Source: Sedimentisphaerales bacterium
GTDB taxonomy: Bacteria > Planctomycetota > Phycisphaerae > Sedimentisphaerales > SM23-30
Direction: 5' to 3'
NCBI GenBank assembly: GCA_028281535.1
Contig: JANQJS010000049.1
Coordinates: forward strand, 62,001 to 126,000
Length of the DNA stretch: 64,000 nucleotides
Shown: positions 1 through 64,000 of the stretch, piece by piece
Numbering within the stretch: position 1 is the first letter of the stretch
How the letters are laid out: every line of letters begins with the position of its first letter
The notes under the pieces: generated by a model
The model's input: only the letters and a program-made list of their open reading frames with translations
The model's database searches: none
Told to the model about the DNA's origin: nothing
Made by a program: the position numbers and the translations under genes

Positions 1-2200
1 GTGTTTTAAGAGGTTTCGTTTCCTTATCGAGGTTCATTGGCCATTGAGAACTGTCATAGACGTTAATAACTCCATCATTTCTGCTGGCCGTGATTATTCT
101 ACGCTCATCTCTGGATGCAATAAGGGCAAATAATTCATTTCTGTGATGTTTTAACTGGCTGATTAATTGCGCTGAATCTAATGAATAGATATTAGTGTAG
201 GTGGATTCAACATCTACCAAGAGATTTTTATTTTCAAAGATAACAATGCCGCGTGAACCTTCATTAGCTATGGCCTTTATTTTATGGACAAGCTTGAATG
301 ACTCGGTTTCAAAAACATATACAAAAGGACTGTCTGTGCTGGCAAGATATTTTCCACTTTGTCCGATAGAAAGCAGAAAAACTCTTGAATCATGAATTTC
401 GCGTACATCTATAATTTTCCATGTGGTTGTATCGAAAGTATATAATTTACCGTCATTTGTTCCTGCGTATAAAAGTGGATCTTTAGGATGGAAACAAATC
501 GCACTAAAATCACGATTTTCTGATTGAAACACAATGGTGCCATCTTCAGCATTCAAGATAGTAATTTTCCAATCGGAAATAGTTGCTACAACTTGTTGTT
601 TTGGATTAAACAACGGGCAGTGTGGCCACGGATCTACTTCAATATCTTTTTGCCAGAGTATTTTTTGGGTACGATAATCCCATAAACTAACTGCGCCTAT
701 CTGACTGACTAAAAAATATTTTTCGTCAGGAGATATCGCAATGCCGCGGATTATGTTGCCCAATGGTGTATGCAAAGACCAGTTTGGGCGATCGCATAAG
801 TGCATCAAATATCCCCACTCCCAACCTCGGAGTGAAGGCTTCGTTTCTTCGAGCATTTTGCGAACCTGGCTGAAATCGTGTGCCTGTATTTTCGCTCTGG
901 CTGCCTGGATAGTAGTACAATAAGCTTGCCGTTCTGATAGCTCTAATGCTTGCTGAGTCGCATCACGCTGGCGCGACGCTTCAATAAAACCTAGAATGGT
1001 TCCAATGATCCCTATCGTAATAGCAACACAAACAATTGAGGCCGTAATCACTATTGCTCGATGACGCTCGATGAATTTTTTAATAAGATAGGAAGTAGAC
1101 TGAGGGCCTGCCAGTATTGGTTTGCCTGAAAGATAACTATTTATATCACCATGCAATTCTGCAACAGATCTATAGCGTTGCGATGTATCTTTATGCATGG
1201 CTTTTAAGGGAATCCATTCCAATTCCTTACGTAAACATCTCAGGAGTGCTTCGGGATTCGTCTGGCGGTTGTCTGCAATTTTTGTTGTCTTGTTTCCGAT
1301 AATACGCAATTGAGAACTTGGTCGAACAGCATGTTCTTCACGAATGATTCTTTTAATTTCATCAAAAGATTTTGATCGAATAAGCTGATCGCTGTATGGT
1401 AATACTCCGATCAATAACTCATATAGTAATACGCCAAGTGAATAGATATCTGAACGAATATCAATTGCATCGGAATTAATATCTAGTTGTTCTGGACTCA
1501 TGTATTCCGGTGTGCCAATAAAATGTCCGCAATTGGTAAAGAAAGTATTTTTTGTCAATGGTTGACTGATCGCCTTGGCAATGCCAAAGTCAATGACTTT
1601 CACTAAGGGCTTATCATCTTTGATGGCGATTAGAATGTTAGAAGGCTTTAAGTCTCTATGTATAATCCCTTTTTCATGTGAGTGCTGAATAGCCTTGCAA
1701 ACATCTATGAATAGTTCAAGTCTTTCTTCAATGGATAGACAGCATTGATCGCAATATTCTGTAATAGGTATACCCGGTACATATTCCATTACAAAGTACG
1801 GATGGCCTTGCGGGGTTGTTCCGGTATCAAACACTTTTGCAACATTCGGATGATCCATGATAGCTAAAGCTTGCTGTTCGGCTTTAAAGCGGGTGATAAC
1901 CGCCTTTGAATCCATTCCTGGCTTTAAAACTTTGAGGGCGACGTTTCTGGAGATAGGGCGTGACTGTGCGGCAAGATAAACAATGCCAAAGCCACCTTCC
2001 CCCAAAGGTTCAATGATGTCGTAACGTTTAAGTTGTGGAGCAATTGCCATTAAGCCTTCTCTATCGATATTTTCTGATGAGCTTTGCAGGGAATGCTGTT
2101 TGTGCAATTCCTGGCTTTCAGAATTGCTGCCTATCGATAGCAAGCGAGCTATTTTATTTCCTGACAAATTGTTAAATGGCTTTTTTTCCATACAGGCCAT
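1..2200 (-). CDS. Ser/Thr protein kinase with C-terminal WD40-like propeller (3' end outside window)
   Basis: Read by translating the minus strand from ATG at 2200; the frame is open to the left edge, so the C-terminus is missing (about 733 codons visible). Kinase motifs appear in order: the glycine loop GEGGFGIVY (about residue 60), HRDLKPSN (about 180), DFGIAK (about 205) and GTPEYMSPEQ. A hydrophobic segment near residues 375-395 is a likely single membrane helix. After it come repeats such as WSLHTPLGNIIRGIAISPDE and SLWDYRTQ, typical of a WD40-type sensor propeller. Kinase inside, propeller outside is the usual planctomycete architecture. A second in-frame ATG lies at 2191. The gene sits 88 bases downstream of a sigma factor gene on the same strand, so the two are probably co-transcribed. 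The substrate is unknown. Confidence 0.9.
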   Translation of the reverse strand, partial: MACMEKKPFNNLSGNKIARLLSIGSNSESQELHKQHSLQSSSENIDREGLMAIAPQLKRYDIIEPLGEGGFGIVYLAAQSRPISRNVALKVLKPGMDSKAVITRFKAEQQALAIMDHPNVAKVFDTGTTPQGHPYFVMEYVPGIPITEYCDQCCLSIEERLELFIDVCKAIQHSHEKGIIHRDLKPSNILIAIKDDKPLVKVIDFGIAKAISQPLTKNTFFTNCGHFIGTPEYMSPEQLDINSDAIDIRSDIYSLGVLLYELLIGVLPYSDQLIRSKSFDEIKRIIREEHAVRPSSQLRIIGNKTTKIADNRQTNPEALLRCLRKELEWIPLKAMHKDTSQRYRSVAELHGDINSYLSGKPILAGPQSTSYLIKKFIERHRAIVITASIVCVAITIGIIGTILGFIEASRQRDATQQALELSERQAYCTTIQAARAKIQAHDFSQVRKMLEETKPSLRGWEWGYLMHLCDRPNWSLHTPLGNIIRGIAISPDEKYFLVSQIGAVSLWDYRTQKILWQKDIEVDPWPHCPLFNPKQQVVATISDWKITILNAEDGTIVFQSENRDFSAICFHPKDPLLYAGTNDGKLYTFDTTTWKIIDVREIHDSRVFLLSIGQSGKYLASTDSPFVYVFETESFKLVHKIKAIANEGSRGIVIFENKNLLVDVESTYTNIYSLDSAQLISQLKHHRNELFALIASRDERRIITASRNDGVINVYDSSQWPMNLDKETKPLKT

Positions 2201-2288
2201 GGGTATTTATGAATCTATTTATGTACTATTTCCAATTAACAGCATCAGTACTCTATATTTACTACAAAATAAATCTGAAATACTTGCC

Positions 2289-3032
2289 TTAATATTTAGA
2301 AAACATGTCCAGCAGTTCAAAAAATTCTTCATCAATATCACTATCGTTTTCCACAAGTTTGGAAAGGTGTCTTTTTAAAGTGTTTCGAAATAAGCGTTTA
2401 ACCGATGCTGTCATGTTTGACGCTTTTGCTTCATCGCTGATGCCAAGTGTGTTGCATAGTTCTGTATACACAGGACTTGGGTTCCCATAAAGAATAGGGT
2501 CAAGGATTTTTGTCTTGAATACTAGCCAGTGTTGCTCCATTGCGTTATTTTTACAAGATTTCTCAACATCACTAAAAACAGAATGCAAGAATTCTGTGGC
2601 CCAGAGGTGCTGAAATGTCTCTTCGGGGGTTAAATTCTTTCTTGGATCAATAATGGCCTGCCCATCCAGTTCGCTCAATGAGACCGTGTCATACCCACCG
2701 GATCTTTTTTGAGCATTTTGATGCTTTGTTTTATTAATGAGATAGTATTTTAGAGAAGTTAATAAAAAATTTCGAAATCGCCCTTTGGCTTGATCCGCTT
2801 TTTGAATCAAATCCTTCTCAAGAATCATATCCTGGATAAAATCTTGTGTAAGATCATTTGTCTCGTCGTGGGTATATCCTTTTTGTCTTATAAACGCATA
2901 AATCGGTTTCGAATATTTTATAAGCAAAGTACTTAAGATTTCGTTTCTTAAAGATGGATCGGCTGTTTTAAGATCGATGATTTGTGTCCATTTGGTGGTT
3001 GTAATGCGATCATGGTTATCATTTGATACCAT
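2289..3032 (-). CDS. ECF-type RNA polymerase sigma factor (planctomycete type)
   Basis: A 247-residue protein with the two-region layout of an extracytoplasmic-function sigma factor. Region 2 covers about residues 25-100 (acidic DETNDLTQDF stretch, then GRFRNFLLTSLKYYL). Region 4-like helices lie near 170-225 (TASVKRLFRNTLKRHL). A GGGAGG ribosome-binding site lies 8 bases before the ATG at 3032. It is followed on the same strand by the WD-repeat kinase gene, a pairing known in Planctomycetota where the kinase is thought to control the sigma factor. About 40 acidic residues at the C-terminus extend past region 4. The family call is fairly sure; the regulon cannot be read from the window. Confidence 0.8.
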   Translation of the reverse strand: MVSNDNHDRITTTKWTQIIDLKTADPSLRNEILSTLLIKYSKPIYAFIRQKGYTHDETNDLTQDFIQDMILEKDLIQKADQAKGRFRNFLLTSLKYYLINKTKHQNAQKRSGGYDTVSLSELDGQAIIDPRKNLTPEETFQHLWATEFLHSVFSDVEKSCKNNAMEQHWLVFKTKILDPILYGNPSPVYTELCNTLGISDEAKASNMTASVKRLFRNTLKRHLSKLVENDSDIDEEFFELLDMFSKY

Positions 3033-3407
3033 TATTCTGGCCTCCCGCTGTATTCATTTACTTGTTATTACCTAGATCAGGTGTTCTCAAGATTTAAGAC
3101 TTGTTAGCAATAGCTTAAGCTTGACAAACATAAATAATAATTCACATACTGATTTGAATGTGTTATCAGCTGATTAAATTTTTACAAAAAACAGCAACCG
3201 CCTAACCTGCTCTTAATTATACAATTACAGGAGTTGTCGGGCAAGCCTATAATCTGATTGTAAAAATGATTTATTTTCAAAGTAAGAATACAAAAAAAAA
3301 ATTGTAGTAAATGGTGAAAGAAGCAGAATAGAAAACAAATCATTTCTAATATTATCTGACTTCTAGAAAAATAACAATACTCATTTATCAGGGAAGGACT
3401 AAGGAAA
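3033..3407. other. Divergent intergenic region, 375 bp
   Basis: AT-rich spacer between the divergent sigma factor and PEP-CTERM genes. It must hold both promoters, but no convincing -35/-10 pair or operator stands out. The stretch CAGGGAAGGACTAAGG just before 3408 supplies the plus-strand ribosome-binding site. Confidence 0.5.
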
Positions 3408-4055
3408 ATGAGAAACCACATTATTATACTAATTATTGCATGTCTTTTGTTGTCCATTTGTCGTGTTTCAACTGCAAGTCTGGCTATTACGGAAATTATG
3501 TTTTCCACCCATTATCCTGACAGCAATCCGGATCAGTATTGGTGGGAATTAACCAATCTTGGGTCAGATGTGATAAACCTAAATGGTTATTCGTGGGATG
3601 ATTCCAGTGCTCAACCGGGGGAATTTATTTTTCCAAATATGAATATTGTTCCTAGCGAATCAATCATTATACTTCAGCATTCAGCAACCGTTTCGGATTT
3701 CGAATCTGTATGGGGATTAGCTCCTGGTTCTATTCAGATACTTGTTCCCTTAGACTTTGGTGTGTCTGCATTTCCAGGTTTTTCAATCAATGACACAATC
3801 AATATCTTTTCGCCATCGCCTGATAACAATTTAGTTGATTCTAAATCGGGAATACCCGGTAATACGACGCAGGGCATATCAATCGAATATCTACCCGGTC
3901 TGTCGATAAGATCGAGCGTGCCAGGTGAAAATGGAGCTTACATTGCCCCGGGGATCACACCTGATGAAGTCGGTTCACCGGGTGTGGTACCAGAACCTTG
4001 TTCTATTACCTTATTAGGATTGGGCGGCTTAACGTTCATCAGAAAACGTCAATAG
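3408..4055 (+). CDS. Secreted lamin-tail-domain protein with PEP-CTERM sorting signal
   Basis: 215 residues. An N-terminal signal peptide (about 1-24) precedes a lamin tail domain-like region: LAITEIMFS, then WWELTNLGSDVINLNGYSWDD, matching the usual start of bacterial LTD domains. The extreme C-terminus is a PEP-CTERM signal: VPEP, a short hydrophobic stretch (ITLLGLGGLTFI) and a basic RKRQ tail. Such proteins are exported by Sec, then processed by an exosortase and placed on the surface or in the EPS matrix. An exosortase gene is present in this window at 56287. The protein carries no catalytic motif and is probably structural or adhesive. Confidence 0.85.
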   Translation: MRNHIIILIIACLLLSICRVSTASLAITEIMFSTHYPDSNPDQYWWELTNLGSDVINLNGYSWDDSSAQPGEFIFPNMNIVPSESIIILQHSATVSDFESVWGLAPGSIQILVPLDFGVSAFPGFSINDTINIFSPSPDNNLVDSKSGIPGNTTQGISIEYLPGLSIRSSVPGENGAYIAPGITPDEVGSPGVVPEPCSITLLGLGGLTFIRKRQ

Positions 4056-4132
4056 TAATGTAATTCAATGGCACATTTTGATAAATCTTCAACTAAAATT
4101 TTGACAAGACATTAGTGTCAAGGAGGCACAAA

Positions 4133-5956
4133 ATGAAAAAAACTGGAATAATTTTTTTGTTTACGGTCATCATTATCAACAATATATTATGGGCACAGCC
4201 ATCAGTTATTCAGGGGCCTTTAACTTATCCTGCAAATGATCATACCTATTATTTGTTAGATGCCAGTTCATGGACAGATGCTGAAGCTGCGGCTGTAAGT
4301 TTGGGGGGGCATCTTGTTACAATAAATGATCAAGATGAAAATAATTGGGTCTGGAAAATGTTTTATCCTGGACACCCCAATGATCCCAATGATCCGGACC
4401 CGCATTTGTGGATTGGACTAAACGACATTGATTCCGAAGGAACTTTTGAATGGACCAACGGTGATCCTGTTACCTTTACCAACTGGGACAACAATCAACC
4501 AAGTAACTCCGGTGGTATTGAAGATTATGTTGGTATGTGGGAAGTACCGCCGCCGGATGCATCCGGCATTGCTGGAAAGTGGAACGATTTTGATAACTTA
4601 CCCCCGGTAAGCAGTCGTATCGGATACGGTGTTGTAGAAATTATTGAGCCAGAAATGGGATCATGGATATTCATGCCCTCAATGAACACAGAGCGGCAGG
4701 CACATAATGCCGTATTGGGGCAGGATGGTTACATTTATGCTGTAGGAGGAAGGGATAGTAGCAATATTGTTTTGCCTTCAGTTGAACGCTATGATAGAAG
4801 TACGCGACAATGGACGGCTGTTGCTTCAATGAATAGCCCTCGGTGGTTACATGAAGTTATCGAATGTAATGGTTTTATTTATGCTATTGGCGGAAGAACT
4901 CAGGCAAGCATTTTATCTACAATGGATGTCTATGATCCGCAATTAGATAGTTGGAATATCTCTCCCTATACATTAAACATCCCTAGAATTCATTTTGCGG
5001 TTACAAAAGATCATAGCGATAAAATATATGCTATTGGCGGAATAGATATTAATGGTGTTATCATTGATTCTGTTGAAGTTTTTGATCCTGCAAATCCGGC
5101 TTTGGGCTGGCAAATTCTTGGACACAATTTGAATGAAACGAGAGGTTATTTAGGGAGTGGCACCGATACGCTGGGGCGAATTTACGCTATTGCTGGGGCT
5201 ACATCAACTATTTCCAACAGTGAAACAGTGACTGTAGAACGATTTGACCCAGAAAATCCTTCTGCAGGTTGGACCTATGGTCCAAGCCTTAATCAAGACC
5301 GTCAAGTTGGAGCCTATGCAACAGATTGTAAGGGAACAATATATGTGTTGGGCGGATGGGCTGGTGGATCTGGTCCTCATTTAACTACTGTTGAAGTTTA
5401 TGATCATGCGACGGATAGTTGGGTTTTACATTCAAATATGAACCGAGCGATTAATCATTTTGCAGCCGCATTCGACATGCAAGGGAATTTATATGCCATT
5501 GGGGGTGAACACTTTAATACACAGGAAGAAGTAGAAGCTATTAAAGCATATAAGCCGCTATCTATTAATGCACCAAACGGCTTGGAATCTTTGCTTGTAG
5601 GAGAAAATTTGTCCATTTTATGGGAGGGAATTGAATGCATTGATACTGTTGCAATAGATTATTCTGATGATTGTGGTGTAACTTGGCAGGCAATCGATCC
5701 AAATACAGAAAATGATGGTAATTATGTGTGGGTTCCTTCTCAAATAAATTCTGACCAGTGTATTATCCGTGTTTGTGATATTTCTCAACCGGCTGTTTGC
5801 GATGCAAGCAATCAGTTATTTACAATATTTGAATGCCAGGAAACATTAACTGCGGATATTGACGGCAATTGCTTTGTTGATATAACCGATTTTAGTCTGT
5901 TTGTTTTACAATGGCTTTTAGGAGGAAATCCATTTGATCCGGGTTGGATACCTTAG
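4133..5956 (+). CDS. Secreted C-type lectin / Kelch-repeat protein with dockerin-like C-terminus
   Basis: Start placed at ATG 4133, seven bases after AAGGAGG (4120-4126); an in-frame GTG at 4115 lies upstream of that site and is unlikely. A signal peptide covers about 1-24. Residues about 30-175 form a C-type lectin-like domain (SWTDAEAAAVSLGGHLVTI, LWIGLNDIDSEGTFEWTNG, GKWNDF). Residues about 180-470 carry six Kelch-type blades with repeated IYAIGG and VEVYDP motifs. A short Ig-like stretch follows, and the last 40 residues are one dockerin-like repeat (ADIDGNCFVDITDFSLFVLQWL). Likely an extracellular glycan-binding or adhesion protein. It may share a transcript with the PEP-CTERM gene upstream (77 base gap). 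Confidence 0.85.
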   Translation: MKKTGIIFLFTVIIINNILWAQPSVIQGPLTYPANDHTYYLLDASSWTDAEAAAVSLGGHLVTINDQDENNWVWKMFYPGHPNDPNDPDPHLWIGLNDIDSEGTFEWTNGDPVTFTNWDNNQPSNSGGIEDYVGMWEVPPPDASGIAGKWNDFDNLPPVSSRIGYGVVEIIEPEMGSWIFMPSMNTERQAHNAVLGQDGYIYAVGGRDSSNIVLPSVERYDRSTRQWTAVASMNSPRWLHEVIECNGFIYAIGGRTQASILSTMDVYDPQLDSWNISPYTLNIPRIHFAVTKDHSDKIYAIGGIDINGVIIDSVEVFDPANPALGWQILGHNLNETRGYLGSGTDTLGRIYAIAGATSTISNSETVTVERFDPENPSAGWTYGPSLNQDRQVGAYATDCKGTIYVLGGWAGGSGPHLTTVEVYDHATDSWVLHSNMNRAINHFAAAFDMQGNLYAIGGEHFNTQEEVEAIKAYKPLSINAPNGLESLLVGENLSILWEGIECIDTVAIDYSDDCGVTWQAIDPNTENDGNYVWVPSQINSDQCIIRVCDISQPAVCDASNQLFTIFECQETLTADIDGNCFVDITDFSLFVLQWLLGGNPFDPGWIP

Positions 5957-5968
5957 TTACTAATTAAT

Positions 5969-6004
5969 CGCCCTCAGGCACAAATATTTTGATGTCTGAG
6001 GGCG
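5969..6004 (+). terminator. Hairpin after lectin/Kelch gene (possible terminator)
   Basis: Nine-base arms CGCCCTCAG and CTGAGGGCG enclose an 18-base AT-rich loop, 13 bases after the stop codon. There is an A run but no T run after the stem on the plus strand, so it is not a textbook intrinsic terminator. It may instead be a 3'-end stabiliser. Confidence 0.45.
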
Positions 6005-6058
6005 AAAAAACGAACAATCTGAATAATTAAGGAAAAATTCACTCTTCGACTAGATTTT

Positions 6059-6081
6059 TTATGCATACTAGCTATGCATAA
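6059..6081. promoter_or_regulatory. Perfect 9-bp inverted repeat, candidate operator
   Basis: TTATGCATA, a five-base spacer CTAGC, then TATGCATAA: a 23-base palindrome with no mismatch in the arms. It lies about 180 bases upstream of the 1906-residue protein gene. The size and symmetry suit a dimeric regulator. The binding factor is unknown. Confidence 0.4.
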
Positions 6082-6261
6082 GAACCTGAGTTGGCTATAG
6101 TTTGCGTCTATTCAAACTATTAAGAGAAATCATAGGTTTATATTAAAATAAACTTGAATCTAGTTGTATTTGTGTTTAAATAAAATTGTCTTTCAGTTGG
6201 GTAAAGGGTTTTCGTGTTTCGCGTCAAGAAAATACTACCTATGTAGTGAAGGAGAAAAGGG

Positions 6262-9200
6262 ATGGGTAAAAATAATATTGCGAAATACTCCATATTAAAA
6301 AAAAATCTTATTATATTTATACTATTATTAAATTATGACTATCTCCAAGCTGATGAAACAATCGGCTTGGAAGGAAAAGCTTGGCCACCATTCATAATAA
6401 ATCAAGTATATACTCCTTGGTGTGATGAGGCTATTCATCTTTTTGGTGGTACAATGTGTAAATCCAGTGCACATGATTTAGATAATAATGGGCAATGGGA
6501 CATAGCAGAGCCACTTTTATTAAATCACCGAGCTCTAGCAGGGGCATTTCAAATAGGCACATCAAATTTGTGGACAATTGATACTATAAGACAGTGCTTT
6601 CGAGTACCCTATACTGGGAGCTATAGAGGTCGACTAACTTTCACATTAAACCAAAAAGCTATAGCTGTAGGTGCAACATTTTATGGTGAGTCAAGAAGTG
6701 ATTTCGATATCGTTCTAAGGGCAGGACTTTATGATGATGGCACCTTAATTGGTGGCTTAGGCACAGAATCTCTTTACACATCACCTCCCTGGGATTTTTG
6801 GGAGCAAAGCATGCATGCAACAATCGATTTGTTTCTTGCCTTATATCCACAAGGAATATGGATTGAGGCAGGCACTGTTGTTTTAGATTATGCTGAAGAC
6901 GTACTTAGTTCAGGAGAAGTAGATGATGCAAGAATAAATAATCGATTATATAATTTTGACTTTTTAGTTGATTTAGAATCGGGTGTTGATTATGAGTGGC
7001 TAATTCAAATTGATTCCACATGTTTTGCACAAAGCTTCACTCTATTGGGCAATCAAATATCTCTAATTAACACAGTTGTACAAGTTGATAATGTACAAAT
7101 ATCACCTAATTATCCCGAACTTGTTGTTACTGAAACATCTAATACACAAAATGACAACCAAATAGAATTTGGAAATATCCCAGCAGGAGTACAATCAACA
7201 GAAACTTTCACCGTAACCAACAATGGAGGAACAAACCTTCTAATAGGAAGTTGGGTATCTAGTAATGGTGCTTTCACCCTCTTGCCAAATAATCCATATG
7301 GAGTAGGAGGAGATGTAACACTTGCTCCAGGTGAATCAATGGACGTAGACATTACATTTTCACCACAATCAGAAATTAATTATAGTGGTCAAATTGGGAT
7401 AAGTAGTAATGATCCTATTAATCCCAATTATTATTTACAGATTTCTGGCACAGGTGTTGCCAGTCGTACAGCAATTAATGTCACTGCCACACCACCCACC
7501 ACTAATATAAACACACCTGTAACTATTTCGGTAACCGTATATGATGATTTTGGTAGTTTAGTTGGGGCCGGTTCTCAGGTTGATTTTGTAACAACAGATT
7601 CTGGTCAATGGTCTAATTACGATAGTTTATCCACTTTTGGTGTTTATGGACTGACTAATAGTCAAGGAGTTGCTTCGGTGACTTGGACGCCTAATGATAT
7701 TGGTATAGATGCTATTACGGCAACCTCTGAGTTTGGTGAATCAGGAAATACTTCGGTTAATGTAGCTGTAGAGACGCTAAATTTTACAACAGAGCTTAAT
7801 AAAATCAGTGGAGATGAATCGTCTTCTTTTTATCTTTTCAGGGCAACAATAACAGATCAAAACAGTCAACCCATTGCCTTTGAAAATGTAAGTTTTCAAA
7901 CAACCAAAGGCACTCTTCAAAATACTGACACCAGTACAAATGCAGCCGGTGAATGTGAAACTAATATTACAACAACCGAGTCAGGTCCTGTAATTATCAC
8001 TGTCACAATTTTTGGTCAAGCCCACTCGACTTCTGGTGTATTCCAGGTAGGTGCTATACCAAGTTTCCCTGCTGGGAGAATTTTGCCAGTCGGTATTACA
8101 ATAAATAGCTTGGATTTAAGTTCCGATGGAACAAAACTAGCCTTGGGGGGAAATACCAGTGTGGCTTCTGTAAATATAAACACCGAAGTCATACAATCCG
8201 GTAACTTTGGAGAAATCAACAACGGCATCCTTGCCGTCGCTTCTAATGATAATGGTAACATGATTGGTTTGGGAATAAGTTTCAGGCAAAGAGGAATTGT
8301 AACTGTTGGTGGATCATTAACCGGAACATTTCCAATAACTAATAGCTCGGAAGGAATTGGCGATGGTTCCGCAGCCGCATGGTTAGGTAGTAAATTAATA
8401 TTGGGCCATCAGATTACAAGTACTAAACCTAATCAATTCAGTCTTTATGATACTAATGCTTCCTTGCTTTCAAAGACATATTTTACCACAGATGATGTAG
8501 AAGATATTCGACGAATTGTTGTACATCCAGTTTCGTCATCACAGTTCGCCGCCATCAGTGAAGGTCCTGACAGTAGCAATCATAATTATATATATTATGG
8601 ATCATTAAGTGGTAATACAATATCATCTATAAATTACTTTCTTACCCCTTTTGAAAACCGTGGTTTAGCTTGGTCTGCAGATGGATCTCAATTGGCAGTG
8701 GGTAGTGGTCCGAATACCGCACAAATAGCTGTCTATAATACTAGTGCACTAGGAAGTGGAACGCCATCGGCAACAATTGTTTCTATACTTGGCGATGCCG
8801 AACATATAGCTTTTTCAGATGATGGTACATATATGGCGTATGCCGGAGATGGAAGTGATGATATTTACATTCACAATGCATCAAATTGGAGTGCGATCTA
8901 TCATATAATCTCAAATCAAGGGTGCAAAGGGTTAGAGTGGATACCAGGAACTCATACATTAATCACAGGGGGCGGTCAACAAATTCAATATATAAATCTC
9001 GATGATACACAGTTGCCTAATGTTTCAATTACATCTCCTTCAAATGGCCATCAAACCCAGGATAGCACGATTAATATTATTGGGCAAATCACAGACTCTA
9101 ATGGAATAGATTCTGCACGATTACGTAACAATGCTGGTGTTTGGGAAGACCTTACACTCGATGGCTCGGGGAATTTCAATCATGTTGTTTCTCTTGTTCT

Positions 9201-11982
9201 TGGTGAAAATATTATTGAAGTTGAAGGTACTGATAATACTGGATGGTCTAGTGGGGATGCTGTATCTGTTAATCGATTTAATGATAACACCGCCCCAGTT
9301 TTAATAAATCTATCTATTTCTCAAAGTGCTTTCAGACCAAGTGAAATAGTCGTTCTAACAGCAACAATCACAGACGATAATTCTGGTGTTGATGAAAGTT
9401 CAGTAGCTGTTGAAATTGAAATACCAGATGAAACTGTTTTAAATACCCTTAATTTAAATTTAGTTTCAGGTAATGATTATTCTACAAATTGGGATACAAC
9501 AGGGCAGGTTTCTGGGACTTACTACGTTGATCTTTCTGCCTGTGATAGTGAAGGAATTCCTAATTGCCTTAGCGAAAATAATGCAGGATCTTTCATTGTC
9601 AACGAAGCTCCATCATGTAATATTACTGCACCAACTAGTGATGTAGTCATTGGAGCGGGTAATACGTTTTTACTGGAATGGAATAGTTCAGATGCAGATA
9701 GCAATTCTCTTTCATCATTATATCTTGATGTAGATGGAAACCCTGCTTCTGGTTTAATCCCAGTTCCAGGTGGATTAGGACTAAATGAAGCCGTGACGAA
9801 TTTAGAGTTAAATGCAAATGATTTTTCCGATGGTGAATATTATGTTGTTGTAGAAACCTCAGATGAATATGGCACAGTTCATACTATTGCTACAGGAAAG
9901 ATCACCATATTTTTACATGATTTATGTACAAATGCTTTAAGTATTGAGCAAGGAATTCCATATAATGGTTCCAGTGTTGGGGCAACAGGTTCGAATAATA
10001 GCAGCTGTGGCATTAATGACCCTAACGATGTATGGCACTCTTTTTCCCCACAAGAATCTTGCCATTATAACATCAGTCTTTGTGGCAGTGGATTTGACAC
10101 CACACTTTCTATTTTTGATGGATGTGGGGGGGCAGAATTAGCTTGTAATAATAATTATTGTAATTTTCAATCTCTTGTCACAATAGGTTTAAAATCAGGG
10201 CACACATATTTAATTCGTATATCTGGTGAAAATGATGCTACGGGTGACTATACATTGAATATTTCTAAGGTAGCCAAAGGTGATCTAGATTTAGACAATG
10301 ATTCTGATATTTTAGATTTGAATTTATTTGTTCCTAACTGGCTTGATCCGAATTGTAGTTATCCTGATTGGTGTAATAGGGCTGATCAGGATTTAAGTGG
10401 TAATGTAAACGCTAAAGATTTCTCAAATATTTCAAATAATTGGCTGAATGAGGACCCAAACATAAGTGATCCCAACTTTAGTTATATAATTACAACTTAT
10501 GCAACCCTACCTCTAGGGGTCGCTGCTCAACTCGATTTTGATTCTTCGGGATATCTATATGCAGGTATTGACGGATATGGTTCTACAATTTCAATTTATC
10601 GTGTAAGTCCAGGAGGGGCTTCTGTAGCACCTTATGGGCCAGTTGCTTTTTCAGGTCCATACTCTGTTGCTGTAGATGATGAAGGTTTATTTACAGGAAT
10701 GCCGGGGGCGATATTGGTTGGTGATTCCGGAAAAGTATCTATTATAGACCCCAATGAAAATTCTCAAACATTGACAACTTTTAATGGGCGAGCAGAGCGT
10801 TTGACGCTAAGTAGTGCTGGGAGGCCTTTCTTTTGTAATGCATCAAGTGGTGAATCAAGTATTTATGAAATTCTCGGTGCAACTTTGGATGAAATATATG
10901 AAGATGGTTGTGCTTGTGGCCCTTATGATATCGCTATAAACTCTTCTGATCAAATATTTACAACATATTCAAATGGGGAGATTATGCTTAATAATATTGA
11001 TGGGGCTATCATAACAGATCCATATGCTTCACTGGGCCAAAACGCTAGTATGTATATTGAGGTTGGGCCTGGAGGTCATTGGGATACAGATCTTTATATG
11101 GGAACCAACACAGGATTTCTTTACAGAATTAATTCTACGGGCCAATTAACAGAGATAGCACGTGATTTGGGTAGTATACGTGATTTAACTTTTGGTCCTG
11201 ATGGTGCAATGTATCTCTCGGTCGATCAAGATTCTAAAATTCTAAAAGTTACTTACGAATCGATAAGTGAAGATACTCAATTAACCGGGCCTATGGTCTT
11301 AGTGGATGCGGGTTCTTTTCCTTATCAAAATACTGCCAATCCGCAAAACTGGGTTTATGTTGATACTTTTTTGATTGGAAAATACGAGGTGGCCAATTCT
11401 CAATATGTCCAGTTTCTTAATGCTGCTGATCCTGATGGCAATTATTGGGATAGTAATCAAGAGATAATGCAAAATGGTAGTCCCGGAAACTATAGCTATG
11501 TAGTACAAGTAGGTAGAGAAAGTTATCCCGTTCGATATGTTAGCTTTAATGATGCGCAAGCTTATTGTGCTTGGTTAAGTGGGCAAACCAGCCAAGTGTA
11601 TCGTTTACCGACAGAACATGAATGGGAAAAAGTTGCAGGATGGAACCCAATTGAACAGCATCATTATACTTATGGATATAATCAGGATATTCATGGTTGT
11701 GAATGGCTGAATTATGATAGTTGCTATGGTTTATTACCAGTTGGAAGTTTTAATGGAACAGATGGAAAGCAAGATGCTAAATCTTATTATGGATGTTATG
11801 ATATGAGTGGTAATCTCCGAGAACATACTTCTACGATATGGTCGGGTACCAGCAATGTTATACGTGGCGGTTACTGGCTTGACAATGAATCGGACTGCAG
11901 GGTAATCACACGTGGTGGTGGCGATCCTCCTACAACGAGAGCGAAGGATGTCGGATTTCGTATCGTCCTAGATTTAAATTAA
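6262..11982 (+). CDS. Giant secreted multidomain protein: Ig-like, propeller, dockerin-like, C-terminal FGE-sulfatase-like domain
   Basis: 1906 residues with an N-terminal signal segment (to about 31) and a strong ribosome-binding site. Rough order: unknown N-terminal domain; choice-of-anchor-D/ASPM-like Ig domain (about 281-398, ends QISGTG); Big_1-like Ig domains (400-593); a WD40-like propeller (601-913); further Ig-like domains (917-1220); a PPC-like domain (1220-1335); two dockerin-like repeats (about 1340-1400, GDLDLDNDSDILDLNLF and DQDLSGNVNAKDFS); an NHL/SMP-30-like propeller (1412-1667); and an FGE-sulfatase (SUMF1-fold) domain (1677-1906: PTEHEWEKVAGW, YDMSGNLREH, VIRGGYW, GFRIV). 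The closely spaced cysteine pair of true formylglycine-generating enzymes is not visible, so the last domain is more likely binding or structural than catalytic. Probably cell-surface. Confidence 0.85.
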   Translation: MGKNNIAKYSILKKNLIIFILLLNYDYLQADETIGLEGKAWPPFIINQVYTPWCDEAIHLFGGTMCKSSAHDLDNNGQWDIAEPLLLNHRALAGAFQIGTSNLWTIDTIRQCFRVPYTGSYRGRLTFTLNQKAIAVGATFYGESRSDFDIVLRAGLYDDGTLIGGLGTESLYTSPPWDFWEQSMHATIDLFLALYPQGIWIEAGTVVLDYAEDVLSSGEVDDARINNRLYNFDFLVDLESGVDYEWLIQIDSTCFAQSFTLLGNQISLINTVVQVDNVQISPNYPELVVTETSNTQNDNQIEFGNIPAGVQSTETFTVTNNGGTNLLIGSWVSSNGAFTLLPNNPYGVGGDVTLAPGESMDVDITFSPQSEINYSGQIGISSNDPINPNYYLQISGTGVASRTAINVTATPPTTNINTPVTISVTVYDDFGSLVGAGSQVDFVTTDSGQWSNYDSLSTFGVYGLTNSQGVASVTWTPNDIGIDAITATSEFGESGNTSVNVAVETLNFTTELNKISGDESSSFYLFRATITDQNSQPIAFENVSFQTTKGTLQNTDTSTNAAGECETNITTTESGPVIITVTIFGQAHSTSGVFQVGAIPSFPAGRILPVGITINSLDLSSDGTKLALGGNTSVASVNINTEVIQSGNFGEINNGILAVASNDNGNMIGLGISFRQRGIVTVGGSLTGTFPITNSSEGIGDGSAAAWLGSKLILGHQITSTKPNQFSLYDTNASLLSKTYFTTDDVEDIRRIVVHPVSSSQFAAISEGPDSSNHNYIYYGSLSGNTISSINYFLTPFENRGLAWSADGSQLAVGSGPNTAQIAVYNTSALGSGTPSATIVSILGDAEHIAFSDDGTYMAYAGDGSDDIYIHNASNWSAIYHIISNQGCKGLEWIPGTHTLITGGGQQIQYINLDDTQLPNVSITSPSNGHQTQDSTINIIGQITDSNGIDSARLRNNAGVWEDLTLDGSGNFNHVVSLVLGENIIEVEGTDNTGWSSGDAVSVNRFNDNTAPVLINLSISQSAFRPSEIVVLTATITDDNSGVDESSVAVEIEIPDETVLNTLNLNLVSGNDYSTNWDTTGQVSGTYYVDLSACDSEGIPNCLSENNAGSFIVNEAPSCNITAPTSDVVIGAGNTFLLEWNSSDADSNSLSSLYLDVDGNPASGLIPVPGGLGLNEAVTNLELNANDFSDGEYYVVVETSDEYGTVHTIATGKITIFLHDLCTNALSIEQGIPYNGSSVGATGSNNSSCGINDPNDVWHSFSPQESCHYNISLCGSGFDTTLSIFDGCGGAELACNNNYCNFQSLVTIGLKSGHTYLIRISGENDATGDYTLNISKVAKGDLDLDNDSDILDLNLFVPNWLDPNCSYPDWCNRADQDLSGNVNAKDFSNISNNWLNEDPNISDPNFSYIITTYATLPLGVAAQLDFDSSGYLYAGIDGYGSTISIYRVSPGGASVAPYGPVAFSGPYSVAVDDEGLFTGMPGAILVGDSGKVSIIDPNENSQTLTTFNGRAERLTLSSAGRPFFCNASSGESSIYEILGATLDEIYEDGCACGPYDIAINSSDQIFTTYSNGEIMLNNIDGAIITDPYASLGQNASMYIEVGPGGHWDTDLYMGTNTGFLYRINSTGQLTEIARDLGSIRDLTFGPDGAMYLSVDQDSKILKVTYESISEDTQLTGPMVLVDAGSFPYQNTANPQNWVYVDTFLIGKYEVANSQYVQFLNAADPDGNYWDSNQEIMQNGSPGNYSYVVQVGRESYPVRYVSFNDAQAYCAWLSGQTSQVYRLPTEHEWEKVAGWNPIEQHHYTYGYNQDIHGCEWLNYDSCYGLLPVGSFNGTDGKQDAKSYYGCYDMSGNLREHTSTIWSGTSNVIRGGYWLDNESDCRVITRGGGDPPTTRAKDVGFRIVLDLN

Positions 11983-12187
11983 GTTTCTTCGATTCATGAC
12001 TCAAAAATAAGATTTTATGGCAGTGAATTTGACACTGTCAATATCGATGAGGCTAAACATTATTTTGAGGCATTCGACCGAATACAAACTAATTATACGG
12101 GTAATAGTAACACGAAATATTTACCTTATATTGAATGGTATAGTGATAAGAATGGACGATGCGTATTGGAGTTTGAGCCGTCGCAGG
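11983..12187 (+). pseudogene. Orphan coding fragment in frame after the 1906-aa gene stop
   Basis: The frame continues open for about 68 codons past the TAA at 11980-11982 and reads like real protein (YGSEFDTVNIDEAKHYFEAF, then YIEWYSDKNGRCVLEFEPSQ). It has no start codon of its own and then runs into a minus-strand LamG fragment near 12183-12188. It is best seen as the remnant of an unidentified gene, or the edge of a rearrangement or misassembly. It does not resemble the VWA piece further right. Confidence 0.45.
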
Positions 12188-12636
12188 TCAGTAATACATA
12201 TCCTCAATTTCAGAAGCCAATAAAGCCCTATCCCAGATTTTAAATTCATCTAATTTTCCTGAGAAATAACTCGCTGGATTCCCGTTAAATGCACCCAAGA
12301 ATTGGTTTGCATTTACACCTACGGAATTCACCGTACCATTTTCATGATTTATTAGATTTTGCAAAACACCATCTAAATAGATTTTCATTCCTGAATTATT
12401 CGCCGATGATTGAGTAATTGTTACCATGTGCCAATTTCCATTTCTATATGTCGGATTCGTCATATATACTTCCATTTCGTGTATTCCATCATAAAGAGAA
12501 TAACTTAATGTATTTGGAAATCTATTAGTAAAAATCTGTAAATAATTCGTACCGTCCCATGCTGCAAATATTCGCTGAACTGAACTTGCGGTTGTATTAA
12601 TCCAGAAATTTATTGTTTTACTTGAAGATATGTACG
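12188..12636 (-). pseudogene. Truncated LamG (concanavalin-A-like) domain fragment, inverted
   Basis: About 149 codons in a clean minus-strand frame ending at a stop at 12188-12190. Typical LamG motifs are present: INFWINTT near the start, NWHMVTITQSS, KIYLDGVLQN, and the closing DEFKIWDRALLASEIEDMYY. The N-terminal part, with any signal peptide, is missing: the similarity begins abruptly at about 12636, where the plus-strand VWA fragment starts, and a stop closes the frame just beyond. This is the 3' end of a secreted LamG protein in inverted orientation between two other gene pieces. Confidence 0.6.
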
Positions 12637-13056
12637 ACAAATTTCACTCGGGCACTCAAATTGGCCGAAAATAAATTCTCTACTAGCGGGCCCATTCAGA
12701 TGCGAATAAATCCTCTGGCAAGTTATCTGAAAGAATTACTTGTCGAACCAGCAGATTCAAATCCTGGTAAGCGAAATGGCAACCATAGCAGCATGACACG
12801 ACGAGTTATATTGCTAACCGATGGTGATCACAATGAGGGCGGATCACCGGCGAAGATCGCCAAACGCTTGAAAAACGCAGGTGTCATCATCGAGTGTATT
12901 GGAATTGCCGGGCAGTCGAGTGAAGTCAATGAGACTCTCCTTAAAAAAATTGCCTCTCTGGATGAGCAAGGTAATCCCAGATATTGTTTTATTGGCGATA
13001 CGGCCAATTTGATTAAGCAATATAAAAAAATGTCTTACCATATTAAGGCCATATAG
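12637..13056 (+). pseudogene. C-terminal half of a von Willebrand factor A domain protein
   Basis: The plus frame opens abruptly with TNFTRALKLAENKF, the internal T-[NF]-x-x-AL segment of a VWA domain (third MIDAS element). It continues with RRVILLTDGDHNEGG, then GVIIECIGIAG and YCFIGDTANLI, the usual end of the fold. The N-terminal half with the DxSxS motif is absent, and upstream bases belong to the inverted LamG fragment. An in-frame ATG at 12613 lies inside that LamG sequence and is not a native start. The gene is therefore broken, but its 3' end and the following gene appear intact. Confidence 0.6.
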
Positions 13057-13068
13057 AAAGGAGAGAAT

Positions 13069-13347
13069 ATGATTATCGTAAGCCCCTTAAACACATTTTT
13101 TACGTTGTTAATCACCGCGATGAATATTGTGGAAGTCTTTTTGTTCGTACGATTCCTGCTTTCATGGAAGAAGATTCATTGGCTGCAATCCTTTGATTCA
13201 GCGGGTAAACCACTGACAGACCAGTTTATTTCTCTGGTAAATAAAATTACTTATCGAATCAAACAGAAACGCTTAACCTGCCAGGGATGCCTTATCGTTG
13301 GGATTTCTATTTTTGAAATGACCAAACTGTTGCTTTGTAGCATCTAA
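13069..13347 (+). CDS. Small YggT-like membrane protein
   Basis: 92 residues with an AAGGAGAG ribosome-binding site before ATG 13069, 12 bases after the VWA fragment stop. The N-terminal helix (about 5-33) leads into FLFVRFLLSW and LTDQFI, reminiscent of the YggT family (alpha-helical membrane protein with a short conserved loop). A second hydrophobic stretch lies near 75-92. It may have been in an operon with the VWA gene before that gene was damaged. The family call is tentative. Confidence 0.5.
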   Translation: MIIVSPLNTFFTLLITAMNIVEVFLFVRFLLSWKKIHWLQSFDSAGKPLTDQFISLVNKITYRIKQKRLTCQGCLIVGISIFEMTKLLLCSI

Positions 13348-13356
13348 ACAAATATT

Positions 13357-13614
13357 ATGGAAAATAATTCAGAAAAATCAAAAATACGACCAGCCAAAAT
13401 ATTATGGGTGAGTGAGGTTGTTAAATATCTAGGACTAGACCGACTGGGATTAGCTCGTCCAGACAAAGCAGTTTATCGTCTTGTTGAGAAAGGGGCATTA
13501 AATCCTATAAAAATTTGTGGACATCTTGCATTTTCAAAGAGTGAAGTAGATAGGTTATTGACTAATGGGGATCAAAAGCCAAGGCGAGGACGACCTCGCA
13601 AATCAAATTATTAG
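13357..13614 (+). CDS. HTH (excisionase/MerR-like) DNA-binding protein with AT-hook tail
   Basis: 85 residues. The core (about 14-68) looks like a HTH_17-type winged helix: ILWVSEVVKYLGL, AVYRLVEKGALNPIKICGHL, FSKSEVDRLL. The end, PRRGRPRKS, is an AT-hook (GRP core flanked by basic residues) that would add minor-groove binding. Such small proteins serve as recombination directionality factors or regulators of accessory elements. No ribosome-binding site is obvious before the ATG. It stands just ahead of the DUF6602 gene and may regulate the neighbouring accessory genes; that is inference. Confidence 0.6.
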   Translation: MENNSEKSKIRPAKILWVSEVVKYLGLDRLGLARPDKAVYRLVEKGALNPIKICGHLAFSKSEVDRLLTNGDQKPRRGRPRKSNY

Positions 13615-13693
13615 CCATTTCTATTTTAGCTTTAATGTCTTACAATATTTGTTATTATTTGTTTTATGCCGATGACTTGATAAGGAGTTAAAT

Positions 13694-14461
13694 ATGGTTG
13701 AACAAAATTATAAGAAATATTGGGAAAGCATAAATAGCAGCTTGGAATCTACAAAAGATCGTGTCAGAAACTTAATAGGGGGGCGACATTGGTTGACTGA
13801 AGGCACATATAAAGAAATTATTCTTAAAAAAACTCTTGAGAGACATTTGCCAGAAGATTTAAGTATTTGCACGGGGTTTGTATGTAATAAGGACAAAATT
13901 TCATCTCAAATAGATTTACTAATTATAGATAAATCAGCTTACACTTTATTTAAAGAAGGCGATCTTGTTATTGTTACCCCTAGTGCAGTGCGTGCAATAA
14001 TTGAAGTAAAAACTCGATTGGAGAGTATGTCAAAGATTGATAAAGCACTTGCAAAATTATCTAAAAATGTAAAATTATGTAATCAAACTTTAAGTAATAA
14101 AAGAACATCATTGTGGTCGGGGTTATTTGTTTATGAATCTGATGATAAAATCAAAGACGTTTTACTTTCTCTTAATAATTCATGGAATGAGCATGAAGGG
14201 TATATAAACTGCGTGGCATATGGTAGCAACGAGTTTGTTAGATATTGGTTTGACTATGATGGTCAACACGAACATCGTTGGGTGTCATATAACCTGGCCA
14301 ATCTTGCAGCAGGTTATTTTGTAGGAAATATGATTGCTGACTTAACACCTAATTTGGGATGGGAAGACGGGGAGATATTATTTCCAATTGAAGGCACAAA
14401 AGAAACTAAGCGAAAGTATTATATAATGCGAGGTGATAATAATTCGGTCGAAGAATTTTAA
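13694..14461 (+). CDS. DUF6602 domain protein, nuclease-like
   Basis: 255 residues, AAGGAG ribosome-binding site. The region about 30-115 matches the DUF6602 pattern: an EGTYKE element, a CTGFVCN segment, QIDLLIID and AIIEVKTRL. The D...E-x-K arrangement (the Asp of QIDLL, then E and K of IEVK) is the signature of PD-(D/E)XK nuclease folds, suggesting DNA or RNA cleavage. Family members are widespread, uncharacterised and often found in accessory regions. It is convergent with the 442-residue protein gene and could form a two-gene defence-like unit with it. No methyltransferase is nearby. The domain call is moderately sure; activity is inferred. Confidence 0.65.
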   Translation: MVEQNYKKYWESINSSLESTKDRVRNLIGGRHWLTEGTYKEIILKKTLERHLPEDLSICTGFVCNKDKISSQIDLLIIDKSAYTLFKEGDLVIVTPSAVRAIIEVKTRLESMSKIDKALAKLSKNVKLCNQTLSNKRTSLWSGLFVYESDDKIKDVLLSLNNSWNEHEGYINCVAYGSNEFVRYWFDYDGQHEHRWVSYNLANLAAGYFVGNMIADLTPNLGWEDGEILFPIEGTKETKRKYYIMRGDNNSVEEF

Positions 14462-14484
14462 TAAAAAAATTTCGTTTTGTATAA

Positions 14485-14502
14485 ATTTAATTATTATTAA
14501 AT
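14485..14502. terminator. AT-rich hairpin between convergent genes
   Basis: ATTTAAT, four-base loop TATT, then ATTAAAT: a perfect seven-base stem between two convergent stop codons. It may end transcription from both sides but is weak (all A/T). Confidence 0.3.
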
Positions 14503-14536
14503 CGAATTTTACTCAATATATCTACAACGGTAAAAA

Positions 14537-15865
14537 TTAATCCTCTGGGTAGTTATCTTCAATTTTTACTTTATCACCATCGGCACTTGCATTTTTGACC
14601 GCTATGGTAATGGCCCTTCCACTTTCTAATGTGTTGTTTATGGCATCGTCAAGAATTTTAGATTGGAATTGTGTAGTGCCAACCCAAGCTTGAGAAACCA
14701 GCGTAATAAATGAAGTATTGTTTAAATATCTTCCTGCGTTTTTATACGTTAGTTTCTTACCTCCGTGAGGTCCATATAGTTCTGAGGCATTTTTCAGCAA
14801 AGCCCAGTGATCTAAATGTATATACATACCTTTTATTAGCTCTTGGTCGTTTGGGGAAAATTGTAACCTAGGACAAAATTTCAAAAAGAAAGGGTTGTCA
14901 TTAAAACGAAAACCGTTGTGGTGCGTCTCTTGTGGGCACTTTTTTAATTCTTTGATGATTGCTTCCATACGAGATATTTCATCATTGAGTTGCTTGTTAG
15001 GAAGCCTAAACACGGTTTCTTTATCTTCTTTTTCCATGGCTTTATATTGCACCATAACAAAAGCATGAAAATCTTCATTGTAATATATTAGGTCTGTGCC
15101 AGTTAATTGCTCCAATGGTAATCTATTAGCAAGAACAACGGTTAGTTTTTCTCCACTACTGCCTCTGAAGATAGCGGCCCCATATTTTGTATTTTTTATA
15201 TGTTTATATCCTGGAACGGTAGACCAATCTGTTGCCAGCATTTGATCTTCTCTTAGGCGTGTTTCATCGAGGCCATCTAAAAAAGATTCTGGCTTTTCAT
15301 CGCTTGTTAAAACCCACTTTTGTAATTCTTCTCTATCAATGTTTGATATAGCCATAGCGGTAGCTATTGCTTCTTTTTGAGTGGCTAAAGAAAAGCGTTC
15401 ATTATCAGAAAGTCGTTCAAGCCTTAAGTGATATGATTTCCCAAAACGTGCCAACAGTTTTTCTGTTTTTGGGTATAATTCCAAGATAGTGTCGATAAAA
15501 GACTCAGATGTTTTTGGCGGTAAAACGCCTCCATCATTAATGCGGTTAGACACATGCCTTTGCACGGTTCTAGGGATATTTTTAAGTATTTTTTCTAACG
15601 AAAAAGGCTCTGATAGTTTTTCAGCCTCCAATATTTTCAAACGCTTTAAATTTGTACCTGCAGTCTGACCTTTTTTCCCTTTTCCTATGTGCGTGATTTG
15701 TTCCTTATCGTTCACAACGAAACAGATAAGTGGCAAATTTCTGCTGTGCTTGAAATCAGACACAGGCTCAGAAAATTCTCCTCTCCATTCGAATTCGTCT
15801 TTAAAGAGCTCATAACGGTCTGACGATAGCTTTACAATAAAACAACCTACTTTATTAGTATCCAT
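14537..15865 (-). CDS. Hypothetical 442-residue protein of accessory region
   Basis: I do not recognise a family. The protein looks soluble: no signal peptide or membrane helix, mixed alpha/beta, 442 residues. The N-terminal part (about 45-70: LPLICFVVNDKEQITHIGKG) could be a small beta domain. Residues about 225-275 (YGAAIFRGSSGEKLTVVLAN, YNEDFHAFVMVQYKAM) look like a nuclease-like or restriction-like beta core with a VQYKA element. Residues 280-320 are a charged helical segment. Gene order is convergent with the DUF6602 gene, and its upstream side faces tRNA-Pro, a common integration target. A defence or mobile-element role is a guess from context only. Confidence 0.5.
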   Translation of the reverse strand: MDTNKVGCFIVKLSSDRYELFKDEFEWRGEFSEPVSDFKHSRNLPLICFVVNDKEQITHIGKGKKGQTAGTNLKRLKILEAEKLSEPFSLEKILKNIPRTVQRHVSNRINDGGVLPPKTSESFIDTILELYPKTEKLLARFGKSYHLRLERLSDNERFSLATQKEAIATAMAISNIDREELQKWVLTSDEKPESFLDGLDETRLREDQMLATDWSTVPGYKHIKNTKYGAAIFRGSSGEKLTVVLANRLPLEQLTGTDLIYYNEDFHAFVMVQYKAMEKEDKETVFRLPNKQLNDEISRMEAIIKELKKCPQETHHNGFRFNDNPFFLKFCPRLQFSPNDQELIKGMYIHLDHWALLKNASELYGPHGGKKLTYKNAGRYLNNTSFITLVSQAWVGTTQFQSKILDDAINNTLESGRAITIAVKNASADGDKVKIEDNYPED

Positions 15866-16070
15866 GATAGCTTTCTTCTATACTTTGGCTAGGTTCTGAA
15901 GCTGGCAGAGGGGGGTGAGATGTTTAGATTTACAGCTAGAAACACTAGAAAAATGGGGGAAAATGCATAAAAAAAATCATTCTGCATAAAACCTGCATAA
16001 ATTTAGTCAGCATTAAATAGCGTTAATTCACCCTGTTTTTTTAAGTTGTTATCTCTTAAAGAGATAGAAA
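15866..16070. other. Spacer with three TGCATAAA direct repeats
   Basis: Between the 442-residue protein start and tRNA-Pro. It holds TGCATAAA at 15964, 15983 and 15994, all in the same direction, and a small palindrome TATCTCTTAAAGAGATA at about 16050-16066 just past the tRNA 3' end. No gene is seen. Confidence 0.4.
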
Positions 16071-16145
16071 TCGGGGCGACAGGACTTGAACCTGCGACCT
16101 CAGCACCCCCAGTGCTGCGCGCTAGCCAAACTGCGCCACGCCCCG
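16071..16145 (-). tRNA. tRNA-Pro (anticodon GGG)
   Basis: Reading the minus strand, a seven-base acceptor stem CGGGGCG pairs with CGCCCCG, followed by discriminator A. The anticodon arm is CAGCA-CTGGGGG-TGCTG, giving anticodon GGG (plus positions 16108-16110). The T arm contains GGTTCAAGTCC. Length is 75 bases and CCA is not encoded. The four-arm layout is complete. Confidence 0.93.
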
Positions 16146-16304
16146 AACCAGATTTGTTGCCAAATCTGTAATTCGTTATATTAGCGGATTTTAGCTTTTA
16201 GGTCAAACATTGCTTAAGGCATTTGTCAGTTGTTGATATATAATGAGTTATGGAAGGAAATGGTCAAAGATCGTTTGGGGGCCCAAACTTTGTTTGAATT
16301 TTTC

Positions 16305-16341
16305 TTGCTCGAATTCATTTCCCCGCTTATACTTATAGTAT
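16305..16341 (+). promoter_or_regulatory. Promoter of the DtxR-type regulator with overlapping palindrome
   Basis: TTGCTC (16305-16310), 17-base spacer, TATACT (16328-16333). The -10 box overlaps a perfect inverted repeat ATACT-TAT-AGTAT (16329-16341), which suggests autoregulation by the protein encoded downstream. Confidence 0.5.
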
Positions 16342-16367
16342 GTATTAAAAAGTAGTAAAGGGCTCAG

Positions 16368-16847
16368 ATGCATAACGAAGAGAAAAAAGTTTTAAGCGAT
16401 CATCAGGAAATGTACCTGAAAACGATCTATACGCTGATTGAAGATCATAAAGTTGCTCGTGTGAAGGAAATTGCCGAAGTATTGAATGTCACCAAATCTT
16501 CAGTAAGTGGGGCACTTAAGTCTTTGTCTGAAAAAGGTTTAATTAAATATGAAGCCTACAGTTATGTGGATATGACTGAAAAGGGCCAGGAAATGGCCTC
16601 AATGCTGCTTAATAAATTTGATGTATTCACCGATTTTCTCATGTCTGTACTGGAAGTCCCTGAAGACGTGGCACGTGAAAATGCCTGCCGCATGGAGCAT
16701 GTCGTGGATGATGAAGTCATGCACAAGCTGATCCAATTTATGGAATTTTGCAAAAGCTGCGAGATCCAATGTTGGAAAGATATCAGTGATCCAAGCCAAC
16801 TCAAATTGGCCAAATGCTGCATGAAAGAAGAGGCTGAAAAAGAGTAA
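16368..16847 (+). CDS. DtxR/MntR-family metal-dependent transcriptional regulator
   Basis: 159 residues with an AAAGGG ribosome-binding site. Residues about 10-75 form the winged helix (YLKTIYTLIEDHKVARVKEI, then TKSSVSGALKSLSEKGLI). Residues 75-145 form the metal-binding/dimerisation domain (ENACRMEHVVDDEVMHKLIQ, with the usual E and H ligands). The end is cysteine-rich (CKSCEIQC and later KCC), a pattern seen in short family members that lack the SH3-like third domain. It lies 123 bases before feoA, so its likely job is to repress ferrous iron uptake when iron is sufficient. The promoters of both units carry related palindromes. Confidence 0.88.
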   Translation: MHNEEKKVLSDHQEMYLKTIYTLIEDHKVARVKEIAEVLNVTKSSVSGALKSLSEKGLIKYEAYSYVDMTEKGQEMASMLLNKFDVFTDFLMSVLEVPEDVARENACRMEHVVDDEVMHKLIQFMEFCKSCEIQCWKDISDPSQLKLAKCCMKEEAEKE

Positions 16848-16894
16848 GACGTCTACTAATCTTCAGAAAAAGCAAAATTTTTTAGCTTTTATGT

Positions 16895-16937
16895 TTGGCA
16901 GACCGAACAAATTGTTGTATACCATACAGTATTGGTA
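16895..16937 (+). promoter_or_regulatory. feoAB promoter with overlapping inverted repeat
   Basis: TTGGCA (16895-16900), 17-base spacer, TATACC (16918-16923). TACCA (16920-16924) and TGGTA (16933-16937) form an inverted repeat over the -10 box. It shares TATAC and AGTAT half elements with the regulator's own promoter, so it is a plausible operator for the DtxR-type protein. Confidence 0.5.
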
Positions 16938-16970
16938 CTACATTGATTTGTTACCTCAGGAGAACAAAAT

Positions 16971-17186
16971 ATGAATTTAGCAACATTAAAGCCTGGAACA
17001 AGTGCCGTTATTAGTGAGATTGCGGGTGGAGATGAACTTTCAAGTCGCTTGGAAGAAATTGGATTCAATCCTGGCTGTGAAGTTTCTGTTGTATCGCGAA
17101 CTCCATTTCGTGGACCAGTTGCTGTTGCTATCCGAGGAACAACAATCGCATTGCGAGAAAATGAAGCAAGCCGCATCAAATTATGA
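16971..17186 (+). CDS. feoA: Ferrous iron transport protein A
   Basis: 71 residues, an SH3-like beta-barrel of the FeoA family: LATLKPGTSAVISEI, LEEIGFNPGCEVSVV, TTIALRENEASRIKL. AGGAG lies seven bases before the start. The stop overlaps the feoB start by four bases (ATGA), so the two are translationally coupled. FeoA is a small cytoplasmic partner needed for FeoB function. Confidence 0.93.
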   Translation: MNLATLKPGTSAVISEIAGGDELSSRLEEIGFNPGCEVSVVSRTPFRGPVAVAIRGTTIALRENEASRIKL

Positions 17187-19099
17187 CCACACCCTCCTCT
17201 GCCACTAAGCAGCGTCAAATCACTCTTGTTGGTCCGCAAAACGCGGGCAAAACCACTCTATTTAATAGTCTGACAGGGTCTAGCTACAAGACTGTCAATT
17301 ATCCCGGTTCGACGGTGTCTTATTCGGTTGGGCAAGTGCAGAAAAAATATGATGTGGTTGCCAGTGTGAAAGATACACCTGGGATTCCCAATCTGACCGC
17401 TTCGTCTGCGGATCATGAAGTAACTTTGAAGGAACTTTTTTCGACCGATAGTCAGAATGATTTAATTTTGGCTAATGTTGATGCAACGCAATTGTCTCGT
17501 CATCTTTATGTAATTGATCAATTGAAGGAATGTGGGTTTCCAGTTTTAGTGTGCGTGACGATGGGGGATTTACTCAAACAGCGGGGCAAAGAAATTGATC
17601 TTAAGTTGTTGAGCGAAGAATTAGGTTTGCCTGTGACTTTGGTTGATCCGCGTTGTCCGCTTTCGGTGGGGCAGTTAACGCAAAAAATCCAAACGTTTGA
17701 TGTGGAAAAATCTTCGAAGGTTCAGCGTCTTTTCGAATCCTCGCAAGATAAAGATGCGATTCAATCGCGATTCAAAAAAGTCGAAGCGATTGAAGCAAAA
17801 GTTATTAAAGCTATTCCAGGAAAAGAAAAAGAACCCTTTAATTGGGACCGTCTCTTTTTGCATAATATTTTTGGCGGCTTGATTTTCGCCACGATTATGG
17901 TGGGCATTTTTTCATCGATTTTCTGGTTGGCTGGTTGGCCGATGGACTGGATCGATGCGGGTACGAGTTGGCTGATGGATGTGGCGCGAAACAGTTTGCC
18001 AGAGTCCTGGCTAACCGATATGGTGGTCGATGGTGTGATTGCAGGGATTGGTTCTGTGGTGATCTTTCTGCCGCAGATTATCATTTTGTTTATAGCGATG
18101 GGGATATTGGAAGATTCAGGTTATCTCGCACGGGGTGCAACGATCATAGATAAGCCATTAACCAAAATGGGGCTCAATGGAAAATCCTTTTTGCCTTTAT
18201 TAAGTGGGTTTGCTTGTGCGATTCCAGCGATGATGGCGGCACGAACCATTGAGAGCCGTAAAGAACGTTTGATTACGATTTTTATTGTTCCTTTGATGAG
18301 TTGCAGTGCTCGGTTACCCGTCTATGTATTGCTTTTGGCATTTCTTATTCCTGAGGATAAACCTTGGATCGGCGGATTAGCCATGACGGCGTTGTATGTT
18401 GGCGGCATTGTGGTTGGTGCGGTCGTTGCGACAATTATTTCACGATTACCTTCGTTTCGTCATCGAGGCAAAAGTCCTTTGATGTTGGAGTTACCCGCAT
18501 TTCGCAAACCGATCTTGAAGGTGGTGGGTGTGAGCACCTATCATCGCAGTATGCATTATCTGAAAAAAGCAGGGCCGACGATTATCGTGATTTCATTAGG
18601 ACTTTGGTTATTGACGCACTTACCGGTGGTTCCGAGTGATTCGTCAGAAGGTGGTAGTGAGTATGCCACAGTATCGCAATCCTATGCCGCAAAACTGGGC
18701 AAAGTGATCGAGCCTGTTGTTGAACCGATGGGCCTTGATTGGCGGGGCGGTGTTGCGATGACGATGGGCTTTGCCGCTCGTGAAGTTTTTGTGGCGTCCA
18801 TGGCATTGATGTACCGCATCGAAGAAGAAGACGAAGATGAATTACAAAATCGACTGCTTGCCTCCATGCGAACTGCGACGTTCGATGGCACCGATAAACG
18901 CATATTTACTACCTCCAGTGCGATAGGACTGTTATTTTTCTTTATGGTTGCACTGCAATGTTTCCCCACAACCGTCACCGCCAAAGCGGAATTAGGCGGT
19001 TGGAAAATCCCTCTCATTCAATTAGTCGTCTACACCGGCAGCGCCTGGCTAGGAGCGGTCACCATCGTACAAACCTTACGTGCGATGGGCTTTTCATAA
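17183..19099 (+). CDS. feoB: Ferrous iron transporter B
   Basis: 638 residues. The N-terminal G domain has the P-loop GPQNAGKTTLFNSL, DTPG as G3, and TMGD where most FeoB proteins have N[MK]xD as G4. A helical spacer leads to the membrane part from about residue 225, with two Gate motifs including LMSCSARLPVYVLL. The length is short for the family (E. coli about 770), as in many Gram-negative anaerobes. It imports Fe(II) across the inner membrane. It overlaps feoA and is probably controlled by the DtxR-type regulator upstream. Confidence in function is high. Confidence 0.95.
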   Translation: MTTPSSATKQRQITLVGPQNAGKTTLFNSLTGSSYKTVNYPGSTVSYSVGQVQKKYDVVASVKDTPGIPNLTASSADHEVTLKELFSTDSQNDLILANVDATQLSRHLYVIDQLKECGFPVLVCVTMGDLLKQRGKEIDLKLLSEELGLPVTLVDPRCPLSVGQLTQKIQTFDVEKSSKVQRLFESSQDKDAIQSRFKKVEAIEAKVIKAIPGKEKEPFNWDRLFLHNIFGGLIFATIMVGIFSSIFWLAGWPMDWIDAGTSWLMDVARNSLPESWLTDMVVDGVIAGIGSVVIFLPQIIILFIAMGILEDSGYLARGATIIDKPLTKMGLNGKSFLPLLSGFACAIPAMMAARTIESRKERLITIFIVPLMSCSARLPVYVLLLAFLIPEDKPWIGGLAMTALYVGGIVVGAVVATIISRLPSFRHRGKSPLMLELPAFRKPILKVVGVSTYHRSMHYLKKAGPTIIVISLGLWLLTHLPVVPSDSSEGGSEYATVSQSYAAKLGKVIEPVVEPMGLDWRGGVAMTMGFAAREVFVASMALMYRIEEEDEDELQNRLLASMRTATFDGTDKRIFTTSSAIGLLFFFMVALQCFPTTVTAKAELGGWKIPLIQLVVYTGSAWLGAVTIVQTLRAMGFS

Positions 19100-19100
19100 A

Positions 19101-19331
19101 ATGACTGTTGTTAAAACCATTTTTCCCCCAGATCAATCATTAAAAGTGGATATTTATTGACGTGATGATGGAACGTATGGTTTTGAAGAATTGAAATATA
19201 GTGATGACGAATTTGAAAAATGCTGGTTTCCAGTTGGAAGATATTCACTTTGTTTTACCGATTCAGTAGACAAAGCCGAATTAGAAGCCAGGGGGCGAGT
19301 ATCCTGGTTGAGCCACGATGAAACTAAGTAG
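19101..19331 (+). pseudogene. Small 76-codon gene with in-frame UGA at codon 20
   Basis: ATG at 19101, one base after the feoB stop; the frame runs to TAG at 19329-19331 except for one TGA at 19158-19160. Before it the protein reads MTVVKTIFPPDQSLKVDIY, after it RDDGTYGFEELKYSDDEFEK, then CWFPVGRYS and a tail EARGRVSWL. The second part looks like a conserved small bacterial protein (DGTYGFEE...W.PVG...EARGRV.WL), so the TGA interrupts real coding sequence. A TGG or CGA to TGA change is the simplest reading. Recoding cannot be excluded from one sequence. Confidence 0.5.
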
Positions 19332-19373
19332 ATTAGGTCGCACTTAACAATTCGTATTAATCTAATTAGCTAT

Positions 19374-19745
19374 CTAGTTACAATCTTTGCAGATGCCGTA
19401 TAGCCAGATATCGTGTGAGGTCATGCTGAAATTATTGGGTAGCATAGCTTTTAGATTTTCCACGCAGCCTTGTAGATCGTAGACGGTTTGGCATTTTTCA
19501 CATCGGAAATGATGATGGTGTGTTGCTGCGGCTTTTTTCAGCTCGTAGCGGTCTGGCTCGCCAGGGACACCCACTGCGACAATAACCTCTTCGTCTAGCA
19601 TGCGGTTTAAAGTTCGGTAAATGGTCGCTAAATTTATGCTTGTAAGAGATTTACGGGCAATTTCATGGATTTCCTGTGGTCCTAATGGTCGATTAAAGTC
19701 CTGAAAGATCCGCTCAATTTCTGTTCGTTGTTTTGTTTGTCGCAT
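19374..19745 (-). CDS. Fur-family transcriptional regulator
   Basis: The start is taken at ATG 19745, eight bases after GGAGG; an in-frame TTG at 19760 overlaps that site and is unlikely. 123 residues: winged helix (PLGPQEIHEIARK, INLATIYRTLNRMLDEEVI) then the metal-binding/dimer domain (THHHHFRCEKCQTVYDL, ending CKDC). CxxC motifs near 80 and at the C-terminus form the structural zinc site. Whether it senses iron, zinc or peroxide cannot be settled. It is divergent from the MerC-type gene and shares a 177-base control region with it. Confidence 0.9.
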   Translation of the reverse strand: MRQTKQRTEIERIFQDFNRPLGPQEIHEIARKSLTSINLATIYRTLNRMLDEEVIVAVGVPGEPDRYELKKAAATHHHHFRCEKCQTVYDLQGCVENLKAMLPNNFSMTSHDIWLYGICKDCN

Positions 19746-19839
19746 CAGAGAAACCTCCAAATGGGTCTATTATCTATTCAATTATAAGCCGCCATGAATG
19801 TTATTGCAAAAGTATTCTCATTAGCATATACTGCAAAAT

Positions 19840-19855
19840 TGCAAATGTGTTTGCA
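19840..19855. promoter_or_regulatory. TGCAAA-N4-TTTGCA inverted repeat, candidate Fur-family operator
   Basis: A perfect six-base inverted repeat with four-base spacer in the fur/merC divergent region. TTGCAT (19851-19856) could act as a -35 for the MerC-type gene, so binding here would block it. Confidence 0.4.
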
Positions 19856-19922
19856 TTAGAGATTTTTGATAACAATGATTTTGCTATGGATGGCTTAATC
19901 TCTACCCCTAAAAGAGTTAGTT

Positions 19923-20510
19923 ATGACATCAACCGATTATTCTGCCGGGTCAACAGTACCGATTTATGATCAGGCGTCTACGCCGATCGCAGATAAATGT
20001 GGGATTGTAGCATCACTAGCATGTGCTGTTCACTGTATGGCAGCTCCATTATTGCTTTTGATCTCTCCGGCGGCAGGCATGGTTTGGTCGCATCCATCGG
20101 TGCATTGGATTTTGGCAGCGCTAGTGTTACCGCTTGCGATCATCGTTATTTATCGAGGTTATCAGCGTCATCAAAGGAGGGGGACGCTGGTGACCGTTTT
20201 ATTAGGCTGTTTCTTTATTTTGTTGGGGTTGATTTTACCTGAAGTCTCAGTCAGTGCATCGACTGATCCTGTATTACAAGCAGCTCACTCCCCACAAATC
20301 GATGGCACAATACACTCTGTTGTGGATAATAGTAACAGTAGCTGTGTACAAACGTGTTGTCCTTCAATCAAACGCGATGAAGTTACAGGTGCAACAAGTA
20401 TTAGCTTTCCGCCTGGTAGTATTATGACGGTCATCGGTAGTGTCTTTTTGGTTCTTGCTCACTCTATCAATCTTTACGGTAGCCATTGTTTGAGAATACG
20501 CCGCACGTAG
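19923..20510 (+). CDS. MerC-domain membrane protein
   Basis: 195 residues. Near residue 27 DKCGIVASLACAVHC carries the CxxxC-type cysteines of MerC-domain proteins. Four hydrophobic helices follow (about 25-50, 55-75, 80-105, 155-175) with a Ser/Thr-rich loop containing CVQTCC between the third and fourth. MerC of mercury operons carries Hg(II), but many MerC-domain proteins outside mer operons sit beside Fur/Zur regulators and are likely involved in zinc or other metals. No merA, merP or merR is present here, so mercury transport is not supported. Confidence 0.75.
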   Translation: MTSTDYSAGSTVPIYDQASTPIADKCGIVASLACAVHCMAAPLLLLISPAAGMVWSHPSVHWILAALVLPLAIIVIYRGYQRHQRRGTLVTVLLGCFFILLGLILPEVSVSASTDPVLQAAHSPQIDGTIHSVVDNSNSSCVQTCCPSIKRDEVTGATSISFPPGSIMTVIGSVFLVLAHSINLYGSHCLRIRRT

Positions 20511-20787
20511 TTATGCCATTTTACTTGATTATTTTTCAAAACATAATCAGACGATAAGATAAAATACATAATGTTTGGGTAAAACTAAAGTACCTTGTGC
20601 TTTAATTGTTTTGAGTAAGAGAGTCATTATTTTTCCGTAGGGCAGGGGGGCCTGACAATTCAATTTAACTACAAAGAGAAGAAAAACATAAAGTTTTTAA
20701 TGAGTGGTTCATGTCCGAAGATTGACCGTTGTTAAAGCTGAAGTGATATATACGTTTAACAGATTTCCTCCGATTGCAGTCCTTTTA

Positions 20788-21645
20788 TTAGCAACATTGA
20801 AAAATCATCCACGTGTTTTCAAAACGATTTGCTTTTAGGTCCTCTCGTTTAATCCAGAAGTACAACATGCCACAGTCGCCCCACATCATGTCTGTTGAAT
20901 CATCTGAATCTATTTGAAGTAACATCACCCAGTCTGATATGTTTTCTTTGAGTTTTTGAGCTGTTTCTGTTTGATATCCTTTTGCGTCTCCACAATAAAT
21001 TCCATTCGTGACAAGTTCACATTCCCAAGCCATTTCATTATCCTGAACGAGAGATGGAAACCCAAACAATTGATGTTGTTCCTGGCCTTTGTAAACTGAA
21101 TGTATTATCTCATCATATTCTTCTGCCTGTTTATCAGTTAACTGTAAAGATCGAATGCGATCATCTTGCCAATCTGGATATGTGTCTATTTGAACTAGCG
21201 TGATAAACTTTTCATTAAATATGATTTTATCTTTATTCCATTTTTCTGATAATGGTGTTTCGTTATGTTTGGGTGGTAAGCTTGAATATACTATTTTCCA
21301 ATCACCTTTGTCCTGTGGATCGAATCCCCAGCTACCACTGCTTTGGTCATAGAAAACAAAAAGTTGACCTGATTCAGGGAGTTTGTATTGACTGAATTCT
21401 GTGGGGATTTCGCTGAGATCAATTTGGCAAATAAATTCCAAGGGGGTTCCATTATTTTCTGGCCAATCTAGACCTTGGGGTAAATAGGGTAAACCTCCTA
21501 ATTTGCTAAAACTTTTAGAATCATTTTGGATTAAAGAAATGGCCGGGCGTTTTAAGCTTTCGATGAATTCAAGGTGTTCTGATAAATCTTTGCTATTGTC
21601 GATCGTTTTGTTCTTGTTCTTAAATAGCGATTTAAAGAAAGTCAT
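20788..21645 (-). CDS. DUF1963 (YwqG-like) protein
   Basis: 285 residues, cytoplasmic. Family hallmarks are seen: SKLGGLPYLPQGLDWPENNG, FICQIDLSEIP, GQLFVFYDQSSG, and towards the end LLQIDSDD followed by MMWGDCGMLYFWI. Members are two-repeat beta proteins of unknown function, often scattered singly. It stands alone between a 277-base spacer (20511-20787, where nothing else is seen) and the RNase P RNA gene. Confidence 0.85.
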   Translation of the reverse strand: MTFFKSLFKNKNKTIDNSKDLSEHLEFIESLKRPAISLIQNDSKSFSKLGGLPYLPQGLDWPENNGTPLEFICQIDLSEIPTEFSQYKLPESGQLFVFYDQSSGSWGFDPQDKGDWKIVYSSLPPKHNETPLSEKWNKDKIIFNEKFITLVQIDTYPDWQDDRIRSLQLTDKQAEEYDEIIHSVYKGQEQHQLFGFPSLVQDNEMAWECELVTNGIYCGDAKGYQTETAQKLKENISDWVMLLQIDSDDSTDMMWGDCGMLYFWIKREDLKANRFENTWMIFQCC

Positions 21646-21728
21646 GTAAAAGCCTTATTTGTTAATATCTTAATATTAAGTTAACCTGAAAAGGAAGATT
21701 CCGGTGGTAATACACACAAATGTGTGAT

Positions 21729-22206
21729 GAGTGGGCGAGTAAGCCGAGTTCTGTTTGTCGTTAGACAGACGGCCATTTATCTGGGCTGACAGTTGCCTGC
21801 CAGCTCGCCTTGCGGCAGCAACCTACCCGAGTCTCAAGTGCGTCGGGCCGACGCTTGACTCTGTTTGGTCTTGCAGGAGGTGGGGTTTACCCTGCCAGGT
21901 TTGTCACCAAACCCGCGGTGCGCTCTTACCGCACCATTTCACCCTTACCCTCGAAAGGGCGGTATCTTTTCTGTGGCACTTTCCCTGGGATCGCTCCCGG
22001 TGGCCGTTAGCCACCACCTTGCCCTGTCCTGCTCGGACTTTCCTCCCGCAGTCTTTAGGCCGGGCCTTAACCGGTATTTCGTAGCATAAGTTTCCAGCTT
22101 GTGATTTAAAAAGAACTTTTCTTATTAATCTCAAGCACGGATGCTTGAACTACGTTACCGAGCATGGCCCGGCCTAACTACCTGCGAGCGGCCGTCACGC
22201 CCACTC
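21729..22206 (-). ncRNA. rnpB: RNase P RNA, bacterial class A
   Basis: 478 bases. The 5' and 3' ends pair as a perfect nine-base P1 helix (GAGTGGGCG with CGCCCACTC). Universal elements are present on the minus strand: GAGGAAAGTCCGAGC (CR-II), ACAGAAAAGATACCGCC, GGTAAGGGTGAAATGGTGCG, AAACCCCACC in the L15 region, and the 3' segment AGAACTCGGCTTA. The RNA is the catalytic subunit that matures tRNA 5' ends. The candidate -10 box TATAAT is at 22220-22215 with eight bases to the start. ORFs read across this locus are accidental. Confidence 0.96.
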
Positions 22207-22214
22207 AAGATGGT

Positions 22215-22220
22215 ATTATA
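22215..22220 (-). promoter_or_regulatory. -10 box of rnpB
   Basis: TATAAT on the minus strand, eight bases before the inferred RNA 5' end. No good -35 match is seen. Confidence 0.5.
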
Positions 22221-22380
22221 CCATAAAATCAGCTTGGTTTGTGGAAATTTTACTGGAGGAATCTAGGTTAAAAAGTGGTGGCAATCAGAAAAATTAAATC
22301 AATGGCGAAGTGCTTGTTTCGTTAATCCAATGGTTTAATTTTGTCTAAGTGCCACCTGTGTGTAATGAAAGTAAGTGAGT

Positions 22381-23526
22381 CTAATTGTATTGTGCACTCA
22401 AGCCGATACTGCTTTGCTGAATTTGCAATTTTGTTGGCAGTAGGCGGTGCATTGGATGTTTCATCGTTTCCATCATTTCTAAGAATAATATTTTAGCCGC
22501 TTCGTATCCCACCAAATCCCAATTTTGCTGTACAAAAGAGAATGGAATTTCAAAGCGTTTACATTCTGGACTATCGCCAAAGCCGGCAACAAAGACATCT
22601 TGACCAATGGTCAGATTTAATTCGGCTGCAGCTTTGTAGACTCCCATGGTCGCTGCGCCATTGCAGGTAAAAATTGAGAGTGGTTCGCCAGTGAATTTAC
22701 TAAATAAATCCTTTGCGATGTTGTAGTTATTTTCACTATCCTGACTCAATGCATCACGAATTTGTGAATTAATCAATGGTGTTTCTAAGATATATTCATC
22801 GTGATGATGGAAATTGTATTCTCGCATGGCGGATGACCAGCCCAGCAGACGTAGCTGAATCGAACTGAGTTTAGTGACGCCCAAGCAGTAGGCCGGCCGC
22901 TTATGGCTAGCGAGTAAATGGCCTGTTACTTGATGGGCGCTTCCCAAATGATCGATAGCTACAGAGCTGATGGCAACATTTTCTAGTTTTTGGTCGACAA
23001 AAACAATTCTTGCACCTGCTTTTATTGCGGACTGGCATGCCCTGCGAAAATCAACAGTGTCTTGCGGTATCACAATAATGCCATCAATGCCTTGCATCGG
23101 GGATGAAAGTGTATTGATGAAATCTTCATAGGAACCGGAAACGTCAGCGATAGAGAAATTCATTCCTTTTTCTTCAGCGAAATTCTGAATTCCTTCAGTC
23201 AGTCCTAGGGGGTAGCCGTCATTGTTCCATCTCAAATAAACCGCGTTGAAATCGCAAACGGGTTTACCAATGACAATAGGTCCTTTGCCGCGACCTGCTT
23301 CAAGACGAATCAATCCTTCCGATTCGATTTTTTCAAGGGCCAGGTTTACCGTTTTGTAATCCACTTTCCAGTGTTTGACCATTTGTGAAACAGAGGGTAA
23401 GCGATCACCTGGAGTGAATTCGCCGGTTTGTATCTGGTTGGTCAAGTGCTGGCTAATCTGTTGGTACAGAGGTAAGCTTTTGCCGCGGCCTCGTTTTAGT
23501 TTTACGTATCCTTTGGAGTCAATCAT
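22381..23526 (-). CDS. GntR-type regulator with LacI-like sugar-binding domain
   Basis: 381 residues. An N-terminal GntR winged helix (about 15-85: PLYQQISQHLTNQIQTGEF, LPSVSQMVKHWKVDYKTVN, LEKIESEGLIRLEAGRG) is fused to a periplasmic-binding-protein-like effector domain (about 95-375: NAVYLRWNNDG, GIDGIIVIPQD, RIVFVDQKLE, VFVAGFGDSPECKRF). This hybrid is common in Planctomycetota and Verrucomicrobiota and usually controls carbohydrate genes. No sugar gene lies next to it. No clear ribosome-binding site precedes ATG 23526. Confidence 0.88.
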   Translation of the reverse strand: MIDSKGYVKLKRGRGKSLPLYQQISQHLTNQIQTGEFTPGDRLPSVSQMVKHWKVDYKTVNLALEKIESEGLIRLEAGRGKGPIVIGKPVCDFNAVYLRWNNDGYPLGLTEGIQNFAEEKGMNFSIADVSGSYEDFINTLSSPMQGIDGIIVIPQDTVDFRRACQSAIKAGARIVFVDQKLENVAISSVAIDHLGSAHQVTGHLLASHKRPAYCLGVTKLSSIQLRLLGWSSAMREYNFHHHDEYILETPLINSQIRDALSQDSENNYNIAKDLFSKFTGEPLSIFTCNGAATMGVYKAAAELNLTIGQDVFVAGFGDSPECKRFEIPFSFVQQNWDLVGYEAAKILFLEMMETMKHPMHRLLPTKLQIQQSSIGLSAQYN

Positions 23527-23808
23527 GTTTCAATAAAAACCTTCCCACCTGGAAATAGCATATAGACGTAATATTAGATTACGATAAATACTTTATGCAT
23601 TTTAGGTGATAACTCTATTGTTTTGGCTTTTTAAAAGCAGCTCTATAGATCAAGTACATATATAGCGTAACACTGCTTCTAAAAAATAGTTGGGTATGAT
23701 CGTTTCCCCCCGGCCCCACAAGAGGTTTCGGGTAATCATGTCGCCTTAACAGTTTCTTAAGGCGTATATTATAAGTTAAATGGCTGAGGATTCCAAGCTT
23801 TTTTATGT
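23527..23808. other. Intergenic region with perfect 8-bp hairpin
   Basis: 282 bases without a gene. CGCCTTAA and TTAAGGCG with a seven-base loop (about 23741-23763) form a hairpin downstream of the minus-strand operon ending at 23809. No T run follows, so termination is uncertain. Confidence 0.35.
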
Positions 23809-24075
23809 TTATCTTTTGTTAATCTTGAACCAAAAAATTCCCAGAATTCCCACTACGCAGAGGGTTTTCCAGGTTGCCAGCCACCAGGGCTTGTACCAGG
23901 CCCCTGTGCTAACTTCAACAAAGTCGCTAAAGCCAAATAATACTAGAAGAAGGCTGATGGCATAAAAATAAGTTTTAAGCGGTTTGTGTTGATTTTTGCA
24001 TTTGAAAATCATTACTGTCGCTAGGATAATCCAAAAAATTCCTTCAAAAAGATTGAAAGTTTCTGCCAAATTCAT
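23809..24075 (-). CDS. Small hypothetical membrane protein
   Basis: 88 residues with three likely membrane helices (about 8-24, 35-53, 66-83) and a lysine/arginine-rich C-terminus (KINKR). It starts eight bases after the RNase H-cupin stop, so it is probably the last gene of a three-gene minus operon. No family is recognised. Confidence 0.6.
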   Translation of the reverse strand: MNLAETFNLFEGIFWIILATVMIFKCKNQHKPLKTYFYAISLLLVLFGFSDFVEVSTGAWYKPWWLATWKTLCVVGILGIFWFKINKR

Positions 24076-24083
24076 CCTGCTAA

Positions 24084-24839
24084 TTACTTTACAGTTGTAA
24101 TGAGTATGGAAAATGCCTCATCATTATTCGCCGTGAGGTTGATCGCTAAAGAGCCGTCCAAGTATATTAGAGTGCCATTAATTATGAGGGTTTCTGTGTC
24201 GTCGGTTATGATTGAACCGCTTCCTTCCAGGACTTGGAGGGTCGTGTGGGATCCTGTATTAATTGGGTAAGCTTGGTTATGGTCCAGGCTGACGAGTTCG
24301 ACTATGATTGATTTGTTGTCAATAATGCGTTCGCAGTGCATTCCTGAAGCAGAGTGATGGATTTTTTCGTTTAACAGGATTGGGTCGATTGTAATTGGAG
24401 TGGTTTCAGCGTGGTCAGTGGCGAGAAAACCGCCAACATCACTTTGGCAATCGAGCGATTCGTTCACGAGGCTGTCTGCGGCGCTATTGTCGCTTCGATA
24501 GACATGCTGGATTGTGAAGCCTTCAAGTTGATCGATCAATGTGATAGCTTTGTCAAATAAGACTTTCATATCAGCGTTTTTGACGCGGTATTCCCGTTTG
24601 ATTTGCTTGACGACAAGTTCGCTGTCGCAGAAAAGAGTGATATGGGTGCCGCCTAATTTAATGGCATACTGGAGTCCCAAAATGATTCCATTGTATTCGG
24701 CAACATTATTGGTGGCGCGGCCAAGGAAAAAACCTCCTGAAAAAACTGCCTGCCCCTTTTCGTTTTCAATAAAAACACCCGCGGCAGCAGGTCCCGGATT
24801 GCCGCGTGACCCACCATCCGTTCGAATGGTCAATTTCAT
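24084..24839 (-). CDS. Ribonuclease HI-like protein fused to a cupin-like domain
   Basis: Start chosen at ATG 24839, where the RNase H fold begins (MKLTIRTDGGSRGNPGPAA), preceded by AAGGA; a longer frame to 24911 would overlap the upstream gene. 251 residues. Residues 1-130 are an RNase HI domain with the expected acidic residues: D in RTDGG, E in NVAEYNGI, D in CDSE, D in SDNSAAD. Residues about 160-250 resemble a single cupin barrel (TTLQVLEGSGSIITDDT, GTLIYLDG), but metal-binding histidines are not evident. RNase H removes RNA from RNA-DNA hybrids; the cupin part has no known role here. Confidence 0.8.
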   Translation of the reverse strand: MKLTIRTDGGSRGNPGPAAAGVFIENEKGQAVFSGGFFLGRATNNVAEYNGIILGLQYAIKLGGTHITLFCDSELVVKQIKREYRVKNADMKVLFDKAITLIDQLEGFTIQHVYRSDNSAADSLVNESLDCQSDVGGFLATDHAETTPITIDPILLNEKIHHSASGMHCERIIDNKSIIVELVSLDHNQAYPINTGSHTTLQVLEGSGSIITDDTETLIINGTLIYLDGSLAINLTANNDEAFSILITTVK

Positions 24840-24850
24840 CCCCTGGTTCC

Positions 24851-25600
24851 TTACGCTGTGAGTTCTGCTGGATTCATATCTAATACTAAAATCCGGCCAC
24901 AACTCGAACAAAGAATCACTTCATCGCGAGACATTAAAGTGTTGACGACTTCGAGCGGGATACTCATGAAACACCCCCCACAGGTATACTCGCTTTTACT
25001 GGCCGGCCCAGATTTTTTGACTTCTACCAAAACTTCACCGTCAAACTTGTCGGTCAAGCGATGAAACATTTTACGTTCCTTTTCGGGGACCTGTTCGCTC
25101 GCTTGGTTTTGTTCGGTGGTAAGTTGGTCAATTTCAGTTTGAATTTTTGATTCTTTTTCAACATTTTCGCTACGTGCTTCAGAGATCTGCTGCTCGCATT
25201 GTTCGATTTCTTTTTCCAATTCGCTGCAGGCAGCCTGGTCTGTTTCTACTTGGGTCATCAGCGTGAGAATTTGATCTTCCAGCTTCGATTTGTCTGCCTT
25301 GTCAGTATTGATTTTGGTTAGAATTGCACTGTAGTCTTTATTGGTTTTTGCTGTATTCAGAGCGACTCGCAACTTAGCAATTTCTGCTTCCCCACTTTTG
25401 AGTTCCATTTCAAATTTACTGGATTGCAGGCGGGTCAGTTTGATTTCTTCTTGTTTGGCGCTGAGTGCCAATTTGAGTTGATTAAGATGTTGTTCCTGAA
25501 GTTCGACCGTTCTTTGAGTTCGCCGAAGAATCGCTTGGGTTCCTCGTAGTTTTTGCTCGGTTCTTTGAAGTTGAATCAGTGATCGCAGAACTGGCCCCAT
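24851..25600 (-). CDS. Coiled-coil C4 zinc-ribbon protein
   Basis: 249 residues. About 180 residues of heptad-rich coiled coil come first (LRGTQAILRRTQRTVELQEQ and so on), then a zinc ribbon with CGGC and CSSC pairs near the end. This is the HP0958/CT398 family layout, linked in other bacteria to flagellar or type III secretion RNA/protein chaperoning, though in many phyla the role is unknown. The RNase H-cupin gene starts 11 bases after its stop, so the two are very likely co-transcribed. Confidence 0.85.
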   Translation of the reverse strand: MGPVLRSLIQLQRTEQKLRGTQAILRRTQRTVELQEQHLNQLKLALSAKQEEIKLTRLQSSKFEMELKSGEAEIAKLRVALNTAKTNKDYSAILTKINTDKADKSKLEDQILTLMTQVETDQAACSELEKEIEQCEQQISEARSENVEKESKIQTEIDQLTTEQNQASEQVPEKERKMFHRLTDKFDGEVLVEVKKSGPASKSEYTCGGCFMSIPLEVVNTLMSRDEVILCSSCGRILVLDMNPAELTA

Positions 25601-25886
25601 AGGCTCTCCTCATGTCTATATAGCAACTGTCTCAATGTAAAAACCTTGTAATCGAATGTTATTGTAGATTACTTTATTCCAGATTTGTCATTATTGGTTG
25701 ATTTCAAAGAAATAGCAAGACTTTTTTAATCCATATGATTATATTTTGCATTAGTGGAAATGTGCTTGCTGTTATTTGCACTATTAGTTAGATAACTGCT
25801 TTTAAAATAAAATGATAGAGCAATTAAATTGTCTAATTATTTTGATAGTATTTTATAGCCTGCGATAAGGAATCTGGGGCGAAACA

Positions 25887-26201
25887 ATGGATTTGGAAGC
25901 ATTAGAGGTTAAGGTGATTGGCCAGGCAATTCAGATTCCCGTCAAAGTGGTACCTGGTTCATCTAAAACGCGTATAGCTGGTCTTTTGGGAGCAATGTTA
26001 AAGGTGAATATTGCAGCAGCTCCAGAAAAAGGTAAAGCCAATAAAGAATTACAGCGTTATTTAGCTGATCTTCTCGGGATTTCAAAATCTCAGGTCGTTG
26101 TAGTTGCAGGTGAGCATCATCCGCAAAAAGAATTGCGAATTGATAAAATAGACAAAGATACTTTTTTTGCCAAACTGAAAGACGTGTTAAATGAGCGTTA
26201 A
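25887..26201 (+). CDS. DUF167 (YggU-like) protein
   Basis: 104 residues. Family motifs: IPVKVVPGSSKTRIAG, LKVNIAAAPEKGKANKELQR, LADLLGISKSQVVVVAGEHH. Small alpha/beta protein of unknown function. Its stop overlaps the folK start by 11 bases, so it heads the coupled operon to panD. The 286-base region before it (25601-25886) is AT-rich and must hold the operon promoter; I see no convincing pair of boxes. Confidence 0.9.
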   Translation: MDLEALEVKVIGQAIQIPVKVVPGSSKTRIAGLLGAMLKVNIAAAPEKGKANKELQRYLADLLGISKSQVVVVAGEHHPQKELRIDKIDKDTFFAKLKDVLNER

Positions 26202-26661
26202 TTGTTATATCGGTTTCGGTTCCAATATCGAACCTCGGATTAAGTCAATCAATCATGCTGTAAAGCGGCTTTCGTCTCACGACCAGATAGATGTTGTAAA
26301 GATGTCTACGATGATCGAAACGCCTGCTGTCGGCGGCCCAACCCGACAGAATGATTATTTTAATGGGGCTGCACAGATCCAAACGACTTTGTCACCACAT
26401 GAACTATTGCTTGTTTTGTTACAAATAGAAAATGATATGGGACGGGTTCGCTTGGAAAAATGGGGGCCAAGAATTATTGATCTTGATTTGTTACTTTATG
26501 GTGATGAAATTGTTGATTTGCCAGAGCTTAAAATTCCTCATCCGCTGATGCATGAACGGTCTTTTGTCTTGTCACCCATGGCAGAAATTGCACCTCATGT
26601 CATCCATCCAGTCTTGAGTTTAACGATGCAGACTTTACTTGAGCAGATGGAGGTGGCATGA
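26191..26661 (+). CDS. folK: 2-amino-4-hydroxy-6-hydroxymethyldihydropteridine pyrophosphokinase
   Basis: 156 residues, usual HPPK length. Motifs: YIGFGSNIEPR at the start, QNDYFNGAAQIQT, LLQIENDMGRVRLEKWGPRIIDLDLLLYGD with the magnesium-binding DLD, and IPHPLMHERSFVLSPM. It transfers pyrophosphate from ATP to the pterin alcohol in folate synthesis. It overlaps its upstream neighbour by 11 bases and its downstream neighbour by four (ATGA). Confidence 0.95.
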   Translation: MSVNCYIGFGSNIEPRIKSINHAVKRLSSHDQIDVVKMSTMIETPAVGGPTRQNDYFNGAAQIQTTLSPHELLLVLLQIENDMGRVRLEKWGPRIIDLDLLLYGDEIVDLPELKIPHPLMHERSFVLSPMAEIAPHVIHPVLSLTMQTLLEQMEVA

Positions 26662-27287
26662 GACAGCCTTTTTACGTTGCTGTGGCAGGTTTAATTGGTA
26701 TAGGCAAAAGTACCCTTGCTCGTGGGCTGGCAGACCTCTTTGATGGGCATTTAATCCTGGAAGAATATGATAAAAATCCGTTTCTGGCAGACCAATATGC
26801 TCAGAAGGGGGATGCGGCACTGGCGTCACAGCTGTTCTTTTTGATGAGTCGTCTCAAGCAGCTCGATTTGGACGAATTAATAGGATATGATATTTGTGTG
26901 AGTGACTATATTTTTCAAAAAGATCGTTTGTTTGCACAGATTAATTTAAACGAACCTCAATTGCAGTTGTATGACAATATTTCGCATCGTCAGCAGTCTT
27001 CGATGATTCAACCTAGTGTTGTGGTTTATCTGCAAGATTCGCTGGAACATTGTCTTGAGCATATTTCCAGTCGAGGCAGAGATTATGAACAAGTGATTAC
27101 GGCAGAGTGGTTAGAGCAATTCGATCTGGCCTATAATGAGATGTTTAAGGATTGGTCCATATGCCCAGTGATTGAATTGGATTGCCGCGAGTTGGATTTA
27201 CGTGAACGTGATACGCATATGTTTATTTTAAAGAAAATCAAATCATTGTTTGATCAAATAGATGGTCAAGCGGTAGCGAGTTTATAA
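26658..27287 (+). CDS. Deoxynucleoside kinase-like protein
   Basis: 209 residues. P-loop GLIGIGKSTLARGL, then EEYDKNPFL, the lid-side SDYIFQKDRLFA (in place of the ERS/DRY element), and VYLQDSLEHCLEHISSRGRDYE. This matches the dGK/dCK family of deoxynucleoside salvage kinases. Its position between folK and panC occurs in several bacterial phyla and does not reveal the substrate. ATGA overlap with folK and a one-base overlap with panC show tight coupling. Confidence 0.85.
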   Translation: MRQPFYVAVAGLIGIGKSTLARGLADLFDGHLILEEYDKNPFLADQYAQKGDAALASQLFFLMSRLKQLDLDELIGYDICVSDYIFQKDRLFAQINLNEPQLQLYDNISHRQQSSMIQPSVVVYLQDSLEHCLEHISSRGRDYEQVITAEWLEQFDLAYNEMFKDWSICPVIELDCRELDLRERDTHMFILKKIKSLFDQIDGQAVASL

Positions 27288-28138
27288 TGGATATTGCAAA
27301 TACGATTGAACAAACCCGAAAGTTTATTTCTATGGCTCGCCAGCAAGGCAAGTCCATTGGCTTGGTTCCAACGATGGGGGCATTGCATGAAGGGCATTTG
27401 TCTTTGGTTCAGCATTCTCTGAGTGAATGTGATTTTACTGTCGTTTCGATTTATGTTAACCCGACTCAGTTTGGTCCACATGAAGATCTGGAAAAATACC
27501 CTCGTCCTTTTGATAAAGATTGTAAAGCATGTCGAGAGCAGGGGGTTGATTTAATTTTTGCACCAGGTCCGGATGACATGTATGTTGATCCACATTTAAC
27601 CTGGATTGATATCGAAAAATTAGGGGATGGTTTATGTGGGCAATCTCGTGTGGGACATTTTAGAGGTGTCTGCACAGTCGTGGCAAAGTTATTTAATATT
27701 GTTTTACCGGATGTGGCTTACTTTGGTCAAAAGGATGCACAACAGCTTGCGATATTGCGTAAGATGTCGTCTGATCTGAATTTTCCAATCGAAATTAGAT
27801 CCTGTCCAACCATTAGGGAGTCAGATGGTGTGGCGATGAGTAGCCGTAATCAATACCTCGCATCTGAGCAGCGAAAGCAAGCTGTTTGCCTATTGGAATC
27901 ACTCAAGCTGGCAGTTGAACTCATCAAATCCGGTCAGCGAAATACATTAGCCATTCAGCGAGAAATGAGCGAGAAAATCGAACAATTTTCTGATGCCAAA
28001 ATCGACTATATCTCTATTGTTGATAATGAGTTATTACAGCCTGTTGATACGGTTTCAGGCTCAGTGTTGATCGCGGTGGCGGTTTGGATTGGTTCTACCA
28101 GACTGATTGACAATATCATGGTAGACCTGGCGGTATAA
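27287..28138 (+). CDS. panC: Pantoate--beta-alanine ligase
   Basis: 283 residues, full length. Motifs: GLVPTMGALHEGHLSLV with HxGH, YVNPTQFGPHEDLEKYPR, KLFNIVLPDVAYFGQKDAQQ, and VAMSSRNQYL (KMSKS-like element). It joins pantoate and beta-alanine using ATP in coenzyme A synthesis. Placed just before panD, which supplies beta-alanine, so the two form a pathway pair. Confidence 0.97.
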   Translation: MDIANTIEQTRKFISMARQQGKSIGLVPTMGALHEGHLSLVQHSLSECDFTVVSIYVNPTQFGPHEDLEKYPRPFDKDCKACREQGVDLIFAPGPDDMYVDPHLTWIDIEKLGDGLCGQSRVGHFRGVCTVVAKLFNIVLPDVAYFGQKDAQQLAILRKMSSDLNFPIEIRSCPTIRESDGVAMSSRNQYLASEQRKQAVCLLESLKLAVELIKSGQRNTLAIQREMSEKIEQFSDAKIDYISIVDNELLQPVDTVSGSVLIAVAVWIGSTRLIDNIMVDLAV

Positions 28139-28211
28139 ACTTACTATAATGTAGGGCTTGTGTAATATAGACTGTTTTGGCTACCCCACGCGACAAAAGA
28201 GAGTAAAATCC

Positions 28212-28562
28212 ATGAGATTACGATTGTTGAAATCCAAAATTCATCGTGCTACGGTGACGGATACCAACATTGATTATACTGGCAGTATTTCCATTGATCA
28301 GGATTTAATGGATAAGGCTGGTGTCTTGCCTTACGAGCAAGTTTTAGTTGCCAACATAGCCAATGGTACACGCCACGAAACTTACGTCGTTCCTGCGCCG
28401 AGAGGGGAAGGGGATATTTGTGTTATGGGGGCAGCAGCTCACTTGGTGAATACCGGTGATAAGGTCATCATCATGGCCTTTGCCGATATGAAAAAAAGTG
28501 AAGCTAAAAAACACAAGCCCAAGGTCGTTGTGGTTGACGAAACCAATAAAGCCGTTAAATAA
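28212..28562 (+). CDS. panD: Aspartate 1-decarboxylase
   Basis: 116 residues from ATG 28212; a longer frame from 28158 adds 18 residues unlike the family and lacks a ribosome-binding site. LLKSKIHRATVTDTNIDYTG carries the start of the fold and YTGS the Gly-Ser autocleavage point that yields the pyruvoyl cofactor. IANGTRHETYV and GDICVMGAAAHLV are typical. It makes beta-alanine from aspartate for PanC. A strong terminator follows. Confidence 0.95.
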   Translation: MRLRLLKSKIHRATVTDTNIDYTGSISIDQDLMDKAGVLPYEQVLVANIANGTRHETYVVPAPRGEGDICVMGAAAHLVNTGDKVIIMAFADMKKSEAKKHKPKVVVVDETNKAVK

Positions 28563-28599
28563 AAATAACTGAATTTTAGACATGATTATTTAAATATTA

Positions 28600-28637
28600 A
28601 AGGCATGACTCTAAGATAAATAGAGCCATGCCTTTTT
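28600..28637. terminator. Intrinsic terminator between panD and the oxidase gene
   Basis: AAGGCATG/CATGCCTT and CTCTA/TAGAG arms with one mismatch and a seven-base loop, followed by TTTTT on the plus strand. It lies between convergent genes and probably serves both. Confidence 0.85.
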
Positions 28638-28667
28638 AAATAAGAAGTGGAATCTGGTAATAAGATA

Positions 28668-31600
28668 TCAACCTGAGCAACAGGTAATGACATTTTCTGC
28701 AGAGTTGTATGTCAACCCTGATGCCGTAATATCATCCACACAGAATGTAAAGTTTGGTTTCTTCACATCAGTACTTGTAGTAATGACAGCTACACCATTC
28801 GCATCGGTAACGGCATTGAGTGTTTCATTAAAATCACCTGTAAAAGTACCTGTCACAGTAGCGCCGGCTATCGGATTACCACAATTATCTTGAACGGTAA
28901 TCGTTGCACGCCCAAATCGTCGTCCTTGGCTACCATTCACTTCACTACAAGCAAGTGCTTCAACATGGGTTGTCGCAGGCGTACATCCGCTGCTTGATGT
29001 TGTTGCAGATTCAGAGGTAGAGAACGCAGTTGTATTGCCTGCGCTATCACGACTTTGTGTGCGATAGGTATAGGTTGTTGACGCATTGAGACCGACATCG
29101 GTATAGCTTGGGGAAGACTGCCAACCAGAATCGGTGCCGCCACCATTGCCACTGGTTTCATCAAATTGATATTCCACTGGTGTTGATGGATCTGTCGCTG
29201 TGGTTGCTGTCATGCTGATATTATCACTTCCACCAGCTGTTGGAACGGATGACCAGGTCGATGGGTCGGGACTCGGAGGTGTTGTGTCTCCACCGCCGCC
29301 ACCTGCGGAGGTCAGAATCGCAAGTTGATCGATAAAGATCGTATCCAGGTTACGATTGCCCTGGCTCTGATCGGTATCTTTCACACGAACAAACACATTA
29401 CCCGTTAATGAAGAAGGCAAGCTAAATTGTTGTGCGTTATCATCGTCTGATGTTTTGGTTACGGTAACCATATCAATATAATTCACATCATCTGTTGAAT
29501 AAGCAAAGACAAAATTATCAGCTTCTGCATTAGGGGTATGATAGGCTTCAACAACAAATGCTACCGCTGGTCCGGGCAAGTTAAATGTCCATTTATGTTC
29601 GAGGAAGCTATGGCGATTCGAAGGTTTGCCACCGCTTTCCCGTTCCTGTATGGATTCATAGACATTATCACTGGTGTGTGTGTCGGTAAAACTACCAGAA
29701 ACAGTTCCAGAAACAGCAACATCGGCATTCGCAAGATTTGTCGCAACACCTACTGTAATGACACCATCATGCAATGGTGAACCATGAATGTGGCAATGAT
29801 AGTTGTATGAATCAAAACCGGCATCACCTGTTGAGTTGTTGAGGAATGCTTGATCGAAAGTGACTTCCAGGGTTGTTCCGGCAGGATTCGTTGTAGCTGG
29901 ATCTGCTGTTGAGGCAAAAAGAATCTGGCTCGGATTATTATCAAAGAAGGTATGTGCGCCTGACAAACCAGACCAGACATTATGGCCACCAGCGACAAAG
30001 GTCCATTGTACAGTATCACCGACATTGATCGTGATGTTATCCGGTGTCATGGTATTACCCGGCCCAACCGTGATATCGACAAAACCATCTTCAGGATCTG
30101 TCGTTGCAGAAGCTGACGTTGAATAGCTACCTGTGTTGCCCAGACTATCACGTGCACGTACGCGATAGGTGTACTGTGTGCCAGCGTCCAGTTCAAAATC
30201 GAAATAGGTTTCTACCTGCTGCCAACCGCTATCAGAGCCGCCTGGATTTCCTGATGTTTCATCAAATTCATATTCAATCGGTAGTGCAGGATCGCTGGCG
30301 GTTGTTGCCGTCATTGTGATGACCGCATCGCCAAAAGCTGCCGGTGCGGAAGCAAATGTCATTGGGTTTGGTGTTGGAGGATCATTATCTGGTGCCGGAT
30401 CTGTCGTTGCGCAAGATGCACTGGATGCAGTACCAGTGTTACCTACGCTATCACGCATTTGTACGGTATAACAATATTGTGTGATCGGATTCAAACGGAG
30501 TCGGTATAAACGGCACTTTGTTGCCAGCCGCTGCTGGTTCCGCCTGGATTACCACTGGTTTCTACAAATGAATATTCAATTGGTGTACTGGCATCTGTTC
30601 CTGTTGTTGCGGTCATGCTAATCGCTGTATCACTAGTCGCACTTGGTGCTGAAGCAAACGTCGCTGGATTGGGTGTGGGAGGATCCGTATCAGGAACCAC
30701 GCCGCCGCCAATATTGATCCAACTTGCTGTTGAAGGAACTTTCGTACCAGAATTATCTGATAGAATAAATAGCATGTAATATCCTGGAGGTACCAGGTTG
30801 CGATTGGTTGGAATGTTTACCGTTAGTGAAGGTCCGTTATCGGTAAATGATACTGGTACACCAATCATATTATAGGTGAAGCTATGTGTTGCAGAGCCTG
30901 GACGTCGCAATACAACTTCTGTGATTGGGTTGCTGGAAGAATAATTTACTGTAATGGCATCGCCATAACTTGCCGTTGTGGGTGCCGTACTAATAGAGGG
31001 TTGCGGACCTGCGGAGAGATAGTCAGGTGAATAGATCTGAATTTGATCGGTTTCACCAAATTCACCTGATCCACCATTGCCTTCGCCACCGGAAACAATG
31101 ATTTTGCCATCCGGCATCAAAACACCCGATGTATGATAAGCACGATTGAGAGACATATTTGCTGTATTTGTCCAGCTGTTCGCTACTGGGTCATATAATT
31201 CTGTTGATGTGCCCGAACCATAGACTAGAACTGTTCCATCGATTAATAGCGTTGCCAAAAAGTAAGAACGTCCAAAATTCATATTGGCCGCAGCAGAATA
31301 TTGCGGGCTTGCAGCTTGAGGATCTACGATTGAAACGGTATTCGAATTTACCGCTGTTTCATCAATACGGTCGCCACCAGCAGCCATGATACGACCATCA
31401 TGTAGTCTAACATATATTGCCTGGAGACGTCCGGCTGGCTCACCACCTCCGGGACCAGGTGTTTGAGGATCTGTTGGACCATTGATTACGGTACTGGTAT
31501 TTGTGTCGGTGTTGATATCATAAAACCATGAATCTGCCGCGACACCACAATGAAAGACTCGAAAGATATTTGGATTAGCGTTTTGAACCGATGTCAGAAA

Positions 31601-32204
31601 TAATCGAGGATAAGCGTTTGCTACATCTTGATATTGTAATACATTACCGCCGCTATTCAATAATGTCACGCTGTCAGTATCTGGATCATATACCTCTGCG
31701 GATAACAAATTTGGAGATACACCACCGACACCTGTACCTCCGAAGGTAATCGCCTTGCCATTACCCATGATTAAGGTCGAAGGGTACCACCGGTCCTCAT
31801 TCGTTGCGGTATTGGCAACCGCTGGAAACGTTTCTGTAACCGGATCGAATCGACCAATATTTCCTTGTGCTTCGCCATCAACCATCCAGGAATGTTCCAT
31901 CAGCTAAAACGACATGGCCGGCACAAAAATAGTTGTTGGTAGGTCCTGTGTTGCCAGTTGTACCATCACTGGTTGGATTCGCTGGGTTAAAGGCTCGCCA
32001 GGGAAATGTGCTGGTGCAGCAACCATCTCTAAATGAATAGACGAAAACGCGATCTGTATGAAGCATGGTCATATGAATAGCTTCGACACCACCTGAACCA
32101 ATCGGGGCTGTCCAAGACCCTTGTGCAAATAAGATTGATGGCATTAGACAAGTGACAAGAAAAATAAAGGTAATGATCATTTGTTTTATTACTTTTGTTT
32201 TCAT
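28668..32204 (-). pseudogene. Frameshifted copper radical oxidase / cupredoxin fusion (paralogue of 32943-38045)
   Basis: Three adjoining frames line up end to end with the intact downstream paralogue: 32204-31878, 31900-30491 and 30494-28668. An extra G at about 31886-31887 breaks FLMVDGEA, and a missing base near 30496 breaks YTDSGLNP. Otherwise no stop occurs in 3.5 kb. Order: signal peptide, galactose-oxidase-like Kelch propeller, DUF1929-like domain (LRRPGSATHSFTYNM), Fn3-like repeats, a cupredoxin domain (GGHNVWSG, YHCHIHG), a 150-residue beta domain, another Fn3-like repeat and an Ig-like end (Cys-rich). Two point frameshifts may mean recent decay or sequencing error. AAAGGATG precedes the start. 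Confidence 0.8.
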
Positions 32205-32942
32205 AATCTACATCCTTTTAAAATTCATGAATACTCTATCTTAAGTCCCAAAAATTATTTTGTATAGGCGTACACCTCCTTTGCTAATTATTTTGAACGT
32301 AAGTTGGTACTCAAAAAGAGTCGACCGATCAGCAATGTCTAAGAGTTGATTGTGCATATACACCATCACCTTGAATCAAGAATTCTTGATGTACCAGTTT
32401 CCCTTCCGTAAGTTCATAAACTTATGGAACTAATATGATGATATATTTCTACACAACATTTCTATGTTTTAGAACATAGAGTCAAAATAACCGAAATGAT
32501 TTACATATGACTCAAAAAGGGCGGTGCTAGAGGTGAAAAATTAGTTTAGAATTATGTACCCTTCAAATTTGAACATATCGCACAAATAGATTAAATTCAA
32601 GGTAAAACCACTGTTTTTATAGTCTTTTGGTAATTTTTAACGTGAAAATCAATGTAGGTGATTGGAATGTCTTATGTTAATAATTTATTTTAAATAGTTT
32701 ATAAAATTACGAAATGAGTTTTAGTATTAGTGTGTTGTCTGAAATCGATGATGGTTTTTGTGTATTAAACATGTCCCTGGGGAGAGTATGTCAGTTATTT
32801 AAACATAAAAAAACGTGGCAGGGTGTGTGTGTCTGCCACGTCAGAAATTGCGAGTATTTACATTCTAAATACTCTGTATGTTTTTTTTTATGGCAAAGCC
32901 CTGAACTTGTCAGGACTTTGCCGTTCCACTAGTTTTTCAAAA
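32205..32942. other. Intergenic region between the two oxidase genes
   Basis: 738 bases. It holds the promoter region of the upstream-facing frameshifted gene (not resolved) and two hairpins near 32813-32922 that follow the intact gene. The open frame at 32714-32932 crosses both hairpins and is not credible. The rest shows nothing clear. Confidence 0.5.
32813..32841 (-). terminator. Intrinsic terminator of the intact oxidase gene
   Basis: On the minus strand ACGTGGCAG pairs with CTGCCACGT around an 11-base GT/AC loop and runs straight into a T tract, about 100 bases after the stop. A second hairpin (GGCAAAG...CTTTGCC, 32892-32922) lies nearer the stop but lacks a T tract. Confidence 0.8.
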
Positions 32943-35900
32943 TTAATCACGAACTTGATAAGCGTCCACATGGAACTCTTCTGATGTTGAGGTTACTAAA
33001 ACCGTATGAGACCCGCAACTCAAAGAGGTATCTTCAAATGCCAGGAAGCTATCAAATGGTCCAGTACCTACATTCACCGTTTGGGCAGGGCCACCATCAA
33101 TGGACACGGTGCAACTTTGCGTTAAATCATCCAGTCTCCAAACATACAGACGGACACCATTACCATTAATGGTAAATGATGCCGTCGAGCCGGAGTTGCC
33201 GAAGTGAGCATCATTTTGGAACGCACCGCTAGCTGATACATTCGACATGCCTGAATAGCTGATGCTACCATCAGTATTGTTTACCTGAGCATTCCAGGTG
33301 GTGCCGCAACCGCCGCCTGCTTGTGTTGTTGCACAAGACTGAGAAGAGGCGGTTCCTGTATTACCTAAGCTGTCACGTGATTGGACGGTATAGCAATACT
33401 GAGTCGAGGCACTCAAGCCGCTGTCGGTGTAACTGGTTGATGTTTGCCATCCGCTATCGGTACCGCCAGGAGTGCCGCTGACATGGTTGAAATTGTATTC
33501 AACTGGTGGGCTTGCATCACTGGCCGTCGTGGCTGTCATGCTGATCGCGGTATCGCTGTCGGCATTTGGAGCGGAAGCAAAGGTTGCAGGATTCGGAGTT
33601 GGGGGATCGGTATCACCACCTCCACCACCGTTGCAACCACTGACGACAATTTGATCAATGTAAACATCATCCGCATTACCGGAAGCGTCACATCGGAATC
33701 GAAGCGTGGTTGTACTTGTCAAACTAAGTCCAGAGGATGTGACGGAATCCGTTTGTGGGCCGCCTGTATCACTGAAATCGACATCATTGACATACTGCTT
33801 CAATACGCTCCAGCTTGTGCCACCATTGGTTGAAATTTCCAGGAAGAAATCTTCGCTGCCTTCAAAGCTGATTGGGTTGTAACTGAAATCAACTTTCACA
33901 TCTTGATAAGCAGAAAGATTAATGTCATCTGAAAATGTAACTGATGTGCTGGTATCATCTTGAAGATTAACGGAGTAGGTTCCTTGAGGTCCGTTAGCGC
34001 TGGTACTCAAGATGCAGTCTGTACCGCCATCGTTCCAGTTGCTGGATGCCCAGGTGCCACCTTCAAAATCATCGGAAATCACTACGGTACATCCACCGCC
34101 ACCACCTTGCGTGGTTGCACAAGATGAGGATGAATAGCTATTGGTGTTACCTACGCTATCGCGACTGCGAACTTGGTAGCAGTATTGCGTCGAAGCACTT
34201 AGACCACCGTCGACATGAGTTGTTGACGTTTGCCAACCGCTATCGGTGGCGCCTGCACCGCCAGTCGTTTCGTTGAATTGATATTCAACCGGGTTGCTGC
34301 CTTCAGCATCGGTAGAGACTGTCGATGTGACGGTGATTTGTGAATCACTATCAGCAACGACTGAAGCGATGCTTGGTGAACTTGGTGGATTCGTATCAGG
34401 TGCGCTATCAGTGGTCGCACAAGATTGCGATGATGCTGTTCCTGTATTACCGACACTGTCTCGTGATTGAACGGTGTAACAATATTGTGTGCTAGCGTTC
34501 AATCCAGTGTCAGAGTAACTGGTAGATGTTTGCCAGGTACTATCGCTACCACCTGGATTACCTGAGGTTTCATTAAAGAAGTATTCAACCGGTGGGCTCG
34601 CATCACTGCCAGTGGTTGCTGTCATATTGATTGACGACGTTCCACCAGAAGCAGGAGCCGAAGCAAAGGTTGCAGGATTTGGTGTTGGAGGTGTGGTATC
34701 ACCGCCACCACCTTGATCTTCAAAGACAATGTAAGCGACTTGTTCACCTGTGTGAGCACGTTCGGTATCACCTAACTGATCTTCATCAATGACAAGATTG
34801 ATGTTGGTATTCGAAATTGGGTTTGCACCATAGAAAAGTGCCCAGCCACCATTGTTACCATCCATCGCGGTCAATGTTGCGATACCTACAGAGGCGCTGC
34901 CACTTAGACCTGAAACAGGTCGAGCATATGGTGGTGCATTGGTGACGCCGGCAACGCCGTCTGTTGTGACGCCTGCAGAGTAATTGACGCCATCCATTGT
35001 TCCGCTGCCAGATTCCATAACAATGTAACCGATCGTTTCATTGGCATGTGTGTTGTCTGGATCTTCATTGACAGTTTTACCAACGCTCAGTACAGATGCT
35101 GTTGGCGGCGTAGTTCGGGTGCCATTATGTGACCAGAATTCCACATGGCCAGCATCATTGTAAGTCATTACTTGCCCCAGTACCACTGGATTGGTATAGG
35201 TGTTGTTATAGCTGCGCGTTTCACCATTCCATGTTGCTGAAGCGTTATCTGTTACCGTCGAAGTAAATTTAACCGCCTCCATGGTAACGCCATCAGACGC
35301 TTGTGTATAAACGCCTTCTTCAACTACCATAAAATAAACATCAACACCACTTGGCGTAGCACCACCGGCGGCATCTACACGTACCTGGAAGCTACTGCCG
35401 ACGGCATTTTGAATTCGAACACTTCCTGGAGGAGCGGTATTGTCATAATTTGGTGTTGCAACTACCACCATGGAGTTATAACTGCTGGACAAGTTAACTG
35501 TGGTCCAACTGCTACCCACGCCACTGACCACACCGGATTCAAGATTAATTCCACCGCCACCAGCGCCGCCTAAAACGGTAATGGTGCCAAAGTGCAATGC
35601 CGAACCATGAATATGGCAATGGTAATTATATTTATCAACGCCAGCATCACCTGTGGAGGCATCCAGGAACGCTTGGTCAAACAATGCAGTAAAGGTTGAG
35701 TTTGTTGCATTTAGCGTTAATGGATCTGACGTTGAGGCAAAGAGCATCGTGCCGCCAGAAGGTGTGCCATCCCATGGCGGATCACCATCAAAAACTGTAT
35801 GACCACCTGATACACCTGACCAAACATTATGGCTGTCATTCATAAAGGTCCATTGAACAGAATCGCCAACGTTGATCACAAGATCTTGTGGAATCATTGT

Positions 35901-38045
35901 ATTACCAGGGCCAACGGAGACATCGACGTTGCCATCTTCCGGATCCGTTGTAGCCGATTGACTGGTAGACCAGTTGCCAATATTGCCCAAACCATCACGA
36001 GCGCGAACACGATAAGTATATTGTGTTGCAGGTTGCAATTCGAAATCAAAATAAGTTTCTGATTGTGTCCAACCACTGTCTGTTCCACCTGGATTGCCAG
36101 ACGTTTCATCGAATTGATATTCGACCGGTGTACTAGGATCGGTGGCTAAGACCGAACGCATTGTAATAGCGACATCCCCAACAGCCGATGGCGTCTGAGT
36201 CCATGTGAGTGGGTTCGGTGTAGGTGGTGTGGTATCTGGTGCAGCCTGTGTCGTGGCACAAGAAGTGCTGCCCCAATTACCTGTGTTGCCCAGGCTGTCA
36301 CGGCTACGCGTGCGGTAGCAATATTGTGTGCTTGGTGACAATCCGGTATCGGTATAATTTGTACTAGATAGCCATGGACTATCGCTACCGCCAGCATTAC
36401 CTGAGGTTTCATCAAAATCATATTCAATTGGCGGGCTTGCATCTGAACCTGTGGTGGCTGTCATGCTAATTGCCGTATCGCTATCAGCACTTGGCGCAGA
36501 TGCGAAAGTGCCAGGATTCGGTGTAGGTGGATCGGTATCTGGAGGAGGGCCGCTACCAGAAATTTGAATCCAGTTGGCAACCGATGGAATCAGCGTACTT
36601 CCTGAATTTCTGAAGATCATTAAGTAATAGTAACCAGGAGGGACTAAGTTTGGATTTGAAGGAATCGTTACATTTAAACTTGCGCCTTGGTCTGTAAAGC
36701 TAACAGGAACGCTGATCATGTTGTAAGTGAATCCGTGTGTAGATGAACCAGGCCGTCTCAGGGTTACTTTGGTAATAGCTGAGCTGGATGAGTAACCAAC
36801 GGAGATGACTTGGCCATAGCCCGCAGTTGAAGGAGCTGAGCTGATCGAAGGGCGTGCACCCGCTGACAAGTAATTTGGTGAATAAATTTGAATTTGATCA
36901 GTTTCGCCAAATTCACCTGAGCCACCATTACCTTCACCACCAGAGACAATCACTTTTCCATCAGGAAGCAAGACGCCTGATGTATGATAGCCACGACCAA
37001 TACTCATATTCGCGGCACCTTCCCAGGAATTGCTGACTGGATTGAAGATTTCCGTTCGTGTGCCGATACCATAGGTGAGCAGGCGACCATCGGATAATAA
37101 GGTGGATAGGAAATAGGAGTTGCCACCACCGGGAATACTTGGGCCTGAACTCCAACTTGGACTTGCTGCTTCAGGATCAATTAGAGCTGTTGTGCTTGTT
37201 TCTCCTGATTCATTAAAGTTCAAACCGCCTAATGCCATGACGCGGCCATCTTCAAATCGGGCGTAGGTACCCTGCAAGCGTCCTTTACTGTCGCCACTGC
37301 CGGGAGCGCCAGAATCTATCGGTCCGGCTGTGCGACTACCAGTATTATTGTCTGTGTTAATTGTAAAAAATTGTGATTCCGCATCTGGTCCGGGATTAAA
37401 AATTTCAAAAATATTTGGGTTAGCATTTTGTGTTGATAGCAAGATTAAACGAGGGTAGGCATCTGGATCTTGAAATAACATTAAGTTACCGCAACCATTA
37501 ACGCATGTTGACGTATTGGTATCTGGATCAAATATTTCTGCTGATAAATCCTGAGGATTTCCACCGCCGGGGACATTGCCACCAAAGGTGACTATTTTTC
37601 CATTACCCAGAACTATGGTTGATGGATACCAGCGATCATTCGATGTTGCTGTATTGCCAACAGGATTCGTAAAGGTTTCTGAGGCTGTATTAAAGCGACC
37701 AATATTGCCAAATGCTTCACCATCTACCATGAGGAAGTCACCATTCGGTAACACGGTATGGCCGGCACAAAAATAGTTATTGCTTGGTCCCGTATTGTAT
37801 GTCGTACCTGACGTCGGGTTGCCAGGTAGAAAAATACGTGCAGGAAAATTTGATGTACAACACCCATCCCTAAATGAATAAACAAAAACCTTTCCGGTAT
37901 GCAAGCTGGTCATATGAATAGCCTCGACACCTCCTGAGCCGATAGGGGCTGTCCATGACCCTTGTCCATATAGGACTGACGGTAAGATCAGTGCTATGGC
38001 AATGATCGAGGTTAAACATATAGAGTTTTTTACTTTGTTTTCCAT
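32943..38045 (-). CDS. Secreted copper radical oxidase (galactose/glyoxal oxidase-like) fused to Fn3-like repeats and a cupredoxin
   Basis: 1700 residues, signal peptide about 1-28. Residues 30-385 form a Kelch-type propeller and 385-497 a DUF1929-like domain. Candidate copper-radical residues fit the family: Cys93 in NYFCAG, Tyr140 in RWYPS (thioether pair), Tyr353-His354 in GYHTSG, His437 in STHGF. Two Fn3-like repeats (500-700) precede a cupredoxin (705-825) with ligands His739, Cys810 and His813 (NYHCHIHG); the usual axial Met is not seen. Then an H-type-lectin-like beta region (830-1110), three more Fn3-like repeats, a MAM/discoidin-like domain and a C-terminal carbohydrate-binding-like domain. 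GAAAGGAAG precedes the start. It likely oxidises alcohols or aldehydes of extracellular sugars, passing electrons to oxygen or the cupredoxin; this is inference. Confidence 0.85.
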   Translation of the reverse strand: MENKVKNSICLTSIIAIALILPSVLYGQGSWTAPIGSGGVEAIHMTSLHTGKVFVYSFRDGCCTSNFPARIFLPGNPTSGTTYNTGPSNNYFCAGHTVLPNGDFLMVDGEAFGNIGRFNTASETFTNPVGNTATSNDRWYPSTIVLGNGKIVTFGGNVPGGGNPQDLSAEIFDPDTNTSTCVNGCGNLMLFQDPDAYPRLILLSTQNANPNIFEIFNPGPDAESQFFTINTDNNTGSRTAGPIDSGAPGSGDSKGRLQGTYARFEDGRVMALGGLNFNESGETSTTALIDPEAASPSWSSGPSIPGGGNSYFLSTLLSDGRLLTYGIGTRTEIFNPVSNSWEGAANMSIGRGYHTSGVLLPDGKVIVSGGEGNGGSGEFGETDQIQIYSPNYLSAGARPSISSAPSTAGYGQVISVGYSSSSAITKVTLRRPGSSTHGFTYNMISVPVSFTDQGASLNVTIPSNPNLVPPGYYYLMIFRNSGSTLIPSVANWIQISGSGPPPDTDPPTPNPGTFASAPSADSDTAISMTATTGSDASPPIEYDFDETSGNAGGSDSPWLSSTNYTDTGLSPSTQYCYRTRSRDSLGNTGNWGSTSCATTQAAPDTTPPTPNPLTWTQTPSAVGDVAITMRSVLATDPSTPVEYQFDETSGNPGGTDSGWTQSETYFDFELQPATQYTYRVRARDGLGNIGNWSTSQSATTDPEDGNVDVSVGPGNTMIPQDLVINVGDSVQWTFMNDSHNVWSGVSGGHTVFDGDPPWDGTPSGGTMLFASTSDPLTLNATNSTFTALFDQAFLDASTGDAGVDKYNYHCHIHGSALHFGTITVLGGAGGGGINLESGVVSGVGSSWTTVNLSSSYNSMVVVATPNYDNTAPPGSVRIQNAVGSSFQVRVDAAGGATPSGVDVYFMVVEEGVYTQASDGVTMEAVKFTSTVTDNASATWNGETRSYNNTYTNPVVLGQVMTYNDAGHVEFWSHNGTRTTPPTASVLSVGKTVNEDPDNTHANETIGYIVMESGSGTMDGVNYSAGVTTDGVAGVTNAPPYARPVSGLSGSASVGIATLTAMDGNNGGWALFYGANPISNTNINLVIDEDQLGDTERAHTGEQVAYIVFEDQGGGGDTTPPTPNPATFASAPASGGTSSINMTATTGSDASPPVEYFFNETSGNPGGSDSTWQTSTSYSDTGLNASTQYCYTVQSRDSVGNTGTASSQSCATTDSAPDTNPPSSPSIASVVADSDSQITVTSTVSTDAEGSNPVEYQFNETTGGAGATDSGWQTSTTHVDGGLSASTQYCYQVRSRDSVGNTNSYSSSSCATTQGGGGGCTVVISDDFEGGTWASSNWNDGGTDCILSTSANGPQGTYSVNLQDDTSTSVTFSDDINLSAYQDVKVDFSYNPISFEGSEDFFLEISTNGGTSWSVLKQYVNDVDFSDTGGPQTDSVTSSGLSLTSTTTLRFRCDASGNADDVYIDQIVVSGCNGGGGGDTDPPTPNPATFASAPNADSDTAISMTATTASDASPPVEYNFNHVSGTPGGTDSGWQTSTSYTDSGLSASTQYCYTVQSRDSLGNTGTASSQSCATTQAGGGCGTTWNAQVNNTDGSISYSGMSNVSASGAFQNDAHFGNSGSTASFTINGNGVRLYVWRLDDLTQSCTVSIDGGPAQTVNVGTGPFDSFLAFEDTSLSCGSHTVLVTSTSEEFHVDAYQVRD

Positions 38046-38578
38046 ACTCTTAACTTCCTTTCGTCTTGTTAGTTTTTTTTATGTCACTTCACGATATAAC
38101 AGATCACTAAACACACACTTGAATTAATGAAGTAAACAGGGGGGAATTGGTAAAAGCGCAGGGGCAGATTCCAAAGATGGTTTGAAGCAATAAGAAGTGA
38201 TGTTTGCTTACGCATAGAATACCATTTCAGTTGCCTGGAATATTTTGCTAAGGCGCAAAACCTTCCAAGACTGTTAAAATGTTTAACAGAATACTAAATA
38301 ATGATATTTCTACACGAAAAGACGTTTATTGTTGAATAACACAATTATCCAACAGAGAGACGAAAGAGTTTGATGAATCTTAGAAGTGTTCTCGAAGTAA
38401 CTCCACTTACTTTACATATTCGAAGTATAGCACATAAAATTGTAGATCCAAGTAAATTTCTAGTTTTTAATAGAAATTAATTATTTTTTGCGATCAATTC
38501 CATACTGGTCATACCTTCGATAACTTGATAGAATCATGGCAGGCGTAGTATTACATATTTATTATAAGTGGAAGACAA
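38046..38578. other. Divergent intergenic region before lgt
   Basis: 533 AT-rich bases between the divergent oxidase gene and lgt. No convincing promoter pair, operator or RNA structure was recognised. GGAAG before 38579 is the lgt ribosome-binding site. Confidence 0.5.
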
Positions 38579-39616
38579 ATGTTTCCTGAGTTATTTACAA
38601 TACCTTTTTTGAATATCAGCATAAAAAGTTATGGGTTTATGATGGTTGTTGGTTTTATATTAGCTCTTTGGATGGCGCGCTGGCGTTGTCGCAAGCTTAA
38701 TGAAAATCCAGATACCATTGTCAACTTTGCTGTGTGGTCATTAGTTTTAGGTGTGATTGGCGCTCGCCTTTTTCATGTGGTGCACTATTGGGAATTATAC
38801 AAAGATGATCCCAAAAGCATCTTTGCTGTTTGGTCGGGCGGTTTGGAATTTTTAGGCGGATTTATGTTTGGGATTGCCGGGCTGGTGGTCTATTGCAAAA
38901 TTAAAAAAGTCTCTGTATTGAAAATTGCCGATATTCTAGCACCGTCGGTCATGATTGGTTTGGCACTAGGACGTATTGGTTGTTTATTCAATGGTTGTTG
39001 TTATGGCGATGTTTGTGAAAAGCCCTGGGCGGTTACCTTTCCAGCTGTCAATGTGATACATGATATGAAAGTCGGTAGCGAAGACAATCAATATTATCGT
39101 TATTCGCCACCATACCAGCATCAGCTCGAAGCAGATTTTGGTCGTAATCCAGATGCGGTCCCATTGATCACTTTACCTGATGATTTTTACGATGGCTACA
39201 GCGATGGTCAATATTATTACCCACATTTAGGAATGGTGCCCGAAGGCGTAAAAGTCTATCGTAGTCCCAAGTCTCCCAATTTACTTACACCTGAGCAGCG
39301 GGATACTTTAGGTCATGGCGATCATGCCATGCACCCGATTCATCCGACTCAGATCTATTCCTTTTTTACTGCGATCATTATTTGTATTGTATTGAATATT
39401 CTTTTTGAGCGACGAAAGTATGTTGGGCAAATGACAGCCTTTTTACTCATACTTTATGGTCCGACACGATTTTTCCTAGAATCGCTGCGCAGTGATAACC
39501 CAATCGAGTTTACTGGATTCACGGTATCTCAAAATCTAGGGATTCTTTCATTGATCATTGGACTTGCACTGCATTTTGCGCTACGGAATAAGACAAAAAT
39601 TACACATGAAGAATAG
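38579..39616 (+). CDS. lgt: Prolipoprotein diacylglyceryl transferase
   Basis: 345 residues, longer than the usual 260-290. Membrane helices span the length; family motifs are GARLFHVVHYW, SGGLEFLGGFM, the signature GRIGCLFNGCCYGDVC, MHPIHPTQIYS and TRFFLESLRSDNP. About 80 extra residues lie between the signature (around 145) and the HPTQ element (around 258), in the periplasmic head region. It attaches diacylglycerol from phosphatidylglycerol to the lipobox cysteine of prolipoproteins, such as those at 47752 and 54586. Convergent with the phosphoribosyltransferase gene, 19 bases apart. Confidence 0.95.
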   Translation: MFPELFTIPFLNISIKSYGFMMVVGFILALWMARWRCRKLNENPDTIVNFAVWSLVLGVIGARLFHVVHYWELYKDDPKSIFAVWSGGLEFLGGFMFGIAGLVVYCKIKKVSVLKIADILAPSVMIGLALGRIGCLFNGCCYGDVCEKPWAVTFPAVNVIHDMKVGSEDNQYYRYSPPYQHQLEADFGRNPDAVPLITLPDDFYDGYSDGQYYYPHLGMVPEGVKVYRSPKSPNLLTPEQRDTLGHGDHAMHPIHPTQIYSFFTAIIICIVLNILFERRKYVGQMTAFLLILYGPTRFFLESLRSDNPIEFTGFTVSQNLGILSLIIGLALHFALRNKTKITHEE

Positions 39617-39635
39617 TGGACGCGTTTTGTCTAAG

Positions 39636-40172
39636 CTATTCCAGAACTGCAATATAATCTAAGTCACGATATTGCCCATTATAATCCAGGCCATAACCCA
39701 CAAGGAATTGATTGGGTACTTTTCGGCCACAGAAATCAATATGAACAGGCACCTCGTGAGGGATATTCTTTTCCCAGAGTACGCATGTTTTGATTTCACT
39801 TGCCCCAGAGCGTTTAAAATAGTCGATTAAATAACGTAGCGTACGACCGGTATCATAAATATCATCGATGATTAAAATGCATTTTTCAGCAATATCCAGG
39901 TTCATACTCTGACACAATTCAACTTGTCCAGTGCTTTCAGTTCCTTGATAGCTTTTGACCTGTATGCTGCTGCAATCAATATTGATGTTTAATGATTTTA
40001 AAAGATCACTAGCAAACCGATTTGCCCCTTCTAATATAATCAGGCCAATGAGAGGCTCTGTTAAGCCAGCGTAAGCTTGATTGATTTTATCGGCCAATGA
40101 TTCGATCGTCTGTTGAATCTCTTTTTGCGAGATGATAGGATTACTGAGTGTTAGTGATTGCTGCTGAGTCAT
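39636..40172 (-). CDS. hpt: Hypoxanthine phosphoribosyltransferase
   Basis: Start set at ATG 40172, where family similarity begins; a TTG start at 40202 would add ten residues. 178 residues. Motifs: IISQKEIQQTIESLADKIN, VKSYQGTESTG, the PRPP loop ILIIDDIYDTGRTL, and the purine-side DFCGRKVPNQFLVGYGLDY ending in YRDLDYIAVL. It salvages hypoxanthine (and often guanine) to the nucleotide. Its start overlaps the 3' end of the DUF2330 gene by about 30 bases, so the two are likely co-transcribed. Confidence 0.93.
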   Translation of the reverse strand: MTQQQSLTLSNPIISQKEIQQTIESLADKINQAYAGLTEPLIGLIILEGANRFASDLLKSLNINIDCSSIQVKSYQGTESTGQVELCQSMNLDIAEKCILIIDDIYDTGRTLRYLIDYFKRSGASEIKTCVLWEKNIPHEVPVHIDFCGRKVPNQFLVGYGLDYNGQYRDLDYIAVLE

Positions 40173-42126
40173 TTTCGATTTTCTGCTGATGCCATTGTTC
40201 AATTTGTTGTATGTATTGGTTCATTAATGTTTGGCTACGCACATTAAACGGAGGTTCAATGTGTGTTGTACAGCCTAAGACACTCGTAATATATCGAAGA
40301 GATTTAACCTTGTCAGGTTTATTTTTCAAATAATATTTAAGTACCTGTAAGGTGTTTGGGATGATCTCTTTAGGTTGATTAATATAAAAATCGACCAGGA
40401 CAGGGTAGCGATCTAATTCAGAAAAGTAACCAGGCTCTGCATTAAAATAATCGATGAGTCCTTGGTTTCCAGGTTTAGCTTCCGACGTGAGAAAGGTATA
40501 CGCATCTTTGATGGCATTTTTACGTCGTGTATTATCTTGTATGGCAAAAGATGAGTAATATTTTGGATAACCGTTTTGAGAATAAAAACAAATACTTGTA
40601 ATCTTACCATCATCATACGTGAAATCAAAATTTCCGGGTAATGAGTTTCGTTCCAATTTTGTGGGTAAATAGGGGTTTTCAAAATTGGCCATCTTGAAAA
40701 AGTGATCATACAGATTTTTTAATTCAATATCAGTCATGTCTTGATAATTAGCAATCGATGAACTAATTTCATCGAACAAAATCCTTTTGTTTCGAAAATC
40801 AAGCATAGATACATAGCGTGGGTGATATTTACTTTTAACTTCAACATCGACAATGTCGTAAGATACCAAAGCAGCGCTGCCAAAAGCTAAACTAATGAGA
40901 AAAAGAGGTAATAAAAAGATGTTTCGAAAATACTTAAAGTCTTTGTCTTTATGTTTTTCATTATTATAGAGTAGTGATATCACAATCATGCCAACCCACC
41001 AGGTGGTTAATCCTATGATCGAAGAACTTTGAAGTGCACCTTGACTGCTATAATAGTGTTTTTGATAGCCCGGTTTTTTATTGAAATCAATAATATAATC
41101 ATGAGCCATATTTTCAGGCGATACCGTATTGCATAATTTTGTAATCCGGCAACCATCCCAGAGGAGTTGTTGAGAATCTGATCTGTAGAGTTTTTCTGAA
41201 AAGGCATTGCTGGAATAGCGATTCATGTTAAATTGCGATTCAATTGATTCTGTAAAATTGTCACTAAACTCGATCGTAAGATGTGGCGTGGATGCTTGAT
41301 CCATTGCGATCACATACAATTCCAGGTAGACGGGGGCATTTGTCATTCCAGTCAATCGCATGGGGTAAATGGCTGTGTCGCTTTGAAATTCAATCGCAAT
41401 CGGGTGAGGGGTGGCAGGTTGATCATCATGACGATGCAATTTAGATGTGACAAAGCACCAGCCCTTGTTTATGTAATCATCTATAATAATCTTTTCTTTA
41501 TCTGTTAATCCTTGGAAATGATTCTCTTTGAGCCATTGGTCCAGGGCCTGACTATCGCTTGCTTCTAATATGGAAACATCATAGTTACCAATGGTCTGTG
41601 TTGTTACAGAGAGGCTATTGTTTGTAGGGTCATTTGAAATGCCTGCTGTCGTATACAAACCCAGAGTGGGCATAGCTAACGAGGCGAATATAAAAGTTAA
41701 AAAACCAATAAATAATAGCAAAACAAGTCGTAGTCGTTTTCTATGTTTAAGAAATAGGATGGTTAAACATAGACAAGTAATAGGTATCACCAGAAAAAAA
41801 GTGCGTAGAAGTTTTTCGTCAAAATCATGATGTACTTTCGGACCAATGTTTAAGCTGAAAAGCTCTATAAGACCAGGCTGGACGATATCAAGTTTATCTG
41901 GTTTGGCGGGTAGGGGGATGACCCATCCGAAATTTTCACCCTGGCCATCAAGCTTAGATTCGATAATTAACGTTTCTTTGCCATATAAATATTTTAAAAT
42001 CGCCCGTTGAGTAGGAATGTTAGGTGTTTTTTTAACGGTATAATCGGCATAAAATTTTCCATCCCCATAGGTAAATGTGGAGATGGACAAAAAGACCAAT
42101 AAAGATAGGACGACTTGCTTAATCAT
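40141..42126 (-). CDS. DUF2330-like membrane protein
   Basis: 661 residues. A signal peptide (about 1-21) is followed by a DUF2330-like N-terminal part (FYADYTVKKTPNIPTQRAI, GENFGWVIPLPAKPDKLDI). Two hydrophobic helices lie near 110-155 and two more near 375-425, separated by a large beta-rich extracytoplasmic portion with LHRHDDQPATPHPIAIEFQS and YPMRLTG, also typical of DUF2330. Function of the family is unknown. The last 10 codons overlap the hpt start. Confidence 0.75.
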   Translation of the reverse strand: MIKQVVLSLLVFLSISTFTYGDGKFYADYTVKKTPNIPTQRAILKYLYGKETLIIESKLDGQGENFGWVIPLPAKPDKLDIVQPGLIELFSLNIGPKVHHDFDEKLLRTFFLVIPITCLCLTILFLKHRKRLRLVLLLFIGFLTFIFASLAMPTLGLYTTAGISNDPTNNSLSVTTQTIGNYDVSILEASDSQALDQWLKENHFQGLTDKEKIIIDDYINKGWCFVTSKLHRHDDQPATPHPIAIEFQSDTAIYPMRLTGMTNAPVYLELYVIAMDQASTPHLTIEFSDNFTESIESQFNMNRYSSNAFSEKLYRSDSQQLLWDGCRITKLCNTVSPENMAHDYIIDFNKKPGYQKHYYSSQGALQSSSIIGLTTWWVGMIVISLLYNNEKHKDKDFKYFRNIFLLPLFLISLAFGSAALVSYDIVDVEVKSKYHPRYVSMLDFRNKRILFDEISSSIANYQDMTDIELKNLYDHFFKMANFENPYLPTKLERNSLPGNFDFTYDDGKITSICFYSQNGYPKYYSSFAIQDNTRRKNAIKDAYTFLTSEAKPGNQGLIDYFNAEPGYFSELDRYPVLVDFYINQPKEIIPNTLQVLKYYLKNKPDKVKSLRYITSVLGCTTHIEPPFNVRSQTLMNQYIQQIEQWHQQKIENDSAAITNTQ

Positions 42127-42218
42127 AAGTTATTCCCGTAAAAATACATCGAACTTGCTTATTAAGTATAGGGGGATATTCTTATAGAGTCAAAAAAAAT
42201 TATATTGATGGGTGATCT

Positions 42219-43379
42219 TTAGTTATATTGTAGAATATTTTTAATCGATTGACACAATTGGTCAATTTGTGATTCTGTGTGATCGCTCGATAAAGAAATC
42301 CTGAGCCGACTGCTGCCGGGTGCCACTGTAGGTGGGCGTATCGCAGGAATCATAATCCCTTCTTCCCAGAGTTTAACCGATATGTCGACCGTTTGTTTTG
42401 GATCACCAATAATCACTGGAACGATATAGCTCTTACTGCCTGCAATATCAAGACCTAGGTTCGTGCAATGGTCGCGTAATTGTTGTGCGTGATGATTCAA
42501 TATTTTTCGACGCTGAGGTTCTTTTTCAATCACTTCAATAGCCGCATTCGCCGCTATGCAATTGATGGCAGGTATGCCCGTGGTGTAAATAAAACTGCGT
42601 GCTTTGTTGATCAGGATTTCTGTCATGCTTTTATCGCCTGCAACAAAACCTCCGCTACCACCGATTGCTTTAGAAAACGTCCCGACATAAACATCAATGT
42701 CATCTAAGACACTTTGTTCTTCAGTAACACCCAAGCCATACTCGCCTAAGCAGCCAAAGGCATGCGCTTCATCAACGATGAGTGTCGCATCAAAGCGTTT
42801 TTTGATATCAACCAGTTCCTTTAAATCTGCTTTGTCACCATCCATGCTAAAAAGTGAATCGGTTACAATAAACGCACGACGATATTCACCTTGTTCCAGA
42901 AGCCGAATCAGCTTGTCAGTTTGTTTATGAGGAAAGGTTCGAAGTTGCGCTTCACTTGCTCGAGCCCCATCGATAATCGATGCATGAACCAATTTGTCCA
43001 CAACAATTAAATCTTCTTTTTCAGCCAGCGAAGTTAAGATCGCATAATTGGTCATAAATCCTGTCGGAAAAACCAGGCAAGACTCTTTGGTAAGTTTTTT
43101 GGCTAATCGATTCTGCAATGCTTCGTGAGGTGACATGTTGCCACAAATCAGTCGTGATGCTCCGCTGCCATACCCCCAATCATCCAGGCTTGATTTGATA
43201 GCCTCGATTACATGCGGATGATTGGCTAATCCAAGATAATTGTTGGAACAGAATATGATTTTTTCCTGACCATCAATCGTTCCAACAGGACCGGATGCTG
43301 ATTGCAGAGCCATCATTTGACGATAGAGCCCTTGTTGGGCCAAAGAATCCAGTTGCTGTTGTTGCCAGTGTGTCATCAT
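42219..43379 (-). CDS. 8-amino-7-oxononanoate synthase / 2-amino-3-ketobutyrate CoA ligase family
   Basis: 386 residues, fold-type I PLP enzyme of the alpha-oxoamine synthase family. Motifs: FCSNNYLGLANHPHV, YGSGASRLICGN, DSLFSMDGDKADL, VDEAHAFGCLGEYGLG and the PLP lysine in GTFSKAIGGSGGFV. Sequence features (LICGN, DSLFSMDG) fit BioF best, condensing pimeloyl-ACP/CoA with alanine for biotin, but no other bio gene is nearby; KBL or a sphingolipid-type role cannot be excluded. Starts at 43379 and 43376 are both possible. Confidence 0.85.
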   Translation of the reverse strand: MMTHWQQQQLDSLAQQGLYRQMMALQSASGPVGTIDGQEKIIFCSNNYLGLANHPHVIEAIKSSLDDWGYGSGASRLICGNMSPHEALQNRLAKKLTKESCLVFPTGFMTNYAILTSLAEKEDLIVVDKLVHASIIDGARASEAQLRTFPHKQTDKLIRLLEQGEYRRAFIVTDSLFSMDGDKADLKELVDIKKRFDATLIVDEAHAFGCLGEYGLGVTEEQSVLDDIDVYVGTFSKAIGGSGGFVAGDKSMTEILINKARSFIYTTGIPAINCIAANAAIEVIEKEPQRRKILNHHAQQLRDHCTNLGLDIAGSKSYIVPVIIGDPKQTVDISVKLWEEGIMIPAIRPPTVAPGSSRLRISLSSDHTESQIDQLCQSIKNILQYN

Positions 43380-43741
43380 GACCTAATAACATACAGCACG
43401 ACACTTGGCAGGCCAACTTAAAATTATAAAAAAATATAAAGTCCTTTTATGTTCTCGATGTGTACATATTTTAAATAAGTTATGTCAATTTCAATAGTAC
43501 TGATCATTCAATCTAGCAAGTCATACACATAAAATTAAAAATTCTGGAACGAATGTCACCCTCGCTTGTCAAAAGAGTTATGAAATACATATAATTTAAC
43601 AGTGAAACAAAAAAACAAAATGTGTGTATGGTTTCTTGTTGGCAACGATCATGATATGCATGTGGTCAATTTCATTTCTTAAGAAAAAGATTCAATTGTA
43701 ATCACAATACAATTTATCAAACTAACATAAAGGATGGAACC
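43380..43741. other. Intergenic region, 362 bp
   Basis: Divergent spacer between the BioF-family gene and the membrane-protein pair. AT-rich; no specific site recognised except AAAGGATGGA, the ribosome-binding site before 43742. Confidence 0.45.
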
Positions 43742-44566
43742 ATGATCAAGTGGGTCAAGCAGCTCGACCACATTTTGCGTGGCGATGCAACTCAATTATC
43801 TGCTCTCCGTGAAGGACGAATCGAAATTTCCATTGGCGGGTTAACCGTGGTAATCGCTATGCTGGGAATGATCTATGGATTTTGTATGGGGAGCTATGCA
43901 CTCCTTCGAAGTGGTGGCTCTCTTTACATGCAGCTCATTGCAAGCGGGATCAAAATTCCGCTACTTTTCTTTTTGACACTATTGGTAACGTTTCCTTCTC
44001 TCTATGTTTTCAATGCTTTGGTCGGTTCGAGATTAAAATTAATTTCAGCGTTGCGATTACTTGTATGTTGCTATGGTGTTATCATCGCCGTCTGGGCTTC
44101 ATTAGGACCTATCGTTGTTTTCTTTTCACTCAGTACGGATAGTTATTCATTCATGGTACTATTAAATGTCATTACGGGTAGTGTTGCAGGTGTGCTCGGG
44201 TTATCCTTTTTATTACGAACGATGAATCGATTAGTGATTTCACAGAACTTGATCGATCAACGAGAATTATTGGAAACGCAAATAGAGCCAACGCAATCTG
44301 AAAATGAATCGAAAATAACAGAGATGAAAAAGCTGCCCGAAGACATTAAAACCACATTACAGCCGCTAGAAGATCCGACGAGTAAACGCGCTAAACAAGT
44401 TTTTAAAATCTGGACCTTTGTTTTTGCGTTGATCGGGGCGCAAATGAGCTGGGTCTTGCGTCCATTTATTGGGAATCCCAATTTGCCTTTTGAATGGTTC
44501 CGAGAAAGACAAGGTAATTTTTTTCAAGCGGTGTTTAATACCATCATCAATCTATTTTCTATGTAG
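43742..44566 (+). CDS. Multi-pass membrane protein A of a paralogous pair
   Basis: 274 residues, with about six hydrophobic helices (around 35-57, 68-92, 102-127, 135-160, 225-245). An acidic cytoplasmic-looking segment (about 180-215) separates the fourth and last helices. The end carries GAQMSWVLRPFIGNPNLPFEWFR, found almost unchanged in the next gene (GIQMGWVLRPFIGNPNTP). Related proteins occur in planctomycetes as uncharacterised membrane proteins. AAGGATGG precedes the start. Function unknown. Confidence 0.75.
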   Translation: MIKWVKQLDHILRGDATQLSALREGRIEISIGGLTVVIAMLGMIYGFCMGSYALLRSGGSLYMQLIASGIKIPLLFFLTLLVTFPSLYVFNALVGSRLKLISALRLLVCCYGVIIAVWASLGPIVVFFSLSTDSYSFMVLLNVITGSVAGVLGLSFLLRTMNRLVISQNLIDQRELLETQIEPTQSENESKITEMKKLPEDIKTTLQPLEDPTSKRAKQVFKIWTFVFALIGAQMSWVLRPFIGNPNLPFEWFRERQGNFFQAVFNTIINLFSM

Positions 44567-44575
44567 TGTGTTGGC

Positions 44576-45250
44576 ATGAAAACGATACTTCTCCGAGCGG
44601 ATGATGTGCTGCGACATGGTTCATGGGTGAGTGGTCAGGGACGAATCACTCAGCACGTCATCCAATTAAGTTTGATGCTTTGTTTATTTGGTTTTCTTTA
44701 TGGGAGTGTGATGGGATCCTTTGCTGGCATTACGCCAGATCATTTCTTACAAATCTTCTATTCTGCCATCAAGGTACCATTGCTATTGTTTGGAATTTTT
44801 TGTCTGAGTTTGCCCAGTTTCTTTGTGTTGAATAATTTGGCCGGTCTTCGAGATGACTTTTTCCAAGTGTTAAGGGCACTCATGGCGTCGCAGGCGGGGC
44901 TTACGATCATCCTTGCATCGTTAGCCCCATTCACGGCTTTTTGGTATCTCTCATTTGCGAATTATCATGCCGCGATTCTTTTTAATACAGCGATGTTTGG
45001 CCTGGCAAGCATCCTGGCACAATTTGTCTTAAAAAGATATTACCAGCCATTAATTGATAAAAATATGAAGCATCAATGGATGATGAGAAGTTGGCTTGTC
45101 ATTTATAGTTTTGTTGGTATCCAGATGGGCTGGGTTTTACGCCCCTTTATAGGGAATCCTAATACGCCAACACAGTTTTTTCGTGAGCATGCTTGGGGCA
45201 ATGCTTATGAAAAATTACTCGATATTATAATTGCATTGATCTCAGGCTAA
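44576..45250 (+). CDS. Multi-pass membrane protein B of a paralogous pair
   Basis: 224 residues, nine bases after protein A and clearly related: same helix spacing, shared GxxxGxxMGSFAG/GxxxGxCMGSYAL start, IKVPLLLFG versus IKIPLLFFL, and the C-terminal RPFIGNPNTPTQFFRE motif. It lacks the acidic insert between the fourth and last helix. Tandem duplication followed by divergence is the simplest history, and the two may form a heteromer. Function unknown. Confidence 0.75.
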   Translation: MKTILLRADDVLRHGSWVSGQGRITQHVIQLSLMLCLFGFLYGSVMGSFAGITPDHFLQIFYSAIKVPLLLFGIFCLSLPSFFVLNNLAGLRDDFFQVLRALMASQAGLTIILASLAPFTAFWYLSFANYHAAILFNTAMFGLASILAQFVLKRYYQPLIDKNMKHQWMMRSWLVIYSFVGIQMGWVLRPFIGNPNTPTQFFREHAWGNAYEKLLDIIIALISG

Positions 45251-45637
45251 ACAACATTGTCATATTAAACAGGGGGTTTTGTGCATGATCTAAAATGAAC
45301 ATCTATTTTACAGATATGATTGATAAGCCATTTTTCTGCCATCACATGTAGTTTCCCAGAAATGAAATGAGCTTGTCAATCTTTGGCCCGCTATCTACCC
45401 CCGAATAGATGTAGTCAAGTGTATTAACACATTTAAACAGCTTTTGGTGCTGCTAATCAACACTGTTTTTACCAGTATTGTACTCACTGCTCCAATCATA
45501 ACCATCGATAAGCCCTCCTTTTTTGATTTAAAAGTGACGATGGAGTGTGTCGTACTCTACGAATGATATCGACTACAAAAGCAGACAGCGTTTCTAATAA
45601 TAGGCTTGGAATGTGATTTTTTCTACTTATTATCAGG
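45251..45637. other. Intergenic region, 387 bp
   Basis: Spacer between convergent genes (membrane protein B and the GHMP kinase). No hairpin with a T run, gene or repeat was recognised. Confidence 0.45.
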
Positions 45638-46882
45638 CTATAAAAGCCCTTCGATCACTTCAATGCCCCCAACAGGTTTGCAGATATGCATGGCATAGTT
45701 ATCTGCAAAATCGGGCATGTGTCGTGGGTATTCATCATCAATCGCCCAGCGAAGATCATCGATCGCCTCAGCTTTAATGATGGCTCCGCTAGCTCCTTTG
45801 TCGCCGCCACCCAACATGCGTTCACCCAAAACACCTTCAACATTTCGAGCAATCTCGCACATCGTTTCCAATTCAAGTCCCGATATTTTATAAACATCTC
45901 GCAGGCCTATACCATCTTCACGGAAAACCTGACCGACTGTTTCGATGTCACCTTGTTGCCAGGCTTTCATCATGTCATAAAAACGATGTTGTGCATGATA
46001 AATGTAATTAAACCTGTCAAACATATCTTTATGCGAATCACAAAATTGATTTTTTATTTTTTGATAAGTCGCTTCGTCGTGCACATCTGCAAAACGTTCA
46101 ATTTTATAACCAGCCTGCTGAAGAATCGCAGTAAAATCATCACACTCTTGCCTTCGGATTTTATACGTAGATTTTTCCAAGCCAGGTCGGTTCGTTCCAG
46201 TATCCATGACCACAAAACGAAAATCCATAGCTCCATCGCCCAGTGGCACATACTTGATCTCATGACTCTTTGGATTGTAGTGAGTACCCATGCCTTCCTT
46301 GGCATAATAAATCATGATTTGATCCAATAATCCGCAGGGCGAACCGATATAATCATTTTCAAGTGCTTGTGCCATCTCTACAATTTTAAAATCGTTGTCT
46401 ATGTTAATTTGATTTACTTCCATAATCGTCAGTAGCAAGTTAATTGAAATCGAAGCCGAGCGAGACATGCCGCCGCCAGGAATGTTGCCATAGATCACAG
46501 CATCAAAGCCCTGAGTGAGCCCGTACCCTTCACGCTTAAGAATATAGCACGCGCCAAATGCAAAACGAGCCCAACGATCTGCTTGAGTTTGTGGTTCAGG
46601 GATGTTTTGTAAATCAAATTCAACTACGCCATCGTCTGCAAAATTGCCGCTAAATAGCCTCATGCGGCCACTGCTGTTAGGTTTGTAGGCAAGCCATATA
46701 AAACGATCGGTTCCTACGCCAAACAGTTCAGTGCCATTGTAGTCGCCATGTTCGACCCCCAAACAGAGTCGTGATGAACTGCGTCGTATCTTTGCATTCG
46801 ATAAATCAATCTGCGTTTCATTTGCAAGAGTTTGCAGATGCGTCACAATTTTTTTTGCGTCTGATAAGTTTTGCATAGCCAT
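45638..46882 (-). CDS. GHMP-family sugar kinase, galactokinase-like
   Basis: 414 residues. Near the N-terminus SSRLCLGVEHGDYNGTELFG resembles the galactokinase signature GEHxDYNGG, though the leading GRVNLIG part is changed. The ATP loop is GNIPGGGMSRSASISINLLL in place of PxGxGLSSSA. MDTGTNRPGLEKSTYKIRR parallels the galactokinase D-x-x-x-x-R segment and MLGGGDKGASGAII the C-terminal GGGFGG-type motif. It probably phosphorylates galactose or a related sugar; the substituted motifs leave the substrate open. GGAAG precedes the start. No galactose genes are adjacent. Confidence 0.8.
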   Translation of the reverse strand: MAMQNLSDAKKIVTHLQTLANETQIDLSNAKIRRSSSRLCLGVEHGDYNGTELFGVGTDRFIWLAYKPNSSGRMRLFSGNFADDGVVEFDLQNIPEPQTQADRWARFAFGACYILKREGYGLTQGFDAVIYGNIPGGGMSRSASISINLLLTIMEVNQINIDNDFKIVEMAQALENDYIGSPCGLLDQIMIYYAKEGMGTHYNPKSHEIKYVPLGDGAMDFRFVVMDTGTNRPGLEKSTYKIRRQECDDFTAILQQAGYKIERFADVHDEATYQKIKNQFCDSHKDMFDRFNYIYHAQHRFYDMMKAWQQGDIETVGQVFREDGIGLRDVYKISGLELETMCEIARNVEGVLGERMLGGGDKGASGAIIKAEAIDDLRWAIDDEYPRHMPDFADNYAMHICKPVGGIEVIEGLL

Positions 46883-47011
46883 TAACTTCCAATTTATTAA
46901 GTGTTCATAAGTCCTTATAACATACTTGATGTTTTAGAGCAGGGAATAGAAATTATTGACAAAATCTTTTTTGGAAAAAAAATAATACGTAACAACGATT
47001 TTTCCGCGCAG

Positions 47012-47044
47012 AAAAAAAGCATGGAACATATCTGTACCATGCTT
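47012..47044 (-). terminator. Intrinsic terminator after the HU gene
   Basis: On the minus strand AAGCATGG pairs with CCATGCTT around a 12-base loop and ends in a run of seven T. It starts about 45 bases after the HU stop codon. Confidence 0.85.
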
Positions 47045-47087
47045 AAGTAGTTATATGAATGTAAGTCAAAGACTTACGAAACCGCTT

Positions 47088-47441
47088 TTATTCGTCAGCT
47101 GAATCAGGTGTTGGCGCTGGTGTGGGTGGCGCTTCCATACCTGCTTCACGCATATCTTGCTGATGTAAACGTAATTTCATTAAACGACCGACTTTAAATT
47201 TAACGGTACGTTTAGCGGGAACTTTAACGCGTTCCAACGTCTTTGGGTTTTGAGCAACGCGAGGTGCACGTTGTTTGCTTTCAAAAACACCAAAGTCTCT
47301 GAACTCTAAACGGTTATCTTGTCCGAGTTCTTCAATGATGTCATCGAGAAACGATTGAATAATTCGTTTCACTACGACACGTTTGTTGTTTGTTTTTTCA
47401 GCGATGCGATCAATCAGTTCTTTTTTGGTAATAGTCGCCAT
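47088..47441 (-). CDS. HU/IHF-family DNA-binding protein
   Basis: 117 residues. The HU fold spans about 1-92: MATITKKELIDRIAEKTN, FLDDIIEELGQDNRLEFRDF, the arm FESKQRAPRVAQNPKT with the intercalating proline region, then VPAKRTVKFKVGRLM. About 20 extra C-terminal residues are rich in Ala, Pro and acidic residues (PPTPAPTPDSADE). It bends and packs DNA. A 310-base AT-rich region before it (47442-47751) should hold its promoter; none was resolved. Confidence 0.93.
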   Translation of the reverse strand: MATITKKELIDRIAEKTNNKRVVVKRIIQSFLDDIIEELGQDNRLEFRDFGVFESKQRAPRVAQNPKTLERVKVPAKRTVKFKVGRLMKLRLHQQDMREAGMEAPPTPAPTPDSADE

Positions 47442-47751
47442 GGCGAGCTCTCCAATATTTTTTGCGGTTTAAAATTTCCTGTTACTGACGATTTAAAAAA
47501 TTCGTATACTTGACGATTGTTTCGTGTTTTTGCTTGATAGGTTTTTTTCGTGCATCCCTTCACCTCTATGTTACGTAATCTAGTATAGGGTAAAGACTTC
47601 TCTGCTTCAAGCTAAAATTATCAAATTCCAAAAATAATGAGTTACGATTGTTTTCTACCTGTTAGAATCGGGAAGATCGCCAAGATAAGTTAGAAAAATC
47701 ACAGTTTTTCTATTTTGACAGGAAAAATTGTAAGTAGTTATCTGCCAAAAC

Positions 47752-48138
47752 CTAACGGCCTAAAATGATCGTTTTGGAGGTTCGACTTGTATTTCGGTAG
47801 GTTTGACGTGGATTATTGTTGCCATCAATGCGTTGGTTGTCGTAGGTAGTTTCACTATAAATAGCTGAATTTTCTAGGGTTACATATCCTGTGGGGGCTT
47901 CGGTAACCGGCCAGGGGGCTCTATAATAATGAGGTTGGCTTATAGAGCGATAAGATTGAGTTGGACTCACAGTTCGGGGCGTATTAAAGACAAAACTTTG
48001 CGGCCGAGCCGAAGAATAAACCACTGTATTCTCGCTAGGTCCGGATAACGAGTGCAATCCGCACCCGCTAAGTAGCAATAAACTCAGGCACAACATGATT
48101 TTGCAATGATTCAATACAATATGAGGCGGAATCGTCAT
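47752..48138 (-). CDS. Small putative lipoprotein
   Basis: 128 residues. The hydrophobic segment MLCLSLLLLSGCG ends in a lipobox (LLSGC) at Cys26, preceded by a 14-residue extension from ATG 48138; the inner ATG may be the true start. The mature part is Ser/Thr/Tyr/Pro-rich with no recognised domain. It would be lipidated by the Lgt encoded at 38579. Function unknown. Confidence 0.65.
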   Translation of the reverse strand: MTIPPHIVLNHCKIMLCLSLLLLSGCGLHSLSGPSENTVVYSSARPQSFVFNTPRTVSPTQSYRSISQPHYYRAPWPVTEAPTGYVTLENSAIYSETTYDNQRIDGNNNPRQTYRNTSRTSKTIILGR

Positions 48139-48721
48139 TCAGTTCTCCTTAGAAACTCTCGATGTTCTCTGCTTTACATAATTGCAAATCCCATGCCGCG
48201 ATAAAATCAATTAGTTTAACATTAAACTAATAGGGTATCTCTCTTATATATATGAACTTACAATTCAGTCCATGGTCTGTGAATCTAGGTAAGCTCTAGG
48301 GGTCCTACCGAAATGCCACCTCAAAGCCCTGAATCCAACCTAATCACCTCCAATCCCAACCCAAAAACCCAAAACGATGCCCAAAATCAACATGAGATTA
48401 CGTCTCAAAAAAAGTTTCAGTAGATTTCAATAATAGGTATTTCTTGATATATCATGCTAGTCATCCATTGTCATCCCCGCGAAGGCGGGGATCCATGCCT
48501 TTGAATATTAAATGGACTTCTGCTTTTACAAGAATAACAAATATTGGAGGGAGTATATTCAGAATCCAATCTTGGATTATTCTCTCAAATTCCCCAATCC
48601 AAAATTGATGCGACTTGATGAATCTGGTATACTAAAAACTGGTTCGGTGGTTCGAGCAAGGGAAACTTTCCGAAAAAAAATTGGTGTAAAAATCCCCTAA
48701 ACTATTTTAAAAGGTCGCAAA
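48139..48721. other. Intergenic region with MITE-like repeat
   Basis: 583 bases between divergent genes. It holds the palindromic element at 48464-48545. A pyrimidine-rich stretch (about 48300-48380) has no recognised role. A 62-codon frame at 48512-48700 starts inside the repeat and is not supported. Confidence 0.55.
48464..48545. repeat. Palindromic MITE-like/REP-like element
   Basis: The left arm TTGTCATCCCCGCGAAGGCG continues GGGATCCAT and matches the widespread bacterial TCATyCCCGCGAA-GCGGGgATCCA element, with an internal CCCCGC-GAAG-GCGGGG hairpin. The right arm ATGGACTTCTGCTTTTACAA then GAATAACAAAT is the degenerate complement (intact forms read TGGATTCCyGCTTTCGCrGGAATGACA). Only one copy is seen in the window. 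Confidence 0.7.
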
Positions 48722-51700
48722 GTGAGCAGGAAAATGATCAGAATCCTCTTTTTATTAATATTAATGGTTTGTGTTACCCAAAATCTAAATGCCGCATTAG
48801 TAGGCCACTGGACATTGGATGAAACCAGTGGGTTAACAGCAGCTGACAGCAGTGGCAATGGGTACGATGGTACGTTAAATGGTTTTATATTACCATTGTA
48901 TGGTTGGGAGGCTGGTAAAGTCGGCGGGGCTCTCAGTTTTTTTGAAAGTGCACATGTTGATGTACCCTCCTTTCCAGGCATTCCATCGACCGAGGCAAGA
49001 AGTATCTCCTGTTGGGTCAAGCCACGTAATTTAGGATGTCGTGTATTAGAGATTGCGGGGATTTCGCTTAGAATACAATTTGATTTTGCAACGATTGAAT
49101 GTCGCGTGGGTGATAAAATCCTCTATTCGAACACAGGGAAATTCCTTGTGGTTGATAACGAATGGCATCATGTCGTTGTGACTGTTGAAGCGGGATTAAA
49201 TCCAAGTGTAGATCAAATTACCATATACATTGATGGAAAACCGATCCTCGAAGAAGATTTATATAGTTCCACTGGCTCCCTTACAAATATTGAAGCCACA
49301 GGTGGTACGCTTGGATGGGCATTGGCCCCTGCACCATTTCGCTATCGCGGAGTGTTGGATGATGTTCGTGTATACAATGAAGTTTTGTCTGTAACGCAAG
49401 TCAAAGCCATTGGCGGTTTCATCAATCAATCTCCATACGTTGAAGCAGGTAATGGCCAAATCATAAACTTAGGTGAAGGCATCGCTCTATCTGGTAGCGT
49501 AACGGACGATGAATTTCCTGAGCCAGCAACCATCAGCAATATTCAATGGTCGTTATTAAGTGGGCCGGGAAGTGTCATCTTTGATCCTGATCCCAATGTT
49601 CTTGATCCGAACGTTACATTTACACATGAAGGTATGTACCAATTCAATCTCTCCGCATCAGATGGTTTGGCAGATGCCAATGATATCGTGACTATCGTTG
49701 TGGGTGATATTGGAGGTGATGGCAGTGAATTCGATCCTTATTTGATTTTAACGCCTGAGCAAATGAACGCAATAGGAACGGAACCTAATAACCTGGATAA
49801 GCACTTTAAACTGATTGGTGATATTGACCTGTCCCAATATACAGGAAGCCAATTTAATCAAATGGGATCAAATTCAAACGATCCTTTTAGAGGTGTGTTT
49901 GATGGTAATAATAAAAAATTGATTAATTACTCAGGCAATCAAAGTGTTTTTGGTACTTTGAATAAAGATGCAACGGTTAAAAATCTTGGATTTATGAATC
50001 CCTATGTTGACGGTGATGCCATACTTGCCTCTGTTGTCAGTGATGCATCCGTGCGAAATTGTTTTGTCGATGGTGGGGTTGCAATCAATTCGCGAGGTGG
50101 CTTGGTGGGAGCTGTTGTTTATGATTTTACCAGTTTGGATGTGTCGGTACCCAATTCCGGTGTGCTTGAAAACTCCTATTACAATGGCGTTGTAAAAGGG
50201 ACTGAATGGGTAGGCGGTCTTACGGGTCAAATTGGCGGGCTATTCGTGTACAATTTTAATATCAATGCTTGTTATTCATCTGGAGTTTGCTTTTCCTCTG
50301 CTTCAAATCACCCTATTGGCGGACTTGTCGGAGATATATCTCAAGGCTCTGTTATAGATAGTTATAGTAACAGTGTTGTATTATCAACCTCATCAGAAAG
50401 AGGCAGCTTGGTTGGTTATATGCTTCATGGTTTTATCGCCAACTCTTATGGAGCAGGATATGTAGATGGCTCAATCCATAACAACCCAAATGGTTTAATT
50501 GGAGTGAGTTATTCCAGTGAAGTTTATTCTTCATATTGGGATATCGATAGTACACTTCAATCGAGTAGTGCTGGTGGTGAAGGCAAATCGTCTGCAGAAA
50601 TGCGCCTTGCTGAAACGTTTAGTAGTTGGGGGTGTAATAATGCCTGGGCGATTGATCCTGCTGTGAGTCGCCCTCGGCTTAGTTGGGAGAATGCTGGAGG
50701 CGTGCCGATAAACTCATGTCCGGAATTTGGAGGTGGTACTGGTGCGATTGAAGATCCTTATTTAATTTCAGAGCCTAATCATTTGAATCATATTGGTATT
50801 CGTCCTTCTGACTGGGATAAGCACTTTAAGCTGACTACGGATTTAGATATGTCAGGATTTACTGGTGAAGAATATAACCTCATAGGACCTGCTTGGGGTA
50901 AGCCATTCACAGGTTATTTTGATGGAGGAGGGAACACAATCTCGAATTTTACTTATGTAGCTCCAGCTGAAGACCAGGAACATTTTGGATTGTTTGGTGC
51001 GGTCTTAGGAAATCAAGCAACTATTTGTAATTTGGTTATGGAAAATCCCCAAATTAACGCATCGTTTAATGGCTTTCGAGTAGGTACTATCGCGGGTGCA
51101 GTTTTTGGTGGAAACCTAGTTAGTTGTGCTTCTGTAGGTGGAGATGTTATTGGAGGCGGAACTGTTGGTGGTATAGCGGGTCGCATTGAATCTGCTTCGA
51201 TAATTAATTGTTATAATACTTCATCAGTTAGATCGTTTGGGGGACAGCCCTGTGGATTAGTTTGGAATGCAAATGAATTTGGAGTAAGCCGTATAATTAA
51301 TTGTTATAGTGCTGGAGAACACATTCCTCAAAGTGGAGTGGGTTTAGCGTTTGATGATACAGGGGCTCAATATCCCACATATATTCAATCATCGTTTTGG
51401 GATGTGAATACTTCAGGTGTTCCTGATTCTATTGGTCAAGGGGGAACTGGCTTGATGACTTCAGAGATGCAAGATACTCAGACCTTTTTAGATGCTGGGT
51501 GGGATTTGGACGATGAATTCCAAAATGGCGAGCAGGATATTTGGCGCATTTGTGATGGCGCAAGTTATCCGACATTCTCCTGGAATAGTTTGCCAGGCGA
51601 TATAGATTGCTCGGATTCAGTCGATCTCATTGATTTGTCTTTGTTGCTAGGAGCGTGGTTACTACCGACGCTAAACTATGATCTATTTCCCTATGGCGGC

Positions 51701-51886
51701 GATGGATTCGTCGATCTAAAAGATTTTACAGAACTTCCGAATTCTGAACCTCAACACATTAAAGCATTTTTCAATGAATGGCTTCAGCAAGGTACCACAT
51801 TAAACGACATTGCATCAAATGATGGTGACAAAGTTATTAATCTATATGATTTTTCAAAACTAACATCCAACTGGATGATGAATTAA
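48722..51886 (+). CDS. Secreted LamG / Ig-like / GLUG-repeat protein with dockerin-like C-terminus
   Basis: 1054 residues from GTG 48722 (AAAGG seven bases before); ATG 48734, preceded by AGCAGGA, is an alternative. Signal peptide to about residue 25. A LamG domain (25-235: GHWTLDETSGLTAADSSGNG, WHHVVVTVE, IYIDGKPI, LDDVRVYNEVL), a PKD/Ig-like domain (240-335), then two blocks of GLUG-type repeats (FDGNNKKLI, VGGLTGQIGG, IGGLVGDI, VGGIAGRI) and a dockerin-like end (GDIDCSDSVDLIDLSLLLGA and DGDKVINLYDFSKLTSNWM). Architecture points to a surface protein that binds glycans; no catalytic domain is seen. Confidence 0.85.
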   Translation: MSRKMIRILFLLILMVCVTQNLNAALVGHWTLDETSGLTAADSSGNGYDGTLNGFILPLYGWEAGKVGGALSFFESAHVDVPSFPGIPSTEARSISCWVKPRNLGCRVLEIAGISLRIQFDFATIECRVGDKILYSNTGKFLVVDNEWHHVVVTVEAGLNPSVDQITIYIDGKPILEEDLYSSTGSLTNIEATGGTLGWALAPAPFRYRGVLDDVRVYNEVLSVTQVKAIGGFINQSPYVEAGNGQIINLGEGIALSGSVTDDEFPEPATISNIQWSLLSGPGSVIFDPDPNVLDPNVTFTHEGMYQFNLSASDGLADANDIVTIVVGDIGGDGSEFDPYLILTPEQMNAIGTEPNNLDKHFKLIGDIDLSQYTGSQFNQMGSNSNDPFRGVFDGNNKKLINYSGNQSVFGTLNKDATVKNLGFMNPYVDGDAILASVVSDASVRNCFVDGGVAINSRGGLVGAVVYDFTSLDVSVPNSGVLENSYYNGVVKGTEWVGGLTGQIGGLFVYNFNINACYSSGVCFSSASNHPIGGLVGDISQGSVIDSYSNSVVLSTSSERGSLVGYMLHGFIANSYGAGYVDGSIHNNPNGLIGVSYSSEVYSSYWDIDSTLQSSSAGGEGKSSAEMRLAETFSSWGCNNAWAIDPAVSRPRLSWENAGGVPINSCPEFGGGTGAIEDPYLISEPNHLNHIGIRPSDWDKHFKLTTDLDMSGFTGEEYNLIGPAWGKPFTGYFDGGGNTISNFTYVAPAEDQEHFGLFGAVLGNQATICNLVMENPQINASFNGFRVGTIAGAVFGGNLVSCASVGGDVIGGGTVGGIAGRIESASIINCYNTSSVRSFGGQPCGLVWNANEFGVSRIINCYSAGEHIPQSGVGLAFDDTGAQYPTYIQSSFWDVNTSGVPDSIGQGGTGLMTSEMQDTQTFLDAGWDLDDEFQNGEQDIWRICDGASYPTFSWNSLPGDIDCSDSVDLIDLSLLLGAWLLPTLNYDLFPYGGDGFVDLKDFTELPNSEPQHIKAFFNEWLQQGTTLNDIASNDGDKVINLYDFSKLTSNWMMN

Positions 51887-52157
51887 TTTACTATGTAACT
51901 TAATTGTATTTAGTGTTTTGGCTGGTATAGTCCGATTTTATAGGGGAATGAGAGGCTGTTGGCGCATCTTCTTTATTATTTGATCAATAAATTCCCTTTG
52001 TTTGTTATTTGATAAAATGGTCAGGTTGAAATTCCGATGAAAACTAGGTGAAAAACTCAGGTAGGGTTGATCTGTCTCGATTTTTTATAGGACGTTATTA
52101 TGCGTTGCTAGCGAGATAGACAGGAATGTGATACATTAGAGAATAAGGAATAGGATA

Positions 52158-53897
52158 TTGGGTCAACCATCACAAAAAGGTCAGGATAATCTAGTGCGAG
52201 TGATTGTCATTGATGATAATCCCGAAATTCACAACGATTTCAAACAGATTCTACAGCATTCTCCCAGCTCATCGCATTTGGATGGGTTAGAAGATTTTCT
52301 TTTTGATGGTGATAATGCGCATCGAGATCAATTTGCTTCTGAGCTTAACTACGAATTATCATTTGCTACGCAAGGCCAGGAAGGTGTGCAGATGGTTAAA
52401 GATGCGATCCTGCAAAAGAAACCTTTTGTGCAAGCCTTTGTCGATATGCGCATGCCACCCGGATGGGATGGGCTCGAGACAATTGAAAATCTTTGGCGAG
52501 TCGATCCGACCATTCAGGTTGTGATTGTGACAGCCTATTCTGATTATACCTGGCGAGATATTTCTGATCGTCTGGGCGATACCGGAAATCTACTCGTACT
52601 AAAAAAACCATTTGATAGCGTAGAAGTTGCACAAATCACCAATACGCTGGCACGTAAATGGAAGTTTGCACAACAAGCCCGACTGCGTATGCATGATTTA
52701 AATAACATGGTTCAAACACGTACCCATGAATTGGAGATTGCGCGTCAAAGAGCCGAAGCAAGTTGTGCAATTAAAGGCGAATTTCTGGCAAACATGAGTC
52801 ATGAAATTCGTACACCGATGAATGCCATCATTGGTTTTAGTGAAATGTTGATGGACGATGAACTCAAGCAAGAGCAGCATGAATTTGTAGAAACGATTAA
52901 CGATGCTGCCAAGAACCTCTTGTGCATTGTGAATGATATTTTGGATTTTTCCAAGATGGAAGCGGGCAAGCTTCATATTGCTAAAGAACCAACCGACATT
53001 GAATCTGTTTTGGATAGTATTGAAGCATTGCATCGATTCAGTGCTCAGCAAAGTGGTATTGAGTTTTCAGTCAATCGATTGACGTCCATGCCAGATGTGA
53101 TGATGACAGATCCAACGCGTTTGCGTCAGTGTCTGGTGAACTTATTGAGTAATGCGATTAAGTTTACCCGTGAAGGCCATGTAAAACTCAATGTGTCACA
53201 GGAAACCATTAAAGATATTCCAGTGATGCAATTTGAAATTGAAGATACAGGCATTGGGATTGAACAGGATAAATTAGGCTTGATTTTCGAGGCATTTTCT
53301 CAAGCTGATACTTCCATTATCAAAGATTTTGGTGGTACAGGTTTGGGGTTATCTATTACTAAAAAATTGGTAGAGTTGATGGGTGGAAAAATTTCTTTGA
53401 CCAGCGAGTTTGGCGTTGGCACGACTTTTACTCTTCGCTTGCCATTGGGAATGCCTGTTGGTGGGGTTCATGATTCCCACGCTAATGAGTCTTCTCAGAA
53501 ATTACTTTGTGCAGACCATCAATATTCAGGGACGGTGCTTGTGGTTGAAGATGCGATTAGTAATTTAAAAATTATTACCAAGCTTCTGGAAAGAATGGGG
53601 CTAGAGGTCGTGACGGCTGCGGATGGTATGCAAGCCATCGAAGCGGTTGAGAAACAACCATTCGATTTGATTTTCATGGATATGCAGATGCCAGTGATGG
53701 ATGGGTATACGGCCACGGCACAACTTAAAAAAATGAAAATAAAGACGCCGGTTATTGCACTTACTGCTAATGTGATGGTGGGCGATCGCGAAAAATGTCT
53801 CAAAGCCGGTTGTGATGGATTTGTCACGAAGCCAATCGATCGTCATGATTTAATCGCGACATTGGATACATTTTTGCTTAATAAAGTGACAGCTTAA
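52158..53897 (+). CDS. Hybrid sensor histidine kinase with receiver domains at both ends
   Basis: 579 residues from TTG 52158, preceded by AAGGA. An N-terminal receiver-like domain (about 13-165) has VIVIDDNPEIH and phospho-acceptor Asp96 in FVDMRMPPG, with an insertion between. A coiled linker leads to HisKA (phospho-His215 in MSHEIRTPMNAIIGF), HATPase_c (LVNLLSNAIKF, DTGIGIEQDKL, GGTGLGLSI) and a C-terminal receiver (Asp508 in FMDMQMPVMDGY, Lys in VTKPID). There is no membrane helix, so it is cytoplasmic and likely receives its signal through the N-terminal receiver. It lies upstream of the EPS/exosortase operon and could feed into it; this is only positional. Confidence 0.9.
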   Translation: MGQPSQKGQDNLVRVIVIDDNPEIHNDFKQILQHSPSSSHLDGLEDFLFDGDNAHRDQFASELNYELSFATQGQEGVQMVKDAILQKKPFVQAFVDMRMPPGWDGLETIENLWRVDPTIQVVIVTAYSDYTWRDISDRLGDTGNLLVLKKPFDSVEVAQITNTLARKWKFAQQARLRMHDLNNMVQTRTHELEIARQRAEASCAIKGEFLANMSHEIRTPMNAIIGFSEMLMDDELKQEQHEFVETINDAAKNLLCIVNDILDFSKMEAGKLHIAKEPTDIESVLDSIEALHRFSAQQSGIEFSVNRLTSMPDVMMTDPTRLRQCLVNLLSNAIKFTREGHVKLNVSQETIKDIPVMQFEIEDTGIGIEQDKLGLIFEAFSQADTSIIKDFGGTGLGLSITKKLVELMGGKISLTSEFGVGTTFTLRLPLGMPVGGVHDSHANESSQKLLCADHQYSGTVLVVEDAISNLKIITKLLERMGLEVVTAADGMQAIEAVEKQPFDLIFMDMQMPVMDGYTATAQLKKMKIKTPVIALTANVMVGDREKCLKAGCDGFVTKPIDRHDLIATLDTFLLNKVTA

Positions 53898-54585
53898 CGA
53901 TCGATCCGGCAATATCAATATTAAGTGTCAGGGATAAAATTACATAATTCATTTTATGTCAGTAGATTAAGACTTTTTTAGTCCTCGAGTCCAATAGAGG
54001 CGCGATCTGTCATTCCCAATTAAAATCATTTTGTGGTTATCTTAGGCTTGGGCTGCTTTGTGATCGATGTAACATGTTTAACTACAATTGCATACAACTA
54101 TTTATGTTCTGCGTCTAACAGCTTTTTAACATTGACTTTTCAGGGTGTTTTTCTTAACATTAACCAGTTAAATTAGATTATTACCCTCCTCATTGCTTTT
54201 GATTCTAGATATGTTTTGCGTATCGAATGGTATTGAGCAATATGGATTGAAGACATAGTGGTTTTGTTAACGTGAGATAGGAATTTTACTTTCCAAAAGG
54301 GTTCAAGCGTTAGTCCATAATTATTTCCAGGGATATAGTTATCGGACGTTTTAGTTTGCGACCATTGTTTTCAGTACTGATAATCACACTTTTTAGATAA
54401 TGGTACTTTTGATCAGTGTTTATGCCAAGTTTTGGCTTTTAGAAAAAAACGCATAACTTGGTTAATAGTTTGATGTTAAGTTAAAAAACATCAAGCGGTA
54501 TTTTAGAAAATCCGATAATAAAGTAGAAGGTGCACCCAATAGGTGTTTATTAATTCACAGGCTTGAATCAGGAATTAGTCACATA
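53898..54585. other. Long region before the EPS/exosortase operon with nested hairpins
   Basis: 688 bases with no gene. The last 170 bases contain CCAAGTT (54425-54431) pairing with AACTTGG (54455-54461), and TTGATGTT (54470-54477) pairing with AACATCAA (54487-54494). If transcribed, this would be a structured leader. It matches no riboswitch class I know, and no sigma-54 promoter motif was found. Confidence 0.45.
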
Positions 54586-56178
54586 ATGCGAACTTTGAGA
54601 TTACAGATTTGTTTGGTTGGGATTCTGGCATTTTTGCTGTCATCTTTTACTGGCTGTAAGAATGAACCGGATTCCATGGGACGCTATCGTGCGACGCCAG
54701 TGACGAATATCATTTTGGATAGCCTGGGGGTGGTTGATGAGGAGCCTGATGTTTTTGCCGGTGCCCGTGATCCAATGCCAAAAGATTTAAGGCCTCAGCC
54801 TCAGGAGTATTTAATTCAATCGGGTGATTTTCTTCGAATTCGAATTTTTGAATTGTTCAGTGCTGGCATCCAGTGGGAAGATAATTTGATCGTTAATGAT
54901 ACGGGACGAATTACATTGCCAGTGGTTGGTTCATTGATTGCTAAAGATCTGACTGAACTTGAATTGACAGAAGCCATCGAAAATTTATTGGTTCCTGATA
55001 TTATTCGTGATCCACAGGTTGGCGTTGTTGTTGTTCAGCCTCAACAGAAGATCTTTACGATTCAGGGGAACATTAATGGGCCAGGGTCATATCAACTAAC
55101 GGGTGCAGATTTCAGAATTTCCAAGGCGTTTGCTTTTGCAGGAGGTATTCCTCCACTTAATTCTGACTATGCTTATGTTATTCGAACTCTGGATGAAGAT
55201 GAGCTTTATGAGCGAAGCATGTCTGAGCAGGATAATATGTTTGTACCTGTTGAGGGTGATCTGCAATTAGAGCCGCCATTTTCACAACCTGGTTCGATGG
55301 ATAATTCTGAAGCATTAGAGCCGGTTGATCAAGAACAAGAATTACTGGATAGTGTGGCTCCAATGGTGCTGCTTGGTTCATTTGAATCTGGCAATACCCC
55401 GTCATCTGATTCGATGGTGACATTGGATATTTTTGAAGAACTAGACAAAGCTGAGCGAGCACGTAACGCTCAAGATGCTTTTGTTGAAGACGAGACAGAT
55501 GTCGAATCTGCCAATCCGCAATTGAACTCAGCTCAAGATGCCGCAGGTAAAGCTGTTCGTCAGGATGGCCAATGGACTCTTGGTGGGCAGGGCAATAATG
55601 AGCTAGATAGTTTTGACGATTTTGGATTGCCATCATCACCTGACTTGCCATCGCAGCCAGGATCAGATGAATGGGGATTTGACGAATTGTCTGGGGCAGG
55701 TTTAACCCAGGAAGTTATCCGTATCAATTTGAAGAAGTTACGTAGTGGCGATCCAACTCAAAATATCGTTCTGCGTCCAGGTGATGATATTCATGTACCC
55801 GCCAATGCATCCGGATTATTTTATGTGTATGGTCAGGTATCCCGGCCGGGTCCATATAATATGAGCGGTGGTCAGAAAATGACCTTAAGGCAAGCGGTAT
55901 TAGGTACTGCAGGGCCATTATCGCCAACAGCCTGGCCGAGTCGTTGTGAAATTACTCGTCGAATTGGTGATTTTGAGGAAGTAACCGCTCGTGTTAATTT
56001 AGAGAAAATTATTGAAGGAACGGCCCCAGATTACTATATCAAGCCTGGAGATCAGATTAATATTGGCTCCCATCCTGTGGCACGTTGGATTGCCGTTATT
56101 CGACAAAGCTTTCGTGCAACCTATGGCTTCGGATTTGTATATGATCGAAACTTTGCAGATAAAGATTTCGGCAATTAA
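54586..56178 (+). CDS. Polysaccharide export lipoprotein (Wza-like) with acidic insert
   Basis: 530 residues. Signal with lipobox ending at Cys24 (SSFTGC). Poly_export domain about 75-140 (YLIQSGDFLRIRIFELFS, LPVVGSLIAKDLTELELTEA), first SLBB about 145-205 (FTIQGNINGPGSYQLTG). A low-complexity acidic segment of about 170 residues (205-375) interrupts, then a second SLBB about 385-470 (FYVYGQVSRPGPYNMSGG) and a last one to the end. It would form the outer-membrane export channel for exopolysaccharide. First gene of the operon that includes the exosortase. Confidence 0.88.
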   Translation: MRTLRLQICLVGILAFLLSSFTGCKNEPDSMGRYRATPVTNIILDSLGVVDEEPDVFAGARDPMPKDLRPQPQEYLIQSGDFLRIRIFELFSAGIQWEDNLIVNDTGRITLPVVGSLIAKDLTELELTEAIENLLVPDIIRDPQVGVVVVQPQQKIFTIQGNINGPGSYQLTGADFRISKAFAFAGGIPPLNSDYAYVIRTLDEDELYERSMSEQDNMFVPVEGDLQLEPPFSQPGSMDNSEALEPVDQEQELLDSVAPMVLLGSFESGNTPSSDSMVTLDIFEELDKAERARNAQDAFVEDETDVESANPQLNSAQDAAGKAVRQDGQWTLGGQGNNELDSFDDFGLPSSPDLPSQPGSDEWGFDELSGAGLTQEVIRINLKKLRSGDPTQNIVLRPGDDIHVPANASGLFYVYGQVSRPGPYNMSGGQKMTLRQAVLGTAGPLSPTAWPSRCEITRRIGDFEEVTARVNLEKIIEGTAPDYYIKPGDQINIGSHPVARWIAVIRQSFRATYGFGFVYDRNFADKDFGN

Positions 56179-56244
56179 TTCCACTTTGTTTCTCTAAATG
56201 ACAATCAATTTTGTATGTCAAGCGTTCAGGTTAATCTTTGATGG

Positions 56245-56286
56245 TTGTAGGGAACGTTAGGTGTACTATTATAATAGACTTGTTAA
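56245..56286 (+). promoter_or_regulatory. Possible promoter just before the exosortase start
   Basis: TATAAT at 56270-56275 with TTGTAG (56245-56250) 19 bases upstream. The exosortase ATG begins 12 bases after the -10 box and has no clear ribosome-binding site, so a leaderless or very short-leader mRNA is possible. Confidence 0.35.
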
Positions 56287-57273
56287 ATGGACAGTACTGA
56301 GCTTAAAGAAAACGGTGAAACAGGACGTTCTCAATCATCGTCATTGGAATATTCAGAGGCGGAGATCGTTTCGCGCGCTTTTCTGATTGAACGTTATTGG
56401 AAAGTTCTTATTTGTTCTATTTTTATAGCAATATTATTTCGTGAAGAGTTGATTCGGTTGGTTGAACGCTGGACATCCAGTGGCGGCAAAGAATCTCATG
56501 GTTTGATCATTCCTTTTTTTAGCCTCTATTTTCTCTACCAATCACGCGATAAACTCAAGCAGATTGTTGGCAAACCTTCCTTTTGGGGAGTGATTGTCAT
56601 GGGGTTAAGTGTTGCTGGGTATATCTATAGTTCATTCAAAGGTTTTTATTATCCTCGCCAGGTAATGCTCATAGGTATGATAGCGGGTGTGGTTTTGTTT
56701 TTAGGAGGCTGGCGCATATTTAGTGTCGTTTGGTTGCCAATTATTTACCTGATTTTTGCCATGCCATTGCCATCGCGATTATACTATATGATTACACTGC
56801 CAATGCGAAAGTTGGCTTCTGCGGTAGCGGCTTTTCTTTTGGATTTGTTGCCTAATGTTAGTTGTGAAGCGAATAATGTTGTTATTGATGGCTATTACAA
56901 GAGCGAAGTTATCCGTTTAAATGTTGCTGAAGCGTGCAGTGGTATGCGATTACTGATGGCATTTCTAGCGTTAGGGGTTGCTATGGCCTGGTTGGAACAT
57001 CGTCCAGCGATTCATAGAATTGTTTTACTTTGTAGCACCATTCCCATTGCTATTTTCTGTAATATGCTTCGTGTTCTTATTACGGGGCTTCTTTACATTT
57101 ATATGGGGCCAGATTATGCGACGGGGCTATTGCATACTTTATTAGGTATTGTGATGTTGTTTGTTGCATTTGGCTTGTATGGTTTATTAACCTGGGTGAT
57201 GCAAAACATCTATGTTGCTGAAGAAGAAGAAGAACTACTTGTGGTTAAAAGAAGAGGGGGCGCAAATGGATGA
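56287..57273 (+). CDS. Exosortase (PEP-CTERM transpeptidase/protease)
   Basis: 328 residues with about eight membrane helices. The catalytic triad is visible: Cys217 in VAEACSGMRLL, Arg262 in CNMLRVLITG and His283 in GLLHTLLGI. The N-terminal helix block with SHGLIIPFFSLYFLYQSRDKL is typical of the EpsH/exosortase family. It cleaves C-terminal PEP-CTERM signals and places the protein on the surface or in EPS. The PEP-CTERM protein at 3408 is a likely substrate. Its last eight bases overlap the EpsI-like gene. The subtype was not determined. Confidence 0.93.
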   Translation: MDSTELKENGETGRSQSSSLEYSEAEIVSRAFLIERYWKVLICSIFIAILFREELIRLVERWTSSGGKESHGLIIPFFSLYFLYQSRDKLKQIVGKPSFWGVIVMGLSVAGYIYSSFKGFYYPRQVMLIGMIAGVVLFLGGWRIFSVVWLPIIYLIFAMPLPSRLYYMITLPMRKLASAVAAFLLDLLPNVSCEANNVVIDGYYKSEVIRLNVAEACSGMRLLMAFLALGVAMAWLEHRPAIHRIVLLCSTIPIAIFCNMLRVLITGLLYIYMGPDYATGLLHTLLGIVMLFVAFGLYGLLTWVMQNIYVAEEEEELLVVKRRGGANG

Positions 57274-58036
57274 CTGGGTGATTAAGCCGTTGAAGGCAAT
57301 TTTTCGTCAGCCTACTTTTATTGTTTGTGTTGCGTTGTTGGTATTGAGTAGTTGGGGTATACATAGTGCTGCAGATCAATTGAAGTGGCATTTTCGTAAA
57401 GAACCTGTTCCTCTAAAAAAACCTATAGATCAATTGGATGTGGCTAAATTATCTCCCTATAAACTGGTGAGGTCGATTACCATACCGGATGATATCGTTT
57501 CTGAATTGGGGACAAAGGATTACATACAGTGGAATTTAGAGAATGCCTCTTTGGAATTGGATGATCCTTTTAGGTATGTCACCGTATTTGTTACCTACTA
57601 TACGGGTAATCCAGACAAAGTACCTCATGTGCCTGATGTCTGTTATGTGGGCAGTGGTGGACTAGTCGAAGCTAAAGATAATACTGAGTTTAATATTACG
57701 GGAGTGGGAGCAAAGAACAATGTTTTGCCATTTAGATGGTTAGAAGTGCGTATGCGAGAAAATTTAGGTTACCGAAACCGTGTGGTTGGGTATTTTTTCT
57801 CTGTGAATGGTACCTATAGAAGTACGCGGCGTCAGGTACAAATGTTGCAAAATAATATACAAGATCGATATGCTTATTTTTGTAAAGTGGAGGTGTTTTT
57901 TACAGAAACCAAGAGCAAGTCACGTGATGAAGTTCTGGAGAAAATGGAACAATTTGTGCAGGTCTTTTTGCCTGTATTGCATAGCGATCATTTGCCAGAC
58001 TGGGAAGCATTAATTTCAGAAAACAATGGGTCATAA
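57266..58036 (+). CDS. EpsI-like exosortase-associated protein
   Basis: 256 residues from ATG 57266, preceded by GAGGGGG; a longer frame from 57212 lies inside the exosortase gene. One N-terminal membrane anchor (about 15-35). The extracytoplasmic domain resembles EpsI: FVTYYTGNPDKVPHVPDVCY, a YVGSGG element and LEVRM. EpsI-type proteins are encoded with, or fused to, exosortases and act with them in EPS assembly; the exact task is unknown. Overlap by eight bases indicates translational coupling. Confidence 0.85.
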   Translation: MDDWVIKPLKAIFRQPTFIVCVALLVLSSWGIHSAADQLKWHFRKEPVPLKKPIDQLDVAKLSPYKLVRSITIPDDIVSELGTKDYIQWNLENASLELDDPFRYVTVFVTYYTGNPDKVPHVPDVCYVGSGGLVEAKDNTEFNITGVGAKNNVLPFRWLEVRMRENLGYRNRVVGYFFSVNGTYRSTRRQVQMLQNNIQDRYAYFCKVEVFFTETKSKSRDEVLEKMEQFVQVFLPVLHSDHLPDWEALISENNGS

Positions 58037-58082
58037 ATTGTCTTATTGAAAATAAAGGATGGAAGATTAACAGGTAAAAGAT

Positions 58083-61000
58083 ATGGCAAAAAAACGATTA
58101 AACAAAAAGCTTGTTCTAATATTAGCCAGTTTATTTGGGATTATTTTAATTGTAGGTATTTGTGTGGCTTTTAACGCGTGGAATCGCGATCCAAAGCCAT
58201 ATAATGATAAGGCGAAACTGTTTTATCAGCAAGCGATGGAAAAAAATGCTGCCATAATAAAAACGGCTCAAGCCATTGATAATCCACAATTGGCTTATGA
58301 AAAAATGATTGAGTTGCGAGCTGAAGAAGGATCTTACGATGAACTTATAAAAGAATCTATAAGGAATTATAAAAGAGCCTGGGTTTATACGCAAGATAGC
58401 TTGTCTGATAAATGCCAAATTGGGATGGATCTCGCAGATCTCTATCATTCGACACATGAGTATCGAGGTGCTTTACAAACATGGGCCAAACTTTTGGATG
58501 TGGATGGTACCTATATCCCCGCATTGGATAAACTGGTTGATTATTATTATGTGGCTGCACAGTTGGATTCTGAGTACCAGCCGAAAGTGTTACATAATTG
58601 GACTGAATTAGAGCAGTATGTCGTAAAATGGATGAAGTTGGAGCCTGGTAAGGCAAGAAATTATCTGTTAAAGATACAGTCTGATATTCAATCTGTTAAA
58701 AATGGGGTCGATGAAAATTACCAACAAACTCTTTCTGTTGCATTAAAAGTATTGACAGATTATGAGCGTCGGATCATTCGTCTTACTCAAGAGGGTGGTA
58801 AACCTATATTGCCTGATACTGAAACGCTATTGGAAAGATTACGTTGGTTTGATTCAAGTGTTGAAGGTCGAGAGTTTGTCGAGAATGCCGGTAAGATAGA
58901 TGATGATTCGTTAAAGAATTATTCTGTTCTATTGTATCATTTGCTGGGGAAAACTTGTCAGGCCTTTGTTGATAATTTATCTGAGCCAGAACTGAAACAG
59001 CAATTTGCCACATTGGCGTTCAAATATTATCAACAAGGTAAACTTGCACATCCTGGAGATATCCAGGCGTATCGTTATTATTATGATAATTATTTATTGC
59101 CTTCAGTAGATAAGAAATATCGTGCCATACTTACTACAAATGATGTAAGTAAACAAGCTTTACTTACTGAAGCCGCAGGTGTTGCTTATGATGATGCCAT
59201 ACTCGAAGTCGATGAAATGATACAGCAGTTTCCTGATAGTTCGGATGTTTATCATTTTAAAGCTAAGTTATTAGAGTTAAATAATTTATTTACACTCAAG
59301 TTTGAGATGGACCTGTTGGATCAGATTGTCCAGCAGTATGAAAAAGCCTACCAGTTAGAACCTGATCATTTGCAATGGTCTAGGTTGTTGTCAGAAAATT
59401 ATTATCGTAGATATTTTAATTCTGTAACGCCAGATCTTAAAGATTTAACAGAGGCTTTTCGTTTGCTTCAAAATTCAATATATTCTCTGGATGTTGTGTT
59501 GGCGAAAGGGCCTCGTTATGTTGAAGTGATTAATGAAAGAATGAAGAGCTTGAAATTGCAGGTAGATGTTTCAACGTTGCTTTATGCTCGTACTGAGGAT
59601 ACTGAATTAAAGGATGAATGTATTAATGTCGCGCGGAAAAGTTATGCAGAATTGCGAGATCATTTAGGCGAAAATAATTTTCACAGCAAGATAGCATTTG
59701 GTACATTGTCTTTAGCTCAGGGGGATGTGGAAATTGCTCAGAAGAATTTTTATGAAGTTGATAATGAGCTGAAATTACAAAATGTGCTAGATGCCAATCT
59801 TTATTTGAAGCTGTTTTATGTGTTCAGGGAATCTGAAAATAAATCATTGTCGCTTCAGTATGGAAATAAGTGTATTCAGATGGGAGTTGCATCTCCTAAG
59901 ATTTTTCATGATGTGATTGAGACGTTTTTGCAAACACCATCTGGGCGTAACGCGCAGCAGTTGACACAATTAGTCGAGCTGTATGAACGGCTCTATGATA
60001 TAGAAGGGCCATTGAAAAATGATTTGTTGATTTATAAAACCCGTGCATTTCTGGGGATGGGTGAACTTGATAAGGCACGTGAAGTATTTAATCAAATTAC
60101 CGTTGATAATTTTCAGGTACAACAATTACGTGTCACCCTCCAAGGTGATGTCGAAAGTCGTGTGTCATCATTAGAGAGGCTTATCGAGAGTCATCCTGCA
60201 GATGAAGCTCTTGTTCGAGTCTTGTATGCAAAATATATGCAAGATGGTAAGCAAGATGCTTCCAAATATGATAAAGCAAGATCTGTTGTATTGCGTGCGA
60301 TAGACTCTGATCCTGAAAATATCGTATTTAAGCAAATGCTAAATGTGTTGTCTCAAGATGACCCAGGTGTTGTTGATGAAGATAGATTGCGTTTATCATT
60401 TCTTGAAAGTTTGAAGGAAATCAAAGATCCCCTCAGAAGAGATAAGCAGTTAGGTGATTACTATTTTTCTGAGGCCCTTCGGCTCGAATCGGAAAACACA
60501 GAGGCTGCTCAGTTGGCATACCAGGAAGCTGGAAAGTATTATGCGGATGTTTTTAGTTCTGACAAATCTGATCTAACTGTTTTAGAAAAAGCTTATCTGG
60601 TTAAATTAAGTTTGAAAAAAGTAGATGAAGCGAAGGAGCTATTGTCAGAATATAATCAAATGGATCCCATTGAATCCTTGAGGTTGGAAGGGCAATTACA
60701 TTTACATAATCAACAGTGGAGTCAAGCGATTGACGTCTTTCAAAGATATCTGGCAGAGCGTCCTATTTCTGTTGATGGTCATATAGGGTTGGCGACGGCT
60801 TATGAGAAAAATGGTCAACTTGAAGATGGCATTAAAGAAATAAAAGAAGCGATAAAGTTGGACAGCTCAAATATTTCTGCACAACGAAAACTATTAGTGT
60901 TGTTGCACCAAAAAAATTATAAGAAAAATGTGTCAGAAATATCCATGAGTGACATTCAATATATTGTGGGTGTTTCTCGTAATCTAGTACAGTTTCTTCC

Positions 61001-63218
61001 AAATGATGTGCAAGTTGTGAAAATAGGTTTGATATATCAATCGCTTTATAATACAAAATTAAATGACCAGTTGAAAGCGAATACGGCCCTATCTACTTCA
61101 AATCGTAAAAAAGTAAAAGACGAAATTGAGAAGAATCACAATAATATTATTAATGGCTGGGAGCAATTAGTATCTAAGAACCCTGGTGATGTGTTAAACT
61201 GGACATTATTGGTTAATGCTTACAGTCAATTTTTGACGCTTGCCGGCGAAGATGATGCTGTTATGGAAACGCATCGGTTAATAGAAAGTGTCTATCAAAG
61301 AGCAATGCAGGCTAATCCAAATTCGGATGTTTTGGTCATGAACTATGCTAAGTATAAACGATCCATAGGAATGATAGAGCAGTCTGATCAGATCATTCAA
61401 GATCTGATTGATAATTCAAGTGGAGAGAAAAAGCATAATCTTCAATTGCAATTGGCACAAATAAGTTATGACGAGAAAAACCATGAAAAAGTTAATGAGT
61501 TAGTCGATGCTGTGCTTGGCGAAGATTCTGACAATACCTTGGCGATAAAATTAAAAGCCGAAAATCTTGTTGCTCAAAACCAAATTTCTGAAGCAATATC
61601 TGTTTATCAACAGCTTCTATTAGACGCTAATGAAAAAGAAGTTGTTTTGCGAATGATTCACTTGATGTTGTTTGTTAATCGACTAGATGATGTTGAAAAA
61701 ACAATTGAGTCCGCAAGAGCTTCATTTGGTGATTTGCCAGAAATAAAGCTTAAGCAGGCTCGTCTCGAAATCCAACGGTCTAATTATGCTAATGCGGTTG
61801 CGATTGCTGATGAGATTATTGAGCAAGCACCATCTGTTTTAGAAGCATATGATCTAAAGAGTCAGGCATTAATGTATGACCAAAAAATATTTCCTGCTAT
61901 ACAAGTTGCAAAAGAACTAAGAGAACGTGTTGGGGCAGAAAGTGTTGTTGGTCGCAGTTTGTTAGCACAGCTGTATCAATTGCAGGCTCAATATGATGAT
62001 GCCATCAATGAATATCGTGCCATATTGCGGTTGACTCCTGATGCCATGGATGCACGAGATAAGCTGATGAAATTGTATCAAAGTACTGGGCAATGGCAAG
62101 AACTAGAAGCATTGAATAATGAAACGATTCAATTGTATCCAGAGGTTGTATTGTTTTATATTTCTGCTGCAAAGTCATTGTTGTCTTATGGTGATGTACT
62201 TATGAAGGGAGGGCGAACTCGACTTGCCTCTGATCAATATACAAAGTCTTTTGCCTTAGTTAAAAAAGCACTTGAGCTTAATAATAAAACTTCTTCAGAT
62301 ATTGCCCAGTCAAATGAATTGATGTGTCAGTTATTACTGAAGATGGGCCGTTTTCAAGAGGTTGTTAACATTGTTGATTCTATTGAGGCAGCTGGAGGAA
62401 TGACTTCCACCTATTATATGTTCAAAGCTTTGTCTTTAAAAGGGCTAGGAAATCAACAAGCGGCATTGGATAATTATGCGAAGGGATTAGCCTTGCCCCA
62501 GGATAACATGGTTTTTAATGCAGAATATATATCGAATATTTTGGCTGTTCAACCGGACATTGATTTGGCATTGAGTTGGGGGCAGGGGAAAATCAATGAA
62601 AATCCAAGCTGGGTATCCATGCATGAATTGATGGGGCATTTGTATCGGATTAAGGGATTGAATGAAGAAATGTTTTCTTCTTACTTGTTAGCAATACAAT
62701 ATACTCAGAATCAGTTGAAAAAGATACATTTAATGAATCGTGTTTCTGTTTATTATTTGAGTGATGGACAATTAGAGAATGCGATTGCGATTGCAGAGAA
62801 GGTGTTAGAAATCAATCCGGATCAACTTCAAGCGTTAAATAATCTTGCTTATTTTATGCTTGGTGATGAAGATCGAGTCCAACAGGCAATTCAATATGCC
62901 AAGCGTGCATATGATGCAGCAAGTACCAATCCAGATATCATGGACACATATGCATTAGCTTTAATAAAAACTGAAGCATATGCTGAGGCAGAAATTATAT
63001 TGCGGCAGGCAATTCTATTAAAAAATCGTAAAGAAAATTATGTGGGTCCTGAGTTTTATTATCATTTAGGCCAGGCATTAGAAGGAACTGGTAAACTCAG
63101 TTCCGCCCAGGATCAATTAATGTATGCATTACAGCTCTTTGAGACAAAAACAATGACGAATGAAGATAAGAAATTGAAAAAAGAAATTGAAGAGATGTTG
63201 TTAAGGATTAGTTCATAA
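58083..63218 (+). CDS. Giant TPR-repeat protein of the exosortase/EPS locus
   Basis: 1711 residues. A single N-terminal membrane helix (about 10-30) anchors a very long helical solenoid of tetratricopeptide repeats; clear examples are GHIGLATAYEKNGQLEDGIK, DAINEYRAILRLTPDA and ENAIAIAEKVLEINPDQLQALN. The family resembles the large TPR proteins (PrsT-like) found beside exosortases in PEP-CTERM loci, which are thought to scaffold EPS synthesis and export. At this length it would span tens of nanometres. It starts 47 bases after the EpsI-like gene. Confidence 0.88.
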   Translation: MAKKRLNKKLVLILASLFGIILIVGICVAFNAWNRDPKPYNDKAKLFYQQAMEKNAAIIKTAQAIDNPQLAYEKMIELRAEEGSYDELIKESIRNYKRAWVYTQDSLSDKCQIGMDLADLYHSTHEYRGALQTWAKLLDVDGTYIPALDKLVDYYYVAAQLDSEYQPKVLHNWTELEQYVVKWMKLEPGKARNYLLKIQSDIQSVKNGVDENYQQTLSVALKVLTDYERRIIRLTQEGGKPILPDTETLLERLRWFDSSVEGREFVENAGKIDDDSLKNYSVLLYHLLGKTCQAFVDNLSEPELKQQFATLAFKYYQQGKLAHPGDIQAYRYYYDNYLLPSVDKKYRAILTTNDVSKQALLTEAAGVAYDDAILEVDEMIQQFPDSSDVYHFKAKLLELNNLFTLKFEMDLLDQIVQQYEKAYQLEPDHLQWSRLLSENYYRRYFNSVTPDLKDLTEAFRLLQNSIYSLDVVLAKGPRYVEVINERMKSLKLQVDVSTLLYARTEDTELKDECINVARKSYAELRDHLGENNFHSKIAFGTLSLAQGDVEIAQKNFYEVDNELKLQNVLDANLYLKLFYVFRESENKSLSLQYGNKCIQMGVASPKIFHDVIETFLQTPSGRNAQQLTQLVELYERLYDIEGPLKNDLLIYKTRAFLGMGELDKAREVFNQITVDNFQVQQLRVTLQGDVESRVSSLERLIESHPADEALVRVLYAKYMQDGKQDASKYDKARSVVLRAIDSDPENIVFKQMLNVLSQDDPGVVDEDRLRLSFLESLKEIKDPLRRDKQLGDYYFSEALRLESENTEAAQLAYQEAGKYYADVFSSDKSDLTVLEKAYLVKLSLKKVDEAKELLSEYNQMDPIESLRLEGQLHLHNQQWSQAIDVFQRYLAERPISVDGHIGLATAYEKNGQLEDGIKEIKEAIKLDSSNISAQRKLLVLLHQKNYKKNVSEISMSDIQYIVGVSRNLVQFLPNDVQVVKIGLIYQSLYNTKLNDQLKANTALSTSNRKKVKDEIEKNHNNIINGWEQLVSKNPGDVLNWTLLVNAYSQFLTLAGEDDAVMETHRLIESVYQRAMQANPNSDVLVMNYAKYKRSIGMIEQSDQIIQDLIDNSSGEKKHNLQLQLAQISYDEKNHEKVNELVDAVLGEDSDNTLAIKLKAENLVAQNQISEAISVYQQLLLDANEKEVVLRMIHLMLFVNRLDDVEKTIESARASFGDLPEIKLKQARLEIQRSNYANAVAIADEIIEQAPSVLEAYDLKSQALMYDQKIFPAIQVAKELRERVGAESVVGRSLLAQLYQLQAQYDDAINEYRAILRLTPDAMDARDKLMKLYQSTGQWQELEALNNETIQLYPEVVLFYISAAKSLLSYGDVLMKGGRTRLASDQYTKSFALVKKALELNNKTSSDIAQSNELMCQLLLKMGRFQEVVNIVDSIEAAGGMTSTYYMFKALSLKGLGNQQAALDNYAKGLALPQDNMVFNAEYISNILAVQPDIDLALSWGQGKINENPSWVSMHELMGHLYRIKGLNEEMFSSYLLAIQYTQNQLKKIHLMNRVSVYYLSDGQLENAIAIAEKVLEINPDQLQALNNLAYFMLGDEDRVQQAIQYAKRAYDAASTNPDIMDTYALALIKTEAYAEAEIILRQAILLKNRKENYVGPEFYYHLGQALEGTGKLSSAQDQLMYALQLFETKTMTNEDKKLKKEIEEMLLRISS

Positions 63219-63276
63219 AATGAATTTGAATTATAAAACACAAAGTTGTGTTTATCTTGAGAGAGGATAGTTCGCT

Positions 63277-64000
63277 ATGAGTCAGATGATTTCAACACCA
63301 CAAAGACCTATGCCTGGGATGGCTAAACATAATCCATCTCAGAGTACACCTGCGTCTATTACGCCTAAAGAAGTCCTTGGTGTTTTAAGACGTCGCATGT
63401 GGCTGATAATTATAATTACGACCTTATTTACAATATTAGGTGGTGTTTTGTGGTTTGTCTTTAATCGGACGTCACCAGCATATACATCAACAGGCTATAT
63501 CGAATGCCCTAATCCCTACCAATCTAGTGTGTTTGATGCTGTGCCCATCTTGCCTACTCCTGGTATCATTACCCAGGAAACCCAAAGTGTTGCTAGTATT
63601 ATTTCAAGTGATAGTTTTTTGATGAAAGCATTAAGTCAACGAGAAGATATCAAGCGGACCAAATGGTTTAAGAGTTTTGGTACGGATGTTGAAAAACGAT
63701 TAGATGATTTTAAAGATAATTTCAGAGCTGTACCGCGTCGTGATACTGATTTAGTCGTTGTTAGTATGACAGCTCCAAGTCCTAAAGAAGCGATGGATAT
63801 TCTGAATGCCATACTGCTAGAATTTGAACAGCAAAATAGTAGTAACGCAAAAACAGATCTAATAAGTGATATGCAGACATTACGGGACTTAGAAAGAAAT
63901 TTTGAAGTTCAAATCAGTGTGAAAAAAGATCAGTTAAAAGATATACGACAGCGTTTTCAGGATCCTGGTTGGGAAACGGGTAATTCACCAATAATGCAGG
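63277..64000 (+). CDS. Polysaccharide chain-length/export protein (Wzz/GumC-like), partial
   Basis: 241 codons are visible before the right edge. GAGAGG lies seven bases before ATG 63277. A Pro/Ser-rich head (1-30) leads to a Wzz domain: TPKEVLGVLRRRMWLIIIIT with the first membrane helix near 45-65, then the periplasmic part (STGYIECPNPYQ, AVPRRDTDLVVVSMTAPSPK) and the start of a coiled coil (SDMQTLRDLERNFEVQIS). It sets polymer length and links to the export lipoprotein at 54586. Any C-terminal tyrosine kinase domain lies outside the window. Confidence 0.9.
   Translation, partial: MSQMISTPQRPMPGMAKHNPSQSTPASITPKEVLGVLRRRMWLIIIITTLFTILGGVLWFVFNRTSPAYTSTGYIECPNPYQSSVFDAVPILPTPGIITQETQSVASIISSDSFLMKALSQREDIKRTKWFKSFGTDVEKRLDDFKDNFRAVPRRDTDLVVVSMTAPSPKEAMDILNAILLEFEQQNSSNAKTDLISDMQTLRDLERNFEVQISVKKDQLKDIRQRFQDPGWETGNSPIMQ

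Follow-up and report, generated by a model that had tools for sequence, protein, structure and literature searches.

How three unrelated gene fragments came to lie on alternating strands with no spacer between them is the question raised by a short scar in the window, by which we mean the whole 64,000-nucleotide stretch of DNA analysed here. A plus-strand fragment (fragment 1, 11983–12187), a minus-strand fragment (fragment 2, 12188–12636, its frame continuing to 12640) and another plus-strand fragment (fragment 3, 12637–13056) follow one another directly, and, as the sequence-only reading had described, the frames stay open up to the junctions, over 86, 151 and 151 codons. The ends of homology coincide with these junctions. 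Fragment 1 tracks its protein family to '..EPSQV' and departs from it at ~12186–12189, the stop codon of fragment 2 (12188–12190) overlaps the fragment 1 frame, the homology of fragment 3 begins at 12637, and the end of the fragment 2 frame, beyond ~12636, overlaps that last junction. Fragment 1 starts directly after the stop codon (11980–11982) of an upstream gene encoding a 1906-aa protein, in the same frame.

The genome searched comprises 4.44 Mb in 67 contigs and is 99.4% complete, with the scar lying in a contig of 227.8 kb (C43). It had been proposed that the parent genes be sought elsewhere in the genome; no intact parent or missing half was found there for any of the three fragments, and the only match to the stretch 11983–13068 was the stretch itself. 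The 15-mers at the three junctions are single-copy within C43:1–126000, and no inverted repeats longer than 29 nt were found within 6000–16200. Spacerless junctions, single-copy 15-mers and the lack of such repeats are as expected of illegitimate joining.

Fragment 2, encoding 150 aa plus the stop codon, is a scrap of a LamG gene. It matched the Pfam profile LamG_3 (concanavalin A-like) at 6.6e-18 over profile positions 17–150 of 151, and is an almost complete domain that lacks the initial ~16 profile positions and continues through the stop codon of the gene. There are several LamG copies in the genome, the closest being 32% identical to fragment 2. Matches at 1e-6 were found in 30 of 58 relatives (31 of 59 genomes when the source genome is included), the best-scoring ones showing 32% identity over nearly the whole fragment and up to 40% over parts of it.

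Fragment 1, the orphan, gave no Pfam match. A model built from relatives only, when run against the frames of the window, returned fragment 1 as the one clear match (9.3e-10, 34.4 bits), with the runner-up frame at 0.024 and no match among reversed proteins. At E ≤0.1, it had matches in 8 of 58 relatives. Seven of these were clear, with E-values no worse than 3.2e-4, and the eighth stood at 0.07; the clear matches are proteins of ~300 aa, whole or in part. In the one relative tested, a DUF2958 domain was detected at the C-terminus, and the fragment, corresponding to residues ~47–119, aligns N-terminal to this domain. The remainder of the DUF2958 protein was not found in the 99.4%-complete genome, so that the scrap is its only copy there; the complete protein and the neighbours that it has in relatives were not found, and only residues ~47–119 remain. 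The ATPase of the neighbourhood had no match here, in a search run without a positive control. Plasmid matches to the DUF2958 protein were found in 32 of 72,556 records, none covering more than 80%, and the 12 listed reach the C-terminal half at most and not the part kept in the scar. An assignment of fragment 1 to a plasmid replication protein was dropped, as its relatives are DUF2958-type proteins.

At five loci in relatives (L039, L040, L043, L044 and L045), a DUF2958-type protein lies near an Hsp90-like ATPase, a JAB-like gene and ThiF genes; the ATPase and the JAB-like gene score below the Pfam cut-offs (L040), and ThiF was called from Pfam at L040, from NCBIfam at L044 and by eye at the others. 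PRTRC cassettes are named for their ParB-related and ThiF-related proteins. The DUF2958 clusters resemble them in having ThiF together with a JAB-like gene, the latter below its Pfam cut-off, and differ from what the window holds, which is a scrap only. Membership in PRTRC was rejected, since the one ThiF protein tested, that of L044, scored 17.4 bits where the PRTRC ThiF model has its cut-off at 144.75. At both loci tested for an integrase (L040 and L041), one was present close to the DUF2958 relative, and the clusters are perhaps a mobile ubiquitin-like gene cluster; a limited literature search found no paper on DUF2958 among the matches listed. A link between the DUF2958 and VWA systems through genome G033, where they are ~26 kb apart, was set aside as weak, with cas-like and unrelated genes, called by eye, in between.

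Fragment 3 matched the Pfam VWA profile at 1.1e-8 over positions 96–166 of 174, its C-terminal half, and represents the C-terminal ~138 aa of a VWA protein of ~234 aa. Its best relatives, 42–49% identical to it, are the VWA proteins of gene sets that also encode GrpE and Hsp70. Missing from fragment 3 are the N-terminal ~98 residues of the family, among them a DxSxS stretch present in 8 aligned relatives. Models built from relatives only gave 1.2e-45 for the VWA half and 1.6e-22 for TM1, the small membrane-type protein that follows VWA in these sets. No second VWA protein of this family was found in the genome, where the half is the only copy. A genome-contig scan with the half returned just one distant locus (34%). 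VWA relatives were found neither on plasmids nor on phages or viral contigs.

In relatives, the order of genes is a GrpE-like gene (often), Hsp70, VWA, 1–2 small membrane genes, an HTH gene and a tyrosine integrase. Gene sets in this same order, often beside tRNA genes, were seen at L030, L033–L038, L094–L104, L108 and others. Of the order's 161 genomes searched, 20 have a VWA match at 1e-15, the source genome included, and the whole gene set was checked in part of these 20. We compared 28 of ~30 VWA loci, the source copy aside (G053:C33 and G061 were left out); they are not all independent, as several share a genome or a genus. Hsp70 lies upstream in 25 of the 28 and a detectable GrpE in 12, TM1 is present in 22, and a same-strand integrase follows downstream in 17.

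A tRNA gene lies within 6 kb downstream of VWA in 16 of the 28 loci (142,817 bp readable), and within 6 kb upstream in none (118,281 bp readable); the 12 loci with no downstream tRNA include several that lack it owing to contig ends. The 3′ end of the tRNA faces the gene set in 15 of the 16, G129 being the exception, and the tRNAs concerned stand for five amino acids (Arg, Asp, Met, Ser and Phe) and eight anticodons. When displaced copies of the tRNA 3′ ends were sought at these sets, the stretches read gave chance scores of 21–26 of 46, except at G129. There (L095, G129:C44:407883–410282) the 3′ end of a tRNA-Ser(GCT) is repeated 2.3 kb away with 45 of 46 positions identical, the tRNA lying between this repeat and the VWA gene set, and a mini-island at the same tRNA is a possible explanation. 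As the stretches read showed no such repeat bounding the relatives' sets, it is the integrase and the tRNA that argue for these sets as integrated elements, and the missing repeats are the chief weakness of that reading. Tentatively, and with somewhat less than even confidence, we read them as undescribed tRNA-targeting integrative elements carrying GrpE-Hsp70-VWA chaperones and two membrane proteins, possibly with a role in defence or conflict, of which the copy in the window would have been dismantled and refilled with other defence-like cargo, namely a DUF6602 or NucC-like nuclease and a 442-aa plasmid-type protein.

What follows fragment 3 in the window agrees in part with this order. The gene for TM1 (13069–13347, plus strand) is full length and encodes 92 aa. 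It is followed by a gene for an HTH_17-like, excisionase-like protein of 85 aa (13357–13614, plus strand) at the position of the relatives' HTH gene. This protein matched HTH_17 at 1.6e-5 (25.5 bits against a cut-off of 27), was 29% identical to its counterpart at L030, scored weakly with the relatives' model (E 0.025), and showed its likeness to excisionases in matches to excise (0.0084) and phrog_66 (0.0073). Judged by similarity and order, the VWA half and TM1 are a remnant of the relatives' gene set, and the HTH gene is probably part of it too. Hsp70 and GrpE are absent upstream of the VWA half at the locus, so with VWA and TM1 present we regard it as a remnant and not as a member of the GrpE-Hsp70-VWA sets; the single Hsp70 that the genome search returned is 33% identical to the Hsp70 of these sets, and its frame of 645 codons is DnaK-like in size. 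TM2 had no match downstream of the VWA half in the window, and four integrase queries had none at 1e-3 between the HTH gene and the tRNA (13614–16070).

The place of the relatives' integrase is taken by a gene on the plus strand (13694–14461) for a DUF6602 or NucC-like protein of the PD-(D/E)xK nuclease type (DUF6602 1.5e-19, PD_DExK 1.7e-21, NucC 2.6e-12), 39% identical to a Vibrio plasmid protein and with relatives in 12 of 72,556 plasmid records; from its domain matches, it is a possible lone defence effector. Next, on the minus strand (14537–15865), lies a gene for a 442-aa protein without Pfam, NCBIfam, PADLOC or PHROG matches at the limits used. It is 45.5% identical over 98% of its length to a Pelagibacterium plasmid protein and has relatives in 10 of the 72,556 plasmid records, a likeness that suggests transfer between distant bacteria. 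Compared with the relatives' sets, the window thus shares the C-terminal half of VWA, TM1, probably the HTH gene, the order and the orientation of the tRNA; in contrast, it is without GrpE, Hsp70, the first part of VWA, TM2 and the integrase, and instead has the DUF6602 gene and the gene for the 442-aa protein.

The tRNA in question is tRNA-Pro(GGG) (16070–16146, minus strand), the proposed integration site and the only match when 11000–17500 was searched against Rfam. It lies 3014 bp downstream of the VWA half on the opposite strand, with its 3′ end facing in, as in 15 of the relatives' 16 loci. Within the window alone no repeat of this tRNA was found, the far copy being seen in the contig upstream: the 46 nt of the 3′ end (16070–16115) recur with 43 identical, in the same orientation, at C43:49808–49853, a site that precedes the window by 12.2 kb and lies 28.3 kb upstream of the tRNA. 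The best score among 30 equal-length Markov sequences, on both strands, was 27 of 46, and the next-best real matches reached 24 (same orientation, C43:1–80000) and 26 (other strand, C43:1–126000). Just inside the repeat, ~11–12 kb before the window, a tyrosine integrase is encoded in two frames (C43:50056–51164), its first piece matching phrog_1 at 8.8e-17 and Pfam at only 0.15 and its second piece matching Phage_integrase at 1.7e-7. As the integrase is read in two frames, the gene is broken; its first piece was not found on plasmids.

The proposed island thus spans C43:49808–78146 (28.3 kb), of which positions 1–16069 belong to the window and the scar lies near the tRNA end. Its tetranucleotide distance from the flanks is 0.149, whereas 21 overlapping, equally sized windows taken from the flanks reached 0.120 at most; its GC content is 0.379, against 0.392–0.424 across 21 windows of that kind, all on one contig. 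Among the cargo between the repeats are a lectin/Kelch protein, a glycosyltransferase and an RHS-repeat protein in which a dockerin-like match was seen. The 1906-aa protein, which carries a sulfatase-modifying-factor domain, lies there too, as do two genes called by eye, one kinase-like and the other sigma-factor-like, the second without a Pfam match at 1e-5. Between the broken integrase and those of the VWA sets there was 41% identity over 46 aa (E 0.001); as this likeness is only distant, at least two elements have to be assumed. A third copy of the repeat that could mark the boundary between elements was not found. Positions 1–16069 of the window lie inside a decayed, mosaic tRNA island, and the failure to find repeats at the relatives' tRNAs in the stretches read does not affect this.

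Just past the tRNA (16368–19099, GC 0.441) are genes for an iron-dependent repressor, a FeoA-like ORF recognised by eye and FeoB, and this segment is chromosome outside the island. The iron-repressor gene is 36–46% identical to its counterparts in other genera, and none of 13 loci in relatives has an adjacent tRNA. A comparison with an empty site by way of this gene was abandoned, the relatives being too distant and no genome of the same genus standing among the matches listed.

Several explanations for the scar can be weighed against these observations. Its frames are all open, and full-length TM1 and HTH genes follow closely, which would suit fragments retained as small working proteins, for instance a reduced operon of VWA half, TM1 and HTH. 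We consider this unlikely, however, since the VWA half has lost the family's first ~98 residues with the DxSxS stretch, and its first listed start is a TTG at 12613, within the LamG stretch; the fragments would accordingly not be expected to function as proteins. The sequence-only reading had also allowed for a chimeric join made in the computer and not in the cell, and a draft assembly of 67 contigs, spacerless junctions and three unrelated sources are what such a join could present. Yet the stretch and the junction 15-mers are single-copy where searched, and thus offer no repeat that would invite misjoining, three misjoins would be needed within ~660 bp of a 227.8-kb contig, and the VWA half, TM1, HTH gene and tRNA keep the order of the relatives, which a chimera does not predict; this explanation is accordingly quite improbable.

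A simple recent inversion, or another local rearrangement of resident genes, was the other suggestion, and the alternating strands and still-open frames fit it. An inversion would leave the other halves behind, and none was found for the VWA or the DUF2958 protein, nor any LamG copy above 32%, nor an intact parent; with the further lack of long inverted repeats around the scar, a recent local inversion is not supported and appears very improbable. Short open frames packed closely in mixed orientation also recall an integron-type cassette array, but the junctions leave no room for a recombination site and every piece is only part of a gene, making this barely credible. What stands from the initial suggestion is recombination, here of three unrelated gene fragments that abut directly within a decayed tRNA island, and we hold with good confidence that the scar is debris in a decayed, mosaic genomic island at tRNA-Pro(GGG).

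The debris may have formed as follows. An element with a tyrosine recombinase would have entered the 3′ end of tRNA-Pro, displacing a 46-nt copy to a place 28.3 kb away beside its integrase, which was presumably frameshifted later. More than one element probably entered the same tRNA site in succession, and the tRNA-proximal end would once have held a set of the GrpE-Hsp70-VWA-membrane-HTH-integrase type. GrpE, Hsp70, the front of VWA and the integrase of the set could then have been lost, with the DUF6602 gene and the plasmid-type gene for the 442-aa protein coming to occupy that place. Deletion and end-joining, which we infer to have proceeded without homology, may also have removed most of the DUF2958 gene and left the LamG scrap in between, so that illegitimate recombination would have fused the break in VWA to an inverted LamG scrap and to a DUF2958 scrap. 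The order of these events is likewise the one that appears most plausible to us.

Islands at tRNA genes are described, in the portion of the source available, as having direct repeats of 16–20 bp, a mosaic make-up and mobility genes that decay rapidly (PMC6917214). Those of the Islander type, with a tyrosine recombinase, resemble the present island in the displaced tRNA 3′ end, the adjoining integrase, the deviating composition and the mosaic cargo; unlike them, the island here has a frameshifted integrase, a longer repeat (46 nt with 43 identical) and the remains of gene sets of two or more unrelated kinds. A limited literature search, poor in subscription titles, found no description of a GrpE-Hsp70-VWA set with an integrase at a tRNA. 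Among the closest systems described are the conflict systems with chaperones and vWA proteins of Kaur et al. 2020. In the sections available, conflict systems pair vWA proteins with chaperone ATPases, one GAP1-N2 theme combining HSP70 and GrpE (PMC7159879). The systems described there are MoxR-vWA and GTPase-centred HSP70/GrpE ones, unlike the relatives' sets, and those sections contain no GrpE-Hsp70-vWA unit that brings its own integrase and sits at a tRNA, the word 'integrase' being absent from the main text as available (PMC7159879).

The scar itself is ordinary island decay, and mosaic tRNA islands in which the mobility genes have decayed are a known kind, as far as the available part of the source goes (PMC6917214). 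The value of the scar is that of a pointer. It led to a tRNA-Pro island that takes in the window's initial 16 kb, and also to GrpE-Hsp70-VWA gene sets whose association with tRNA genes is one-sided. If the sets of the relatives are mobile elements that carry their own chaperones, then what benefit these chaperones bring to the element or to its host would become a testable question.

Follow-up and report, generated by a model that had tools for sequence, protein, structure and literature searches.

We analysed a window of 64,000 nucleotides from a Sedimentisphaerales bacterium and observed two neighbouring genes on its minus strand, each of which joins an oxidase head to Fn3-like modules and a cupredoxin domain (Table 1). 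The initial annotation had placed this pair at 28668-38045, and these coordinates were correct. It had also described both genes as coding for secreted chains of this kind. This holds for copy 1, which is one open frame with a signal-like sequence at its N-terminus. Copy 2 (28668-32204) has its domains in the same order, but two single-base frameshifts, near 31885 and 30490, interrupt its frame.

Elsewhere in the window we noted an RNase P RNA of class A (21724-22077, minus strand), a tRNA-Pro(GGG) (16070-16146, minus strand), a protein with a C-type lectin domain and kelch repeats that is without the oxidase E-set (4115-5956), and a 1906-residue protein that combines HYDIN/ASH-like, Big_1 and propeller-like parts with an FGE-sulfatase domain at its C-terminus (6262-11982). 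At 52158-63218, a hybrid histidine kinase, a polysaccharide export protein and a 1711-residue TPR protein adjoin in an exopolysaccharide-type locus.

Table 1. Features of the two fusion genes and of related proteins. Positions are those of the window, except where a prefixed label is given.
Feature	Position	Strand	Basis or remark
Copy 1, intact fusion ORF	32943..38045	-	1700 aa; ORF and domain matches
Copy 1, signal-like N-terminus MENKVKNSICLTSIIAIALILPSVLYG, residues 1-27	37965..38045	-	Sequence; K-rich and hydrophobic start recurs in paralogs
Copy 1, copper radical oxidase head, kelch-type propeller, residues 29-397 (Cys93, Trp139-Tyr140, Tyr353-His354)	36855..37961	-	Profiles, alignment, predicted fold
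Copy 1, GO-like E-set, residues 398-496, copper ligand His437	36558..36854	-	PF09118, E 6e-18
Copy 1, two Fn3/Ig-like spacer modules, residues ~505-700	35946..36533	-	Domain matches, predicted structure
Copy 1, cupredoxin, residues 706-828 (His739, Cys810, His813, axial His818)	35562..35930	-	Alignment, Copper-bind
Copy 1, module without family match, residues 836-1112	34710..35540	-	Conserved between copies; low model confidence
Copy 1, two more Fn3-like modules, residues 1113-1310	34116..34709	-	Domain matches, predicted structure
Copy 1, Reelin-subrepeat-like module, residues 1318-1470	33636..34094	-	PF21471, E 3e-5, cut-off not reached
Copy 1, Fn3-like module, residues ~1476-1577	33315..33620	-	PF09294 at 1529-1574
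Copy 1, CE2_N/CBM35-like jelly roll, residues 1580-1700	32946..33308	-	PF17996, E 7e-5; Z 14.3 to 2waa
Copy 2, first frame: runs from the signal sequence to FCAGH (with the Cys) and stops early	31878..32204	-	ORF
Copy 2, frameshift 1, one base more than copy 1	31884..31890	-	Comparison with copy 1
Copy 2, second frame: remaining oxidase head, E-set, start of first Fn3-like module	30491..31900	-	ORF, domain matches
Copy 2, frameshift 2, one base fewer than copy 1	30483..30500	-	Comparison with copy 1
Copy 2, third frame: Fn3-like module, axial-His cupredoxin, C-terminal modules	28668..30494	-	ORF, domain matches, alignment
Four giant copies with Asp/Glu for the axial Tyr	C17:29065-37908, C39:3-6758, C53:36205-44367, C53:53828-62086		
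Giant proteins reusing the C-terminal modules	L034:5123-10477, L059:6591-12590, L050:5781-9332		

The head of copy 1 matched kelch motifs and the GO-like_E_set profile, the latter over residues 398-495. The NCBIfam profile for GlxA (NF052501) gave an E of 3e-45 and 154.6 bits, which does not reach its equivalog cut-off of 800 bits, and the best sequence match in the PDB was GlxA itself (4unm, E 1e-34). By these matches the head is a relative of GlxA and not a GlxA orthologue. The structure of residues 27-832 was predicted with AlphaFold2 from an alignment of 22 paralogs (pLDDT 83.5, pTM 0.61, with the orientation of the domains unsure). When this model was used in a fold search the match list was filled by the head, and the structures matched were a bacterial galactose oxidase, 9g43 (Z 44.4), and GlxA, 4unm (Z 42.8, 29% identity), each over 430 residues at 2.2 A. 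The catalytic residues named in the initial annotation (Cys93, Tyr140, Tyr353-His354 and His437) are all present, and align with the cofactor and copper-ligand motifs of GlxA and galactose oxidase. Judged by its predicted fold and these residues, copy 1 is a secreted copper radical oxidase of the GlxA/galactose-oxidase type.

The neighbouring residue, Trp139, aligns with Trp288 of GlxA (numbering as in PMC13094651, residue numbers and chain index differing by 30). The orientation of this second-shell tryptophan is common to GlxA and the fungal aldehyde oxidases, and the activity profile of GlxA is aldehyde-oxidase-like (PMC13094651). From the position of Trp139 we infer that the site of copy 1 is GlxA/aldehyde-oxidase-like rather than galactose-oxidase-like.

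The cupredoxin of copy 1 matched the Copper-bind profile (PF00127) weakly (E 0.008, 17.1 bits against a cut-off of 21.2), and searched alone against PDB sequences it found no match. The cupredoxin of a paralog scored over the cut-off (26.4 bits, E 9e-6), and genome-wide there were 26 Copper-bind matches over the cut-off, 25 of which lie on ORFs of the fusion family, copy 1 not being among them. The type-1 copper ligands proposed earlier for copy 1 (His739, Cys810 and His813) are present, and these equatorial His, Cys and His residues were invariant in all 31 distinct cupredoxins aligned. By sequence, the domain appears to be a plastocyanin-type cupredoxin. It shares the His...Cys-x2-His pattern of the plastocyanin/halocyanin-type proteins (PF00127), but differs from them in that eight copies have an axial His in place of Met.

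The axial ligand had been left unnamed; in copy 1 it is His818 and not Met. Both window copies belong to the eight with His, the other 23 of the 31 cupredoxins having Met. Since the loops VMRG and LHFG are equal in length at this site, the change is a substitution and not a shift in the alignment. We know of no natural cupredoxin with an axial His, and to our knowledge a mononuclear His2-Cys-His site is otherwise found only in engineered azurin. The engineered azurin Met121His has green-site-like spectra (PMC4059628). By analogy, the axial His is expected to alter the copper site, and it might make the cupredoxin a poor oxidant.

Following the cupredoxin, copy 1 has a module of 277 residues (836-1112) that found no family match in profile searches, which leaves the label 'lectin-like', used for it in the initial annotation, without family support. 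This module is up to ~80% identical between copies, a conservation above that of the heads, and it recurs in proteins that have no oxidase head. The view that the C-terminus is carbohydrate-binding-like fared better, as the last 121 residues resemble CE2_N/CBM35 jelly rolls. They matched 2waa over 111 residues at 2.2 A, while the match to PF17996 falls short of the cut-off and the C-terminal model has a pLDDT of 59. We regard this end as a putative carbohydrate-binding module. The C-terminal modules are also reused with other heads in giant secreted proteins (Table 1), which have a PQQ-type propeller with a GDSL lipase, a G8/CEMIP-like part, or Fn3 modules only.

In copy 2, the frame that starts at 32204 stops after 108 residues. 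We found no further stops, and the dN/dS of the head against its nearest relative was 0.11. Copy 2 is probably a pseudogene and, with no other stops and this low ratio, most simply a recent one; a possible alternative reading is that the frameshifts are sequencing errors. Programmed frameshifting was also considered and was rejected, since the two indels are opposite in sign, there is no slippery run, and the GT-rich leader seen at copy 1 is absent upstream of copy 2.

This leader (GTGTGTG ... GTGAAGTG) lies at 38085..38120 on the minus strand, ~40-75 nt 5' of the start codon of copy 1. Defined as GTGTGTG, GTGTGAGTG or GTGAAGTG no more than 170 nt before the first ATG, it was observed at 22 of 31 family genes and at 11 of 123 other ORFs in the same stretches, and in most family genes it stands 40-80 nt ahead of the start. 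The enrichment gave a Fisher p of 7e-12, which is only a guide as the motif was picked post hoc and the copies are related. A shared leader suggests that the family is under common control.

We also estimated the size of the family. The source genome (4.44 Mb in 67 contigs, 99.4% complete, contamination 0.01%) was found by profile search to have 31 GO-like E-set domains, 30 of them joined to a cupredoxin. Of the 31 loci, 29 lie in open ORFs that include a cupredoxin, another is the frameshifted copy 2, and C5:6438 lacks a cupredoxin. The family ORFs add up to ~142 kb, or ~3% of the genome, and since several contigs end inside family genes, the true copy number may be higher. At the end of one contig, C30, there is part of a 16S rRNA whose EUB338 probe site, ACCTCCACGGAGGGCTGCAG, is unusual.

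When relatives were examined, the GO-like E-set was absent from all 12 other genomes of the taxonomic family, was present as a partial domain in one of 46 genomes of the order, and was present in 27 of 392 genomes of the phylum, the source genome included, elsewhere mostly once and at most nine times. At the best E-set locus of the 26 other phylum genomes there was no such cupredoxin within 500 residues, a distance that a much longer spacer would escape. When 85,000 species genomes were scanned with the fusion alignment, the only relatives were two head-only proteins from Anaerolineae at ~33% identity; the scan rested on two short patterns with our own genome left out, and does not by itself prove absence. 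No fusion was found in the viral contigs searched, and a plasmid search gave 23 records with heads only. The initial annotation had not recognised this architecture as a described one. We likewise found no description of it in the open-licence literature and no other genome with the fusion, none being seen among the 392 phylum genomes. Other secreted proteins of the class have cupredoxins of this family with an axial Met, so the module is probably local in origin and the fusion probably formed in the source lineage.

The histories of the two parts were compared. The eight axial-His cupredoxins form one clade (support 97/90; 96% of bootstrap trees), while the seven heads bearing them require seven changes on the head tree, and their monophyly was rejected (p-AU 4e-6). 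As the cupredoxins are one clade and their heads are scattered, the sequences indicate that heads and cupredoxins have been re-paired repeatedly. Close pairs of heads have a dN/dS of ~0.1-0.2, and the median for the cupredoxins is 0.23; by these ratios both head and cupredoxin are under purifying selection, and both parts have been kept working. Recent gene conversion was not seen, as no two copies shared 93% identity over 180 bases or more, and close copy pairs have a dS of at least 0.4. Most copies have a spacer of 209-214 residues between head and cupredoxin; two have 312-315, one has 632 and four have 812-819. Of the 31 heads, 26 have every first-shell residue. The first-shell Cys of copy 2 sits in another frame, and in the four longest ORFs (2252-2948 aa) the axial Tyr is replaced by Asp or Glu, with the Cys, the Trp-Tyr and both His residues kept.

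Copper radical oxidases act on alcohols or aldehydes, which they oxidise, and convert oxygen to hydrogen peroxide, and their resting Cu(II)-Tyr form needs to lose one electron; a fungal enzyme is activated in this way by a co-secreted peroxidase (PMC9770985). The maturation of GlxA needs the DyP peroxidase DtpA together with Sco (PMC4736821). In the source genome, at 99.4% completeness, we found neither a DyP nor a class I-III haem peroxidase, nor an LPMO_10 as a candidate user of peroxide, and one SCO1 homologue was present. Since no peroxidase of these classes was found and one-electron activation is needed elsewhere, the cupredoxin is favoured as a covalent one-electron partner. The explanation that we prefer, tentatively and at somewhat less than even confidence, is that the window holds one intact and one frameshifted member of an amplified oxidase-cupredoxin family in which the cupredoxin would be the tethered one-electron partner of the head.

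In these proteins, Fn3-like spacers link each GlxA-type head to its plastocyanin-type cupredoxin, and modules of an adhesive or carbohydrate-binding-like kind are joined on as well. The head would oxidise aldehydes or primary alcohols, perhaps on glycans held by the C-terminal modules, and would turn oxygen into hydrogen peroxide. The most speculative step is that the cupredoxin would oxidise the resting Cu(II)-Tyr head to the active Cu(II)-radical form, either by bending back to the head of its own chain or by acting on that of a neighbouring molecule, and might in this way stand in for the peroxidase of other systems. The initial annotation had proposed a self-contained, intramolecular redox machine, which stays a hypothesis. 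With variable spacers and exchangeable pairings, the two coppers of one chain are unlikely to be linked by a fixed electron path, and the spacer range of ~210-819 residues together with the swapped cupredoxins gives no sign of a specific docking surface. From the sequences, the better fit is a long flexible tether, or electron transfer from one molecule to its neighbour. Against an activating role of the cupredoxin, radical oxidases can also become active with no partner of their own. The fuller proposal, that the genome has a combinatorial set of ~30 oxidases with covalent cupredoxin activators replacing the peroxidase, and with a natural axial-His site in addition, we consider rather unlikely as a whole.

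A serious rival, which we also rate as unlikely, is that the cupredoxin is a store or delivery module that loads the head with scarce extracellular copper, without taking part in redox catalysis. That pairings are exchangeable and spacers variable suits a generic supply better than a fixed electron path, the maturation of GlxA uses a copper-trafficking chain of ECuC and Sco (PMC4736821), the SCO1 homologue is present here, and a Met-to-His change would shift the copper affinity. However, the His-Cys-His set is strict in all 31 copies, as is typical for electron-transfer sites, and supply gives no clear reason for one cupredoxin per head. A slightly less probable explanation is that the proteins are mainly surface or matrix proteins (adhesins or recognition proteins) diversified by duplication and shuffling, with oxidation secondary, e.g. 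in matrix cross-linking. The Fn3-rich architecture, the CBM35/CE2_N-like ends, the repeated re-pairing and the reuse of the C-terminal modules in giant proteins with other heads agree with this, but a purely structural role would not need catalytic residues that are intact in 26 of 31 heads under strong purifying selection.

It is improbable that the head is an ordinary GlxA-like oxidase and the cupredoxin a passive relic, a beta-sandwich gained by module shuffling. Swapping shows that the cupredoxin does not depend on a particular head, and unrelated secreted proteins of the class also have cupredoxins of this family; against this, the domain has been kept by 30 of 31 oxidase domains, with invariant copper ligands in 31 copies and the low median dN/dS given above. 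The copy number itself is very improbable as an artefact of assembly or contamination. Many contigs do end within family genes and short N runs occur, but such breaks would hide copies and not add them, except for genes split at contig ends. The copies differ at more than 7% of bases over any 180-base stretch, the close pairs are separated by the dS noted before, and the contamination and completeness values of the assembly also speak against it.

The closest known protein is GlxA of Streptomyces lividans (PDB 4unm, 5lqi, 5lxz), with which the fusions share the head fold, the Cys/Tyr/Tyr-His/His first shell and the second-shell Trp of RWYP. GlxA is, however, a single enzyme of ~645 residues without a cupredoxin, whereas here there are ~30 giant fusions; its working partner is the glucan synthase CslA, and DtpA and Sco take part in its maturation (PMC4736821, PMC11022532), whereas no DyP was found here. 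The fungal galactose and alcohol oxidases of CAZy AA5_2 and the bacterial 9g43 have the same propeller and E-set fold and copper ligands, but identity to them is 20-25%, and the second-shell Trp of the fusions is of the GlxA type and not at the Trp290 position of AA5_2. Extra domains are also joined to AA5 in the fungal WSC-AA5_1 proteins (PMC13094651) and in the AA5-CE3 fusion reported for Burkholderia pseudomallei (Mazurkewich 2023, cited in PMC11267884); neither has a cupredoxin as its partner, and neither is amplified to a comparable extent.

For the preferred mechanism, with the cupredoxin as one-electron partner, the closest functional analogue is the tandem peroxidase-alcohol oxidase pair of Colletotrichum, which has a dedicated one-electron partner; there, however, the partner is a separate haem peroxidase encoded head-to-head, and not a covalent cupredoxin (PMC9770985). 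The three-domain copper nitrite reductase TsNirK is a precedent for a covalent cupredoxin as proposed donor to a second copper site, its tethered cupredoxin being proposed to pass electrons within the subunit (PMC6400189). TsNirK differs from the fusions in having an unrelated catalytic domain, reductive chemistry and an axial Gln, where the fusions have Met or His.

Bacterial copper radical oxidases mostly occur as one or a few per genome, and 31 in 4.4 Mb make this genome a clear outlier in the phylum as sampled. The amplification, the re-pairing of modules and the axial-His variant are stronger findings than the redox-machine claim. The Met-to-His change has a single origin on the cupredoxin tree and was carried onto several heads, which amounts to a natural experiment on the tuning of type-1 copper. 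With a covalent cupredoxin, the natural activation of copper radical oxidases becomes directly testable. If the proposed role is true, a self-activating aldehyde or alcohol oxidase would be useful in biocatalysis, as current ones are assayed with added horseradish peroxidase.
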